A stretch of 60,000 nucleotides of DNA from Bolinopsis microptera (taxonomy: Eukaryota; Ctenophora; Tentaculata; Lobata; Bolinopsidae), in NCBI RefSeq assembly GCF_026151205.1, contig NC_087083.1:5684460-5744459 (forward strand), read 5' to 3'. The notes beneath the pieces are model-generated. The model saw only the letters and a program-made list of their open reading frames with translations. It did not search any database and had not been told where the DNA came from. The translations under genes and the position numbers were made by a program. Shown here in pieces: positions 1-60,000 of this stretch (positions are counted from its first letter, which is position 1; each line of letters starts with the position of its first letter).

Positions 1-95
1 AGAAAGAAGTATTTAAATTGGGCACTCAGTGACTGAGCTATAAAGGCCAACGTATGGGTACTGACTTTTGGCCCACCCTGTATATATATATATAA
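1..95 (-). mobile_element. Possible terminus of a mariner-like element (cut by window edge)
   Basis: Read on the minus strand, the stretch next to the TATATA run begins ACAGGGTGGGCCAAAAGT and continues to the window start. That is the style of terminal inverted repeat seen at mariner-like element ends, and it abuts a TA-rich site as expected for TA target duplication. The other end and any transposase lie outside the window, so this is a weak call made on terminus resemblance only. Confidence 0.3.
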
Positions 96-166
96 ATCGA
101 AATTTTTAACAGCACAACCATATGCAGTGACTTTTAAATCAAACTCTTTTAATAACTATTACATTT

Positions 167-257
167 GTAGTAGTTGTACAGCAATACTAAAGTAATGGGA
201 CTACTGCCTGATTCAGAGAATGCCAACAGACATCGAACACTGTAAGAAGATGACGAT
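167..257. repeat. Dispersed repeat R3, copy 1
   Basis: About 40 bp (167-206) recurs in direct orientation at 10034-10073. The segment at 230-257 recurs in inverted orientation at 9937-9966. The two copies therefore share blocks in rearranged order. No coding potential is seen and the family is unidentified. Confidence 0.5.
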
Positions 258-565
258 CATACCTTGTTAAATTCCTACATTATTGATTATCAGGGCTGTG
301 AATATTCCACAGCCGTGATCTTTGACAACAAACAAATTTTTGACGATGTTCGTTTTGTGGAGTGAATCTGAAAAAAATCAGGCGCCACTATAATGAGCCC
401 ATTACATGTTGATCTATTCCACTTTAAATTGTAGCGCGATGCACTACTGGGCTGCGCCGCACATCGAATAATGTTTCCTGCAACCACGATCTAACCCTTC
501 GTTAAATTGGCGTTAAATACACTGGTGGGCCAAACCTTCGTAGCACTATTGCTTTGGGCATTTCG

Positions 566-758
566 TTACTGGGCGGCGCTCAGCCTGTCATTCTGCCGAA
601 TCTTTATTCGGTATGTTTATGAATTCACATAGCCATGTGTTTCACATAGCCACGTGTCTACGCGTACTGCGTGACGCGCTTGTTTCGCGCGCTACTGCAA
701 GCGAGAGGGCTCGGGTTAGAGCAATTTATGAACATAATAGCCTGGGGTCCCCAGGTAA
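566..758 (+). mobile_element. Non-autonomous hAT-like element with 8-bp target duplication
   Basis: The 193-bp segment starts TTACTGGG and ends CCCAGGTAA, giving short imperfect terminal inverted repeats. It is flanked by the perfect 8-bp direct repeat GCATTTCG (558-565 and 759-766). An inverted, internally deleted relative lies at 53387-53464 with its own target duplication. An 8-bp duplication fits the hAT superfamily. No transposase is encoded. Confidence 0.6.
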
Positions 759-1170
759 GCATTTCGAAAAGAATGCAGCGCGCTAATTGGAAGAATTTAG
801 ACGAGTAACATCCGTCAATTAATATAAAATGATATTGAACGTTTGGAATATTTTAACGAAAATCAAAGAATTTCGTAAAATTACGCGACTTTTACGCTTC
901 ATACAAAATTCGCGAGTCATTAACTTTGGCGCTATGGCAAATTTCATTAATTATCCCAAAAATTTTTGACAAATTGGGTATTGAGAAAAAGCTTACATTC
1001 TCAAAAACAAAAAAACCAACAATTGTACAATGCAAAGTAATGTACAACAAATTTTAAAATCCGACCAGGTTTAAAATTTAATTTTATTGTGCACTTTTTT
1101 CCCTTATTCATGTGACAATATAATTTTTTGACGGATGGCTGCATGGATCGTCTAAATTTTTGACCGTTAA

Positions 1171-1303
1171 TGGTCTGGCCCGGCGCGCGCTACTTCGTAG
1201 CACTTGCTGTCGAGAAGAAAGCGGCGCGCTACTTCGAAGAAATTTAGACGAGTAACATCCGTCAACTGAATTTCTTCGAAGTAGCGCGCGCCGGGCTAGT
1301 CCA
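1171..1303. repeat. 133-bp palindromic element
   Basis: Positions 1171-1197 and 1277-1303 are inverted copies around a GC-rich core (CCCGGCGCGCGCTACTTCG). An inner pair (from about 1213 and ending about 1283) adds a second hairpin. The internal motif TTTAGACGAGTAACATCCGT also occurs at about 793-812. This looks like a foldback or MITE-type element. No target duplication was identified. Confidence 0.5.
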
Positions 1304-2057
1304 TCAACAATGGACAATATGATTTTGCAATTTTATTCGGGATATGTCGAATGTGTGTATGGTGTATGTTCAAAAAATTTCATGTTTGAAAATTATGGTA
1401 CATTGCTGACTTTTGAAAATACATCCTTTCGATTTGTCGAGCTTTTTGCTGTGGACTTCATCCGACCCAAATCAAACTTCCAGCTCCTAAATCGTGTCAT
1501 ATGCCACATATTTGATATTGATATAGTTGACTCACTAATTGGTTGTGGGTGAAAAATCAGCCAAAACTGTACAATTTCGTTCCTGGAAATTTGATCTTCA
1601 AAAACTGAAAATGGGACAAATATTGGGCCTAATAACATTACGTGATTGAGACAGCTAGTTATCCGTCGTTATCTTTTTAAAGATATCTTTTTAATCATTT
1701 TCTCTTGGGGGTAAATCGGAATCTGTGTTTGAAAATACATCTATTCAAGATGCAGCTGGTTATGGTTTCAAATTCAACTGTCAGGGGCCCTTTCAGAATG
1801 CATAATTATTTCGAAGTTCGTGTGTAAAGTGATTTAGCACGCTCGTTAAATTTCTTCGAAGGAGATCAGTTAACACTTTCTATTCTGATTCGGGTTGATG
1901 TGAATTGTGATATTGGTAATTGTACGATATTATCTGTTGCGGAGTCATGTCAAATTTAAGCGGTTCTTATACTTATAGTGGTCGGTCGCCACAGCTTTAT
2001 AATACTGAATCATTGTTCCAGCTTATGAGCAATGAGCAGTCGTACTACCCTATAAGT
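1304..2057. other. AT-rich intergenic stretch
   Basis: Only short open frames on both strands, without recognisable domains or codon bias. The motif AAATTTCTTCGAAG at about 1848-1861 echoes the palindromic element upstream. I see no gene here. Confidence 0.5.
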
Positions 2058-2760
2058 ATAACTATAATAACCATCGTGTAAAGGTCTTATAACATCGATT
2101 TAGGAATGAGAGATTGAACTTTAATTGATAATTTGATTCAAGGATTTCAGTTGATTGATTTGAAAATGGGCTATAAGTATAGCTAGGGTAAAGTTTAAAT
2201 AAAAACTTCATGCATGATATTAATATATGACATGTCTTCTGGCGCAAAGCTTTAAAATGTAATAGCTTTGTTGCCCCTGGCCCATTGTTTGAGAAGCTTA
2301 ATTGGTATTTTGTGAAACTGTAGATTTGCTGGCACCCACTATTGTTTCAACTTGCCTTTGTGCAGATAAAAGGAGACTTTGGGAATTTAGGGAGAACATT
2401 CTTACACAAATGTATGTGCTCAAAACGTACTCCACGCAAGCTAGTGGACATGAAACAATGATCTTAAAAATTCCTGAAATATTAACAGTGGTCAATTTTA
2501 AAACAATAAACGTTTATACCATATTGAACGTTTACTCCTGAGGATCAATCCCCTCGTCACCTGTTTGCATTTCTTGGTAATGTTTTCAATATTGTACAAA
2601 TTATACAATATGGGACGAATGTAGAGTAAGACATTGGTATTAGCTAATACTTGGCATTTCTTAGCAAAACCGCGTTACTAAGAAAATAATTCATAATTGA
2701 TATTTTACTTTTTAGGTAGATTTTCTTGATGCTCAAAAATTGTTTTAAATAGATCAAGAT
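2058..2760 (+). repeat. Upstream module, copy 1
   Basis: Diverged copy of the sequence block found ahead of most genes of the array. Landmarks are AATGTAATAGCTTTGTTG (about 2258), TGTAGATTTGCTGGC (about 2320), the core GCAGATAAAAGGAGACTT (about 2361), CTTACACAAATGTATGTGCT and CTTGAGGATCAATCCCCTCG-like text near 2537. Related blocks lie at 19.7/22.3, 23.3, 35.0, 39.4, 41.1, 47.8 and 53.6 kb. The core has an AG before it and a GTATGT after it, so it may be a relict 5' exon. In this copy the zinc-finger gene separates it from gene A. Confidence 0.7.
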
Positions 2761-3248
2761 GGATCGTAGATGGCACTTCTTGATAATATTTTTGATCCAT
2801 AATAGAATTAGATTAAGGTTTAATAATGTTTTACTCAATTGCGTAGTACGTTGCCTTTTAGCTCCATTTCTTGTTTCTGTTGTTCTGTTTCTTGTTTCTA
2901 ATCGAGCTGCTGTTATTTAAAAACTATGGTGCGAAGCGAAGTTGAAACTAACAGTAACAGCTTTAGTTTGGATATCACTTCTAGTAAATGGTTAGAAGAT
3001 TAATAAGTTTCGTAGTTTAATAGCTTTACGTCGCTTTATAAGAATTAGCATTATCCGAATACCTTGTTAACATTAAGTTGAACCTGTTTCAAATTTGGTC
3101 ACCACATTCGCTTGTTCTCTATTTTATGGGTTACTACCATCACTTTTTAAAAGCTTGTTTCTGCCTGATGTCAGATGTAAACAAAGCGAAAAGCTCCTCA
3201 AATAAACACTGAGATTTATTTTTGTACAGTCCTTGACTTATTAGTGAA

Positions 3249-5024
3249 ATGGAGCAGCAAAATGTTCAAGACTTTAAAGATGAGATGAAGATAGAAGAAG
3301 AAAGTATTTCACCGGAATTGATCAAGACAGAGATTAAGAAGGAGGAAGATAATTTTCTTATTAAATCAGGAGTGTATTCGAATGCAGTTTCTCAGTTGGA
3401 TTGTCCCAACCAGGAGTCAGTAATAGCTCGCAACCAGTGGGTGAATACCAGTGAAAATGCTTACATTCGCTCCGAATTTTCCTACAATGCAAACCAAAAA
3501 TCAGATCTAGTTAACCATCGGATGACTCATACCGGTGAAAAACCTTACATATGCTCTAAATGTTCCTACAGTACAAGCATAAAACAAAACTTAGTTCGCC
3601 ATCAGATAACTCATACCAGTGAAAAACCGTATAAATGCTCTGAATGTTCCTACAGTTCAAGCCGAAAATCAAACCTGCTTAGTCATCAGATGACTCATAC
3701 CGGTGAAAAACCGTATAAATGCTCTGAATGTTCCTACAGTTCAATCCAAAAATCAGACCTAGTTAACCATCGGATGACTCATACCGGTGAAAAACCGTAT
3801 AAATGCTCTGAATGTTCCTTTAGTACTTGCTGGAAATTAACCCTGGTTCGCCATCATATGACTCATACCGGCGAAAAACCGTATAAATGCTCCGAATGTT
3901 CCTACAGTTCAATCCAACGATCAAACCTAGTAAACCATCGGATGACTCATACCGGTGAAAAACCTTACATATGCTCTGAATGTTCCTACAATTCAAGCCG
4001 AAAACGAAACTTAGTTCGCCATCAGATGACTCATACCGGTGAAAAACCGTATAAATGCTCTGAATGTTCCTACAGTTCAAGCCGAAAATCAAACCTGCTT
4101 AGTCATCAGATGACTCATACCGGTGAAAAACCGTACAAATGCTCTGAATGTTCCTACAGTTCAATCAAAAAATCAGACCTAGTTAACCATCGGATGACTC
4201 ATACCGGTGAAAAACCGTATAAATGCTCTAAATGTTCCTTTAGTACTTGCTGGAAATTAACCCTGGTTCGCCATCATATGACTCATACCGGTGAAAAACC
4301 GTATAAATGCTCCGAATGTTCCTACAGTTCAATCCAAAAATCAAACCTAGTTAACCATCGGATGACTCATACCGGTGAAAAACCGTATAAATGCTCTGAA
4401 TGTTCCTTTAGTACTTGCTGGAAATCAACCCTGGTTCGCCATCATATGACTCATACCGGTGAAAAACCGTATAAATGCTCCGAATGTTCCTACAGTTCAA
4501 TCCAAAAATCAAACCTTGTTGACCATCGGATGACTCATACCGGTAAAAAACCGTATAAATGCTCTGAATGTTCTTTTAGTACTTGCTGGAAATCAACCCT
4601 GGTTCGCCATCATATGACTCATACTGGCGAAAAACCGTATCAGCGGAATAACTCAAATTTTTTTCATGAAAGCGGTCAGGCTTCGACTTTATTTCAAAAG
4701 GATAGTGTTGGAGGACCCATTTTTGTTAAGCCTCTACCTTTCGTGAAGCCTCTCACATTTGTAAAGCCTCTCACATTTGTAAAGCCTCTGTACTTCGATA
4801 ACCCTTTTCTTTCCAGTTCCAGCTTACCTCCCAGTTCCTTCTCCAGTAACCAACCAGAATCTCACAAGTCTCACCCTGCAGCTCCTCTCACCTTCTCACC
4901 TGGTGAATCTGTTTTCACACCTGCTCCCACTGTCCCACCTACCTTATACTCTACAATATTTCCTTCCCCTCTCATATTTCCTGCCAGTTCAGCGACCATG
5001 GGGCGTATATCAAAATTTATGTGA
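3249..5024 (+). CDS. C2H2 zinc-finger protein with 13 tandem fingers
   Basis: A 591-residue protein with one coding exon. An upstream in-frame stop (3234-3236) fixes the start, and a good 3' splice site (TTTTTGTACAG, ending 3229) suggests a 5' UTR intron. The N-terminus is acidic with IKTEIKKEE-type text. A degenerate finger that lost both cysteines (residues about 71-99) precedes 13 canonical fingers of 28 residues (about 100-463, C-x2-C-x12-H-x3-H) joined by TGEKP linkers. Finger helix types alternate among a few classes (RxSN, QxSD/N, WxL/ST at positions -1, 2, 3). Fingers 2-4 and 7-9 are near copies, so the array grew by block duplication. A Pro/Ser-rich tail with VKPL(P/T)F repeats follows. 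It probably acts in the nucleus as a sequence-specific DNA-binding protein. It is unrelated to its neighbours and sits inside the upstream region of gene A. I do not recognise an orthologue. Confidence 0.85.
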   Translation: MEQQNVQDFKDEMKIEEESISPELIKTEIKKEEDNFLIKSGVYSNAVSQLDCPNQESVIARNQWVNTSENAYIRSEFSYNANQKSDLVNHRMTHTGEKPYICSKCSYSTSIKQNLVRHQITHTSEKPYKCSECSYSSSRKSNLLSHQMTHTGEKPYKCSECSYSSIQKSDLVNHRMTHTGEKPYKCSECSFSTCWKLTLVRHHMTHTGEKPYKCSECSYSSIQRSNLVNHRMTHTGEKPYICSECSYNSSRKRNLVRHQMTHTGEKPYKCSECSYSSSRKSNLLSHQMTHTGEKPYKCSECSYSSIKKSDLVNHRMTHTGEKPYKCSKCSFSTCWKLTLVRHHMTHTGEKPYKCSECSYSSIQKSNLVNHRMTHTGEKPYKCSECSFSTCWKSTLVRHHMTHTGEKPYKCSECSYSSIQKSNLVDHRMTHTGKKPYKCSECSFSTCWKSTLVRHHMTHTGEKPYQRNNSNFFHESGQASTLFQKDSVGGPIFVKPLPFVKPLTFVKPLTFVKPLYFDNPFLSSSSLPPSSFSSNQPESHKSHPAAPLTFSPGESVFTPAPTVPPTLYSTIFPSPLIFPASSATMGRISKFM

Positions 5025-5508
5025 TATGTTATGATGGGGACGAAGTCTCTGGTTCAAATCGAATATCAATTAGGACAATGCTGACTTAAAGGGTCTAATA
5101 AATCCTAGTAGTTTTACTATTACAATGTACATTGGGGGGATATGTGCCAAAGTATAAATTAAAACTGTCTGGTTCTATAAAGTTAAGTAATTATAATCAT
5201 TAGTCAGGGAATATTACAAAATTTATATTAATGTTATTAGAAGTTAGTATAATACTTTATACGTTAATATTTTTGTTTTATTAAGTTTTCGAGCAGGAAT
5301 CCGTATAACCCTAAAATAGTGTCAAGACTCAAGAGACTAAAATAGTTATTACCTATTTAATTCGCGTTTTTGACACTACTCAAGATAGATTACTGAAAAT
5401 ATGCATAGTTATATTGAGCATTTTGAGCTATTTTGTTTCAAGACTTCAAAATGTTGGATTAACGACCTAAGTTTCTTTAGTGAAATGTTTGATTTTATTT
5501 TTATTCAG
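5025..5508. other. Intergenic: R1 fragment and splice acceptor ahead of gene A
   Basis: Contains a truncated copy of dispersed repeat R1 (about 5290-5375: GAGCAGGAATCCGT, GTGTCAAGACTC, then GACACTACT). A pyrimidine-rich 3' splice site (TTTTTATTCAG, ending 5508) lies just upstream of the first coding exon of gene A, implying an upstream noncoding exon that I could not place. Confidence 0.5.
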
Positions 5509-5516
5509 AAGAATGA

Positions 5517-8379
5517 ATGTCACACATGAAGGGGAGAGGTTGTAGTAATTCGGAGTTCGAGGACTCGTCTGAAGCCAGTTCTGACGATCACGGTATTTGG
5601 TTGATTATGATATAACAAATATACCCACACATTTGTTTGCAGATACAATCGACAGACATAAACATACGTGCTAGTTTTCAATTTGTGTCTGATATCTTGA
5701 TATAATCTAAACGCATGATATATTTCAGTTGAGGTGGCACATATCTTCACGGAACCTATCCAGACAACTAAAATCGACAAACTACTTTTTCACGATTTTT
5801 ACGATTGTTTCGACCAGTCCCTAAAACTGAAATACCAGCCGACGATCATGAACGTTACAGACGAAGAAATAAAAGTTGAAGTCGATGAAATGATTTCGGA
5901 TGTTGTAGCAGCATTAGCAGCACTTGAAGTCGAAAAACTAGCAATAGAAGCAGATATAACAGCAATCGAAGCAGATATGACAGCATTTGAATATGATTTA
6001 ACATCTGAGGAAGAGTTTTCAGAACAGGAAGTTGAATATACTTCTTTTAGTTTCAGTGATCGTTCATCAAAACTCATTGAAGAGAAATCGACAGCTGAAG
6101 AAAACGGTATGACCGCCTTTGAAGATTTTTTACAACAGACAAGGCAGTTTTTTGAAGAGGCTTTCCAAGAGATGATGGTGATTCAAGAAATGCAAACATT
6201 TGCTGCTGAACTTCCAGATTCTGAAGAGTTTTTAGAACTGGCGAGAGTGTTTTTTCAAGAGGCTCACGAAGAGATGAAAATGTTTTCTGAAATCGATGAA
6301 ATTCCAGATTCTGACGAATTTTTGGATCAGGCGAGGAAGTTTTTCCTAGAGGCTCATCTAGAACTGATAATAGTGGACACATCAGGTGATGAAAGATCAT
6401 CTGTCCAGACTGAAACACCTGATATTGAAATGGAAACACGAGCTATCGAATTCGAAACACCAAGCGTTGAAATTGAAACACCAAATGTTGAAATCAAAAC
6501 GCCAGATGTCGGAATCGAAACACCAGATTTTGAAATCGAAGCACTAGATTTTGAAATTGAAGCACCAGATTTTGAAATCGAAGCACCAGATTTTGAAATC
6601 GAAACACCGGATTTTGAAATTGAAACACCAGCTGAACAGATTGAAACGCCAGATGTTGAAATTGAAACACCAGATGTTGAAATCGAAGAACCAGATTTTG
6701 AAATCGAACGCGAAGCACCAGATTTTGAAATCGAAACACCGGATTTTGAAATTGAAACACCAGCTGAACAGATTGAAACGCCAGATATTGAAATTGAAAC
6801 ACCAGATGTTGAAATCGAAGCACCAGATTTTGAAATCGAAGTACCAGATTTTGAAATCGAAACACAAAATGTTGAAATCAAAACGCCAGATGTCGGAATC
6901 GAAACACCAAATGTTGAAATCGAAGCACCAGATTTTGAAATCGGAGCACCAGATTTTGAAATCGAAACACCAGCTGAACAGATTGAAACGCCAAATGTTG
7001 AAATCGAAACACAAAATGTTGAAATCAAAACGCCAGATGTCGGAATCGAAACACCAGATGTTGAAATCGAAGCACCAGATTTTGAAATCGGAGCACCAGA
7101 TTCTGAAATCGAAACACCAGCTGAACAGATTGAAACGCCAAATGTTGAAATCGAAACACAAAATGTTGAAATCAAAACGCCAGATGCAGTCGGAATCGAA
7201 ACACCAGAAGTTAAAATCGAAGCACCAGATTTTGAAATCGAAGTACCAGATTTTGAAATCGAAACACAAAATATTGAACTCAAAACGCCAGATGTCGGAA
7301 TCGAAACACCAGATGTTGAAATCGAAGCACCAGATTTTGAAATCGAAAGACCGGATTTTGAAATTGAAACAGCAGCTGAACAGATTGAAACGCCAAATGT
7401 TAAAATCGACACACCAGATGTCGGAATAGAAACTCCAAATGTTGAAATCGAAACATCGGATGTTGAAATCGGAAAACCAGCAATTGACTTTGACAGACAA
7501 TCCGCTGTGATTTCACTTATTTCACTTGAGAATGAAGCAGCAAATAAAGAGAAAACAGCAAATAAATGGCAAAAGGTTCGCGCCACCTCAAAATTCCAGG
7601 TGACCAAGTTGAAACGCCAGGTCCTGAAAGCAGTCCAAGTCAAGTCATCAGCTGTAGTATGGGCAGAGGGTCCGGGCTTGATGAATTGCTTCGTGGGTGA
7701 CGAGGGCTATTTCCAAATCATAACCAGAGATGCGGGACACGGTACACTGAGTGTTCGAGTGAAGATACCCAACGCCAAACCTCGTATAGGTCAGTGGGAG
7801 GGAGTGAAACGGACCATTTCTTGTAGATACAACCCAGTAGTAGCTGGAAAGTACATCATTAAAATCAAGTGGGAGGAGAAACATATAATAGGCAGTCCAT
7901 TTATAATACAAGTCAGACATCGTCCAGAAATTCAAATCGAAACAGCTGTTAAAGTCGAAACACCAGCAATTGAACTGAAATTGCCAACTGTTGTAATTGA
8001 AAAACCAGCTGACCTGGTTAAAACATCAGCTGTTAAATTCGAATCACCATTTGTTGCAGTTGAAGCATCGGTTGTCCAAATCGAAGAACCAGCAATTCAA
8101 ATCGAAGAACCAGCAATTGAAGTCGAAGAACCAGCAATTGAAATCGAAGAACCAGCAATTGAAATCGAAGAACCAGCAATTGAAGTCGAAGAACCAGCAA
8201 TTGAAGTCGAAGAACCAGAAATTAAAATCGAAGCACCCGCAAGTGAATTTGAAACACCCGATCATATCCAATCACCGGCTTTGGAAATAGATACACCAGC
8301 AAATGATGCAGTAAGGACCTTTTTATTGCTGATTTGGCAAGATTCGTGGGCTAGGATCAGTAATTGCACGATTTTGTAG
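5517..8379 (+). CDS. Gene A: heptad-repeat, filamin-domain protein with CaaX tail
   Basis: Two coding exons, 5517-5592 and 5729-8379, joined in phase 1 across a 136-bp GT-AG intron, give 908 residues. Order: a Ser/Asp-rich N-terminus; a coiled-coil stretch with LAIEADITAIEADMTAFE; three amphipathic motifs of the form FLxxxRxFFxEAxxEM (about residues 155-245); heptads of the type DVEIETP (about 256-606); a basic linker (VTKLKRQVLKA); one filamin/ABP280 repeat (about 668-758, with WAEGPGL, GTLSVRV, AGKYIIKIKW and GSPF); EEPAIEI heptads (about 763-873); a short hydrophobic patch; and a terminal CTIL. CTIL fits a CaaX box, with Leu favouring geranylgeranylation. No signal peptide is seen, so a cytosolic membrane-tethered scaffold is inferred. 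The 3' flank resembles that of gene G. The exact function is unknown. The large second exon is secure; the first exon rests on splice consensus, phase and likeness to copies G, H and I. Confidence 0.75.
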
Positions 8380-8479
8380 ACATTTCAGAAATTCTTTAAC
8401 AAAGACAAGTGACATGTATTGCGTAGATTAAAACGTTTTATTAAGCAAATAGTTAAAGTTTGTGAAAATTAGTAAAACT

Positions 8480-8800
8480 AGCAGGAACCCGTCTTACCCT
8501 AAAGTGGTGTCAAGACTCGAGAGACTAAAATAATTATTACCTATTTAATTCGCGTTTTTGACACCACTTGAGAGTCCAAATTTTGGGCACTAAAATTATT
8601 ATTCCTTGGCCAATTTTTTATTTTTTCATGCTGATTCGAAGGCCATTAAAGCATTTGACCCAGTCAAAAAAGTTTCAGTTGTATATCTTTTACGGTTTTT
8701 GCGGAAAGTCGCGTTAAAGTTGATGCCGTGGTGTCAGTAAAATGGCACGGATATATACACATATATATATATATCGTCTCGCTTTATATATAGTAAGATA
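8480..8800 (+). repeat. Dispersed repeat R1, copy 2
   Basis: About 320 bp beginning ACTAGCAGGAACCCGT and ending GCTTTATATATAGTAAGAT. It carries an internal inverted pair (GGTGTCAA at about 8508 and TTGACACCA at about 8560). Further copies lie at 5290-5375, 9497-9790 and, reversed, 52192-53490. It is noncoding and the superfamily is unknown. Confidence 0.65.
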
Positions 8801-9221
8801 TACGTAAAATGGTATTTGTCATAAAGATGATATCTTGAAAAATACATAAAAATATATATTTAATGAAGCTACTTTCGTATCCTCCCTTGCCGAGTGATTA
8901 AGAAGCAATGTTATCTAAACTATCAAATTCGTTACAATATTTTGATACTTACAGTTAAATAATTATTTCAGTTTCTACCAATGAATTTCAAATTTGTATT
9001 GTGTCTAATACACGAGAAAAGATATTAGGACTTTAGGATATTGGACGAGGAATTTTTAAAACGTTACGTAGTAAGTTTGAATTTCGTTCGACTGTTTTAC
9101 CAGGTTTCATCAATTTATAATAAATATCTCAGTTTTTCCGCAAAATAAGTGGTATCAATATAGCGACTATTTCAGTTTTAAACAAAAATTGATGTCAAGT
9201 TTCTCATATATTTATTGAGGT
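8801..9221. other. AT-rich spacer
   Basis: No coding frame of note, no splice-flanked exon and no recognisable transposon end. Nothing further is seen. Confidence 0.5.
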
Positions 9222-9437
9222 ATACAAAATGAAACGACCGGTTGAGTCAGACAAATGTTTCAATCATGATACAAAACCATAATATCATCAGTGACAACTG
9301 AGGTATAGGAACTAAAATTAAAATTACAAAGATAAAAATTAACATAAACATTCACTCGAGTGAATGTTTATGTGTATATTATGTATATTATGTTAATTTG
9401 TAGCTTTGTAACTCAACCGGTCGTTTCATTTTGTATC
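9222..9437. mobile_element. 216-bp palindromic MITE
   Basis: Inverted ends TACAAAATGAAACGACCGGT at 9222 and its complement ending about 9437. Inner inverted blocks are ACAAAGATAAAAATTAACATA and its diverged partner. A perfect 26-bp palindrome around CACTCGAGTG lies near 9345-9370. TA sits at both outer borders, consistent with a TA target duplication. The whole unit can fold into one long hairpin. No coding capacity. Confidence 0.6.
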
Positions 9438-9496
9438 TAGCTCTCTGCTTGCCGACTGAGCACTGTAAGCAGACGACGCCACCCACAATTAAATAT

Positions 9497-9790
9497 ACTA
9501 GCAGGAACCCGTCTACCCTAAAGTGGTGTCAAGACTCGAGAGAATTCGCGCTTTTGACACCACTTGGGAGTCCAAATTTTGGGCACTAAGATTCTTATTC
9601 CTTGGCCAATTTTTAATTTTTTCATGCTGATTTGAAGGCCATTAAAGCATTTGACCCAGTCAAAAAAGTTTCAGTTGTATATCTTTTACGGTTTTTGCGG
9701 AAAGTCTCGTTAAAGTTGATGCCCTGGTGTCAGTAAAATGGCACGGATATATCCATATATATCGTCTGGCTTTATATATAGTAAGATTGA
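9497..9790 (+). repeat. Dispersed repeat R1, copy 3
   Basis: Same ends as copy 2, with an internal deletion of the ACTAAAATAATTATTACC segment. It is followed by a short palindrome around TTGAGGTATTTATATACCTC (about 9787-9808). Confidence 0.65.
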
Positions 9791-9936
9791 GGTATTTATA
9801 TACCTCAATAATAGGTGCCTCGTATGCGCGTATTGTGTCGTGTTAGTTTACGATGAAATACAGCTTGATATGTGCTCGTATCGCCACCGAATATGTGGCG
9901 AGTTCAGATAAATATGTGTATTTAATAATGAGGACT

Positions 9937-10112
9937 GATCGTCATCTTCTTACAGCGTTCGATGTTTGTGTGAAGGTAAAATGGTGACATCCTCTGGATC
10001 AGGCAGAGGTCGAGGGTTACCGGGATTACTTCTGTAGTAGTTGTACAGCAATACTAAGGTAATGGGACTACTGCGGATTGCGGTAATGGGACTATAAGTA
10101 TAATGGCCAAAT
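9937..10112. repeat. Dispersed repeat R3, copy 2
   Basis: Shares a direct 40-bp block (10034-10073) and an inverted 28-bp block (9937-9966) with the copy at 167-257. It also contains a local duplication of GGTAATGGGACTA. Unidentified family. Confidence 0.5.
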
Positions 10113-10560
10113 ACGGTATATTACTTGGGGTCTGCAGTCACATGATTTGAATGTGCTATTAATTTAATAATGAGGTAGGCTGCGCGAATTGTAATACAAA
10201 AACAACCTCGTAAGTCCTTGATCCTTCATCTTCAATCCTTCATTTTTATATCAATGTTATTAGAAATTTACTAAATTTACTAAAATGCTAATATGATGAT
10301 TCAGTGTTAGTGTTACAAAGCTGTGGAGACGGATCATTAAGACCCCCTTTAATGTTGCCTTTTCGGCTGGGTGATGCTAATCAATCAGTCACCAAGCTGC
10401 GAATTGGCACAGCTTCGGCTGTTAATACACACTCCCTGCCTCGTAGGACTAACCCCCCTACAGCTAGTATAATGCCTTGACACAGAGTAGCTTACGGTTA
10501 TGAGAAGGAGATAGGCACCTGAACCCATTCCAACACCGGGAGAGACCTGCCACCTTTCTT
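10113..10560. other. Unexplained GC-richer block
   Basis: From about 10320 the base composition rises (CTCGTAGGACTAACCCCCC, ATGAGAAGGAGATAGGCACC). There is no open frame and no inverted ends. It resembles the 3' part or untranslated region of a retroelement in style only, so I leave it unassigned. Confidence 0.3.
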
Positions 10561-10566
10561 GTTAAT

Positions 10567-10880
10567 CTTGCTTCCACCGAGATCAGATCACGTCAACCCA
10601 ACCCGTGACGATTAATTGACGATGGAATTAAACAGGAATTAAACATGAAATGATCAAGGAGAACACTAACGAACTCGTTTTGGAAATACAGCAATTCATA
10701 AAGACTATCAGAACTCTAAAAATCGAGAGAAAGCTAAAAAAATAAAATCTTTAAAAAATTTAACTGCGTTACAATGTGACGTGATCCCTGGATGATGAAA
10801 TTCATATGACTGACTTGGGCTAGAGTTAGGGAACAGTTCACATGTTAGCTTAGTACTTTTTATATTCTGATGATTTTCCG
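10567..10880 (+). repeat. Upstream module, copy 2 (left fragment)
   Basis: GAGATCAGATCACGTCAACC, CGATTAATTGACGATG and GGAACAGTTCACATGTTAGC match module sequence seen at 34.86 kb and at 46.04/47.64 kb. The fragment contains an extra ~150-bp piece starting with two GGAATTAAACA units, and is then cut off by the LINE that follows. The rest of this module lies at 19665-19819 and 22311-22640. Confidence 0.5.
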
Positions 10881-11326
10881 TCAATCAAAGCTTTCTCTGG
10901 GAATAGAACTTTGAGTACCTCAATCGTATCTTGTGCCATTCTCAGTTACATGTACATTGTAAAATGGTCAATGACCTATTTTACCTGTATAAGAAACGCA
11001 ATAAAAATGGGCGTGGCCCAAGTCAACATTATCCGAATTCCGAAACACTAGAGTCAAAACAAATTGTTTGGTTGTTCCTGACCATATAGAGCAACTAATA
11101 AGATATGGTCTCTTATTATTTGAACAACGTTTGGTAAAATAAACCGGCCTAATGGTCATTCAAGAAAAAAATTCAGCTCAAAACAGTGAAATTTGGGTCG
11201 CAGAGAGCTGAAATTCAAATATGTCCTACATGCTATGTGAGAAGTGTGCTGCCTGTCGGTACAGCGGCACGCTATCTCCCCATCATCAGAAACTTGAACC
11301 CAACTTCTGAGCGCGATGCAACCAGT

Positions 11327-14300
11327 ATGTCACGTGACATGCAAATCAACACCGATACCAGCACGTCACGTGATATGCTAACTAATCGCGCTATCTGCAG
11401 TTCAACTGTCAGTGTAAACCAGTGCAGATACGTAATATCAGTTCGCGAACACAATCAGTCGCACTGCTACCTACTAGTCTGTCCGAAACCGAATACTCAT
11501 TTGTCAAGAGATTGTCCTTTCTTGCCTGTATTGCGTCCTCATTTGCTTTTGACCGCTCTTTCGCCAAACAACGTCAAAACATGTATACACCACTACTCGC
11601 ATGTGTGTGTTGTACCAATACCTGACACTGAGTCAGAGTTTCACACGACAGCTGCTAGCCGGGAGCAATCACTAACCCAATATCCCTCGACATCCCTGTC
11701 AGATTCAGAGAGGACCTCTAAAGGCGATGATGACAAGTCCTCCTCTTCATCCGGCAGCCAAGCTTCGAAATCTACGTCTAATGACAGAACCAATCGTGCT
11801 ACAGCACGAGTTGGCCTTGTTAGAAAGTCAAACCCAGGAAGCTCCCAATCAAACAATGATGATGACGAAGACGGCGAGGACGGTGAGGAGCGAAGCAAAA
11901 CGAAGATCCTCAGTAGATGTGAATCAGACTCCGAACCGATCAACCCACCGTTGTGTGTGAGTCCGATCCCCCCAACAGGGAAAGTCGAAATGCTGGACAA
12001 GACCATTTTAGGAAGAATATCGCAACAGTTATTTGAAACTCTGGGAAATCTGTCCTTATTCGGCAACCACTCAATCAGCTCGGATTTAGATCTAGACGAT
12101 ACAATCGATCTTAGCGTGAGTATATCCCTAGGTAAAGGAGGAGATCTCGTTATAACCCCGAAATCCAGAAGCAAGCCATCCAGACCACTACCAACGATCG
12201 AGATTACCCCCGTCAAGAAACAAAACGACCCGAATACAGACGGTGAATACTATACAGGAACAGGAAAACCAACGATTACTCCTGTTCTTTTACACAGCCC
12301 TAATCATGAACACTTGCTCTCACCTCGTTCACGAACTCTTCAAATTCGTTCAAGGAGCAAGTCTGTAGGGAGTATCTTTCAACATGAGCAACCTTCTGCG
12401 ATTTTGAAAAGGAAGCTCAGAGCACAGACTGAGTATGAGTTTGCAAGTGACACGCCCGTTAAAAGACGGTACCTCTCTGAATCCGCAGCTGACTCACAGG
12501 ACCTCTTTGAGTCACCCCGCAAACTCGAGTGTATCAGAATTGACGACGAAGGGTACCATGACTGCTCTCCAGGTAGGAACACGCTGATCCATATTAAACA
12601 AGATTTCCTTAAAGATGATGAGATCGTCACGCCAGTCAATCTTGTCGCTGCTCTTGAAAATGCTCTCAATGAGAAATACCAATCAACCAGATTATTCGCG
12701 TCTGAAGTACACCTCCTTGAGCAACAAGCCCACAGCAAATGCATCAGCTTAACCTGGAACCTGTCAGACATAGAGGCTATTAAAAATGATGATAAGGCAG
12801 ATATTCTGTCAAAATTGCTGGTTAAACTCAATCGTCATTACCACGACACAAACCTGGAATCGCCCTCCACTGCCTTTAACTCGCTCAGAGTTACTAGTCT
12901 ACTTGGAAGGAGCGACAAGGTTCCTATCACACTACAGGGAGACGAAGAAGTCACTGATGCACTAGTGTTACTCCATTTAGGCCGAGAGCGTGCAGTTAAC
13001 ATCATACCAAAGAGATTCAACAACGACCTGATGGATGTCTTTGACCTATGCCTAGGCAACCTTACAGCCTTATCCGTCCTAGAAAAGACCAGAAGGGATA
13101 TGAGCATTAGCCTGGCTACAGAAAAACCCCTCGAGGATGAACTAGATGTTCACTTACTAGTACAACTGCAACGCAAACGACACAGGACGCCAATTGTTCT
13201 CCAACCAGCTCCTGAAAACACCCACTGTAGTCCCCTAACTGACGCAGTACAAGGGATAACTGGTCTAGCAAGCAACGTCCCCGCCCCTGAACAACTTCAT
13301 TGTGAGGGTGACAACGGAAGTCTGCCCGACTCACAAGATAAACAAGACGACACCACCATTGTTGAAAAACAACTGCGATTTTTCTCGAGAGATACCTGCG
13401 ACAAGATTCTTAACAGTGCCTCGTCTAAGAATCTCAACAAGTGGATGGACCTTTGTGGCCTAACCAGTCAGAAAACAAACGAGCGAAGTCAAACTGCAAT
13501 TAAAGCGTTTTTTAACCTTGTGATTGACAACAAATACAGCACGTATCCGTCAGCACCTCTCATAACTAGTCTGGTCGAGAAAATGGCAGTTGATTCGCTA
13601 GATCGAGAACTCAAAAGGTTTGAAATAAACTTCAACCCGCAAACTCCTGTTGACAATAAAAAGAAACTGCTGCGTGACCACGTCAACACTATTGGGCGCG
13701 AAGCTAGAAAGGCAAATCCTCCAGATCTCATTAACTCTGAGACTGACTCTGAGTCAATATCTTCTGAACTCAGCAATGCCTCTAGCAGAAAGGGCTACAA
13801 AAGCTGTAACTCGAACAACAGCTCCAGTAACAGTGCACAGGGCAAGACGCAGAATACAGAAAAGAAAGTAAAGGTCAAAGTTAAGAAGACGAGGAAAGCA
13901 AGACAGATCTTAACCCCCGGCAAAATTAAGGTCCCTTGCAGCACTCACGAATCGATAGAAAACTCAATACGACTCCTTGAGCAGAACTTACTAGAATTCC
14001 AAGAAAAGCTAGCAAACCAAGATTCAGTTCTGTCCTCCTTAGCCAGTCAACTCAACTCCAGCGCCCCACTAACCAGCTCGAAATCTCTAGCCACGCTGGT
14101 CAACAAAAACAAAACAATATTTGATACCCTAAATATTCAGCAAAACTCTATCGACAATATCATAGACAGAATGATAGAAGGAGAAATAGAACGGAAACGT
14201 ATCCAAGACCAAGCTCACAGAGCAACGGCAGAGAAGGTTTTTCGATCCAAGACCCTTGAACTTGAAAAACAGATAGCTGATTCAGCCAAGGAGGTTAACT

Positions 14301-15565
14301 ACTTAAAAAGCGAACACGCAAGAATGAAAAACAACGAGCCGAACCAATCCAATGAGATACGCATAATACAGGCTAGACACAGCGAAGAACTCAGCAAACT
14401 CAAATCCGATATCATGGGGATGAAGAGTGTACCCGGAAGTCATTCGAACGGGGTCAATTATCCCAACCAATATGATGGAGTTGACGAAAAATGTGCGATC
14501 CTAAGTCATCTGGAAAGTTTCAATAGACGCGCTACGAATAATTTAGGAGACAAGATTCTCCAAGGACAACGAGAAGGGTTTGAACTTATCAGCCGAGAGA
14601 TTACAGCGTGTCTCAAAGATCTGCCTAAAATCAACACAGCAGGTCAAGAAGGTAACATCCAGTCTGCTAACAAACCTCGCGCTAATAGTTTTGAACAGAA
14701 ACACCAAAACGATGCCGCCAACAAAACCCCCGAGGACCCCCTTACAAGACCAAACGACAAAAAACGCACGGCACCACACAAAGGAAAGAAAGAGAATATG
14801 CCGAGTCAAAAGGCTGAAGACCCAGTCACCTTTTTGTCCGAGGGAACCACTAAAAGCACGACAACTGCTGGTGACAATAAACAAAGCAAAAATAACAGTG
14901 ATGGCACCCCTGTTAACCGTGAAACGTACCGTCGTGACAACTTCAATCCTCAACATTGGCACACCCGGAATTGTGTAGTCATTCACGACGCACACTTCAG
15001 TACATTCGACGAATCAAGATTCACGAAACGTTTTGATGTCAAGAGGATAGAATATGATACTGCCGTATCAGCTAGCAGGGACCAAAACTTAGTCAAAAAA
15101 GTCTCAGAAATCAAACCTGAAGCCATTTATATCCATCTAGGGCAACTTGATGTTCTGATGAATACGCCAGGAAACACGATACTAGATGGTATGAAGAAAA
15201 TCTTGGATGACCTAACAAAAGCAACCTCAGCAAAGATATGTGTTTCGCAGATTATTCCACTCCCCGGCTATCCACAAGTCAGCAGTACCATAAGACAGAT
15301 AAACTCTGAACTAAGCGAATACGTCAAATCCAAGAATAATGCTAGCCTAGACATAAAAATATGCACGCAAAACAATGACAATCTCGGAGGATTCATCCAG
15401 CGCAGCGTAGGACCACATGGAGTCTTGTTGGGTCTCGATGAACGAGGGGCTCGGAAATTGTGGCTTCATCTCCGTGACGGGCTATTTAGATCTCTCGACA
15501 TTGAGCTACCAAGAGGGACTAAAAACTCAATTAAACCTCAACAGAAGAAAAACCATAATGGATAG
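11327..15565 (+). CDS. LINE ORF1: coiled-coil and SGNH-esterase-like protein
   Basis: 1412 residues from the first in-frame ATG (11327); the frame is open further upstream without an ATG. The N-terminal third is Ser/Asp/Glu-rich and low in complexity. A coiled coil lies at about nt 13970-14330 (LLEQNLLEFQEKLA ... LELEKQIADSAKEVNYLKSE). The C-terminal ~190 residues (from about nt 14965) look like the SGNH-hydrolase fold found in CR1-type ORF1 proteins: VVIHDAHF at block I, IYIHLGQLDVL near block III and LDERGARKLWLHL at block V. The canonical Ser of block I is not evident (HDAH), so activity is doubtful. The family role is RNA binding and particle assembly. The start could lie further downstream. 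Two CACGTG E-boxes lie at 11331-11368. Confidence 0.75.
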   Translation: MSRDMQINTDTSTSRDMLTNRAICSSTVSVNQCRYVISVREHNQSHCYLLVCPKPNTHLSRDCPFLPVLRPHLLLTALSPNNVKTCIHHYSHVCVVPIPDTESEFHTTAASREQSLTQYPSTSLSDSERTSKGDDDKSSSSSGSQASKSTSNDRTNRATARVGLVRKSNPGSSQSNNDDDEDGEDGEERSKTKILSRCESDSEPINPPLCVSPIPPTGKVEMLDKTILGRISQQLFETLGNLSLFGNHSISSDLDLDDTIDLSVSISLGKGGDLVITPKSRSKPSRPLPTIEITPVKKQNDPNTDGEYYTGTGKPTITPVLLHSPNHEHLLSPRSRTLQIRSRSKSVGSIFQHEQPSAILKRKLRAQTEYEFASDTPVKRRYLSESAADSQDLFESPRKLECIRIDDEGYHDCSPGRNTLIHIKQDFLKDDEIVTPVNLVAALENALNEKYQSTRLFASEVHLLEQQAHSKCISLTWNLSDIEAIKNDDKADILSKLLVKLNRHYHDTNLESPSTAFNSLRVTSLLGRSDKVPITLQGDEEVTDALVLLHLGRERAVNIIPKRFNNDLMDVFDLCLGNLTALSVLEKTRRDMSISLATEKPLEDELDVHLLVQLQRKRHRTPIVLQPAPENTHCSPLTDAVQGITGLASNVPAPEQLHCEGDNGSLPDSQDKQDDTTIVEKQLRFFSRDTCDKILNSASSKNLNKWMDLCGLTSQKTNERSQTAIKAFFNLVIDNKYSTYPSAPLITSLVEKMAVDSLDRELKRFEINFNPQTPVDNKKKLLRDHVNTIGREARKANPPDLINSETDSESISSELSNASSRKGYKSCNSNNSSSNSAQGKTQNTEKKVKVKVKKTRKARQILTPGKIKVPCSTHESIENSIRLLEQNLLEFQEKLANQDSVLSSLASQLNSSAPLTSSKSLATLVNKNKTIFDTLNIQQNSIDNIIDRMIEGEIERKRIQDQAHRATAEKVFRSKTLELEKQIADSAKEVNYLKSEHARMKNNEPNQSNEIRIIQARHSEELSKLKSDIMGMKSVPGSHSNGVNYPNQYDGVDEKCAILSHLESFNRRATNNLGDKILQGQREGFELISREITACLKDLPKINTAGQEGNIQSANKPRANSFEQKHQNDAANKTPEDPLTRPNDKKRTAPHKGKKENMPSQKAEDPVTFLSEGTTKSTTTAGDNKQSKNNSDGTPVNRETYRRDNFNPQHWHTRNCVVIHDAHFSTFDESRFTKRFDVKRIEYDTAVSASRDQNLVKKVSEIKPEAIYIHLGQLDVLMNTPGNTILDGMKKILDDLTKATSAKICVSQIIPLPGYPQVSSTIRQINSELSEYVKSKNNASLDIKICTQNNDNLGGFIQRSVGPHGVLLGLDERGARKLWLHLRDGLFRSLDIELPRGTKNSIKPQQKKNHNG

Positions 15566-18500
15566 TCCCAAAACAACTGGTGTCCTGATCAGATTGCCTT
15601 CCCACAACAGGGAGACATTGAAAATCCTTTCGTGGAACATACACGATGCTTCAAACGGGAAAGAAGGCAGGAAAATTGATGATACTGAATTTGCTGCCAT
15701 TGTCACTTCTTGTCCCATTTTCTGTCTTCAGGAAACCAAGAGTAAAATATTTGTTCCAGACTACAAATGTTTTAATGCTAACAGACCAAACAGTCGCTCA
15801 GGAGGACTTTGCATTGGTGTCCACAGGTCTATTGCCAAGGATATCAAAGAAATAACATCCAATTGTAGTGACATCCAATCAGTAAGGATAAAACTAGGAA
15901 GTGAGAGTGCTGTCGATGAACTAGTTATCATCAACTTATACGACTCCCCTGAGCACTCTTCCTACAAGAAGAGATTGAAATCAAGCAAAAGTACATACGA
16001 TGACGATGCTTCAACTCTAGACAACTTACTTGACTTCACCATGAATAGTATTCGAAACGGCAGGAAGGTGATACTAGCAGGTGATTTCAATGCAAGGACC
16101 GCAACCTTGAACAACACCATCGAGGAAGATACTGAAGCATTATCTGCTGCAAACCCATTTAGCCAACGCAGCCACCCCTGTCTCAATGATCGTTCTAGCA
16201 AGGACCAGATGGTTAATCCTAGAGGAAAGTTACTCCTTGACTTTCTGGCCTGTGCAAATCTAACCATCCTAAACGGCAGCGTACTTGGCGATTCCTTAGG
16301 GGAATTCACATCGGTGAATTATGGCGGAGCTAGCGTTGTAGACTATGTTGCTGTAGGAGCTGACATAAAAGCGATCGTTAAGAGTTTTAGAGTCCTTGAT
16401 TTGAACAAATTCTCCGATCACAAACCCTCTGTCACAACACTTAGCCTGAGACACAACATAACCCTTTCAGAAGAAATACTGCGTGACCTCGAGGACGCGC
16501 CCAGGAAGTACAAATGGCCATGTGAGGATAATGCTGAGCTCAAATTCTTGCTAGCTATGGGTGACCCTAGTATAAAGGAAAAGACGGAAACTCTGGCTAC
16601 AAGTTCATGCAAAACCCCTCAAGACGTTCTTAACCTTAACAACCAAATTGTTGAGCTGTATCATCAGGTTGCTGAACAAGTGATGCCCCGAAAAAACGCC
16701 TCAAGTCGTCAGAAAGGGCCGAGACATAACAAATATGGTAGCACCAAAAAGAAGAGTCGAATGAAGCCAAAAATGGCATGGTTTGACAGTGAATGTATCC
16801 GTCTTAAGAGGACACTCAACATTCTAGCAAAAAAGTATGGAAGATCCCCATTGGACAAGCTCCTCAGGGACTCTTATTACGACACTCGGCGACAATATAG
16901 AAAGATGATCAGACATAAGCGATCAGAATTCTTTGAGAAGCTTTGCAAGGACATAGAAACAGGGAACAACATCTGCTGGAAATCCTTCAAAGCTCTTAAA
17001 AATACAAAATCGCCTGCAACCAGTCTTGATGCCTTCGATATGATCAACTTTTGCAAGTTCTTCAGTGAACTTTACGGCAAAAAGAACATCAAAGATTCTA
17101 AGATCGCAGAGCTACAGTCAAAGATGCAGAAAAACAACATTTGTGACGACCTGACCAAGCTTTTGGATCAAGATATAAAGATGGAAGAGCTGTGTGCTTG
17201 CATTAAGGCCACTAAAAAAGGAAAGGCAGTTTCCGAAGATCTAATTTCTAATGAATTCTTCAAAGCCTCAACACGATCCATGCTCAAAGCAGTCCTCAAC
17301 CTCTTCAACCACTGCCTAAGCCTATCAATTTACCCATGGACTTCATCAGTAGTTACACCACTACACAAAAAAGGTGATATCTATGATCCAAACAACTACA
17401 GAGCCATCGCTGTAGCGAGCAATCTCGGAAAGCTCTTTGCAAGCATATTGCTGAAAAGATTGATATCATTCCGTGATCAATGTGATCCTGATACAGCCAA
17501 CCAACTAGGTTTCTGTAAAGACGCACAGACAGCAGACCACATTTTCACACTTTCGACCTGCGTGGAAAAGTATGTCACCAAGAAACGCCAAAGGCTATAC
17601 ACATGCTTTGTCGATTATGCCAAAGCGTTTGATTCCATCTGTCGTGAGGCACTCCTATACAAGTTGTGGAAAATGGGTATTCAAGGGAGATTCTTTGAGT
17701 GCATTAAGTTCATGTACTCAAACTCCTCAGCCAAAGTGAAGCTACTAGACAAGCTGTCACAGAAGATCGACATAATATGTGGTACTGAGCAAGGACACCC
17801 CATGTCCCCTGAACTGTTTAAATGCTTTGTCCACCAGCTTTCACATGATCTCAACAACATCGAAGGAGTGAAAGTCCCTGTCCTAAATGATACAGATATA
17901 ACTCATCTGCTATGGGCAGACGACCTTGTCCTTCTAGCCCTCAACAAACACAGTCTTCAACAAATGCTTGATGTCCTAAACAATTACTGCTCAGAATGGG
18001 GCCTGACAGTAAACATTGGAAAAACTTCAGTCCTTGTGTTTAACCCAACAGGAAGGCATCTGAAGGAAAGTCATGAGTTCAAACTGGGAGAACAACAGAT
18101 CCCCTCCGGGAGAGAGTACTGTTACCTTGGCATTACATTTACTCTGAGCGGATCACTTAAGCTAACACAACAAAAGCTGAGGCAAAAAGCATTAAGAAGT
18201 TATTTCTCTTTGAAAAGCTACATTGATACCCGCCACATCAGGAAATCTATACTGTTCAAGCTATATGATACACTTATTGTACCTGTGGTGTCGTATGGTT
18301 GCCAAGTGTGGCTGCCAAGCACAGCTCTGTTCCGCAACTTCCCCACAAACACAAGCACCACACCAGAAACAGGAAACGTGTGTACACTCATTGCCAGGGA
18401 CCCTCTAGAGAACTTTCATCTGTCTCTTTTGAAATGGACCTTAGGGGTGAGGAAGTCAACATCCAATGCTGCGATATGGGGTGACACAGGCAGGCATCCA

Positions 18501-19208
18501 CTAGGCATCACGCTATCAAAGCAAGTGTTTAACTACAAAGAAAGACTTGAACAAATGGTTGTAGACGGTCGTGACTGCTTTGCTAGACACGCTTTCGAAG
18601 AGCAGGCGACCCTAAACCTGAGCTGGTTCTCCACTCTCGAGCAGATGCAAGAAACCATCGAGGCATCAGAGAGAAACCAAGGATTAAGACCAAGCCAGAT
18701 TAGAAAGAGTTTGCAAAAGTGGTTTATAAACTCATGGGAAACAGAAAGGACATCTAACAGAAAACTATCATTCTACAACTTAGTGAAGAGAAAGTTTGCT
18801 CAAGAGACGTATCTAGCCCTTGATCTTAAACCTAACTGCTCAAAGAAGATCGCGCAATTCAGAAGCAGCTCCCACCGCTTTAACGTTGAAACTGGTCGCT
18901 ACGGCAAAAAGCGGTTTAACATAAAACATCGGGCCTGCAGACATTGCTGCTCAAGTGACGATGACTTGTTAGATCTTCTCTATGAGCTACCAGGGGCCTA
19001 TCCAGTGATAGAAGATGAGCATCACATCCTCTACGAATGCCCCCTATACGAAGACCTACGCAAAAACCTGCATCAACGAACGAGGGACCTGTTAGTAATG
19101 AGAGAAGAACCGGGAGAAATCTTCGACGACTCAACAACTATTAGAGACATTGGACGGTTTTTAAATAAGGTCGATGAACGGAGGTTCCCGAAGAAAAATA
19201 CTGAATGA
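15558..19208 (+). CDS. LINE ORF2: endonuclease-reverse transcriptase
   Basis: 1216 residues from ATG 15558, which overlaps the ORF1 stop as ATGGATAG; the frame is open back to 15417. The APE-type endonuclease occupies roughly residues 20-280, with SWNIHDASN, LQETKS, AGDFNAR and FSDHKPS retaining the catalytic Asn, Glu, Asp and His positions. In the reverse transcriptase, FVDYAKAFDS, GTEQGHPMSPELF and the catalytic LLWADDLVLLA (WADD about residues 786-789) are present. A C-terminal motif C-x2-C ... H-x5-C (CRHC ... HHILYEC) matches the zinc-binding tail of many LINEs. No stop or frameshift is seen, so target-primed reverse transcription may be functional. It cuts target DNA and copies its own mRNA. 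Confidence 0.9.
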   Translation: MDSPKTTGVLIRLPSHNRETLKILSWNIHDASNGKEGRKIDDTEFAAIVTSCPIFCLQETKSKIFVPDYKCFNANRPNSRSGGLCIGVHRSIAKDIKEITSNCSDIQSVRIKLGSESAVDELVIINLYDSPEHSSYKKRLKSSKSTYDDDASTLDNLLDFTMNSIRNGRKVILAGDFNARTATLNNTIEEDTEALSAANPFSQRSHPCLNDRSSKDQMVNPRGKLLLDFLACANLTILNGSVLGDSLGEFTSVNYGGASVVDYVAVGADIKAIVKSFRVLDLNKFSDHKPSVTTLSLRHNITLSEEILRDLEDAPRKYKWPCEDNAELKFLLAMGDPSIKEKTETLATSSCKTPQDVLNLNNQIVELYHQVAEQVMPRKNASSRQKGPRHNKYGSTKKKSRMKPKMAWFDSECIRLKRTLNILAKKYGRSPLDKLLRDSYYDTRRQYRKMIRHKRSEFFEKLCKDIETGNNICWKSFKALKNTKSPATSLDAFDMINFCKFFSELYGKKNIKDSKIAELQSKMQKNNICDDLTKLLDQDIKMEELCACIKATKKGKAVSEDLISNEFFKASTRSMLKAVLNLFNHCLSLSIYPWTSSVVTPLHKKGDIYDPNNYRAIAVASNLGKLFASILLKRLISFRDQCDPDTANQLGFCKDAQTADHIFTLSTCVEKYVTKKRQRLYTCFVDYAKAFDSICREALLYKLWKMGIQGRFFECIKFMYSNSSAKVKLLDKLSQKIDIICGTEQGHPMSPELFKCFVHQLSHDLNNIEGVKVPVLNDTDITHLLWADDLVLLALNKHSLQQMLDVLNNYCSEWGLTVNIGKTSVLVFNPTGRHLKESHEFKLGEQQIPSGREYCYLGITFTLSGSLKLTQQKLRQKALRSYFSLKSYIDTRHIRKSILFKLYDTLIVPVVSYGCQVWLPSTALFRNFPTNTSTTPETGNVCTLIARDPLENFHLSLLKWTLGVRKSTSNAAIWGDTGRHPLGITLSKQVFNYKERLEQMVVDGRDCFARHAFEEQATLNLSWFSTLEQMQETIEASERNQGLRPSQIRKSLQKWFINSWETERTSNRKLSFYNLVKRKFAQETYLALDLKPNCSKKIAQFRSSSHRFNVETGRYGKKRFNIKHRACRHCCSSDDDLLDLLYELPGAYPVIEDEHHILYECPLYEDLRKNLHQRTRDLLVMREEPGEIFDDSTTIRDIGRFLNKVDERRFPKKNTE

Positions 19209-19440
19209 ATGTCGTGTTTTGTATATTTTGATAAGTGTGTGGACATTGTATGATACTTTCTTTGTCATTGTTGAGTGCTCTTGGCTGAGTTTTTTCTGCA
19301 TACGACTGTGCTATCTGTGCTATATTCTTTCACATGGCTATCTACATTTACCACCTTGTTTGGTTATTTGTTACATTGGGGTAGTTTTGAATATTAAACC
19401 TTCTATTCCTATATTGGTCAGACACGGCATCTGCCGTTTG

Positions 19441-19490
19441 ACCCAATTTTGTTTAATTCCTGTTTAATTCCTGTTTAATTCCTATTCAAA
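19441..19490 (+). repeat. 3'-terminal tandem repeat of LINE-1
   Basis: Three units of TTTAATTCCTG followed by a diverged TTTAATTCCTATTC. Terminal short repeats instead of poly(A) are characteristic of CR1/L2-type LINEs. Two inverted units (GGAATTAAACA) occur at about 10624-10646, just left of the element. Confidence 0.6.
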
Positions 19491-19664
19491 ATTTTAATTG
19501 CATCAAAGTTTTCTCAGTTTCCGGATAAACTGCTTCCAGTACCTTGATGGCGACCTGTCACCTGTATCATTCTCACCGACCTCACTGATTGGTCACTGAT
19601 CAAAATTTCAGTAAAAACCGCGAAATTTTGGTCAAGGGGACGGCACAAAAGATTCTCTTCAAAA

Positions 19665-19819
19665 AGTATTTGTAGTTATTACCGCTGAAAAAGTCTCAAA
19701 ATGTAATAGCTTTGTTGTCACCCTTTTTTTGAGACTTGAGAAGCTAAAACAATACAATGTGTACCATAAACTTACATTAAATGTATAGTGTATACCGCCA
19801 TTGTTTCTACTTGTCCTTG
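19665..19819 (+). repeat. Upstream module, copy 2 (middle fragment)
   Basis: AATGTAATAGCTTTGTTG (about 19700) to ATTGTTTCTACTTGTCCTTG aligns with 2258-2360 of copy 1. It is interrupted exactly after CTTGTCCTTG by LINE-2 and resumes at 22311 with GTGCAGATAA. Confidence 0.65.
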
Positions 19820-22310
19820 CCTGGAGTCGATTCAGAGGAGTTCTCGGTGCAGCCTGTGACCGATGGATCCCTAAAAAGACCATTAAGTCTCAGTTCCAGC
19901 CCCCATGGTATGACTCCGAATGTGATCGTCTCCTACGAAATAAGGAGAAATGGAGAATAAGGCATAAGGGGAGCAACTCTGAGTCTCATAAACAAAAGTT
20001 TCGTGCATTTCGCACAAAATTTAAAAATTTGATGGACGAAAGAATGAGACTCAGTGTTGAGGATGACTCCGATGATGCTCTTATCTCCAAGAAATTCTGG
20101 ACCTACGTTAAATCTAAATCAAAGTCAACCAGGATCCCTGAAACTGTCAAATATCATAATCGCTTTCGAAACAATCCATCTGATCAAGCTGCCCTTTTTA
20201 ACGAATATTTTTATGAGCAGTTTTCTCAAGAGAGCGATTATGGCATTGACATAGATTTTCGTGATGATTGTTTTTCAAGTCTTGTGTTTAGTAGAGAAGA
20301 TGTTCTGTTGATTCTTAAAAAGTTAAATCCTAACAAGGCCCCTGGCCCTGATGGGATTCATGGGAGAGTCCTCAAAAACTGTGCCCAAAGCCTTGCATAC
20401 CCACTTAGTGTTTTATTTAACCTGTCTTTCTCGAGCGGATGCATACCCCCTGATTGGAAGCTGGCACTTGTAGTACCAGTGCACAAAAAGGGCGATAAGT
20501 CTTCGGTTGAGAACTACAGGCCTATCTCGTTAACATCTCTTGTAATGAAAGTCTTTGAAAGGTGCATAAAGACTGCATTATACGCTGCATGCTCTGATCT
20601 GTTGGATGACCGACAACACGGTTTTGTTAATGAACGTTCATGCACAACCCAAATGATACCTTTCACGGACAATCTTGCACTTGCATTGAATAACAGGTCC
20701 AGGACTGATATAATATATTTTGATTTTGCGAAAGCTTTTGATAGCGTTTCGCATGACCTTATTTTAAGTAAATTAAAGAATATTTTTAATGTCGATGGAC
20801 TAATGCTTAAATTTATTAAGTCCTATCTTGAGGGGCGACAACAACAAGTAGTGATAGGAGGCCAAACGTCTTCTTCTCTACCAGTTCGGTCTGGTGTCCC
20901 TCAAGGTTCTATACTTGGCCCTTTATTGTTTGTAATATTTATAAATGACATGTTCTCCTGTGTCTCTGAAGGCACCAATATTGCCCTTTATGCAGATGAC
21001 ACTAAAATTTGGAGGGAGATTCTTGGTTACCCTGACCATCACATAATCCAAAATGACATCAATAGATTATATGATTGGTCAGTGAGAAATCGAATGAAGT
21101 TCCACCCACAAAAGTGCAAAGCCCTCTCTGTGTCCCTGCAAAGAAACGTGCTGGATAACTTGCCATTCAATACCTTCTTTTATAAACTTTCTGGAAGTGA
21201 TATTGACTTTGTGCCCTCTCAGTCAGATTTAGGAGTCGCAATAAACTCCAGGTTTAATTGGGGTGCACAATGTAAAGCGCTTGTTTCCAAAGCTACCTCT
21301 AGACTTGGACTACTTAAGAGAACATGTCATTTCACTACTGATAAAAGGCAGAAAAGATCGTTCTATTTAGCGTTAATTAGGTCTATATTTGAACATTGTT
21401 CTGTCATATGGTCCCCTCAATCTGCAACTCATCTTCAACAGTTTGTTGCTATCCAAAAGAGGGCTATTAAATGGATCAATGGTGAACCTTACTCCAGTTA
21501 TAATGACGATAAACTTGCTACAGAGCAAAAGAAACTAAATATTCTCCCTGTTGAACAGAAGTTTATTTATAACGATCTTATGACCTTCTATAAAATAGTG
21601 AATAGCATAATTCCAGTTTCGCTCCCTACATATATAGTCCTATGCCGTCCAGAGGGCACCCGATACACTAGACATAATGCTCAAATAATTGATAGGTCGG
21701 ATACTTCAACTTACATGAGTACCACTGTGCCCTGCTCGGATGCCTTCCGAAATAGCTTTTTTCATAGATCTATGCTGAAATGGAATAGTCTACCAGTATG
21801 TATCCGGCAGTCAGAGCGGATTTCTACTTTTAAGGCCAAACTGATCAAGTACCTCTGGGCTGCCGATACAGTCTGGCCAGATTAGCTCATCAGTTGCAGT
21901 CTTATGAGTCTAAGAAATTTGTTTTTGTTGGTTACAATTCTGTCCGTCCAATTTCCTATCTGCTTGTCCTTTTCTTTTTTCTTATCAGTTGTGACGGAAT
22001 TGTAATGAACAAAATCCTTATAATTATTTATGATATGTTTGATTACTTGTTAATGTTTGTCATTCAAATTTGGTAGACGGCCCCAACGTTAATGTGGCTC
22101 TTGCTATGTGTTGGTTCAGCCGAATTAATTATTATATAATCAAGTTTATTTTTCTCGTTAGTTGTCATCCGGCCAAACATTAAGCAACTTATATTGCAGT
22201 ACCATTTATCATTTAGTACATCAAAATATGTCATTGTAATTTTGCATGGCTGAAATGTAACGCTTGATTTATATATATAATGATTAATTGAATTTTCAAA
22301 TAAAAAAAAA
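19820..22310 (+). mobile_element. 5'-truncated CR1/Jockey-like LINE (LINE-2)
   Basis: Begins abruptly in the linker before the reverse transcriptase and ends in ATTTTCAAATAAAAAAAAA (AATAAA at about 22299). The interrupted module gives the empty site, so both junctions are known to the base or nearly so. Target duplication is 0-1 bp (a shared G), as is common for CR1-type insertions. 5' truncation is typical of incomplete reverse transcription. Confidence 0.8.
19822..21885 (+). CDS. LINE-2 reverse transcriptase, N-terminally truncated
   Basis: An open frame of about 687 codons with no start codon of its own; the endonuclease is absent. Reverse transcriptase motifs run in order: NKAPGPDGIHGRVLKN, LALVVPVHKKGDKSS, NYRPISLTSLVMKVFE, YFDFAKAFDSVSHDLI, SGVPQGSILGPLLFVIFIND, catalytic LYADDTKIW (YADD at 20989-21000) and SDLGVAIN. 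The domain is uninterrupted, but lack of endonuclease and promoter makes the copy non-autonomous. It belongs to a different LINE family from the upstream element, as motif text and 3' end differ. Confidence 0.85.
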   Translation, partial: WSRFRGVLGAACDRWIPKKTIKSQFQPPWYDSECDRLLRNKEKWRIRHKGSNSESHKQKFRAFRTKFKNLMDERMRLSVEDDSDDALISKKFWTYVKSKSKSTRIPETVKYHNRFRNNPSDQAALFNEYFYEQFSQESDYGIDIDFRDDCFSSLVFSREDVLLILKKLNPNKAPGPDGIHGRVLKNCAQSLAYPLSVLFNLSFSSGCIPPDWKLALVVPVHKKGDKSSVENYRPISLTSLVMKVFERCIKTALYAACSDLLDDRQHGFVNERSCTTQMIPFTDNLALALNNRSRTDIIYFDFAKAFDSVSHDLILSKLKNIFNVDGLMLKFIKSYLEGRQQQVVIGGQTSSSLPVRSGVPQGSILGPLLFVIFINDMFSCVSEGTNIALYADDTKIWREILGYPDHHIIQNDINRLYDWSVRNRMKFHPQKCKALSVSLQRNVLDNLPFNTFFYKLSGSDIDFVPSQSDLGVAINSRFNWGAQCKALVSKATSRLGLLKRTCHFTTDKRQKRSFYLALIRSIFEHCSVIWSPQSATHLQQFVAIQKRAIKWINGEPYSSYNDDKLATEQKKLNILPVEQKFIYNDLMTFYKIVNSIIPVSLPTYIVLCRPEGTRYTRHNAQIIDRSDTSTYMSTTVPCSDAFRNSFFHRSMLKWNSLPVCIRQSERISTFKAKLIKYLWAADTVWPD

Positions 22311-22640
22311 GTGCAGATAATCGAGGAGACTTGAGGAATTTAGGTAAAGCAGTCTTACATAAATGTATGAGCTCAAAACGCACGTTGGTTCACAGTTAAT
22401 CTTAATGAACAAATATTGACCAAACAAATTCCTGAAATAGCAACAGTAGTCAACTTTAAGAACAATAAACCTCATACTTTCAAAGACTGTACCGCTTTCA
22501 ATATGCATCCTCTCGTCACCAGCTAGATTTCTTGATAAAGTATTTGCTGTTGTACAATTTTTATGGGACGACTGCAGAGTCAGACATTATTTTCTTGAAA
22601 AACATTCAAGGCAAATTATTTTTATACGAACCACAAAAGA
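22311..22640 (+). repeat. Upstream module, copy 2 (right fragment)
   Basis: Resumes with GTGCAGATAATCGAGGAGACTT, then CTTACATAAATGTATGAGCT, GTACAATTTTTATGGGACGA and TTTTCTTGAAAAACATTC, in the same order as other copies. It lies directly upstream of relict gene B. A 2-base insertion in the core breaks the small frame seen in other copies. Confidence 0.65.
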
Positions 22641-22740
22641 TTGTCAGTTTCTGATAGCTATTAAAACATATATATTGTTTTATCCTATTTTGATAAATTT
22701 GGTACCAGAAGTTTAAAAAGCGCAAAATGCCTTAGTATGG

Positions 22741-22950
22741 TTGAAACATTAAATGTTGAAATCAATTCGAATTGATTTCAGATTTGAAACAGCAGCTGTC
22801 GAAATCGAGCTTCCATATCTAAAACTCGAAAGACCGGCTTCCGAGGCGGAAACAACTGCTTTGGAAATGGACACGCCAGAAGCAAAGGGAGCGGGAACTT
22901 CGTTCGCGCTTATTTTGCAAACGTCATGGTCTGGATGCAATATTTTGTGA
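22741..22950 (+). pseudogene. Gene B relict: C-terminal end of a family member with CaaX tail
   Basis: Only heptad-type sequence and the tail remain. VETLNVEIN runs into a stop (TGA about 22774). After a frame change, FETAAVEIELP continues through KGAGTSFALIL to a terminal CNIL. The hydrophobic patch plus Cys-aliphatic-Leu end matches gene A (CTIL) and gene G (CRIL). The N-terminal exons and the filamin repeat are missing, apparently deleted between upstream module 2 and the tail. Two LINEs occupy its upstream module. Confidence 0.65.
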
Positions 22951-23289
22951 ATACTTCTTAAGTCACGCGGTTGATTGTTAGTTTTAATTTTGGGCACACA
23001 CTAGCTCAGTTACTGTTATTATTGATCAAGCACTTTTAAGTTTTATCTAACCATTATTATCTTATCTAATCATTGTAATACCTATAATCATAATATTTCA
23101 ATACGAATAGTTTAATACGACAATTATTGGAGATGGTTTAAGTTACTGTTATAATATTGTCTATTGATTAGCGAACATCTTTACAGTTAATTTTTGATTC
23201 GACATTTCAATTTTCAAGCGGTAGATTTATTGGCATACTGGTTTTAAAAGAAATTTTACTTTTTAATTCTAAAATTTATTTCAAAATAA
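22951..23289. other. AT-rich spacer after gene B
   Basis: No coding frame or element ends recognised. Confidence 0.5.
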
Positions 23290-23790
23290 ACCTGTGTTCT
23301 GTTTGACTGTTTAGTTGTCATGATTGCAGATAAGAGGAGACTTGAGGAATTGAAGGAGAGCAGTTTTACACAAGTATGTTTGTTCAAAATGTACCTCACG
23401 CAAACTAATGGATAAACAATGATCTTACGAATTCTTGAAATACCTACAGTTGTCAACTTTAAAAACAATAGACCTTCAATAGACGGTACACTCTTGAGGA
23501 TCAATCCCCTTACCGCCAGTTAGCATTCTTTTGGTGATGTTTTGCTGTTTTTGCTGTTGTACATTTTATATGGGATAAGTGCAGAGTAAGAAATCGTTTT
23601 TTCGAAAATCGTTCCGGGCGAATTCGTTTTTAATGAGCTGCAAACATTTTAAACTTCGAATACCATTTGTAAAATCAACATTAATATTACGAAGTTCTTA
23701 GCCAAACCACGTTATAAAGAAAAAGATATATTTTAATATTCAGATTCATTTTCATAATGCCCAAAATTCTTTACTTGGTAATAGCGTGCA
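23290..23790 (+). repeat. Upstream module, copy 3
   Basis: Core GCAGATAAGAGGAGACTTGA (about 23328) with a well-formed downstream donor (CAA then GTATGT), CTTGAGGATCAATCCCCTTA (about 23492) and ATATGGGATAAGTGCAGAGT. It extends to AGCCAAACCACGTTATAAAG and CATAATGCCCAAAATTCTTT, which match 2660-2740 of copy 1. It precedes gene C. Confidence 0.7.
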
Positions 23791-24074
23791 GTTGTTTTTT
23801 AGTTTGTATTCGATTTGATATTAGGATGCAGTGACACTATCGGACTACGATGAATGGGGACTTGCCATCCCATGGGAACATTAAAATACATCGACCCTGT
23901 TACATCGTAATTGACTTTGTTAACTCTTCATCATTCGCTTTTTGATTATAAAGAATAAGAAATAATATGCGTACTTTTACAAAATATTTAATTCATTTCC
24001 ATTAAAAGGATGCAACTGTAAAAATTCACACATGAGGCAAGCTTACATGCTTCGTGGTTTATGAGTCAGCAGAA

Positions 24075-27000
24075 ATGAGCGATGATATTATTATGGAGGA
24101 GTCTCGTCCACCACCAAACCTTAACCCTACCGTTCAGATCCATGGACCGGAAACCCCAACAGGTAAGAGTATATATCTATATAAACTAGAGTAAATACTG
24201 ATATAAAAGAGGTACCTCTGAATTAACATAATTTTTAGGATCAGAATTTGGTATAAACATGTGTTTGTTTTCAATTTGTGCCTGATATGTTCTAAACACA
24301 TGATATATTTCAGATGAAGTGGCAGATGACTTCAGGGACAAAGAATATTGCTACGATTTTTACAATTGTGACGACCACTCGCAAAAAATGAAATTCCAGT
24401 TAACGATTATGAAGGCTAAACTCAAGACACTAAAAGTTGAAGTCAAGGAAATGATGCTGGATGATGAAGCACCTGCAATTGAAGTTGAAAAAATAGCAAT
24501 CGAAGCAGATATAACAGCAATTGAAGCTGATATGGCAGCATTTGAATATAAATCGACAGCTGAGGAAGAGGTATTACAACAGGCGAGGAGACTTTTTCAG
24601 GAAGCTTTTCAACAGCTGATTTTAGTCGAAATGATTAAACCAGGAATGGTAACTCCAGCTACTGAAAACTTCTTAGGACAAGCGAAGCAGGTTTTTCAAA
24701 AGGCTTTTCAAGAACTGATGCTAGAACAGTCGAGGAAGTTGTATCAAGAAATGAAAACACCAGCTTTTGAAATTGAAACTTCAGCTGTTGAAATTGAAAA
24801 CCAAGCTTTTGAAATTGAAATTGAAGCCCTTGAAATTGAAGCACCAACTGTCGAAGTGGAAACATTAGCTAATGAATTTGAAATACCAGTTATCGAAGTG
24901 GAAACCATAGCTGAAGAATTTGAAATACCAGTTATCGAAGTAGAAACATTAGCTGACAAATTCGAAACACCAGCTATGGAAGTTGAAACACCAGATGTCG
25001 AAATAAAAGAGCCGGTTGTCGAATTTGAAAGCCCCGCTGTGGAAGTTGAAACACCGGATGTCGAAATCGAACGCGAAGAACCTGTTGTCCAATTTGGCAA
25101 ACTGGTTGTCGAGATAGAAGAACCGACTGTCGAGTTTGAAAGACAAAGAGTGGAACTTAGTAAACCGGAAATCGAAATGGAAGGACCGGTTGTCGAATTT
25201 GAAACGCCAGATGTCGAAATCGAAGCACCTGCTATCGAATTGGAAACACCAGCTATAGAAATCGAAACACCAGCTATGGAAGTTGAAACACCAGATGTCG
25301 AAATAAAAGATCCGGGTGTACAATTTGAAAGACCAGCTGTGGAAGTAGAGATACCGGATGTCGCAATAGAAGAACCGGTTGTCGAAATTGGAACACCAGC
25401 AGTGCAAATCGAAATATCAGCTGTGGAAGTTGAAACACCGAATGTCGAAATCGGTGAGCCGGCTGTCGAATTTGAAATACCAGCTATAGAAATCGAAAGA
25501 CCAGCTGTGGAAGTTGCATCATCGAATGTCGCAATAGAAGAACCGGCTGTCGAATTTGAAACACCAGTTATCGAAATGGAAAAACCAGCTGTGAAAATTG
25601 ACACACTGGGTTTCAAGATAAAAGAACCGACTGTCGAGTTTGAAAGACAAAGTGTGGAACTTAGTACACCGGATATCGAAATGGAAGGATCAGTTGTCGA
25701 ATTTGAAACGCCAGATGTCGAAATCGAAGCAGCTGCTGTCAAATTGGAAAAGCCAGCTATAGAAATCGAAAAACCAGCTGTAGAAGTTGAAACACCAAAT
25801 GTCGAAATAAGAGAGCCGTTTTTCGAATTTGAAAGGCAAGCTGTGGAACTAAAAGCACTGGATGTCGAAATCGAAGCACCTGCTATCGAATTGGAAACAC
25901 CAGCTATATGCATCGAAAGACCAGCTGTAGAAGTTGAAACACCAAATGTCGCAATAAAAGATCCGGGTGTCGAATTTGAAGTACCAGCTGTGAAAGTTGA
26001 AACACCGGATGTCGCAATAGAAGAACCGGTTCTCGAATTTGAAATACCAGCTGTTGAAGTTGAGACACCGGATGTCGGAATAAAAGAACCGGTTTTCAAA
26101 TTTGAAAGCCCTGTTGTTGAATTTGGAACACCGGATATCGAAATAGAAGAACCGGCTGTCGAATTTAAAACACCAGTTATCGAAATGGAAAAACCAGCTG
26201 TGAAAATTGACACACTGGGTGTCGAGATAGAAGAACTGACTGTCAAGTTTGAAAGACAAAGTGTGGAACTTAGTACACCGGATATCGAAATGGAAGGACC
26301 AGTTGTTGAATTTGAAACGCCAGATGTCGCAATAGAAGAACCGGTTGTCGAATTGGAAAGCCCTGTTGTTGAATTTGGAACACCGGATATCGAAATAAAA
26401 GAACCGGCTATCGAATTTGAAATACCAGCTGTGGAAGTTGAAACAGTGAATGTCGCAATAAGAGAGCCAGTTGTCGAATTTGAAAGGCAAGCTGTGGAAC
26501 TAGAAGCACTGGATGTCGAAATCGAAGCGCCTGCTGTCGAATTAGAAACACCGAATGTCGAAATAAAGGAACCGGTTGTCGAATTTAAAATGCCAGATAT
26601 TCAAGTAGAAGAACCGGTTGTCGAATTTGAAAGGCAAGCAGTGGAAGTTGAAGCACCGGGTGTCGAAATAGAGGCACAAATAGAGACACAATTTGAAACA
26701 CCAACTATGGAAATCGAAAAACAAGCTGTGGTAATTGAAACACCGGATCACGAACTTGAAGAACCGGCTGTCGAATTTGAAATACCAGCTGTGGAAGTTG
26801 AAACACCGGATGTCGCAATAAGAGAGCCATTTTTCGAATTTGAAAGGCAAGCTGTGGAACTAAAAGCACTGGATGTCGAAATCGAAGCGCCTGCTGTCGA
26901 ATTAGAAACACCAAATGTCGAAATAAAGGAACCGGTTGTCGAATTTAAAATGCCAGATATTCAAGTAGAAGAACCGGTTGTCGAATTTGAAAGGCGAGCA

Positions 27001-28893
27001 GTGGAAGTTGAAGCACCAGATGTCGAAATAGAGGCACAAATAGAGACACAATTTGAAACACCAACTATGGAAATCGAAAAACAAGCTGTGGTAATTGAAA
27101 CACCGGATCACGAACTTGAAGAACCGGCTGTCGAATTTGAAATACCAGCTGCGGAAGTTGAAACACCGGATGTCGCAATAAGAGAGCCATTTTTCGAATT
27201 TGAAAGGCAAGCTGTGGAACTAAAAGCACTGGATGTCGAAATCGAAGCACCTGCTGTCGAATTAGAAAAACCGGATGTCGAAATAAAGGAACCGCTTGTC
27301 GAATTTAAAATGCCAGATATCCAAGTAGAAGAACCGGTTGTTGAATTTGAAAGGCAAGCAGTGGAAGTTGAAGCACCGGATGTCGAAATCGAAGCACCAA
27401 CTATCAAATGCGAAAGGCTAGATGTCGAAATTGAAAGTACAGATATTGATGTGAAAGCACCAATTGTCGAAATCGATGCTCCGGTTGTTGAATTGGAAAC
27501 ACCAACTGTAAAAATCGAAATACCAGCTGTGGAAGTTGAAACGCTAGAATTTGAAAGGCAAGCTGTGGAAGTGGCACCATCTGTCGAAATCGAAGCACCT
27601 GCTATCGAATTAGAAACACCGGATGTCGAAATAAAGGAACCGGTCGTAGAATTTAAAACGCCAGATATCCAAGTAGAAGAACCGGTTGTTGAATTTGAAA
27701 GGAAAGCAGTGGAAGCTAAAGCACCAGATGTCGAAATCGAAGCACCAACCATCAAATGCGAAAGGCTAGATGTCGAAATCGAAAGTACAGATATTGATGT
27801 GAAAGCACCAATTGTCGAGATCAAGGCTCCAGTTGTCGAATTAGTAATACCAGCTGTGGAAGTTGAAACACTGGATGTCGAAATCGAAGCACCTGCTGTC
27901 GAATTTGAAACACCAACTATGGAAATCGAAAAACAAGCTGTGGTAATTGAAACACCGGATCACGAACTTGAAGAACCGTCATTGGAAACACCAGCTGTGG
28001 AAATCGAAATTCCAGTTCACCAGGTTGAAACATCGGCTATTGAGTTGGAATCACCGGCAGTTCACACCAAAATTCTTTCTGTTAAAATCGAACGAGCCGT
28101 CGAAATAGAGGCACCAGTAGTTGAAATCGAAACGCCGGCTGGCTCTGAAGTAGGAGTTAAAGTCAAATCAACAAAGAAATCCCAGGTGACCAAGTTGAAA
28201 CGTCAAATGTTGAAAGCATTTGAATTCAAGTCATCAACTGCAAACGTTGAAAGTGAAACGTCGGAAGCGATATGGGCAGAGGGTCCGGGCTTGGTGGACT
28301 GTTTTATGGGTGATCAGGGCGACTTCCAAGTCTTCACCAAAGATAATGAGCATGATAAACTTACTGTGCGAGTGAACGGACCCAAAGGCAAATCTCGAGT
28401 AACTACGTCGTACGGAGCGAAAGGGCCCGTTAACTGTAAATATAACCCAAAAGTAGCTGGAAAGTATATTATAAAAATCAAGTGGGAGGACGAGCATATC
28501 AAGGGCAGTCCATTCAAGATAAAAGTCAAGAAATGTCAATTAAACGGGAATAAAGCACCAGCTGTTGAAGTGGAAGTTTCAGAAATGAAACTCGAATCGC
28601 CAACTGTTAATAGTGTTAAAGTTGAAGCACCAGCTGTCCAAATTGATGCAGAAATCCTAATTCCAGCCGATGTTGGAATGAAAAATGAAACGGCAGCAGC
28701 AGCAGCGATTTCAATGCAAGCAATGGAAGACACCACTACTGCAAAAGTCAAAGTCGAAGACGTGTTTTTTGATGTTGGAGCGGAAGCAGAAAAAATTGAA
28801 GAAAGAGCTGTCGAGCATTCGAAGTCAAGTCACCAACTGCATACGTTCAAAGTGAAAAGCCGGACGCGATATGGGCAGATGGTCCAGGCTTGA
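24075..28893 (+). CDS. Gene C: giant heptad-repeat, filamin-domain protein (frame-disrupted 3' end)
   Basis: Exons 24075-24162 and 24314-28893 join in phase 1 (ACAG/GTAAGA donor, TATATTTCAG acceptor), giving 1555 residues before a premature stop. Features in order: a Pro-rich N-terminus; VEKIAIEADITAIEADM coiled coil; two FLxQAK/R-type helices (about nt 24560-24760); about 1100 residues of heptads such as VEFETPDVEIE (nt 24760-28140), including a 360-bp block present about three times (26581, 26941, 27301); a basic linker (QVTKLKRQMLKA); and a filamin repeat (about residues 1346-1438; IWAEGPGLVDCF ... GKYIIKIKW ... GSPF). The frame is lost near nt 28818, so a second filamin repeat and the real tail follow out of frame. 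An ancestral first exon (ATG 24032) is fused to exon 2 by an intron-sized deletion and ends in a stop, so ATG 24075 is the likelier start. Confidence 0.7.
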
Positions 28894-29433
28894 TGGATTG
28901 TTTTGTGGGCGACGAGGGTCATTTCAAAGTCTTTAACAGAGCTGCTGGAAACGGTACACTAACCATGCGAGTGAAGGGACCCAAAGGCAAACCACGTAAA
29001 GGTAAGTGGAAGGGAGCGAAAGAGACTATTGATTGTAGACACAAACCACAAGTAGCTGGGAAGTACATTATAAAAATCAAGTGGGAGAACGAGCATATCA
29101 AGGGCAGTCCATTCAAGATACAAGTTAGAAACCGTCAAGTAATCGAAATCGAAACACCAGCTGATAAAATCCGAAGTACCAGCAATTGAATTCGAATCAC
29201 CAACTGTTGAAATCAAGGCACCGACTATCGAATTGGAAACATCAGTTATGGAAAGATCAGCTGTTGAAGTTGAAGCACCGACTTTTGAATCGGAAACACC
29301 AGCTACTGAACCTGAAGATCCTGAATTCGAAACACCACCTTCTTCGGAAGTAGGGACACCAGCTGCGGAAGAGGGATCGGGGTCCTTTTTCGGCTTCATT
29401 CGGCAAGTGATGACCCGCTGGTTTTACTTTTAG
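28815..29433 (+). pseudogene. Out-of-frame end of gene C: second filamin repeat and aromatic tail
   Basis: Shifted by one base relative to the upstream frame, DAIWADGPGLMDCFVGDEGH opens a second filamin repeat (28870-29130; TIDCRHKPQVAGKYIIKIKW, HIKGSPFKIQV). It runs to a stop at about 29187-29189. Near 29171 an extra C restores the original frame, which continues through heptads to GSGSFFGFIRQVMTRWFYF and a stop at 29431-29433. Two opposite single-base changes thus break an otherwise well-preserved end. They could be real mutations or consensus errors. Confidence 0.65.
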
Positions 29434-29991
29434 ATGTTATATCCGGACACGAAAACTGTTTATTAGTCGCATTATTGTGATGTTTCTGATGAATATTTCT
29501 GATGGAAATTCTTATTCTCTGTAATATCATAGTTAAGATTCGGCAATCGCAATAGTCAAAGGACAAATAGTTTAAGTGCCTGTTACTCTCTAATGATAAG
29601 CACATTGTAAATTTATAAATTGGTGATCACGTCTTAACTTTCGATTTGATATTTAAATTAATTAGACTATTAACTCCTCTATTTCCAATTTCACGTGATC
29701 AGCTCCTGAACTATTTCTTAATTTTAACTGCACTTTTAATGTAGATGGTCAAAAATTTGAATGAATTGATAATAACCTTTTAGTATAAACTTATATTGGG
29801 TAGATGTTATAATGATTTAATAATACGTGTGTTTATTTTTTCCATGTTATGAATCCAAATCGATGATCCATTTGAGAATAATTTTAGAAATACATATTGC
29901 GAGAAATTTCAACCTATAATCGCTAAATGATTTTGTGATAAAGTTCCTAATATATTTCTTCTCATTCAAGAGTAGAGCGATATGACAATAC
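29434..29991. other. 3' flank of gene C, paralogous to 3' flank of gene D
   Basis: The text around AATCGATGATCCATTTGA (about 29857) and GAGAAATTTCAACC matches 32130-32230 and 33150-33250, downstream of D. The flank then runs straight into heptad-coding sequence of gene D, indicating that the left half of D was lost by unequal exchange. No gene seen here. Confidence 0.55.
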
Positions 29992-31799
29992 ATGGAAACA
30001 TTAGCGGGCGAATTTGAAAGACCAGTTATCGGAATAGAAACACCTGCAGTAAAATTGGGAACACCAACTATAACAATCGAATCCAGCTGGGGAAATTGAA
30101 ACACCAGCTGTCGAAATAGAAGAACCAGTTGTCGAATTTGAAACACCAGCTATAGGAATCGAATTTCCAGCTGTGGAAGCTGAAGCACCAGCTGTCGAAA
30201 TAGAAGAACCAGTTGTCGAATTTGAAACACCAGCTATAGGAATCGAATTACCAGCTGTGGAAGTTGAAGCAACAGATATCGAAATAGATGAACCAGCTGT
30301 CGATTTTGTAACGCCAGCAATGGAAATCGAATTTCCAGCTGTGGAAGTTGAAGCACCAGCTGTCGGAATTGAAGAGCCAGCTGTCGAATTTGAAAAATCA
30401 GCTATAGGAATCGAATTACCAGCTGTGGAAGTTAAAGTACCAGCTGTCGAAATAGAAGAATCAGCTGTCGAATTTGAAACATCAGCTATAGGAATCAAAT
30501 TACCAGCTGTGGAAGCTGAAGCACCAGATATCGAAATAGAAAAACCAGCTGTCGAATTTGAAACGCCAGCTATGGAAATCGAATTTCCACCTGTGAAAGT
30601 TGAAGCAACAGATATCGAAATAGAAGAACCAGCTGTCGAATTTGAAACATCAGCTATAGGAATCAAATTACCAGCTGTGGAAGTTGAAGCACCAGCTGTC
30701 GAAATAGAAGAACCAGCTGTCGAATTTGAAACATCAACTATAAGAATCGAATTACCAGCTGGGGAAATTGAAGCACCAGATATCGAAATAGAAGAACCAG
30801 CTGTCGAATTTGAAACGCCAGCTATGAAAATCGAATTACCAGCTGTGGAAGTTGAAGCACCAGATATCGAAATAGATGAACCAGCTGTCGAATTTGAAAC
30901 GCCAGCTATGGAAATCGAATTACCACCTGTGAAAGTTGAAGCACCAGCTGTCGAAATAGAAGAACCAGCTGTCGAATTTGAAACATCAGCTATAGCCATA
31001 GGAATTGAATTACCAGCTGGGGAAGTTGAAGCACCAGATATCGAAATAGAAGAACCAGCTGTCGAATTTGAAACGCCAGCTATGGAAATCGAATTTCCAG
31101 TTGTGGAAGTTGAAGCACCAGCTGTCGAAATAAAAGAACAAGCTGTCGAATTTGAAACATCAGCTATAGGAATCGAATTACCAGCTGTGGAAATCGAAAG
31201 GCCGGCTGGTGAAATCAAAGGTACAGTTATTGTTTTGAAAGCACCAATTGCCAAAACTAAAGCTCCGGTTGTCGAAGTTGAGACGCCAGCTGTGGAAATC
31301 GAAAAACAGTGGCCAGCTGTTGAAATCGAAACGCTGGGAACAATATGGGCAGAGGGTCCGGGCTTGATGGACTGCTTTGTCGGTGATCAGGGTTACTTTC
31401 AAATCTTCACCGGAGATGCCGGACAAGGTACACTAAGTGTGCAATTGAAGAAACCCTTAGCCATACCTCGACTAAGAAAGTGGAAGGGAGTAAAAGATAA
31501 TGTTACTTGTAAACACAACCCAAAAGTACCTGGGAAGTACATAATAAAAATCAAGTGGGACAACAAGCATATCAATGGCAGTCCATTCACAATCAAAGTT
31601 AGAAAACGTTCGGCAATTGGAAACGAAATGCCATCCGATGAATATGAATCACCAACTGTTGAAATTAAAGCATCGACTGTCCAATTAGAAACACCAAATC
31701 AAAATCCTGAATTCAAAACACCACCCTCCTCTGAAGTTTAGGATCAGGGTCTTCTTCCGGCTTCATTCGGCGAGTTGTTAATTGCGTTCTATACTTTTA
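29992..31799 (+). pseudogene. Gene D: 5'-truncated heptad/filamin family member
   Basis: No N-terminal exons. Heptads begin at an ATG (29992) but a 2-base loss near 30080 changes frame. From there an open frame of about 550 codons runs to 31741: VEFETPAIGIELPAVEVEAP-type repeats (to about 31310), then one filamin repeat (31340-31605; IWAEGPGLMDCFVGDQGYF, GKYIIKIKW, HINGSPFTIKV), then heptads. At 31739-31741 the frame hits TAG. One base over, the sequence still encodes GSGSSSGFIRRVVNCVLYF and a stop at about 31799, matching the tail of gene C. Probably not translated as a full protein, but the filamin repeat itself is intact. Confidence 0.7.
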
Positions 31800-32515
31800 G
31801 ATAGAGTATTATAGACCCACAACAGCACTTTATAATTCTTATTCGCTGTAATAAAATTGTTTTAGCTCAGCTAGTTAGCTAGTTGTAGTGCACGTAACTC
31901 AGTAAAAATAAGTACTTTATAAATTAGTAAACATCTGAACTCTTGAATTTATGTTTAAATTTTGACTTTCCACTCCTTTATTTGCAATTTTATCATTTCA
32001 TTTATTTCCAGTTACACGTTACCAACTTGAAATGTAGATAGTAAAAAAAACTATGAATTATACTATGAATTATGATCAATGATCATGTCATAATGATTTA
32101 ATAATACGTTTCCTCATTGTCTCCTCTTCATGAATTCCAATCGATGATCCATTTGAAAAATAAAAATGTATAGAGGCATACTACTATACTAGGAGAAATT
32201 TCAATCACTAATTGATCTTACGATAACTTTTCTCTACTACAAGATATCAGTTCAACTAACTTTGTTTCAGATACCCCAAGTCCCAACAGGCGATAAATTA
32301 AGTTTAAACAGTCAATCTTAGTCTCTAATTTGAAACGCTCAAAAGTTGCAATTTAATTTTCAGATGGTGATAACATTGAGTTTTATCACTCACCCCCTGC
32401 CAAGCTCAGTTATCATTAGGTACATTTTACTTAATTATTGCTGCTAATTAACCATATGAAAACAGTTAGCGTCAGTCAGGGGCAATATGGACGACAAATT
32501 AATAATAGAGTACGG

Positions 32516-32583
32516 CTGCACCCTGCACCCTGCACCCTGCACCCTGCACCCTGCACCCTGCACCCTGCACCCTGCACCCTGCA
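32516..32583 (+). repeat. Short (CACCCTG)n array
   Basis: About ten copies of the 7-bp unit, at the same place in the first duplicated segment as the long array in the second. Confidence 0.95.
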
Positions 32584-32589
32584 ATTAAC

Positions 32590-32820
32590 TCTGAAATATA
32601 GGATCAGGGTCTTCTTCCGGCTTCATTCGGAGAGTTGTTAATCTGAAGTTTAGGATCAGGGTCTTCTTCCGGCTTCATTCGGAGAGTTGTTAACTCTGAA
32701 ATATAGGATCAGGGTCTTCTTCCGGCTTCATTCGGAGAGTTGTTAATCCTCTGAAGCTTAGGATCAGGGTCTTCTTCCGGCTTCATTCGGCGAGTTGTTA
32801 ATCGCGTTCTTTACTTTTAG
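32590..32820 (+). repeat. Four tandem ~52-bp copies of the gene C/D tail coding segment
   Basis: Units start near 32591, 32643, 32694 and 32749. Each contains GGATCAGGGTCTTCTTCCGG and CTTCATTCGG, which code for the GSGSSSGFIRR stretch at the end of gene D. A further copy is the tail of D itself (31741). Stops (ATATAG, GTTTAG) separate them, so they do not form one frame. Confidence 0.75.
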
Positions 32821-33534
32821 ATAGAGTATTATAGACCCACAACAGCACTTTATAATTCTTATTCGGTGTAATAAAATAGTTTTAGCTCAGCTAGTTAGCT
32901 AGTTGTAGAGCACGTAACTCAGTAAAAATAAGTACTTTATAAATTAGTAAACATCTGAACTCTTGAATTTATGTTTAAATTTTGACTTTCCACTCCTTTA
33001 TTTGCAATTTTATCATTTCATTTATTTCCAGTTACACGTTACCACCTTGAAATGTAGATAGTAAAAACAACTATGAATTATACTATGAATTATGATCAAT
33101 GATCATGTCATAATGATTTAATAATACGTTTCCTCATTGTCTCCTCTTCATGAATTCCAATCGATGATCCATTTGAAAAATAAAAATGTATAGAGGCATA
33201 CTACTATACTAGGAGAAATTTCAATCACTAATTGATCTTACGATAACTTTTCTCTACTACAAGATATCAGTTCAACTAACTTTGTTTCAGATACCCCAAG
33301 TCCCAACAGGCCATAAATTAAGTTTAAACAGTCAATCTTAGTCTCTAATTTGAAACGCTCAAAAGTTGCAATTTAATTTTCAGATGGTGATAACATTGAG
33401 TTTTATCACTCACCCCTGCCAAGCTCAGTTATCATTAGGTACATTTTACTTAATTATTGCTGCTAATTAACCATATGAAAACAGTTAGCGTCAGTCAGGG
33501 GCAATATGGACGACAAATTAATAATAGAGTACGG

Positions 33535-34254
33535 CTGCACCCTGCACCCTGCACCCTGCACCCTGCACCCTGCACCCTGCACCCTGCACCCTGCACCCTG
33601 CACCCTGCACCCTGCACCCTGCACCCTGCACCCTGCACCCTGCACCCTGCACCCTGCACCCTGCACCCTGCACCCTGCACCCTGCACCCTGCACCCTGCA
33701 CCCTGCACCCTGCACCCTGCACCCTGCACCCTGCACCCTGCACCCTGCACCCTGCACCCTGCACCCTGCACCCTGCACCCTGCACCCTGCACCCTGCACC
33801 CTGCACCCTGCACCCTGCACCCTGCACCCTGCACCCTGCACCCTGCACCCTGCACCCTGCACCCTGCACCCTGCACCCTGCACCCTGCACCCTGCACCCT
33901 GCACCCTGCACCCTGCACCCTGCACCCTGCACCCTGCACCCTGCACCCTGCACCCTGCACCCTGCACCCTGCACCCTGCACCCTGCACCCTGCACCCTGC
34001 ACCCTGCACCCTGCACCCTGCACCCTGCACCCTGCACCCTGCACCCTGCACCCTGCACCCTGCACCCTGCACCCTGCACCCTGCACCCTGCACCCTGCAC
34101 CCTGCACCCTGCACCCTGCACCCTGCACCCTGCACCCTGCACCCTGCACCCTGCACCCTGCACCCTGCACCCTGCACCCTGCACCCTGCACCCTGCACCC
34201 TGCACCCTGCACCCTGCACCCTGCACCCTGCACCCTGCACCCTGCACCCCCTGC
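33535..34254 (+). repeat. Long (CACCCTG)n satellite, about 102 units
   Basis: About 720 bp of an essentially perfect 7-bp unit. Open frames through it on both strands are artefacts of a 7-bp period without stop codons. Homogeneity implies recent expansion from the ten-unit state kept in the sister duplicate. Confidence 0.97.
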
Positions 34255-34616
34255 TATTGACACTGCAGTTGTGGTGGTAAAATGTCAACTTGTTCTCCAA
34301 ATAATCACTTCAAAAAATGTCGTCGTTTTTTAAAACGATTATCCACTTGAAACGATTCCGTTTGTTTTCATTTGATCCCCGATATCCAAGCAGTCTGTAA
34401 ATCGAGTTTTAACACTCAAGCCCACTCTGAAAAAAAAATTGCAATTTAATTTTGAGGCTGCAATAAGTAAAAACAAAATGAAACGTTCTTAGTGGGCTGA
34501 GAGTGTAAAAAATGTATTTTTAAGCTCAATCCTTGCACCAGAGAGATGCAATGTTGGCCCATTAGGTGGTCTTAGCTTTCTTATTCAGGTATTAAGGTAA
34601 CCTTAATGGGACCAGG

Positions 34617-34802
34617 ACTCTAGGGTGTGAGACTCTAGGGCGTGAGACACCCCACGCCGTAGAGTCCTGGTTTGTACGGCGCGGCCGTAGAGTTCGGACA
34701 CCAAGTAGAGTCTCACGCCGTAGAGTCCGGACCCCAGGTACAGTCCGGACCCCGGATAGAGTCCGGACCCAAGGTAGAGTCCGGACCCAAGGTAGAGTGG
34801 AT
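34617..34802 (+). repeat. GC-rich imperfect minisatellite
   Basis: About 18-bp units of the form GTAGAGTCCGGACCCAAG (clearest at 34720-34800), preceded by diverged and inverted units (GACTCTAGGGTGTGAGACTC ... GCCGTAGAGTCCTGG). It can form hairpins. No coding function is inferred. Confidence 0.65.
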
Positions 34803-34859
34803 ACCCCAAAGACAACAATAAAAGAATAAAGCTGTGATGACTACTTTGATCTCCTCTCC

Positions 34860-35345
34860 CAATGAGAGACGATTAATTGATAACGTGACCCATGGATTTC
34901 AATTGAATGAGATACAAATAGGCTAAAAGCTAGAATAAAGTTCACAGTTCACACGATAATTCTTTACATAATATGTGCAGATGTCACTGCTGGCAAAGCT
35001 GCATAATGTAATGACATTGTCCCCCCCCCCCCCCCCATTGTACATCTAAATTGACAATCTGTGGAATGTGAACCGTGAGTGAACATCAACAAACTGTAGA
35101 TGTATTGACAACCAATATTGTTTCTACATGCCCTTGTACTTGTTGAATGATTCCAGATAATAAGATAATAGGAGACTTGAGGTATTGATCAAGAAGGGTT
35201 GTTTTACACAAATGTATGTGCTCAAAACTTAGTCCACGCAAGTTAATGGAGAACAATGATCTTACAAATTCCTGAAATACCAACAGAAGATCAATCTCCT
35301 CATCTTCAGTTAGAATTTCTTGATAATGTTTTCGATGTAGTACAA
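34860..35345 (+). repeat. Upstream module, copy 4
   Basis: CGATTAATTGATAACGTGAC, GGCAAAGCTGCATAATGTAA, a 16-base C run (35021-35036), TTGTTTCTACATGCCCTTGT, the core with an insertion (AGATAATAAGATAATAGGAG, about 35155), CACAAATGTATGTGCTCAAA and AATTTCTTGATAATGTTTTC. It precedes gene E. Confidence 0.7.
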
Positions 35346-35517
35346 TCTTAATCTTTTAACTTTGTGATTGATACCTCTGCATTATGATTCTTTTTAAGAT
35401 TCTTATTAAAATATAGATTGAATAAGAGTTCGGCCAGAAAAATGTGCTCGTTTTCAATTTGTTCCTGATTTGATATGAACACATCATTACATCTCAGCTG
35501 AATATGCAGATGTCTTT

Positions 35518-38500
35518 ATGAAACGACACAAAACAGCTAGAACCTTGCTTTTTCACGAGTTTTACGGCCAGTCCCTAAAACTGAAAAACCAGCTGACGAT
35601 CATGGATGCTAAAACAGCAGCACTTGATGATGAAAAACTCGCAATTGAAGCCAATATAGCAGAAATCGAAGCCGCTATAGCAGCCATCGAAGCTGATTCA
35701 GCAGAAATGAGTTGGGATATGAGTATGGAGGCGTCTCTGACATCGCCAGACGTCACTGAGGAACGACAAACCCTGACAGGTATGAGATAAGGTCTATAAA
35801 GTAAATACTGATTTAAAAGAGTTAGAATTCTTGTTAGAATTCTAATTAAGAAATTAATTACATAATAAATGTGCAGGCCAGAATTTGCTTCCAATTAATG
35901 CAAAATATGATTTTAGCACATAAAACATTTCAGCTGAAGCAGCAGATGTCTTTATGGTACGACTCAAAGCAGCTAAAGTCAAAAAACGACTTCGTCCGAA
36001 TTTTAAATGCCAGCAAACGATTATGAATGATAAAGTTGAGACCCTAAAAGTTGAAGTTGATGAAATTATGCTAGATGGAGCACCTGCAGCATGTGAAGTT
36101 GAAAACAAATCGTCAGCTAATGACTTTTTACAACAGGCGAGGAATTTTTTTCAAGATGCTTTTGAAGAGCTGAAGTCGATTGAAAAAGAAACACCAGCAG
36201 TCGAAATTGAATCCCCAGATGTCGAATTGGAAGAACTAGCTGATGAAGGGTTTCTGGACCAAGTGAGGTCGGTTTTTCAAGTTGCTTTTAAAGAACTGAT
36301 ATTAGACAAAAAGAAAACACCAGCAATCGGAATTGAAACAAGAGCAATCGGAATTGCAGCTAACGAATTGGAAACACCAGCAGCTAACGGATTGGAAATA
36401 CCAGCATTTGAAATTGAAACAAGAGCAGTCGGAATTGAAACACCTGCAGCTAACGGATTGGAAACACCAGCATTTGAAATTGAAACAAGCGCAGTCGGAA
36501 TTGAAATACCTGCAGCTAACGGATTGGAAACACCAGCATTTGAAATTGAAACAAGAGCAGTCGGAATTGAAATACCTGTAGCTAACGGATTGGAAACACC
36601 AGCATTTGAAATTGAAACAAGAGCAGTCGGAATTGAAATACCTGCAGCTAACGGATTGGAAACACCAGCATTTGGAATTGAAACAAGAGCAGTCGGAATT
36701 GAAATACCTGCAGCTAACGGATTGGAAACATCACCCATCCAAGTGGAAACTTCAACTGTTCAAATCGAAACTATTTCTGTCGAAATCGAAGCACGAGCTG
36801 TTGAATTGGAAACACTAACTATGGAAATTACAGCTCTAGCTGTCGAATTCGAAAAATCGGTTATTGAAGCAAACGATCCAGCTGTTGAAATAGAGGCACC
36901 ATTAGCCAAAATCGAAACTCTGGTTGTTGAAATCGAAACTCAAGATTTTGAATTCAACAAGCTTTTAGAGACGCCGGTTCTAGAAAAAGAAACACAAGCT
37001 GTTGAAATCAAATCACTAGCAGACCAAGTTGAAATGCAAATAGTAGACGTCAAACTTCCAAATTTTGAGGTCGAAACACAAGCAATCGAATTTGAAAATC
37101 AGCCATCAGTAATCGAAACTTTAGCTGTGGAAATAAACACATCAGTTGATGAAATCAAACCACCGGCAGTCGAATTGGAAACACCAGCAGTTGAAATCAA
37201 AACTCCACCGATCGAATTCAATAAACCAACTATCGAATTCGAAAGACCACTTATCGAAGTGGAAACAATAGCTGTGGAAGTGAAATCCTCAACAGTTAAA
37301 ATTGAGGCACCGACTGTCAAATTAGAATCACCAGTCAGCGAAATCAAGACACCAGCTGTGGAAAGCGAGTCACCAGCTGTCGATACAAAAACTCTTTCTG
37401 TAGGAATCGAAGAACCAACTGTCCAAATAATGGCACCAGCTGTTGAAATCGAAATTGCAGTTGAACAGGTAGAAACAAAAGCTATCGAAATTGAAAAATT
37501 AGCTGTGGAAGTTAAAAGACCACCTAACGAAATAAAAACACCAATAATTGTTGAATTCGAAAAGCCAGCCATCGAATTGGAAGCACCAGCTGTTGAAATC
37601 AAAGCACCAGCTGTCGAATTGGAAACACTAGCTGTTGAAATCAAAGCACCAGCTGTCGAATTGGAAATGCCAGCTGTTGAAATCAAAGCACCAGCTGTCG
37701 AATTGGATACACCAGCTGTTGAAATCAAAACACCAGCTGTCGAATTGGAAATGTCAGCTGTTGAACTCAAAGCACCAGCTGTCGAATTGGAAATGCCAGC
37801 TGTTGAAATCAAAGCACCAGCTGTCGAATTGGAAACACCAGCTGCAGTTAAAATCAAAGCACCAGCTGTCGAATTGGAAATGCCAGCTGTTGAACTCAAA
37901 GCACCAGCTGTCGAATTGGAAACACCAGCTGCAGTTGAAATCAAAGCACCAGCTGTCGAATTGGAAATGCCAGCTGTTGAACTCAAAGCACCAGCTGTCG
38001 AATTGGAAATGGCAGCTGTTGAAATCAAAGCACCAATTGTCGAATTGGAAATGCCAGCTGTTGAAATCAAAGCACCAGCTGTTGAACTTGAAACACCAGC
38101 CGTAAAAGTGGAGTCACCAGCTCCTGAAATCAGAACAACAGCCTTCAAACAAAAGACTTCTGCACGATTCTTAAAGTTGTTTCGACCAGCCGCCAAGGTT
38201 GAAATGCCAGCTAATGAACATGAGAAACCATTTCAAATCGAAGGACCAGCTGACCAGGTTGAAACGCCAGCCATCGAAATCGGAATTCCAGATGTTGAAC
38301 TGAAAACACCGGCTGTCGAAGTGGAACCTTCAACTCCCGAAATCAAATCAACAGCTGCCAAAAGAAAATCATTTGCACGAATTTTACGATTGTTTCGACC
38401 AGCTGCCAAAATTGAAATTTTAGCTGACGAAGATGAAACATCTGCTGCTGAAATTAAAGCAACAGCAGTTGAATTTGAATCACCAACTGTTGACTCTGAA

Positions 38501-39175
38501 GCACCAGTCCAAATAGAAACATCTGCTAAAGAAATTTCAGTGGATCAGGTTAAAACGCCAAATTTCGAAACCGAGAAACCGGTTGTAGAACTCAATGAAC
38601 CTGCCGTCGAAGTGGAGCCTTCAGCTCCTGAAATCAACAATACACCTGACAAAAGAAAGGATTTGTCGAGATTTTTAAAATTTTATCGACCTGCCGCAAC
38701 AGTTGAAATTGTAGCTAACGAACATGAAACACCTGTCCAAATTGATACTCCAGATGTTGAACTTGAAACACCAGCCGTCGAATTGGAGTCACCAGCTTCC
38801 GAAATCAAAACAACAGTTGTTAAAAGAAAAACTTCGTCGCGATTTTTACGATTGTTCCGACCTACCACCAAAGTTGAAATTGTAGCTGACGAACCAGTTG
38901 TTGAAGTGGAAACAATAACTGCCGGAGTAGAACTGGAAGCATCAACTGTCAAATTAGTTGATCAAGTAACAACACCAGCTGATGAAATGAAAGCATCGAA
39001 TGTTGAAATGTTGAATGTTGAAAATGTTGATAACGAAACATCAGCAATTGAATTAAAAACATCACATGTCGAAGAAGACAGAATGGCTTTGGAAATAGAG
39101 AGAATAGGGAATTTTTTCACGCTACTATCACTACTACTTTTATTAGTTGTAGTAGTTTATGGTTTGAGATTTTAA
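35518..39175 (+). CDS. Gene E: heptad-repeat protein with tail anchor, no filamin repeat
   Basis: Coding exons 35518-35779 (exon body from 35498) and 35934-39175 join in phase 1; 1167 residues from ATG 35518. No first exon like those of A, G and H was found, so the start is uncertain. The two exons begin alike (AEYADVFMKR, AEAADVFMVR), an exon duplication. Order: coiled coil (LAIEANIAEIEAAIAAIEAD); two FLxQxRxxFQxAFxEL helices; 26-residue units of the ANGLETPAFEIETRAVGIE type (36316-36735); 14-residue units APAVELETPAVEIK (37560-38090); and four basic/aromatic motifs such as KRKTSSRFLRLFRP (about nt 38148, 38360, 38653, 38823). It ends in a hydrophobic helix (NFFTLLSLLLLLVVVVYG) four residues from the terminus, the layout of a tail-anchored membrane protein. 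The filamin repeat is absent. Confidence 0.75.
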
Positions 39176-39202
39176 TCCTGGGTCAATTGCACGATATTGT
39201 AA
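39176..39202 (+). other. Relict in-frame CaaX tail after the gene E stop
   Basis: Directly after the TAA, in the same frame, the next codons read SWVNCTIL followed by TAA. This matches the NCTIL end of gene A at both DNA and protein level. It shows that E once ended in a CaaX box. Stop-codon readthrough would append it, but TAA in this context is not a known leaky signal. Confidence 0.75.
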
Positions 39203-39242
39203 ATTTTGTGAATATATGTGAAATGTTATCAATATTTTTTTA

Positions 39243-39248
39243 AATAAA
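39243..39248 (+). promoter_or_regulatory. Candidate poly(A) signal of gene E
   Basis: AATAAA 68 bases after the stop codon, the nearest canonical hexamer downstream. Confidence 0.5.
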
Positions 39249-39419
39249 TGGCGAAAGTTACATTTTTTAATTGGTATGTGTCAGAAATAAAAAATATTAA
39301 TGGCAAATCAATTTTTCTTATACTTTTTTTTATAATTTTTTATTAAAATTCGGTAAAAATTCCTTGACAGCTTTTTAAAATTCGTACAGTTCGGCACCTT
39401 TTAAAAGTTCGTACAGTGC

Positions 39420-39740
39420 GTACTGACCAACTATGCTCTTGAGGATCAGTCCCCTCATCAACAGTTAAAATTTCTTGATACTTTGATAATTTTTTCGATG
39501 TTGTAAAATTTATATGGGACGATTGCTGAGTAAAACATCATTTTCTTGAAAAAAACACTCAAAGCATTTTTTTTATGAGCTACGAAAATTCGAAAGTCAC
39601 TATACCAGCTGTTATACATTGTACAATAAATATTCTAATAGCTAATATTACCAGCTGTTATACATTGTACAATCAATATTCTAATAGCTTATAATATTAC
39701 CGCAGATCGGTTGGTTTCTAACTGCCCCTTAATCGTTTCA
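39420..39740 (+). repeat. Upstream module, copy 5 (right part only) with a 45-bp duplication
   Basis: CTTGAGGATCAGTCCCCTCA, TATGGGACGATTGCTGAGTA and TTTTCTTGAAAAAAACACTC match the right half of other modules; the core is missing. At 39605-39700 a segment starting ACCAGCTGTTATACATTGTA occurs twice in tandem. It precedes relict gene F. Confidence 0.6.
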
Positions 39741-39834
39741 CTTTGTGATTGACACATCATGTCTAATAAAATTAGACATGCGATGTGCGTACTCCTTGGT
39801 ACTCTTACAAAATAATCTATTTAATTTTTCTTAC

Positions 39835-40975
39835 AAGAATACAACTGTAAAAAGTTATAAACCATCGAAACTGATGGTGACAGTTCGTGGATAAATAAGG
39901 CTGGTTTTTCTATCGGCGCTGCTACTTAAAATAATCTCGACTCAGTTAACAACCCGGTTCCATTCCACACAAAAACTTTCACCAGCCAGAACCCTTCACA
40001 ACTGACCTCGTCAAGCCACATTCTTGAACCCATCTGCAGCAGAGCAATTCCATCGCGATTCCAACCTATTTCGACCTGTGGAACACTGTGTAATTCATAA
40101 ATCACTATATCATTCATTTCCTCCTCAGTCCTATGGACACTACGTACTAGTCTAATTCTGCTTAACAATTAAAGCCAACAATTTTAGGGCTCAAACAACT
40201 TATCCACAAATTGTTTATTCCAAAGCCTGAGTCAATAGACATGAGCGAGGATTTCGTCGCGTAGAAAAGGCGAAAATAGAGGAGTCTCCGTTATCCCCAA
40301 ACCTTAACCACGCCTTTAAGAATCATGAACCAGAAACCCCGGCAGGTATGAGGTCCATCTAGGTATTTTAAATCGGTCGATGGTAAGTGTTTAATTGATC
40401 ATTTTGTGGCAGTAGAGACAGGAGCCGCAAGTCGATTGGTTATTAAGCATTACTATTGGATACGTGTTGGGCGCTCAGAATTAAATTGACTATAATAGTA
40501 TAATGCGGCCGTTTCGATTGGGCGAGTTCATGCTTTTGCGCCGTTTAAACTTTTGCATCGTTTATAATACTTTTGCAATTCAACTGCGATAATGAAGTTC
40601 CGGCCGTAGGCACGGGTTACACTAATAAAGTAAATAATGATTATAAAGTAAATAATGAAATGTAAATAATGAAAAAGTCAATAATGAGAAAGTAAATAAT
40701 GATAGAGTAAATAATGATTAGAGAATGTTATACAAAATGTGCTTGTTTTCAATTTGTGCCTAATATGATATGAACACATGATATATTTCAGATGTTGACC
40801 TTGAAACACCAACCGTCGAATTCGAGCCACCAGCTTCCGAAACCATGAAAAAACCTTTCAAAAAGAAGACTTTGTCCCCATTTTTTCAATTATTTCGACC
40901 ATGACCAGTCGCAGAAGTTGAAATGCCAGCTGAAGGACATGAAACCACACATGAATGGAATGTGTATTTCAATTG
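39835..40975 (+). pseudogene. Gene F relict
   Basis: Three family exons can be traced. The exon-1 region (about 39835-39900) has lost its ATG. The exon-2 region (about 40215-40346, ATGAGCGAGGATTTC ... GAAACCCCGGCAG/GTATGA) has an in-frame TAG. The exon-3 start (from 40792 after ATATTTCAG) encodes DVDLETPTVEFEPP, then KKKTLSPFFQLFRP, and stops at TGA 40902-40904, with PVAEVEMPAEGHET still readable after it. It resembles gene G most closely. Confidence 0.65.
40629..40725 (+). repeat. GTAAATAATGA short tandem repeat
   Basis: About six imperfect units of AAGTAAATAATGA inside the last intron of relict gene F. Confidence 0.7.
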
Positions 40976-41079
40976 GCATGTGGTGAACTGTGACATGGAA
41001 GTTGCAATACGAGTACAGCGTCGTATGCCCTTCAATCCCTAATTCCTTTATCGATGTAATGAGATATTCATACAATAGT

Positions 41080-41480
41080 CATAGTTTCAAAATGTAATAG
41101 CTTCGCTTTCCTTCTTTGTTTGAAAAGCTAAATCGATACTCCCTGACCTATGAGTGAACTCTGAACAGCTGTAGATTTACTAGCAACCGTCATTGTTCTG
41201 CTGCTCTTGTTGAATAATTGCAGATAAGAGGAGACTTGAGGAATTGAAAGAGAACAGGCTTACACAAATAGTTGTCCTCAAAACTTACACTGTGGACAAA
41301 CAATGATCAGTCAAATTCTTGAAATACCTACACTAGTTGTCAACTTTAAGAACAATAGACTTTCATAAGCCGTACCCTATGGAAGTTTACTCCTTTTAAC
41401 GCTAGTTAGCATTTCTTGATAATTTTTTCGATGTTGTAAACTTTATGTGGGACGATTTCAGCGAAAAAGAACATATTATC
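41080..41480 (+). repeat. Upstream module, copy 6
   Basis: AAAATGTAATAGCTTCGCTT, TGTTTGAAAAGCTAAATCGA, TGTTGAATAATTGCAGATAA (core about 41219), CTTACACAAATAGTTGTCCT and AACTTTATGTGGGACGATTT. The donor-like GTATGT of other copies is lost (AATAGTTGTCC). It precedes gene G and is closest to copy 8. Confidence 0.7.
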
Positions 41481-41643
41481 GCCTGTTTTATTGGCTCCTG
41501 GCTCTCCCATAACTATTTTTCACTATACTTTGTGATTGAGACTTATACTCATAGAAATAAAACTAATCTAGGTTCTTCTTGGTACTCTTGTAAAATGTTT
41601 GATTTTATTTCACTCAGAAGAATGGAATTATAAAAAGTCACAA

Positions 41644-44315
41644 ATGGGGCAAACGTACAGTTATTATACGTCGGCGGTGGTAGAGGACGTCTCTGAATCC
41701 GGTACTGATGATGACGGTTCGTTTTTTCTTCAAAGAAATAATAACCCCACTTAAAATAATTTCACATATTTATTTTGTTAAAACGTTCGCTTTATTCTGA
41801 GTATTCTACAAAAAAGAAGATCTTACTACTCAGTATCTGATGGTTAAAATTTTACGGTTAAAAGTCTAAACTGTGTCTACAATGTAGAATCTACATCAGT
41901 TATGGGTCTCTTTTGGACTCTTCAAGTTCACGCCATGATTCAGCTCGACCAAAGCAATAAGCGGTTTACAACTAGCTGTGACTGCTAATCGCATCTTCCT
42001 TCATGGATTCCCTTTCCAATTGATTGCAAAATTCTTTGTTGGATCAGTGGTACTTCCAGTTCACAACATTCTTTGTTGTACCGGTGGAACTTCCAGTCCA
42101 TGTTTATTGTATCCTTACCATTCTACCAGCTCTATGTGCTCTTACCATTCTACCAGCTCTATGTGCTCTAACCATTCTACCAGCTCTATGTGCTCTTACC
42201 ATTCTACCAGCTCTATGTGCCCTTACCATTCTACCAGCTCTATGTGCTCTTACCATTCTACCAGCTCTATGTGCTCTTACCATTCTACCAGCTCTATGTG
42301 CTCTTACCATTCTACCAGCTCTATGTGCTCTTACCATTCTACCAGCTCTATGTGCTCTTACCATTCTACCAGCTCTATGTGCTCTTACCATTCTACCAGC
42401 TCTATGTGCTCTTACCATTCTACCAGCTCTATGTGCTCTTACCATTCTACCAGCTCTATGTGCTCTTTTATAATGACTCAGTCAGCGTGTCAGGTTTTAA
42501 AGCTATACAACAGTATGTAGTAGTGACGATACAAGGAATTCTGAATTTCCTCCTGAGCTGTTCAAGCTTTTGCTTTCCTGACACTTAATATCATATGAGG
42601 TCTTGTTACTATGGTGACATTACCATATAAGGTAATGTTAAACGCATGTCCCTCTCAGTTGCTGTTATCCAGGCTCCAAGGTAAAAGAAGACTGTCACGG
42701 TTTCCAAATGGTTTTCAGTACTATTGGCAAAACTTATCTTTTCTGCTGGCTATTCAGAGTCAACGTCAGAGTCGTTCACGGCTATAGCCAAAGTAAAACT
42801 GTAGTCAATGACAATGATGAGCAAGGAAGGGGCCAAAGTGTTTCCTTGTAGGACTCCAACCAGGATGATCATTCCAGTGCATCAGCATATACCTTTTGTG
42901 AGCGTAACCATAATGCCAATGCTTTAAATAACTCCATAAACAGAACTCTGTGTACACTATCAACGGCACTATTAACACCCTCGTAGCCTTTGGAAGCTCT
43001 TCCTTTATGTTGAGTGGAGTTTCAATGGTGCTGATGAGATGTCAGTGACTCGAGGTGGATTGTCAAGTGTCATTATTTAATTCCATGACGATTGTAACAT
43101 ATTACGATCTCTCATCTCTGTTACACTGTAACAGATTCGTAGAATTACATTTTATTCATTCCCTCCCCAGTTATATGTTGACTACTTGTATAATTCTGCT
43201 TGAAAATCTAAGCCAAACATTTTATTTAGGACACAAAAAACTTATTATCCTAAATATCGTCCATTTCAGAGTCTGAGTCTGAAGTTGAAGAAGTCATCGT
43301 GATGCCATCGCTGGATCTTGATCAAACCCCGGCAGGTACGAGATAAAGTATATAATGATAAAAGAGGTACCTCTGAAATATAATTCTGGTTACAATATTG
43401 ATTCAGCGAAAATGTTATACAAAATGTGCTTGTTTTCAAGAATAAAACACATGATATATTTCAGATAATGAACTCGAAACACCAACCGTCGAAGTCGAGC
43501 CAACAACCGTCGAAGTCGAGCCACCAACCGTCGAGCCACCAGCTATCAAGAAAAAATCTCTCAAAAAGAAGACTTCGTCACCATTTTTTCGAGTATTTCG
43601 ACCAGTCGCCAAAGTTGAAACACCAGCTGAAGAACATGAAACATCTAATAGTGAAGTGAAAGACGAAACAGCAGCAGTAGAAGAAAATAAAACACAAGCT
43701 TTGGAAGAGACTGACACACCTAATGGTGGAGTTGAAGATGAAACAACAGCAGAAGTAGCAGATAATGAAGAGCAACCTCTGGAAGAGGTCACGACAAAGG
43801 CTAAAGTCGAGACACTAATAGTTGAAGTCGAAGACCTGACCGTTGATGTTGGGGCAGAAGCAGCGACAAATGAAGAAGAAAAAGAAGAAGCGATATGGGC
43901 AAAGGGTCCGGGCTTGATGGACTGTTTTGTCGGTGATCTGGGTGACTTCCAAGTCTTCACCAAAGATGATGGACTCGGTTCATTAAGTGTGAACGTAAAG
44001 GGACCCAAACCCAAATCTAAATTAAATAAGTGGAAGGGAACGAAACGGCCGGTCAGTTGTAGATACAACCCAAAAGTAGCCGGAAAGTACATTATCACAA
44101 TCAAATGGGGCAAAAATTGTAAAAACCACGTCAAAGGAAGTCCATTCACAGTACAAGTCACAGATCGTCCAGCTGAAGAAATCGAAACACCAGCAATAGA
44201 ATTGGAATCGCCAGCGGTTGAAACGTCAAGTGTTGATCTTAGCCTCGAATCAGATGAGGAAGAATCAGATGAGGAAGTAGCAGTGGAGGAAGGAACATAT
44301 TGCAGGATTTTGTGA
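41644..44315 (+). CDS. Gene G: compact filamin-domain protein with CaaX tail
   Basis: Three exons, 41644-41716, 43270-43335 and 43465-44315, all joined in phase 1 with GT-AG borders, give 329 residues. This is the smallest complete member. Order: a short N-terminus ending SGTDDD; an acidic exon-2 peptide; VEVEPPTVEPP; the basic/aromatic motif KKKTSSPFFRVFRP; an acidic low-complexity spacer in place of the long heptads; a filamin repeat (about residues 189-284; IWAKGPGLMDCFVGDLGDF, GSLSVNVKGP, AGKYIITIKW, HVKGSPFTVQV); an acidic tail; and a terminal CRIL, a CaaX box with Leu. Intron 1 is 1553 bp and holds a 27-bp minisatellite and an antisense LINE remnant. It is probably cytosolic and prenylated. 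The 3' flank resembles that of gene A. Confidence 0.8.
42107..42466 (+). repeat. 27-bp minisatellite, about 13 units
   Basis: Unit CTTACCATTCTACCAGCTCT followed by ATGTGCT, with rare single-base variants (TCTAACC, TGCCCTTACC). It lies in intron 1 of gene G. The 27-bp period is divisible by three, so frames in all directions stay open; these are not genes. Confidence 0.95.
42610..43050 (-). pseudogene. Decayed LINE reverse-transcriptase fragment (antisense, in intron of gene G)
   Basis: On the minus strand GVLQGNTLAPFLLIIVIDY (about 42855-42800) is the conserved QG motif region of a LINE reverse transcriptase. FYLGAWITATERDM (about 42690-42645) is the region after the thumb. Between them the catalytic YADD block is deleted and a stop is present. 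It is a short, old remnant of a third LINE family. Confidence 0.6.
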
Positions 44316-44397
44316 ACATTTAAAAAATGATTAATGTGACATGTATAGCATAGATTAAAAAGTTTAATTAGATTGATAGTTAAAAATATATGAGAAT

Positions 44398-44590
44398 TAG
44401 TATGGCTTGGACATCAAATGTTGGAATTGAAACATCAGCGATCAAATTCGAAACACCAAATGTTAAAATGAAAACAAAAAATGTTGAAATCTAGAGCTGT
44501 TGAAATCGAAAATCAGTTATTGAAGTCGAAAATCAACATTGGAAGTTGAAGCAACTGCTGTTGAATTCGAATCACCTATGTTATACCGGA
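44398..44590 (+). pseudogene. Relict heptad-coding fragment downstream of gene G
   Basis: WTSNVGIETSAIKFETPNVK continues to a TAG at 44502-44504. After it, AVEIE-, VIEVE- and EVEATAVEFESP-like pieces appear in changing frames. It is a leftover of a duplicated family repeat. Confidence 0.6.
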
Positions 44591-45152
44591 TTTGTAACTT
44601 ATATAGTGTGGACACAATGTTTGTAATCAGTGAAAAATTTAAAGTTATATTGATTAACAATAACATAATGGTTTTATTTTGTAATGTGTAGTATACTTAA
44701 TTCGTATGCAGATGTCTAGTCGTAACGGAACGCAGTCTGGTTAGAAATAGATAAAAACGGAGAGAAAAGTGCCTACTAAAACCAATCGATCTAGATCACT
44801 AAATTTCAACAAAGAAAAGTGAAAAATGAGTACAGTGAGTTCTTGCCAATCAGTAAATATGATCTTTAGCTTCACAAAATAAGTGGTGACTGTGATTCTG
44901 AAGTTTGATTAGTCAATAGTTTATAGGTTTATGCTGATTGGTTAATGACTGTTACGTGTCAAAGAGTTGCTTCGCCCCTCCTCTGTCCCTTTGTGTAAGA
45001 ATGTTCTCCTTCAATTCCTCAAGTCTCTTCTAATATCTGCAAATAATCAACTAGGGGATGTAAAAACAATGGCGGTTAATGTGCATTCGTGGTCCACACT
45101 CCAGACAGTATCAAAACTAAGCTTCTCAAACAAAGGGGGACGACAAAACGGA

Positions 45153-46010
45153 GGGACAGAGGGACAGAGGGACAGAGGGACAGAGGGACAGAGGGACAGA
45201 GGGACAGAGGGACAGAGGGACAAGGGACAGAGGGACAGAGGGACAGAGGGACAGAGGGACAGAGGGAAAGAGGGACAGAGGGACAGAGGGACAGAGGGAC
45301 AGAGGGACAGAGGGACAGAGGGACAGATGGACAGAGGAACAGAGGGACAGAGGGACAGAGGGACAGAGGGACAGAGGGACAGAGGGACAGAGGGACAGAG
45401 GGACAGAGGGACAGAGGGACAGAGGGACAGAGGGACAGAGGGACAGAGGGACAGAGGGACAGAGGGACAGAGGGACAGAGGGACAGAGGGACAGAGGGAC
45501 AGAGGGACAGAGGGACAGAGGGACAGAGGGACAGAGGGACAGAGGGACAGAGGGACAGAGGGACAGAGGGACAGAGGGACAGAGGGACAGAGGGACAGAG
45601 GGACAGAGGGACAGAGGGACAGAGGGACAGAGGGACAGAGGGACAGAGGGACAGAGGGACAGAGGGACAGAGGGACAGAGGGACAGAGGGAAAGAGGGAC
45701 AGAGGGACAGAGGGACAGAGGGACAGAGGGACAGAGGGACAGAGGGACAGATGGACAGAGGAACAGAGGGACAGAGGGACAGAGGGACAGAGGGACAGAG
45801 GGACAGAGGGACAGAGGGACAGAGGGACAGAGGGACAGAGGGACAGAGGGACAGAGGGACAGAGGGACAGAGGGAAAGAGGGACAGAGGGACAGATGGAC
45901 AGAGGGACAGAGGAACAGAGGGACAGAGGGACAGAGGGACAGAGGGACAGAGGGACAGAGGGACAGAGGGACAGAGGGACAGAGGGACAGAGGGACAGAG
46001 GGACAGAGGG
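45153..46010 (+). repeat. (GGGACAGA)n satellite, about 107 units with variants
   Basis: The 8-bp unit is punctuated by variant units (GGGAAAGA, GATGGACA, GAGGAACA). These recur as a higher-order block near 45264-45345, 45691-45770 and 45873-45915. One CAAGGGACAG slip occurs near 45222. It is open in several frames only because the unit lacks stops. Confidence 0.95.
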
Positions 46011-46235
46011 AAATTAAAAACCTTTCGGCCTTCTAATCTGGATCCCACAGAGATGAGATCACGTCACCCAACAGTTACGATTAATTGATGACCTGATCAA
46101 TTGATTTCAGTTGATTTATCAAAAAATGGGCTTGAGTTAATGTTATGTGTAGATTTTACATGATAACTTAGCAAATATCATCTGTAAATGCCACTGCTTC
46201 GTTGACAGTATCAAAACTGAGCTTCTCAAACAAAG

Positions 46236-47607
46236 GGGGACAAGGGACAGAGGGACAGATGGACAGATGGACAGAGGGACAGAGGGACAGAGGGACAGAG
46301 GGACAGAGGGACAGAGGGACAGAGGGACAGAGGGACAGAGGGACAGAGGGACAGAGGGACAGAGGGACAGAGGGACAGAGGGACAGAGGGACAGAGGGAC
46401 AGAGGGACAGAGGGACAGAGGGACAGAGGGACAGAGGGACAGAGGGACAGAGGGACAGAGGGACAGAGGGACAGAGGGACAGAGGGACAGAGGGACAGAG
46501 GGACAGAGGGACAGAGGGACAGAGGGACAGAGGGACAGAGGGACAGAGGGACAGAGGGACAGAGGGACAGAGGGACAGAGGGACAGAGGGACAGAGGGAC
46601 AGAGGGACAGAGGGACAGAGGGACAGAGGGACAGAGGGACAGAGGGACAGAGGGACAGAGGGACAGAGGGACAGAGGGACAGAGGGACAGAGGGACAGAG
46701 GGACAGAGGGACAGAGGGACAGAGGGACAGAGGGACAGAGGGACAGAGGGACAGAGGGACAGAGGGACAGAGGGACAGAGGGACAGAGGGACAGAGGGAC
46801 AGAGGGACAGAGGGACAGAGGGACAGAGGGACAGAGGGACAGAGGGACAGAGGGACAGAGGGACAGAGGGACAGAGGGACAGAGGGACAGAGGGACAGAG
46901 GGACAGAGGGACAGAGGGACAGAGGGACAGAGGGACAGAGGGACAGAGGGACAGAGGGACAGAGGGACAGAGGGACAGAGGGACAGAGGGACAGAGGGAC
47001 AGAGGGACAGAGGGACAGAGGGACAGAGGGACAGAGGGACAGAGGGACAGAGGGACAGAGGGACAGAGGGACAGAGGGACAGAGGGACAGAGGGACAGAG
47101 GGACAGAGGGACAGAGGGACAGAGGGACAGAGGGACAGAGGGACAGAGGGACAGAGGGACAGAGGGACAGAGGGACAGAGGGACAGAGGGACAGAGGGAC
47201 AGAGGGACAGAGGGACAGAGGGACAGAGGGACAGAGGGACAGAGGGACAGAGGGACAGAGGGACAGAGGGACAGAGGGACAGAGGGACAGAGGGACAGAG
47301 GGACAGAGGGACAGAGGGACAGAGGGACAGAGGGACAGAGGGACAGAGGGACAGAGGGACAGAGGGACAGAGGGACAGAGGGACAGAGGGACAGAGGGAC
47401 AGAGGGACAGAGGGACAGAGGGACAGAGGGACAGAGGGACAGAGGGACAGAGGGACAGAGGGACAGAGGGACAGAGGGACAGAGGGACAGAGGGACAGAG
47501 GGACAGAGGGACAGAGGGACAGAGGGACAGAGGGACAGAGGGACAGAGGGACAGAGGGACAGAGGGACAGAGGGACAGAGGGACAGAGGGACAGAGGGAC
47601 AGAGGGA
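46236..47607 (+). repeat. (GGGACAGA)n satellite, about 170 nearly perfect units
   Basis: After a short variant start (CAAGGGACAG, GATGGACAGATGGACAG) the 8-bp unit repeats without visible variation for about 1.3 kb. It is more homogeneous than its sister array, so recently expanded or contracted. Length in the assembly should be regarded as approximate. Confidence 0.95.
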
Positions 47608-47796
47608 AATTAAAAACCTTTCGGCCTTCTAATCTGGATCCCACAGAGATGAGATCACGTCACCCAACAGTTACGATTAATTGATGACCTGATCAATTGA
47701 TTTCAGTTGATTTATCAAAAAATGGGCTTGAGTTAATGTTATGTGTAGATTTTACATGATAACTTAGCAAATATCATCTGTAAATGCCACTGCTTT

Positions 47797-48160
47797 GTTG
47801 CCCCCTTCGTTTGAGAAGGTCAGTTTTGATACTATGTGGAGTGTGGACCATGAATTGCCTTAGTTGATTATTTGCAGCAAAGAGGAGACTTGAGGAATTG
47901 AAGGAGAACATTCTTACACAAATGGATGTGCTTAAAACTTACAGCTAATGGACAAACAATGATCTGTCAAATTCTTGAAATATCTACAGTTGTCAACTTT
48001 AAGAACAATCGACTTCCATGATAGACCGTATCTTCTAGCTTTAGTTAGTATTTCTTGATAATGTTTTTGATGTTGTAAATTCTATTGCAGATTGAGACAT
48101 GATTTTCTTGAAAATCATTTGAGCAATTATTTTAATGAACTGCGAAAATTTAGCAAAATT
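47797..48160 (+). repeat. Upstream module, copy 7
   Basis: TTTGTTGCCCCCTTCGTTTG, GATTATTTGCAGCAAAGAGG (core about 47878), CTTACACAAATGGATGTGCT, AACTTTAAGAACAATCGACT and GATTTTCTTGAAAATCATTT. The left half doubles as the right arm of the satellite block. It precedes gene H. Confidence 0.7.
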
Positions 48161-48373
48161 GGGCGAACCACAGTATGATCGATATGCTGCTGTTTCCGGT
48201 TCGGCATTTCGCATCCTTGACCGGTGGTCTATTCGTTACCCCTTAATAATTTCAATTTATGATTGACACTTATACAGAGTTATAGAGTTAGAACTAGTGA
48301 ACGTGCTTTTAGGTATTCCTCAACACATTTGATTTTATTTCCCTTAGAAGAATGAAACTGTAAAAAGTCCTAC

Positions 48374-50974
48374 ATGACTTTAACTGACGTTTCTGAAGCC
48401 GGTACTGGTGATGACGGTTGGTTTTTGTTTAAAAAAAATTTGCAAGGGATTACACGAACGTAAAATAGATTCACATATTTGCTTCAAATATTTGCTTTCA
48501 GGTTCAATCTGCAAATTCAGTAGTATGATTCTGCTTGACAAATGAAACCCAACATATAGGCACAAATAATTCTGAACTGAAATATCGCCCATTTCAGAGC
48601 CCAAGTCAGTGGAAATGAGTGCGGATATGGAAGTAGAAGTGAGCTTGGAGGCGTCTCTGCCATCAGTGGAACTTAACCACACCTTTGAGAGTCATGAACC
48701 AGAAACCCTGACAGGTATGAGGTCTATAAGTATAAAGTAAATACTGATATAAAACAGGTTACTCTGAGTTATAATTCTTGTTAGGATTCTTGTTAGATAC
48801 ATACATGTACTTGTGCTAGTTTTCAATTTGCGCCTGATATGTTTAAACCCTGGTATATTTCAGTTGAAGTGGCAGATGTCTCCCGGACACCATTCCAGAC
48901 AACTGAAGAGAATTCTGCTGAAGCAATCGAGGGGGTAAATGTGAAAATGTCGGACTCTGCAGCCACAGACATTAACAGGGAAAACGAAGGTTTCAAAGGA
49001 GATTCAATCCGAAGCATTTCTTCTGAGGAAGAGTTTTTACGTGCTGAGCAAAGAATATCCAATGAAATAGAACTATCAAGTCTATATAGCATGGATTTTG
49101 AAACATCATCAGTCCAGTATCAAGACGAAACATCAGATGCACCAGAAAATGAAGTACAAGCTCCTGAAGACGTATCTTCAAAAGTCAAAGTCGAGACACT
49201 TGAAACCGAAATTCCAGTTGACCAGGTTGAAACACTAAATGCAGAAATCAAAACACCAACTGTTAAATTCGAAACACCAGCCGTCGAAATGGAGCCAGCA
49301 AAAACAGCTGTCAAAAGGAAGACTTCATTTCGATTTTTACAATTGTTTCGATCTGCTCCCAAACGTGAAACGCCTGAATCGATATGGGCAGAGGGACCGG
49401 GCTTGGTGGACTGTTTTGTGGGAGATAAAGGCTACTTCCAAGTCTTCACCAGAGATGCAGGACAAGGTACACTTAGTGTAAGGGTGATGGGACCTAAAGA
49501 AAACTCTCGTGTAGTTAAGTGGAAGGGAGCCAAACGGGCTGTTAGCGGCAAATTTAACCGTAAAATAGCTGGAAAGTACACGATTAAAATCAAGTGGGAG
49601 AATAGACATATCAAAGGCAGTCCATTCAAGATAAAAGCCACAAAACGTCCAGCTATTGAAATCGAAACACCAGATGTTGAAATCGAAACACCTGATGTTG
49701 AAATCGAAACACCAGCTGTCCACGTTGAAACGCCAGATGTAGAAATCGATACACCAGATGTTGAAATTGAAACGCCAGATGTTGAAATCGAAACACCAGA
49801 TGAAGAAATCGTAACACCAGATGTTGCAATCGAAACTCCAGCTGTCCAGGTTGAAATACCAAATGTTGAAATCGAAACACCAGATGTTGACATCGAAACA
49901 CCAGCTGTCCACGTTGAAACGCCAGATGTTGAAATCGAAACACCAGCTGTCTACGTTGAAATGCCAGATGTTGAAATCGATACACCAGATGTTGAAATTG
50001 AAACGCCAGATGTTGAAATCGATACACCAGATGTTGAAATCGAAACACCAGATGTTGACATCGAAACACCAGCTGTCCACGTTGAAACGCCAGATGTTGA
50101 AATCGATACACCAAATATTGAAATCGAAACACCAGATGTTGACATCGAAACACCAGCTGTCCACGTTGAAACGCCAAATGTTGAAATCGATACACCAGAT
50201 GTTGAAATCGAAACGCCAGATGTTGAAATTGAAACACCAGCTTTTGAAATCGAACCATCATATGTTGGATTCGAAACATCAGATGTTGACATCGAAACAC
50301 CAGGTGACCAGGTTGAAACACCAAATGTTGAAATCGAAACACCAGATTTTGAAATCGAAACACCAGATTTTGAAATCGAAACACCAGATGTTGTAATCAA
50401 AACATCAAATGTTAAAATCGAAACACCAGATCTTGGAATTGAAACTCCAAATGTTGAAATCGAGACGCCAGAAGTCGAAATCGAAACATCAGATATTGAA
50501 ATTGCAATATCAGATGTTGGAATTGAAACACCAGATGTTGAAATCGATACACCAGCTTTTGAAATCGAAACACCAGCTTTTGAAATCGAAACAACAGATT
50601 TTGAAATCGAAGCATCAGATGTTGAAATTGAAACATCAGACGTTGAAATTGAAACATCAGACGTTGAAATTGAAACATCAGATGTTGAAATTGAAACATC
50701 AGACGTTGAAATTGAAACACCAACAATCGAATTTGAAGCGACAACTGTCGAAACGGACACAAAGGCTTTGGAAATAAAGACAGCTGCAAAAGGAGTAGGG
50801 ATCTTATTCGTGCTTATACTATTATTACCATTAGTTGTGATATTAACAGTTGTACTCGTAATGTTTCGTGCTGATTTGGAAAAATATATGGTAATGATTG
50901 GTGGTCTTGCAGGATTCTGTGAACATTTCTTAATTGCCCCTTTTATGGGAGTTTTCATGAAAAGCATCGGTTGA
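48374..50974 (+). CDS. Gene H: filamin-domain, heptad-repeat protein with transmembrane tail
   Basis: Exons 48374-48416, 48598-48714 and 48864-50974, all phase 1 with GT-AG borders, give 756 residues. An upstream in-frame TGA supports the ATG. Order: a short N-terminus (SEAGTGDDEP); an acidic stretch with a weak EEEFLRAEQR helix; basic/aromatic motif KRKTSFRFLQLFRS; one filamin repeat (about residues 225-315; IWAEGPGLVDCFVGDKGYF, GTLSVRVMGP, AGKYTIKIKW, HIKGSPFKIKA); very regular DVEIETP/AVHVETP heptads (about 317-679); and a transmembrane helix (about 696-722, GILFVLILLLPLVVILTVVLV), with 34 further residues containing a second weakly hydrophobic stretch. The sequence coding CRIL-stop in genes G and B survives here out of frame (50908-50922), so the present C-terminus arose by frameshift. 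A cytosolic protein anchored by its C-terminus is inferred. Confidence 0.8.
50908..50922 (+). other. Out-of-frame relict CaaX tail inside gene H
   Basis: TGCAGGATTCTGTGAACATT corresponds to TGCAGGATTTTGTGAACATT at the end of gene G, where it encodes CRIL and a stop. In gene H it is read in another frame (GFCEHF), and translation continues 17 codons to 50974. Confidence 0.75.
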
Positions 50975-50981
50975 AGGTTTA

Positions 50982-50987
50982 AATAAA
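50982..50987 (+). promoter_or_regulatory. Candidate poly(A) signal of gene H
   Basis: AATAAA starting 8 bases after the stop, which is unusually close. It may reflect extension of the reading frame into former 3' UTR. Confidence 0.4.
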
Positions 50988-51714
50988 TACATAGTCGCGG
51001 TTTAATTAAAGTTTTGAAAACAAATATGAAGAATAGTATGTGTTTGATAAATGCTTATGCTATACTGGATTTGGGAACTTTTTATGGACTAGCTTGATGT
51101 TTGTGACTAGTAAAACCTGAAGATTTACTAATTTACTCTAAATTAATGAATGTGTATAGTTATAATAGTAATTTTGATAAACATAATGCGTTTATTTTTT
51201 CTTGTGTCTTTCTTAATTTTTGACAACTGTCGTCATAACACGCATTTTGGATATGAGAATACTAGCAGTCAAATCAGTTAAAGTTTACAACGGCGGCAGT
51301 ATTTGCTGTTGAAAACATAAAGTATCAAAAAATACACCGGCTACCAGGATGGAAGTGGGATCATCAGTCAAAGTATTAGCTGCTTTTTCATTCGAGGGTA
51401 CTTTTAGTACTTTAGTATTCTTTAGTACTACTAAAAATATACTTTATCGGCTTAGTTAGTCTAGCTTTTGAATTTTTGGGAATGATCAGCTCATAAATTC
51501 GGACAAACAAATTATTTTGTGATAGCAATTTTTAGTGATTTTAACGATTATCAGTCAATTTTGGCGTGGTTGTATGTTTACAACTTAGGGCCACTACCCT
51601 AAAATCCAATTTTATTAATTTATCGATTTTTTTGGATGCTGATTCGAGCATGCTAAACATAGGATTTGATTTTCATTTGATCCCTTACGTAAAATTATGT
51701 ATTTGCTTAACAGA
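50988..51714. other. Intergenic stretch after gene H
   Basis: AT-rich, including a cluster of GTACTTTTAGTACTTTAGTA-type short palindromes (about 51399-51440). No gene or element end recognised. Confidence 0.5.
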
Positions 51715-51812
51715 TATCAAAATAGTTAGACGGACAGACGGACAGACGGACAGACGGACAGACGTACAGGTGGACAGAAGGACAGACGGACAGACGGACA
51801 AAAATAACGAAA
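51715..51812 (+). repeat. (GACGGACA)n short satellite
   Basis: About twelve imperfect units of GACGGACA. The unit differs by one base from GAGGGACA, the unit of the arrays at 45.2-47.6 kb, suggesting a common origin or common expansion mechanism. Confidence 0.85.
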
Positions 51813-52439
51813 ACAGTCCAGAATAATGTGTGAACGTTTTTGTTTTACATTTAAAAATTTGGCTTAATTTATATTCGTTAACAATTTCATTTATTTTTAG
51901 TGTTTTCTCTATCACGGCTAGATATGCAAATGTCCAATATATACCCTTACATCTACTTCAACTCTTCAATTTTCATTCTTACTTCGTGGAAACATTTTTT
52001 GTTCACCTGCATTTGAACTGTGAACTGTCAACAGTTTACAGTAATTGTGGAATTTCGATTGTTTCACTTTTGCGCCAACTCGTAAATACTTAAATAATAA
52101 ATATCTCTGCAGATATCTTTCGCAAAATATCGCTATTAGTTCAGTTTTCAATGTAGAGACACAAGTAGGGATTTCAAATTGGATTTGCAATCATATCTTA
52201 CTATATATAAAGCGAGACTATATATATCTGTTGCCATTTTACTGACACCACGTCATCAACTTTAACAAAACTTTCCGCGAAAGACTTGATAGATACAAAA
52301 TACGCCATTAAAACTTTTTTGACAGGGTCGAATGCTTTTATAACCTTTTGACCGGTATGAAGAAATTAAAAATCGGCCCAGAAATAATAATTTTAGGTCC
52401 TGCAATTTGGGCCCCAAGTGGTGTCAAAATCACTAAATA

Positions 52440-53330
52440 CCTTATCGGACCTTATTTGGACGGACATTACTTGAACGCTGGAGGCCCTAGCGTTCATCTT
52501 AATGTCCGTTCAAATAAGGTCCGTCCAAGTTAAAGTCCGTTGAAATTTTTTCAAAATTTTTCCATTTCGAACTTTTTGTCCAAAATATGACAACTATGAG
52601 AACTTTATTGGGCCGTAAGTTAACGACGGAAAGGTTCTCCTTGGTCTGCCGGAGGCACAGAAAACTCTACTAGTATATGATGTTTTCAAGGGTCACTTGG
52701 CGGAAAAAGTCAACGAAATTATGGCACTTAACAACATAGTTCATGAGCTAGTCCCCGCCAACATTACAAACTTGTTCCAGCCTCTAGATATTACGGTAAA
52801 TCGTGTTGCCAAGGACATTGTCCGACGTTGTTATAGTTCATATTACTAATATAAGGGGAGGTAATGAAACAGTGCTAGGAAAGCTCCACGTGATGTTAAC
52901 TGTTAAGGTTAACCTAAAGTTGTCTAAGATAAAACCACTTCACGCCGAATGGCTTGTAAAAGTTAACACTGAAATGCAGGACCTGGGTAGTTTGATAAAA
53001 AAGGTTTCCATAAAGCTAGAAATCACTGATGCTTGTTTAAGCATGGACTATTTCATGCACGAAAACTCATTTGATGAAGATGATATGTGATATTAGACAC
53101 TGATCATGTACACATATTTTAACATTTTTACTGCTTAATGACTGCTTTTCTTACTTACTGTATAAAAAATGGATTTAAAAATCATTTGCATTTGCTGAAA
53201 TTTAAAAAACGTCAAAAATTGAAAAAATTCGGATTTTTGATGGTTTTGAATGCCTTCAAGCGTTCATATTAATGTCCGTTCATAATTATGTCCGTTCATG
53301 TAATGTCCGTCCAAATAAGGTCCGATAAGG
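52440..53330 (+). mobile_element. Decayed pogo/Tigger-like DNA transposon, 891 bp
   Basis: The terminal inverted repeats start CCTTATCGGACCTTATTTGG and match at about 37 of 38 positions. TA is present on both sides (52438-52439, 53331-53332), the target duplication of the IS630/Tc1/mariner/pogo group. The ATGTCCGTTCA motif recurs in subterminal positions. Internal sequence encodes the C-terminal part of a DDE-type transposase in two frames. Most of the coding region is deleted. Confidence 0.75.
52640..53090 (+). pseudogene. DDE_1-type transposase fragment
   Basis: LGLPEAQKTLLVYDVFKGH, VPANITNLFQPLDITVN and AKDIVRRCYSSYY (52640-52847) match the catalytic C-terminal part of DDE_1 transposases, with Asp residues in LVYDVF and FQPLD. 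After a stop and frame change, KLSKIKPLHAEWLVKV (about 52910-52960) and a C-terminal NSFDEDDM follow. The N-terminal DNA-binding part and first catalytic Asp are missing. Inactive. Confidence 0.65.
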
Positions 53331-53386
53331 TAAGTAAATAAATATTGCTGTCTCTTGACACCACTTTAGGGTTACACGGGTTTCTG

Positions 53387-53464
53387 TAACCTGGGGACCC
53401 CAGGCGATTATGTTCATAAACAATAAAGATTTGGCGGAATGACAGGCTGAGCGCGGCCCAGTAA
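53387..53464 (-). mobile_element. 78-bp hAT-like element with 9-bp flanking repeat
   Basis: Inverted, internally shortened relative of the element at 566-758: it shares CTCAGCCTGTCATTC, TTTATGAACATAAT and CCTGGGGTCCCCAGG. It is flanked by GGGTTTCTG at 53378-53386 and 53465-53473. Confidence 0.6.
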
Positions 53465-53639
53465 GGGTTTCTGCTAGTTTACCTAAAACAATAAATGTTG
53501 CTGGTGGACAATTTTTTGTATTCGGTTCACTGTGACAAACCTTGATCCGATGATAGTTTGTATGTGCTTGTGGTCAGCAATAAGTCACGTGATTATAATG
53601 TATAATATTTTTGTTTGAGAATTTTAAAGTTTTAATGGA

Positions 53640-54000
53640 TAGGTAACCTATGGAGTGTGGACTATGAGTGAACATTAACAAACTGTAGATTTACTGGCGA
53701 TCGCCATTGTCTTTATTTGCCCTTGTTGAATAATTGCAGATAAGAGGAGACTTGAGGAATTGAAAGAGAGCTTACACAAATAGTTGTCCTCAAAACTTAC
53801 ACTGTGGACAAACAATGGTCTGAAAAATTCCTTTAATAGCAACAGATGTCAACTTTAAGAACAATAGACTCTCATAGACCGTAGTATCTTGAGGCTCAAT
53901 CCCTTCACCACTGGTTAATACTTTAACAGTTCTTGATAATATTTCCGATGTTGTAAATTTCATATTGAACGAGTTCAGTGTATAAACTCATTTTTAACAA
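53640..54000 (+). repeat. Upstream module, copy 8
   Basis: GGAGTGTGGACTATGAGTGA, TGTTGAATAATTGCAGATAA (core about 53739), CTTACACAAATAGTTGTCCT, GTCAACTTTAAGAACAATAG and GTATCTTGAGGCTCAATCCC. It is nearly identical over long runs to copy 6 ahead of gene G. The next family exon is at 58684. Confidence 0.7.
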
Positions 54001-54592
54001 TTAATTTTAATGCAAATTCTTTAAATTCTTTTTGTCCTTAGCTTGAACCGGCCATCTGGTTAAAGTTTGTATGAAGTAAAAATGCTCTTATCAATATCAA
54101 CATAATATATAATATCACCGTTAGAGGATTTTTTTCTCCATTTGAATCAATCAAGCTAGATGGTTTGTTCTAAATACTGAGATAAAACTATCAATTTACA
54201 GGCTATCGTCAAACATGTTGCAAGGCGTCATCTTCAGTGACATAAGCCCTAAAAATTGTAAAAAGTTAGTAAAACCCAAAATTCCTTTGAAAATCTGAAC
54301 ACTCTTAAAATAGTTATATCACCGTTAGACCAATAAGTTTTTCGAGCCATCTATAAATCAGGTTACTGCTCAGTTGGTTATTAGTCTGTATAGCTCGTAT
54401 TAATTCAGTAATTCAGCCTGTAATTGTTTCTTTGATGTTGGATCTACTCCAATTTCTCACAGGACTTCAAGTTGGCATTATAACACGATTATTACTTGAT
54501 GAGGTATACAATAGTACAATGTACATTGGTCAGGTTTATAAATAACCTGGTAGCCTAAAGCTTTGTTCTTTAGTCAAGTGGTATGAGTTTAT
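54001..54592. other. Intergenic spacer
   Basis: AT-rich. Two occurrences of ATATCACCGTTAGA (about 54111 and 54316). No gene seen. Confidence 0.5.
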
Positions 54593-55221
54593 GCTCACCC
54601 CTGTGCTTCCCACCCTGTGCTTCCCACCCCTTCCCACCCTGTGCTTCCCACCCTGTGCTGCCCACCCTGTGCTTCCCACCCTGTACTTCCCACCCTGTGC
54701 TTCCCACCCTGTGCTGCCCACCCTGTGCTTCCCACCCTGTGCTGCCCACCCTGTGCTGCCCACCCTGTGCTGCCCACCCTGTGCTGCCCACCCTGTGCTG
54801 CCCACCCTGTGCTGCCCACCCTGTGCTTCCCACCCTGTGCTTCCCACCCTGTGCTTCCCACCCTGTGCTTCCCACCCTGTGCTTCCCACCCTGTGCTTCC
54901 CACCCTGTGCTTCCCACCCTGTGCTTCCCACCCTGTGCTGCCCACCCTGTGCTGCCCACCCTGTGCTGCCCACCCTGTGCTGCCCACCCTGTGCTGCCCA
55001 CCCTGTGCTGCCCACCCTGTGCTGCCCACCCTGTGCTGCCCACCCTGTGCTGCCCACCCTGTGCTTCCCACCCTGTGCTTCCCACCCTGTGCTTCCCACC
55101 CTGTGCTTCCCACCCTGTGCTTCCCACCCTGTGCTTCCCACCCTGTGCTTCCCACCCTGTGCTTCCCACCCTGTGCTTCCCACCCTGTGCTTCCCACCCT
55201 GTGCTTCCCACCCTGTGCTTT
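54593..55221 (+). repeat. 14-bp minisatellite, about 45 units in variant blocks
   Basis: Unit CCCACCCTGTGCTK, where K is T or G. The two variants are not mixed. After an irregular start they form consecutive runs of G (about six), T (about eight), G (about nine) and T (about twelve). All six frames stay mostly open because the unit lacks stops. No real gene. Confidence 0.95.
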
Positions 55222-55559
55222 TCATCAGTATATATCGGGTTGCTACTTGTTACTCACAGCTTTATTTTATTGACCAGAATTGTGATCCAGGCTCTTGCTA
55301 GGATCTCAAATGTATTTCGAAAGCTCCTGCTTGATAAACATTTTGTATCACCTATATGTTTTAAACAAACCCTTCCAAGTTTTGCTAGGATATTTGAACT
55401 ACGCTCTTGGCTGCCGGCTTCTTGTTTCATGTGTTCAGTTTGACTTTGTCATCATTCGTAGAATCCGACCCTGGTTGTTTAGTTTTTGGGATCCTGTTCT
55501 GTTGGCTCCTGCCTTCTGTGCGAGAAATATGAGGGAGAACTGAGCAGTGGTATATTTCG
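55222..55559. other. Flank of the 14-bp minisatellite
   Basis: Short open frames continue from the array but show no recognisable domain. I do not support a gene. Confidence 0.4.
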
Positions 55560-56222
55560 ATAGATATTTTGAAGATAAATCCTGTACAGGTTAAGTCAAC
55601 ATTTTACATAGTTTACATAGTTACGTAGCTAGTGTTACGTAGCAGAATCCTTGTAATTAGTGTAATATTACTTTCATGTTGAAGCTATATTGGAGGGTAC
55701 TTGATTATTATGTCATGTTTTTTGTTCACGCCTTATCATGTCCCGATCTTATCAGATTATAGTGGGTCAACGTGAAGTAATAATGTGCCACTAACAGCAC
55801 GCTATCGTATGCCTATAATTACCTAGATTATATTATATCACTAGAGTAACTCATTTAAATTTGTATAGTGATTAATTTACACCATCTGTCAATATAATAA
55901 TAATATAACTTGTTGACGTTATTAAGGAAGTAAAACTAATGATTCGTAATTCTTTGGAAAATAAAAAGGAAACGAATAAATATATTTACTAAGGATAGTA
56001 TTAACTATTAGCTAAACATTATCTACACGATACACATAGAACAAAAACAAAATAACCCTTGACAGAATTGAATTACGGTCTTAGTTTAATAAAATTAAGT
56101 CTGTAAATATAAAATCTAACGCATACAATTATTCCCACTGTCAATTTTGTTGTTCGTCTGTGTAGTCGAGCATACTGAAAAGCATCTTGTTGCTCAGTAT
56201 CCTAACAAACTAACAAATTGTC

Positions 56223-56510
56223 TGTAATCTGACAGAGTTACCAATAACCGAGGGAGTGTGAACAGCATGGTGTTGTTTAATGGATGAAAGAACTTTAGTT
56301 CATCTGTTATAGTCCTGTCCTTGAGAATAAATCCAAACGCCACATTGACTTTGAACTTCTCGTTGTATTTTGCAACAACTTCTTCAGCTTCTTCAGTATT
56401 ATCAGTGACCAGTGTACAAGGAAATAGTAAACATCTTTTAACCGACCTTGTTTCACACTTGTTTTAATAGTGCTCCAACTCCTGATATTGTCCAGTCTGG
56501 AACGGTCCAT
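56223..56510 (-). pseudogene. Broken minus-strand reading frame, unknown family
   Basis: Two adjoining frames look protein-like. The first is MDRSRLDNIRSWSTIKTSVK ... LKDVYYFLV (56510-56420). After a one-base shift comes VTDNTEEAEEVVAKYNEKFK ... VAFGFILKD ... ELKFFHPLNN (about 56415-56230). The second part is predicted alpha/beta in character and continuous to the end. I do not recognise the family with confidence. Its position inside the inverted-repeat element suggests it belongs to that element. Confidence 0.45.
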
Positions 56511-56825
56511 AACTAATAATATTGAGGTATACTGGCATCAAATATCCCGGCAATATTTATATTGATTGCCCTATTACTTTTTGTAACCAGTGTCACCCGC
56601 TTTATAACAAAGCGTATTGACATAAACTAAAGAGCCGCTACATTACGTGCAGCTACTCAATATATTATAGCAGTAGCAATCAGTTACAACTTTCAACACC
56701 AGAAGGATTTCCAGTCACCAGTGGTGTTCTGTAACTATCAGTATCTACACTCTTCCCTATTATAAAGTGGATGAAAAATCCCTCATAGTCACGGCAATTC
56801 ATAACGCCCATCAGTTCTAGTTCTG

Positions 56826-56953
56826 GTCACGTGTTTATCCAAGGTCACGTGTTTATCCCAGGTCACAAGGCTCGTGGTCACGTGGTCACAAGGCTTATAT
56901 ATGTTTGTAGGTCTATTTCTAGGCACATGTTTATTGTTTATCCCAGGTCACAA
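56826..56953. repeat. GGTCAC-rich repeat cluster with E-boxes
   Basis: GGTCACGTGTTTATCC occurs twice and GGTCACAAGGCT three times, with a further GGTCACGTGGTCAC. It includes three CACGTG palindromes. It may be a regulatory cluster or simply a local tandem repeat. Confidence 0.45.
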
Positions 56954-56978
56954 GGCTTATTTGTCTCACCATACTCAC

Positions 56979-57138
56979 CACACCGAGTAGACTTTTTGCC
57001 AACACGCTTTTTTCCTGTTTTGGTGTGCTTTCTAATTCTGGCTGTCCCGCTGTCCGGTGCCCTTTTTGATTCTGAATAATCTTTAGAGTCATTTTCATCG
57101 ATATCTAATTTCCCTTCTTCATTTTCGGATTTCATCAT
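56979..57138 (-). CDS. Possible coding exon, Lys/Glu-rich, with consensus donor
   Basis: Minus-strand ATGATG at 57138 opens a 53-codon charged peptide (SENEEGKLDIDENDSKD ... GKKRVGKKSTRC). It ends at a strong 5' splice site (TGTG/GTGAGTAT) at 56979/56978. It lies upstream, in the minus direction, of the broken frame at 56510-56223 and within the inverted-repeat element, so it may be the first exon of the same gene. There is no homology-based support. Confidence 0.3.
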
Positions 57139-58683
57139 CAGCTTTCATTCGGTTAAAAATGTTCACGAGATAATTGAAATTTTCATTGACATTGCAGAGT
57201 TTAGAAATATCTGCCGTCTGCGGTCAGTTCTCCTATATCATTTTTTAAAGAAACCGCTTAAAATGCCAAAATTTGTCTTAAATATGCCAAAAGCGTTTGA
57301 AAACCTTGGATTTTAGTGGTCTTTAGGCTTTTAAGCACTTTTTTTCAGAAAACTGCAGCACCATCCGCTATCGTTATGTTTCATTTCCGCATTCGTGTTC
57401 CTAACAAGTCTGCATATAGTTCATCGACAGTCAATTGAAGGAAATCCGCTTTCATTTGTACAGCATCTATTTAAATGCATCTGTAACTTGATCCTGTAAA
57501 TCATTATATCCAGATCATCTGTTGAGAATTCGTTGGCTGCTTGAAACTTATTCTCAGTAGCATAATCGTAATCGCGACTCACAGAGAATTTTGCGAATCT
57601 ATTACATTTATTTAGTATTATGCAATGGGATGGAAGTGCTTTAAACAGGTGTAGCCAGCCAAGAAGGACTTTTAAAAATTCTAAATGCAGAAAAAGCTCG
57701 AATATTCTCTTACTTCTCCAATTTCACTGTCCATACTGAACCCAAAGAATGAAAGGTGAATTGCAGAATGAATTACTCCCAGCAGTATCCCGGGAGGAGT
57801 TTTTAACACAAAACCCCTCGTGCTACGCACTTTAAGCTGAAATACAACCCGTGTATGTGCTGGCGTTTTGTGTGTTATATTCATTGTACTGTGTGTTATA
57901 TATTATATTGTACTGACAGATGGTGTAATTAATTTCACTACGAAACAATTAAATGGGTTTCTCTAGTAATCCATTATCTATTATAGTCTATACGATAGCG
58001 TGCTGCTTACATTATTCCTCCACATTAACCCACTCTAATCTGGCAAGATCGGAACGCAATCATGAACAATGAACATGGCGTAATAATCAAATCCCTCCAT
58101 TATTTAATGGCTTAAACCTGGAACATGATATCATACTAATTACAATACAAGGATACCGCCAGTTACAACCCGTAATACGCTGACTTTCATCACCTGTATG
58201 TTATACATCACTTTTCTTCAAAATGGCTTGTTGAAAACGCATCATAAACGACTAGTACTATGACTCATAGTACTAGAGTACTTATAGTAGTTTAAGATGC
58301 ACTCGTGGTATGAGGTCATGTCTTCCTCCTATTTTTCTCACCCTGTTTTTGCTCTTTCCTGTTTATTTCTTTATCTGACGCTGTTTAACTTTGTTTCTGT
58401 TTTTTGTTTGTTTGTTTTGCAGCGGTTTCAGATCATTATCCCTTCGGTTCAATAATCAGACATCACGATGTTTCACATTTGCAATATTCTATATATCGGA
58501 AGAAATAAACGTGATTAATATGCAGCCGTGTTCGGTTCGGCATCTCAAACTTTTACATTTTCCAACTTGTGATTAAATGGAATTTACACATTATTTGGTA
58601 TTTTTACAAAAATGTGACTTTAAACTTAGTATCTCACTTAGAGGAAGAAACTAAAGAAAACTAAAAGGAATGAAACTTTACAG

Positions 58684-58741
58684 ATGAGGGGGCGAAGTTA
58701 CAGTAATTCATCGTCGTCGCTAGACAGCATTAATAATGACG
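58684..58741 (+). CDS. Gene I: first coding exon of the next family member
   Basis: MRGRSYSNSSSSLDSINND, ending in phase 1 at G/GTTGGT, is a counterpart of the first exons of A (MSHMKGRGCSNSEFED ...), G and H. The preceding GGAATGAAACTTTACAG resembles the sequence before those exons (AGAATGAAACTGTAAAAAG). No large exon follows before the window end, so the gene presumably continues beyond 60000. Upstream module 8 lies 5 kb before it. Confidence 0.55.
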
Positions 58742-60000
58742 GTTGGTACTTTTTACACAGAATATAGTTATACATTAACGTAAATAGGTTCACATCTTTG
58801 CTTGTCAGGTACAACCTACAGACTTAGTATATATATATATATAGAGCTAGGGTATATAAAGTAAGGTTATATACAGTATATACAGTTATATACACATTTT
58901 GTTTTACTTTGATTGTGTAGTAAGAACAGGCTCTCAGTTGTTAGTTGTCTCCATAAAACATATGTACAGTGTATAATTATACACATTATGTAGTAAGAGC
59001 AGGCTCTCAGTAACTAATGGTAGAGTTGCATTAGTTGTTTCCAAAAAACCCTATAAAATCCTTTACCAAAGTGAATTTTCTTTGATTTCCCCAGTGTCAT
59101 TTTGTCCGGTAACAGTTACAAAGCCGTCCACATGAGTCATGGCTACTCCTTTGTCTTCCTTATTTCTTATTCCACGATTGGGCTTCCATAGTAACATGCT
59201 ATGTGTTGATGGCGCTGGACAGTGGCCCGCTATTCGCTAATCTCATCCTACTTTCCTTCTTTCAACTTTACCAGTTGGTTTCAGTACTACTACAGTACTA
59301 CTACTACTGAGTACTGAACAAACTAATCTTTGGCTCACCATACATTATAGTGCTGCTTTTCCAGTATACCCAGGAGTAGTTTTGCCCCTAATAATATGCA
59401 ACAGTGATGAGGGCAACGTAATCTTATCACTTTATTATAATATTAAACCATCTCTTGTTAGGACCAAATACTCCATCTCGTACTGCAGTACGTGCCGTCT
59501 AGTTAGCACCTCAGACCGTGTCACGTGAAGAGATCATAGCTAAACGAAATGTAACGAGTTACGTGATCGAAACATTGGATAAGATTTCTTCACGACTCGT
59601 CATTGACAAGTCCAGCATCAATGAGATCCAATGATTTCTCCATTGTAAAATCCGGATTAGAGTATTATTTATGAGTCGCATTGTTGTAATGTATTCCGTG
59701 TAAAATTATCTTTATCCCGGTTGTTGCGACAAGTAAAAATGCTCTTATTAGGGAAAGGAGTTTACTCGACGTTTCAATGTAACTACATCGTATTCATGAT
59801 CTAAAAACAAGTGTTAAAAATTCAAAACGTAAAAAACATATGGAAAAATTTTACACGGAATACATTTCTCCATTGCTCGTCATTGAAAGAGCCAGCTATG
59901 ATTAGTGTGAGGATAATTGTTTATTTGTTCTTGGAACGTAAGTTTTGTTCAGTGTGCTTGTTTTGTTTCCTCCTTCCTTGATCAAAGTGTTTTATAGACA
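58742..60000. other. Start of gene I intron or intergenic; repeats only
   Basis: TA microsatellite at about 58829-58843. A direct repeat GTAGTAAGARCAGGCTCTCA lies at about 58916 and 58990. ACTACTACAGTACTACTACT lies at about 59285. No coding exon is recognised. Confidence 0.4.
59688..59868. repeat. ~180-bp inverted-repeat element
   Basis: ATGTATTCCGTGTAAAATT at about 59688 is the complement of AATTTTACACGGAATACATT ending about 59868. The interior contains CTCGACGTTTCAATGTAACT. It is probably a small non-autonomous element of unknown family. Confidence 0.45.

What the first reader, a model, noticed from the sequence alone, without database searches (positions are those of the whole stretch)
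39100..50974. Paralogues appear to have switched from a CaaX lipid anchor to a transmembrane tail
Genes A, B and G end in Cys-aliphatic-Ile-Leu (CTIL, CNIL, CRIL). Gene E ends in a hydrophobic helix, yet the eight codons immediately after its stop, in frame, read SWVNCTIL-stop. Gene H has a long hydrophobic helix, yet TGCAGGATTCTGTGA (CRIL-stop in G) survives inside it one frame over. The simplest reading is that the ancestor had a hydrophobic patch plus CaaX box. E then lost the box by a stop and H by a frameshift, while both hydrophobic patches grew into membrane helices. CaaX prenylation and tail anchoring are established; the switch itself is inference.
Basis: partly seen in the sequence, partly recalled or inferred. 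Interest (0 to 1): 0.85.

Follow-up and report, generated by a model that had tools for sequence, protein, structure and literature searches.

The report
Fossil lipid-anchor codes beside membrane tails
In a cluster of sister genes in an animal-like genome, some proteins end in a signal for attaching a fatty membrane anchor, while two sisters end in a greasy, probably membrane-spanning tail and still carry unused remains of that signal in their DNA, so a change of membrane anchor seems to have been caught not long after it happened.

Summary
The letters are as described. A, B and G end in C-x-I-L; E reads SWVNCTIL-stop after its stop; H holds TGCAGGATTCTGTGA in another frame. These are homologous remains, not chance: E's remnant fits A's tail better than 5000 shuffles and 14521 other windows, and H's end matches A, B and G beyond 2000 shuffles each. 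The tail word GCTTTGGAAAT, which ignores the box, picks out A, B, E and H (and one repeat inside gene K); 4 of these 4 tails carry the box or its remains and two carry the helix, so the box is most simply ancestral.

Corrections: B is a truncated remnant; H's remains lie 41 bases beyond its helix; H has two length changes, not one. A 58-nt stretch between two TTCGTGCT copies supplies most of H's helix, and H's last 17 codons come from what is 3' flank in G and A. Whether E and H gained helices separately is open. Related tails C and D have neither box nor helix.

No reads, transcripts or second species were available: the tail change is well supported, a working anchor switch is inferred.

The parts
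5729..8379 (+). Gene A, last exon (start inferred from a TTTCAG site): N-terminal part, (PAVEIET)-type repeats, one filamin repeat, tail FLLLIWQDSWARISN-CTIL
   Evidence: open without internal stop; acceptor-like site; Pfam PF00630 E 1.1e-13
8365..8379 (+). CaaX box CTIL and stop of A
22753..22950 (+). B: 5'-truncated remnant carrying the patch and box, ..FALILQTSWSG-CNIL-stop
   Evidence: 65 open codons; no repeat body in three forward frames of 0.87 kb upstream
29342..29433 (+). End of gene C: tail GSGSFFGFIRQVMTRWFYF-stop, related patch but neither box nor helix; frames broken further upstream
   Evidence: (nhmmer E 3e-4)
35934..39175 (+). Gene E, last exon (start inferred from a TTTCAG site): repeats, no filamin repeat found, membrane-type C-terminal helix
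   Evidence: open without internal stop, about 1080 codons; no PF00630 match
39104..39166 (+). E hydrophobic helix IGNFFTLLSLLLLLVVVVYGL
   Evidence: KD 2.46 and summed scale -1.50 over 19 residues
39176..39202 (+). Untranslated remnant SWVNCTIL-stop, in frame after E's stop
   Evidence: no AG between the stop and the Cys codon
43465..44315 (+). Gene G, last exon (start inferred): filamin repeat, acidic tail, CRIL
44301..44315 (+). CaaX box CRIL and stop of G
48864..50974 (+). Gene H, last exon (start inferred): filamin repeat, repeats, helix, C-terminal extension
   Evidence: open without internal stop, about 702 codons; PF00630 E 1.5e-12
50801..50866 (+). H hydrophobic helix ILFVLILLLPLVVILTVVLVMF
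   Evidence: KD 3.44 and summed scale -5.32 over 19 residues
50807..50864 (+). 58-nt extra stretch in H, between TTCGTGCT at 50807 and TTCGTGCT at 50865; codes FVLILLLPLVVILTVVLVM
   Evidence: absent from A and B in the alignments
50865..50907 (+). H counterpart of the LIW/LIL-x-x-x-W segment of A and B, now read in another frame
   Evidence: 2 of 5000 (A) and 6 of 5000 (B) shuffles score as high
50908..50922 (+). Out-of-frame remnant CRIL-stop in H
   Evidence: no AG between the upstream TGA of that frame and the Cys codon
50921..50971 (+). H C-terminal extension EHFLIAPFMGVFMKSIG, coded by sequence that is 3' flank in G and A
   Evidence: post-stop homology G-H 0 of 1000, A-H 29 of 1000 shuffles

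Best explanation
A tandem family of filamin-repeat proteins with long (PAVEIET)n bodies had an ancestor whose C-terminus was a short hydrophobic patch followed by a type-I prenylation box C-x-I-L (shown by comparison). A and G keep the box; such a box would be geranylgeranylated and hold the protein on the cytosolic face of a membrane (inferred from the motif). In E and H the patch is much longer and scores as a membrane-spanning helix near the C-terminus, so these proteins would be inserted after translation as tail-anchored proteins (inferred). In E the box was cut off by an in-frame stop and survives untranslated. In H a 58-nt stretch between two copies of TTCGTGCT supplies most of the helix; since 58 is not a multiple of three, it also shifts the frame. 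A second small length change further on puts the box in yet another frame, and translation runs on through former 3' flank for 17 codons. A box behind a true membrane helix would face the lumen and be useless, so it could decay freely; that the helix came before the loss is inference.
For: The remnants are homologous to the boxes, not chance (patterns in 52, 53, 54). Tails picked by a word that ignores the box (GCTTTGGAAAT, exact, forward strand of 190 kb) are A, B, E and H, plus one repeat inside gene K; 4 of these 4 tails carry box or remnant and 2 carry a helix, and both helix forms hold a remnant. A, B and H share the patch. Beyond the box stop, G-H and A-G are alike (0 of 1000 shuffles each) and A-H weakly (29 of 1000), so H's extension is former flank. 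Of 15 repeat- or filamin-bearing forward-strand open frames (60 codons or more) in 190 kb, only E (-1.50) and H (-5.32) have a 19-residue window at or below 0; the other 13 are 7.59 or more (one of the 13 lies in a retroelement-like stretch, and B and C's own tail piece are not in that list; they score 9.33 and 10.31). Animal G-gamma subunits end in GCxIL (PMC3508898, passages). A match to the ICMT family (PF04140) is in this genome, E 3.9e-15, with one stop inside it; the family also rings in 5 of 14 control genomes, so it is weak support for a prenyl-processing route.
Against: One genome: no reads, RNA, second individual or related species. The five boxes were found with a C-x-I-L-stop pattern, so their sameness is no independent sign of selection. 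C and D have a related patch but no box and no helix, and no box or helix was recognised at the ends of the array members beyond the window, so the tail is not uniform. The array is partly decayed or misassembled (B truncated; frames broken in C, D, I and one filamin repeat of M). The filamin-repeat tree is poorly resolved (3 of 15 inner branches well supported) and E has no repeat. Longer E flank: 24 of 2000 shuffles reach A's score, 557 B's, 91 G's. Beyond the box most pairs are not alike: A-B 620, A-E 76, B-E 988, B-G 852, B-H 460, E-G 256, E-H 504 of 1000. A single-base assembly error between helix and box would change H's ending.
Confidence: 0.7

Rival explanations
1. Decay without a switch: E and H belong to a partly dying gene array. 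Their boxes broke by ordinary stop and indel mutations, and the hydrophobic tails are by-products (slippage in CTA/TTA/GTA-rich DNA, reading of T-rich flank) with no role as anchors.
For: B is truncated, and C, D, I and M show broken frames. E's helix codons are largely CTA, TTA, GTA and GTT.
Against: E and H keep open last exons of about 1080 and 702 codons without internal stops, with splice-like boundaries shared with A and G. In both proteins the only strongly hydrophobic stretch sits at the C-terminus.
Confidence: 0.25
2. Helix ancestral: the common ancestor had a membrane helix, and A, B and G lost it (for example by deletion between the TTCGTGCT copies) and gained the box.
For: The 58-nt stretch is bounded by a direct repeat, as a slippage deletion would need.
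Against: E and H, the helix forms, both hold remnants of the box, which is unexpected if their lines never used it. The two helix segments are not alike beyond codon make-up (1200 of 5000).
Confidence: 0.08
3. Double tail: E or H make both helix and box in some copies, by stop readthrough in E, or because the assembled H has a wrong base count, so that helix and CRIL are really in one frame.
For: In a test copy of H one extra base between helix and box puts both in one frame. Frame breaks occur elsewhere in the array. If the genome is Bolinopsis microptera, it was assembled with wtdbg; pilon is named in the same section (PMC10232365, passages).
Against: A Cys just behind a membrane helix would face the lumen, away from the prenyltransferases (established topology, recalled). 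E's remnant follows a plain TAA. H and B align without a gap through the A-run, so no error is needed there.
Confidence: 0.1
4. The 3' ends were spread by gene conversion within the array, so box and remnants tell about copying of 3' ends and not about descent of whole genes. This is compatible with the best explanation.
For: A and G share about 90 nt of 3' flank but differ upstream of the box; C and D share theirs (score 88.0).
Against: It explains how sequences spread, but still needs the box to have been present in E and H.
Confidence: 0.2

Closest known systems
Plant G-gamma subunits, types A, B and C (PMC3718340 and PMC3508898, passages)
   Same: Related genes differ in the C-terminal anchor: type A with CaaX box, type B without it; Arabidopsis AGG3 (type C) with a weakly predicted transmembrane helix and a putative CaaX motif.
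   Different: Unrelated proteins; the helix lies near the centre of AGG3; in the passages seen no remnant of a lost box in untranslated DNA is described.
Miro GTPases (PMC8146680, passages)
   Same: Small GTPases that lack the CaaX motif found in many Ras and Rho proteins and carry a C-terminal transmembrane domain.
   Different: Different protein; in the passages seen no trace of a lost box is described.
New C-termini made by frameshift, for example S. paradoxus Pis1 (PMC4494051, passages)
   Same: A frameshift adds C-terminal residues, in Pis1 with a predicted transmembrane helix.
   Different: Variants among strains, in an enzyme of a membrane family; no lipid anchor replaced.
Lamins that lost the CaaX motif (PMC4448529, passages)
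   Same: Repeated loss of a CaaX motif, also in duplicates.
   Different: The word transmembrane does not occur in the held main text.
Filamin repeats (PF00630); AHNAK repeats (recalled, not tested)
   Same: The body holds filamin repeats and long acidic V-E-I-E-type repeats.
   Different: No actin-binding domain among the matches for the six frames scanned; CaaX or helix tails.

Membership tests
CaaX (type-I prenylated) proteins: A, G | Cys four residues from the C-terminus, aliphatic residues, Leu at the end for geranylgeranyltransferase I | tested here: met
   CTIL and CRIL end the open frames; Ile fits, the first 'a' place (Thr, Arg) is not aliphatic; animal G-gamma consensus is GCxIL (PMC3508898, passages)
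CaaX (type-I prenylated) proteins: A, G | The Cys is actually prenylated | not testable with these tools
   needs labelling or mass spectrometry
CaaX proteins: E, H | Box at the C-terminus of the protein | tested here: not met
   in E the remnant's Cys is the fifth codon after the stop; H reads that place in another frame
Tail-anchored membrane proteins: E, H | One hydrophobic segment of about 20 residues near the C-terminus and no other | tested here: met
   best 19-residue windows E -1.50, H -5.32, both at the C-terminus (scale values recalled); H has a second, weaker stretch (KD 1.56); no dedicated predictor was available
Tail-anchored membrane proteins: E, H | Short lumenal end (up to about 30 residues, recalled) | tested here: inconclusive
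   E has 2 residues after the helix as drawn, H has 35
Tail-anchored membrane proteins: E, H | No N-terminal signal peptide | tested here: inconclusive
   last-exon starts look hydrophilic; upstream exons not mapped
Tail-anchored membrane proteins: E, H | Post-translational insertion by the GET/TRC route | not testable with these tools
   needs experiment; a search for Get3 (PF02374) in the genome did not complete
Filamin-repeat proteins | Filamin/ABP280 repeat | tested here: met
   5 of 6 window frames over the PF00630 cut-off (A, C, D, G, H); E has none
Filamins proper | N-terminal actin-binding calponin-homology domains | tested here: inconclusive
   none among matches for the six frames scanned; upstream exons not scanned

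The most novel reading that the evidence does not exclude
The same array shows two independent replacements of a prenyl anchor by a protein membrane anchor, and in H a single 58-nt insertion between short direct repeats both built the membrane helix and pushed the lipid-anchor box out of frame, after which translation took in former 3' flank: a one-step anchor switch with its fossil still readable.
Probability: 0.3. Interest if true: 0.75.

Novelty: new variant of a known kind. Interest (0 to 1): 0.55.

Why it matters
How proteins change from one membrane anchor to another is mostly inferred from old paralogues in which the intermediate has gone. Here box, remnant and helix lie in neighbouring genes at a stage where the base changes can still be aligned. 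This makes a question testable: does the helix come first and make the lipid box useless, or is the box lost first and the helix rescues the protein? If the species guess (a comb jelly) is right, sequenced relatives exist in which the order could be read.

Tried and rejected
Chance as the source of the remnants: rejected. Splicing that would restore the box in E or H: no AG lies between E's stop and the Cys codon, nor in H between the upstream TGA of that frame and the Cys codon. Polarising by a tree: 18 filamin repeats were used of the 23 matches (two halves of a split M repeat, two C9 pieces and one C8 match left out); too poorly resolved, and E has no repeat. More tails in the genome: searches with the tails of A, H and B and with H's helix DNA returned only themselves, which may reflect the tool's first look, since even the other known tails were missed; a profile model was built but is not accepted for this genome. 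A shared origin of the two helices: not shown. E's stop as a C-to-T change in the Gln codon CAA of A and B: possible, but one search aligns the letters another way, so not claimed. Species: 264.65 Mb, with pattern hits only on contigs C1-C13, fits Bolinopsis microptera (265 Mb, 13 chromosomes; PMC11797021, passages), but that table lists 346 scaffolds against 232 here; the GFP search was uninformative because none of its controls rang. That this kind of fossil is not in print rests on searches in one open-access library, of which I saw titles and starts of abstracts only. Papers: passages only of PMC8146680, PMC4448529, PMC3718340, PMC3508898, PMC4494051, PMC11797021 and PMC10232365.
Full report
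What is there. The window lies at G000:C12:5684460-5744459 of a 264.65-Mb genome. A search with H's filamin repeat gives 23 matches: 20 within 121 kb of C12 in and beyond the window, 2 on C9 and 1 weak on C8 (counts of families are lower bounds in this tool). A search with E's N-terminal part gives 7 matches, all in the same array. So the genes form one tandem array. Last exons of A, C, G, H and E begin after a TTTCAG site, and those of A, E, G and H run open to the tail; splicing itself is not verified. The bodies are long V-E-I-E-type repeats, with a filamin repeat in 5 of the 6 window frames scanned; E has none.

The tails. A: ALEIDTPANDAVRTFLLLIWQDSWARISNCTIL. B: ALEMDTPEAKGAGTSFALILQTSWSGCNIL. 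E: ALEIERIGNFFTLLSLLLLLVVVVYGLRF-stop-SWVNCTIL-stop. G..SDEEESDEEVAVEEGTYCRIL. H: ALEIKTAAKGVGILFVLILLLPLVVILTVVLVMFRADLEKYMVMIGGLAGFCEHFLIAPFMGVFMKSIG. B is only a remnant of 65 open codons; no repeat body was seen in the three forward frames of the 0.87 kb upstream. C has a related patch ending RWFYF, with neither box nor helix, and broken frames; D's end is like C's but cut short by a stop after a length difference.

The remnants are real. TGCANNATNYTGTRR finds the five tails in the window (5 matches; mean 0.09, largest 1, in 100 shuffles), and TTGCANGATNYTGTRR finds A, E, G and H (0 in 100 shuffles). In the whole genome ATTGCANGATNYTGTRRACATTT with up to 2 mismatches gives 21 places; the 3 with at most one mismatch are A, G and H, while the reversed control pattern gives 14 places, so the 18 places with 2 mismatches mean nothing (13 of them are one identical repeated sequence); B and E are not among the 21. 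These patterns were drawn from the tails, so alignment tests count for more. E's 27-nt remnant against A's tail: 0 of 5000 shuffles and 0 of 14521 other windows; against G: 2 of 5000. With a longer E flank (125 nt) the shuffles reaching the score were 24 of 2000 for A, 557 for B and 91 for G. H's end (50862-51020) against A, B and G: 0 of 2000 each.

How H's tail was made. The start of H's helix aligns with B's patch (0 of 5000), and the DNA just after the helix aligns with that patch again in A (2 of 5000) and B (6 of 5000). Between lie 58 nt, from one TTCGTGCT at 50807 to the next at 50865, coding FVLILLLPLVVILTVVLVM. As 58 is not a multiple of three, LIWKNIW, the counterpart of B's LILQTSW, is no longer in frame. 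Between that W and the Cys a further length difference (16 nt against 15 in A and 6 in B and E; counted by eye) puts CRIL in a third frame. A test copy without the 58 nt and with one A fewer reads GVGILFVLIWKIYGNDWWSCRIL-stop, like A and B; the place of the small change is not fixed by the data. H then runs 17 codons into sequence that is 3' flank in G (0 of 1000) and, less clearly, in A (29 of 1000).

How E's tail was made. The helix is a run of CTA, TTA, CTT, GTA and GTT codons, in frame with the remnant behind the TAA. Its likeness to H's helix does not exceed codon make-up (1200 of 5000), though the tail as a whole is alike (0 of 5000). One origin or two is therefore open.

Direction. The five boxes were found by their pattern, so 'five of five' would be circular. 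A word from the start of the tail that ignores the box, GCTTTGGAAAT, occurs exactly 5 times on the forward strand of 190 kb: A, B, E, H and one repeat inside gene K. 4 of the 4 tails carry box or remnant; 2 carry a helix; A, B and the inferred older H have the short patch. Box with short patch is thus the simplest ancestor of these four. C and D show that the patch also exists without box. C9 carries a filamin-gene fragment split by intron-like stretches, whose end resembles that of N, the last gene of the array (by eye); I saw neither box nor helix in the 1.5 kb read there.

Function. Only E (-1.50) and H (-5.32) of 15 forward-strand frames have a 19-residue window at or below 0 on the biological hydrophobicity scale (values recalled); the other 13 are 7.59 or more. 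A box of the form CxIL ends animal G-gamma subunits. So A and G probably sit on membranes by geranylgeranylation, and E and H by a C-terminal helix. These steps are inferred, as are expression and selection.

Doubts. One genome, no transcripts. Broken frames in C, D, I and M and the truncation of B show that the array is partly decaying or contains assembly errors. E's loss rests on a stop codon, H's on length changes; the 58-nt stretch is unlikely to be an error, the small one might be. Beyond the box most pairs of flanks are not alike.

Known cases. Related genes that differ by CaaX box or membrane helix exist (plant G-gamma; Miro), as do frameshifts that add a predicted helix (Pis1). What I did not find in the listings of searches is the lost box still legible beside the gained helix.

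Noticed in passing
L041 (C9:6770754-6771142, minus strand): A filamin-gene fragment whose repeat is split by intron-like stretches, while the C12 repeats are uninterrupted (one is split by a frame break); its end (..DNGSDIVAR-stop, then VYDYQTLL) resembles that of gene N (..DILLVLR-stop, then VYDNQTT). The array may stem from an intronless (retro)copy of this gene's last repeats.
   Followed up: partly
window 24319-29433 (C) and 30173-31741 (D); C12:5755853-5756116 (I); C12:5803233-5803526 (M): Repeat or filamin frames change frame inside genes, which means real decay or assembly indels.
   Followed up: partly
window 29342-29433 and about 31741-31800: C and D tails (GSGSFFGFIRQVMTRWFYF; GSGSSSGFIRRVVNCVLYF in another frame) look like a third outcome of the same patch, without box or helix. 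Copies of D's end recur about 1 kb further on.
   Followed up: partly
window 40200-41000: F: remnant of another member between E and G, with a splice-donor-like CAG|GTATGAG as in E and H and a short second exon ending FQLFRP-stop.
   Followed up: no
window about 33500-34260, 42100-42470, 45090-46050, 46230-47630, 54580-55280: Long tandem repeats (for example GTEGQRDR-type and CTLHPAP-type) between the genes, open in many frames.
   Followed up: no
window 38820-38880, 43550-43610, 49300-49350: Basic-aromatic motif like KRKTSSRFLRLFRP in E, G and H (seen by eye; the strict pattern caught only E's), a possible second membrane-binding or phosphorylation site.
   Followed up: no
window 11186-21885: Retroelement-like open frames (judged by eye, no search) between A and the truncated B; an insertion may have cut B off from its body.
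   Followed up: no
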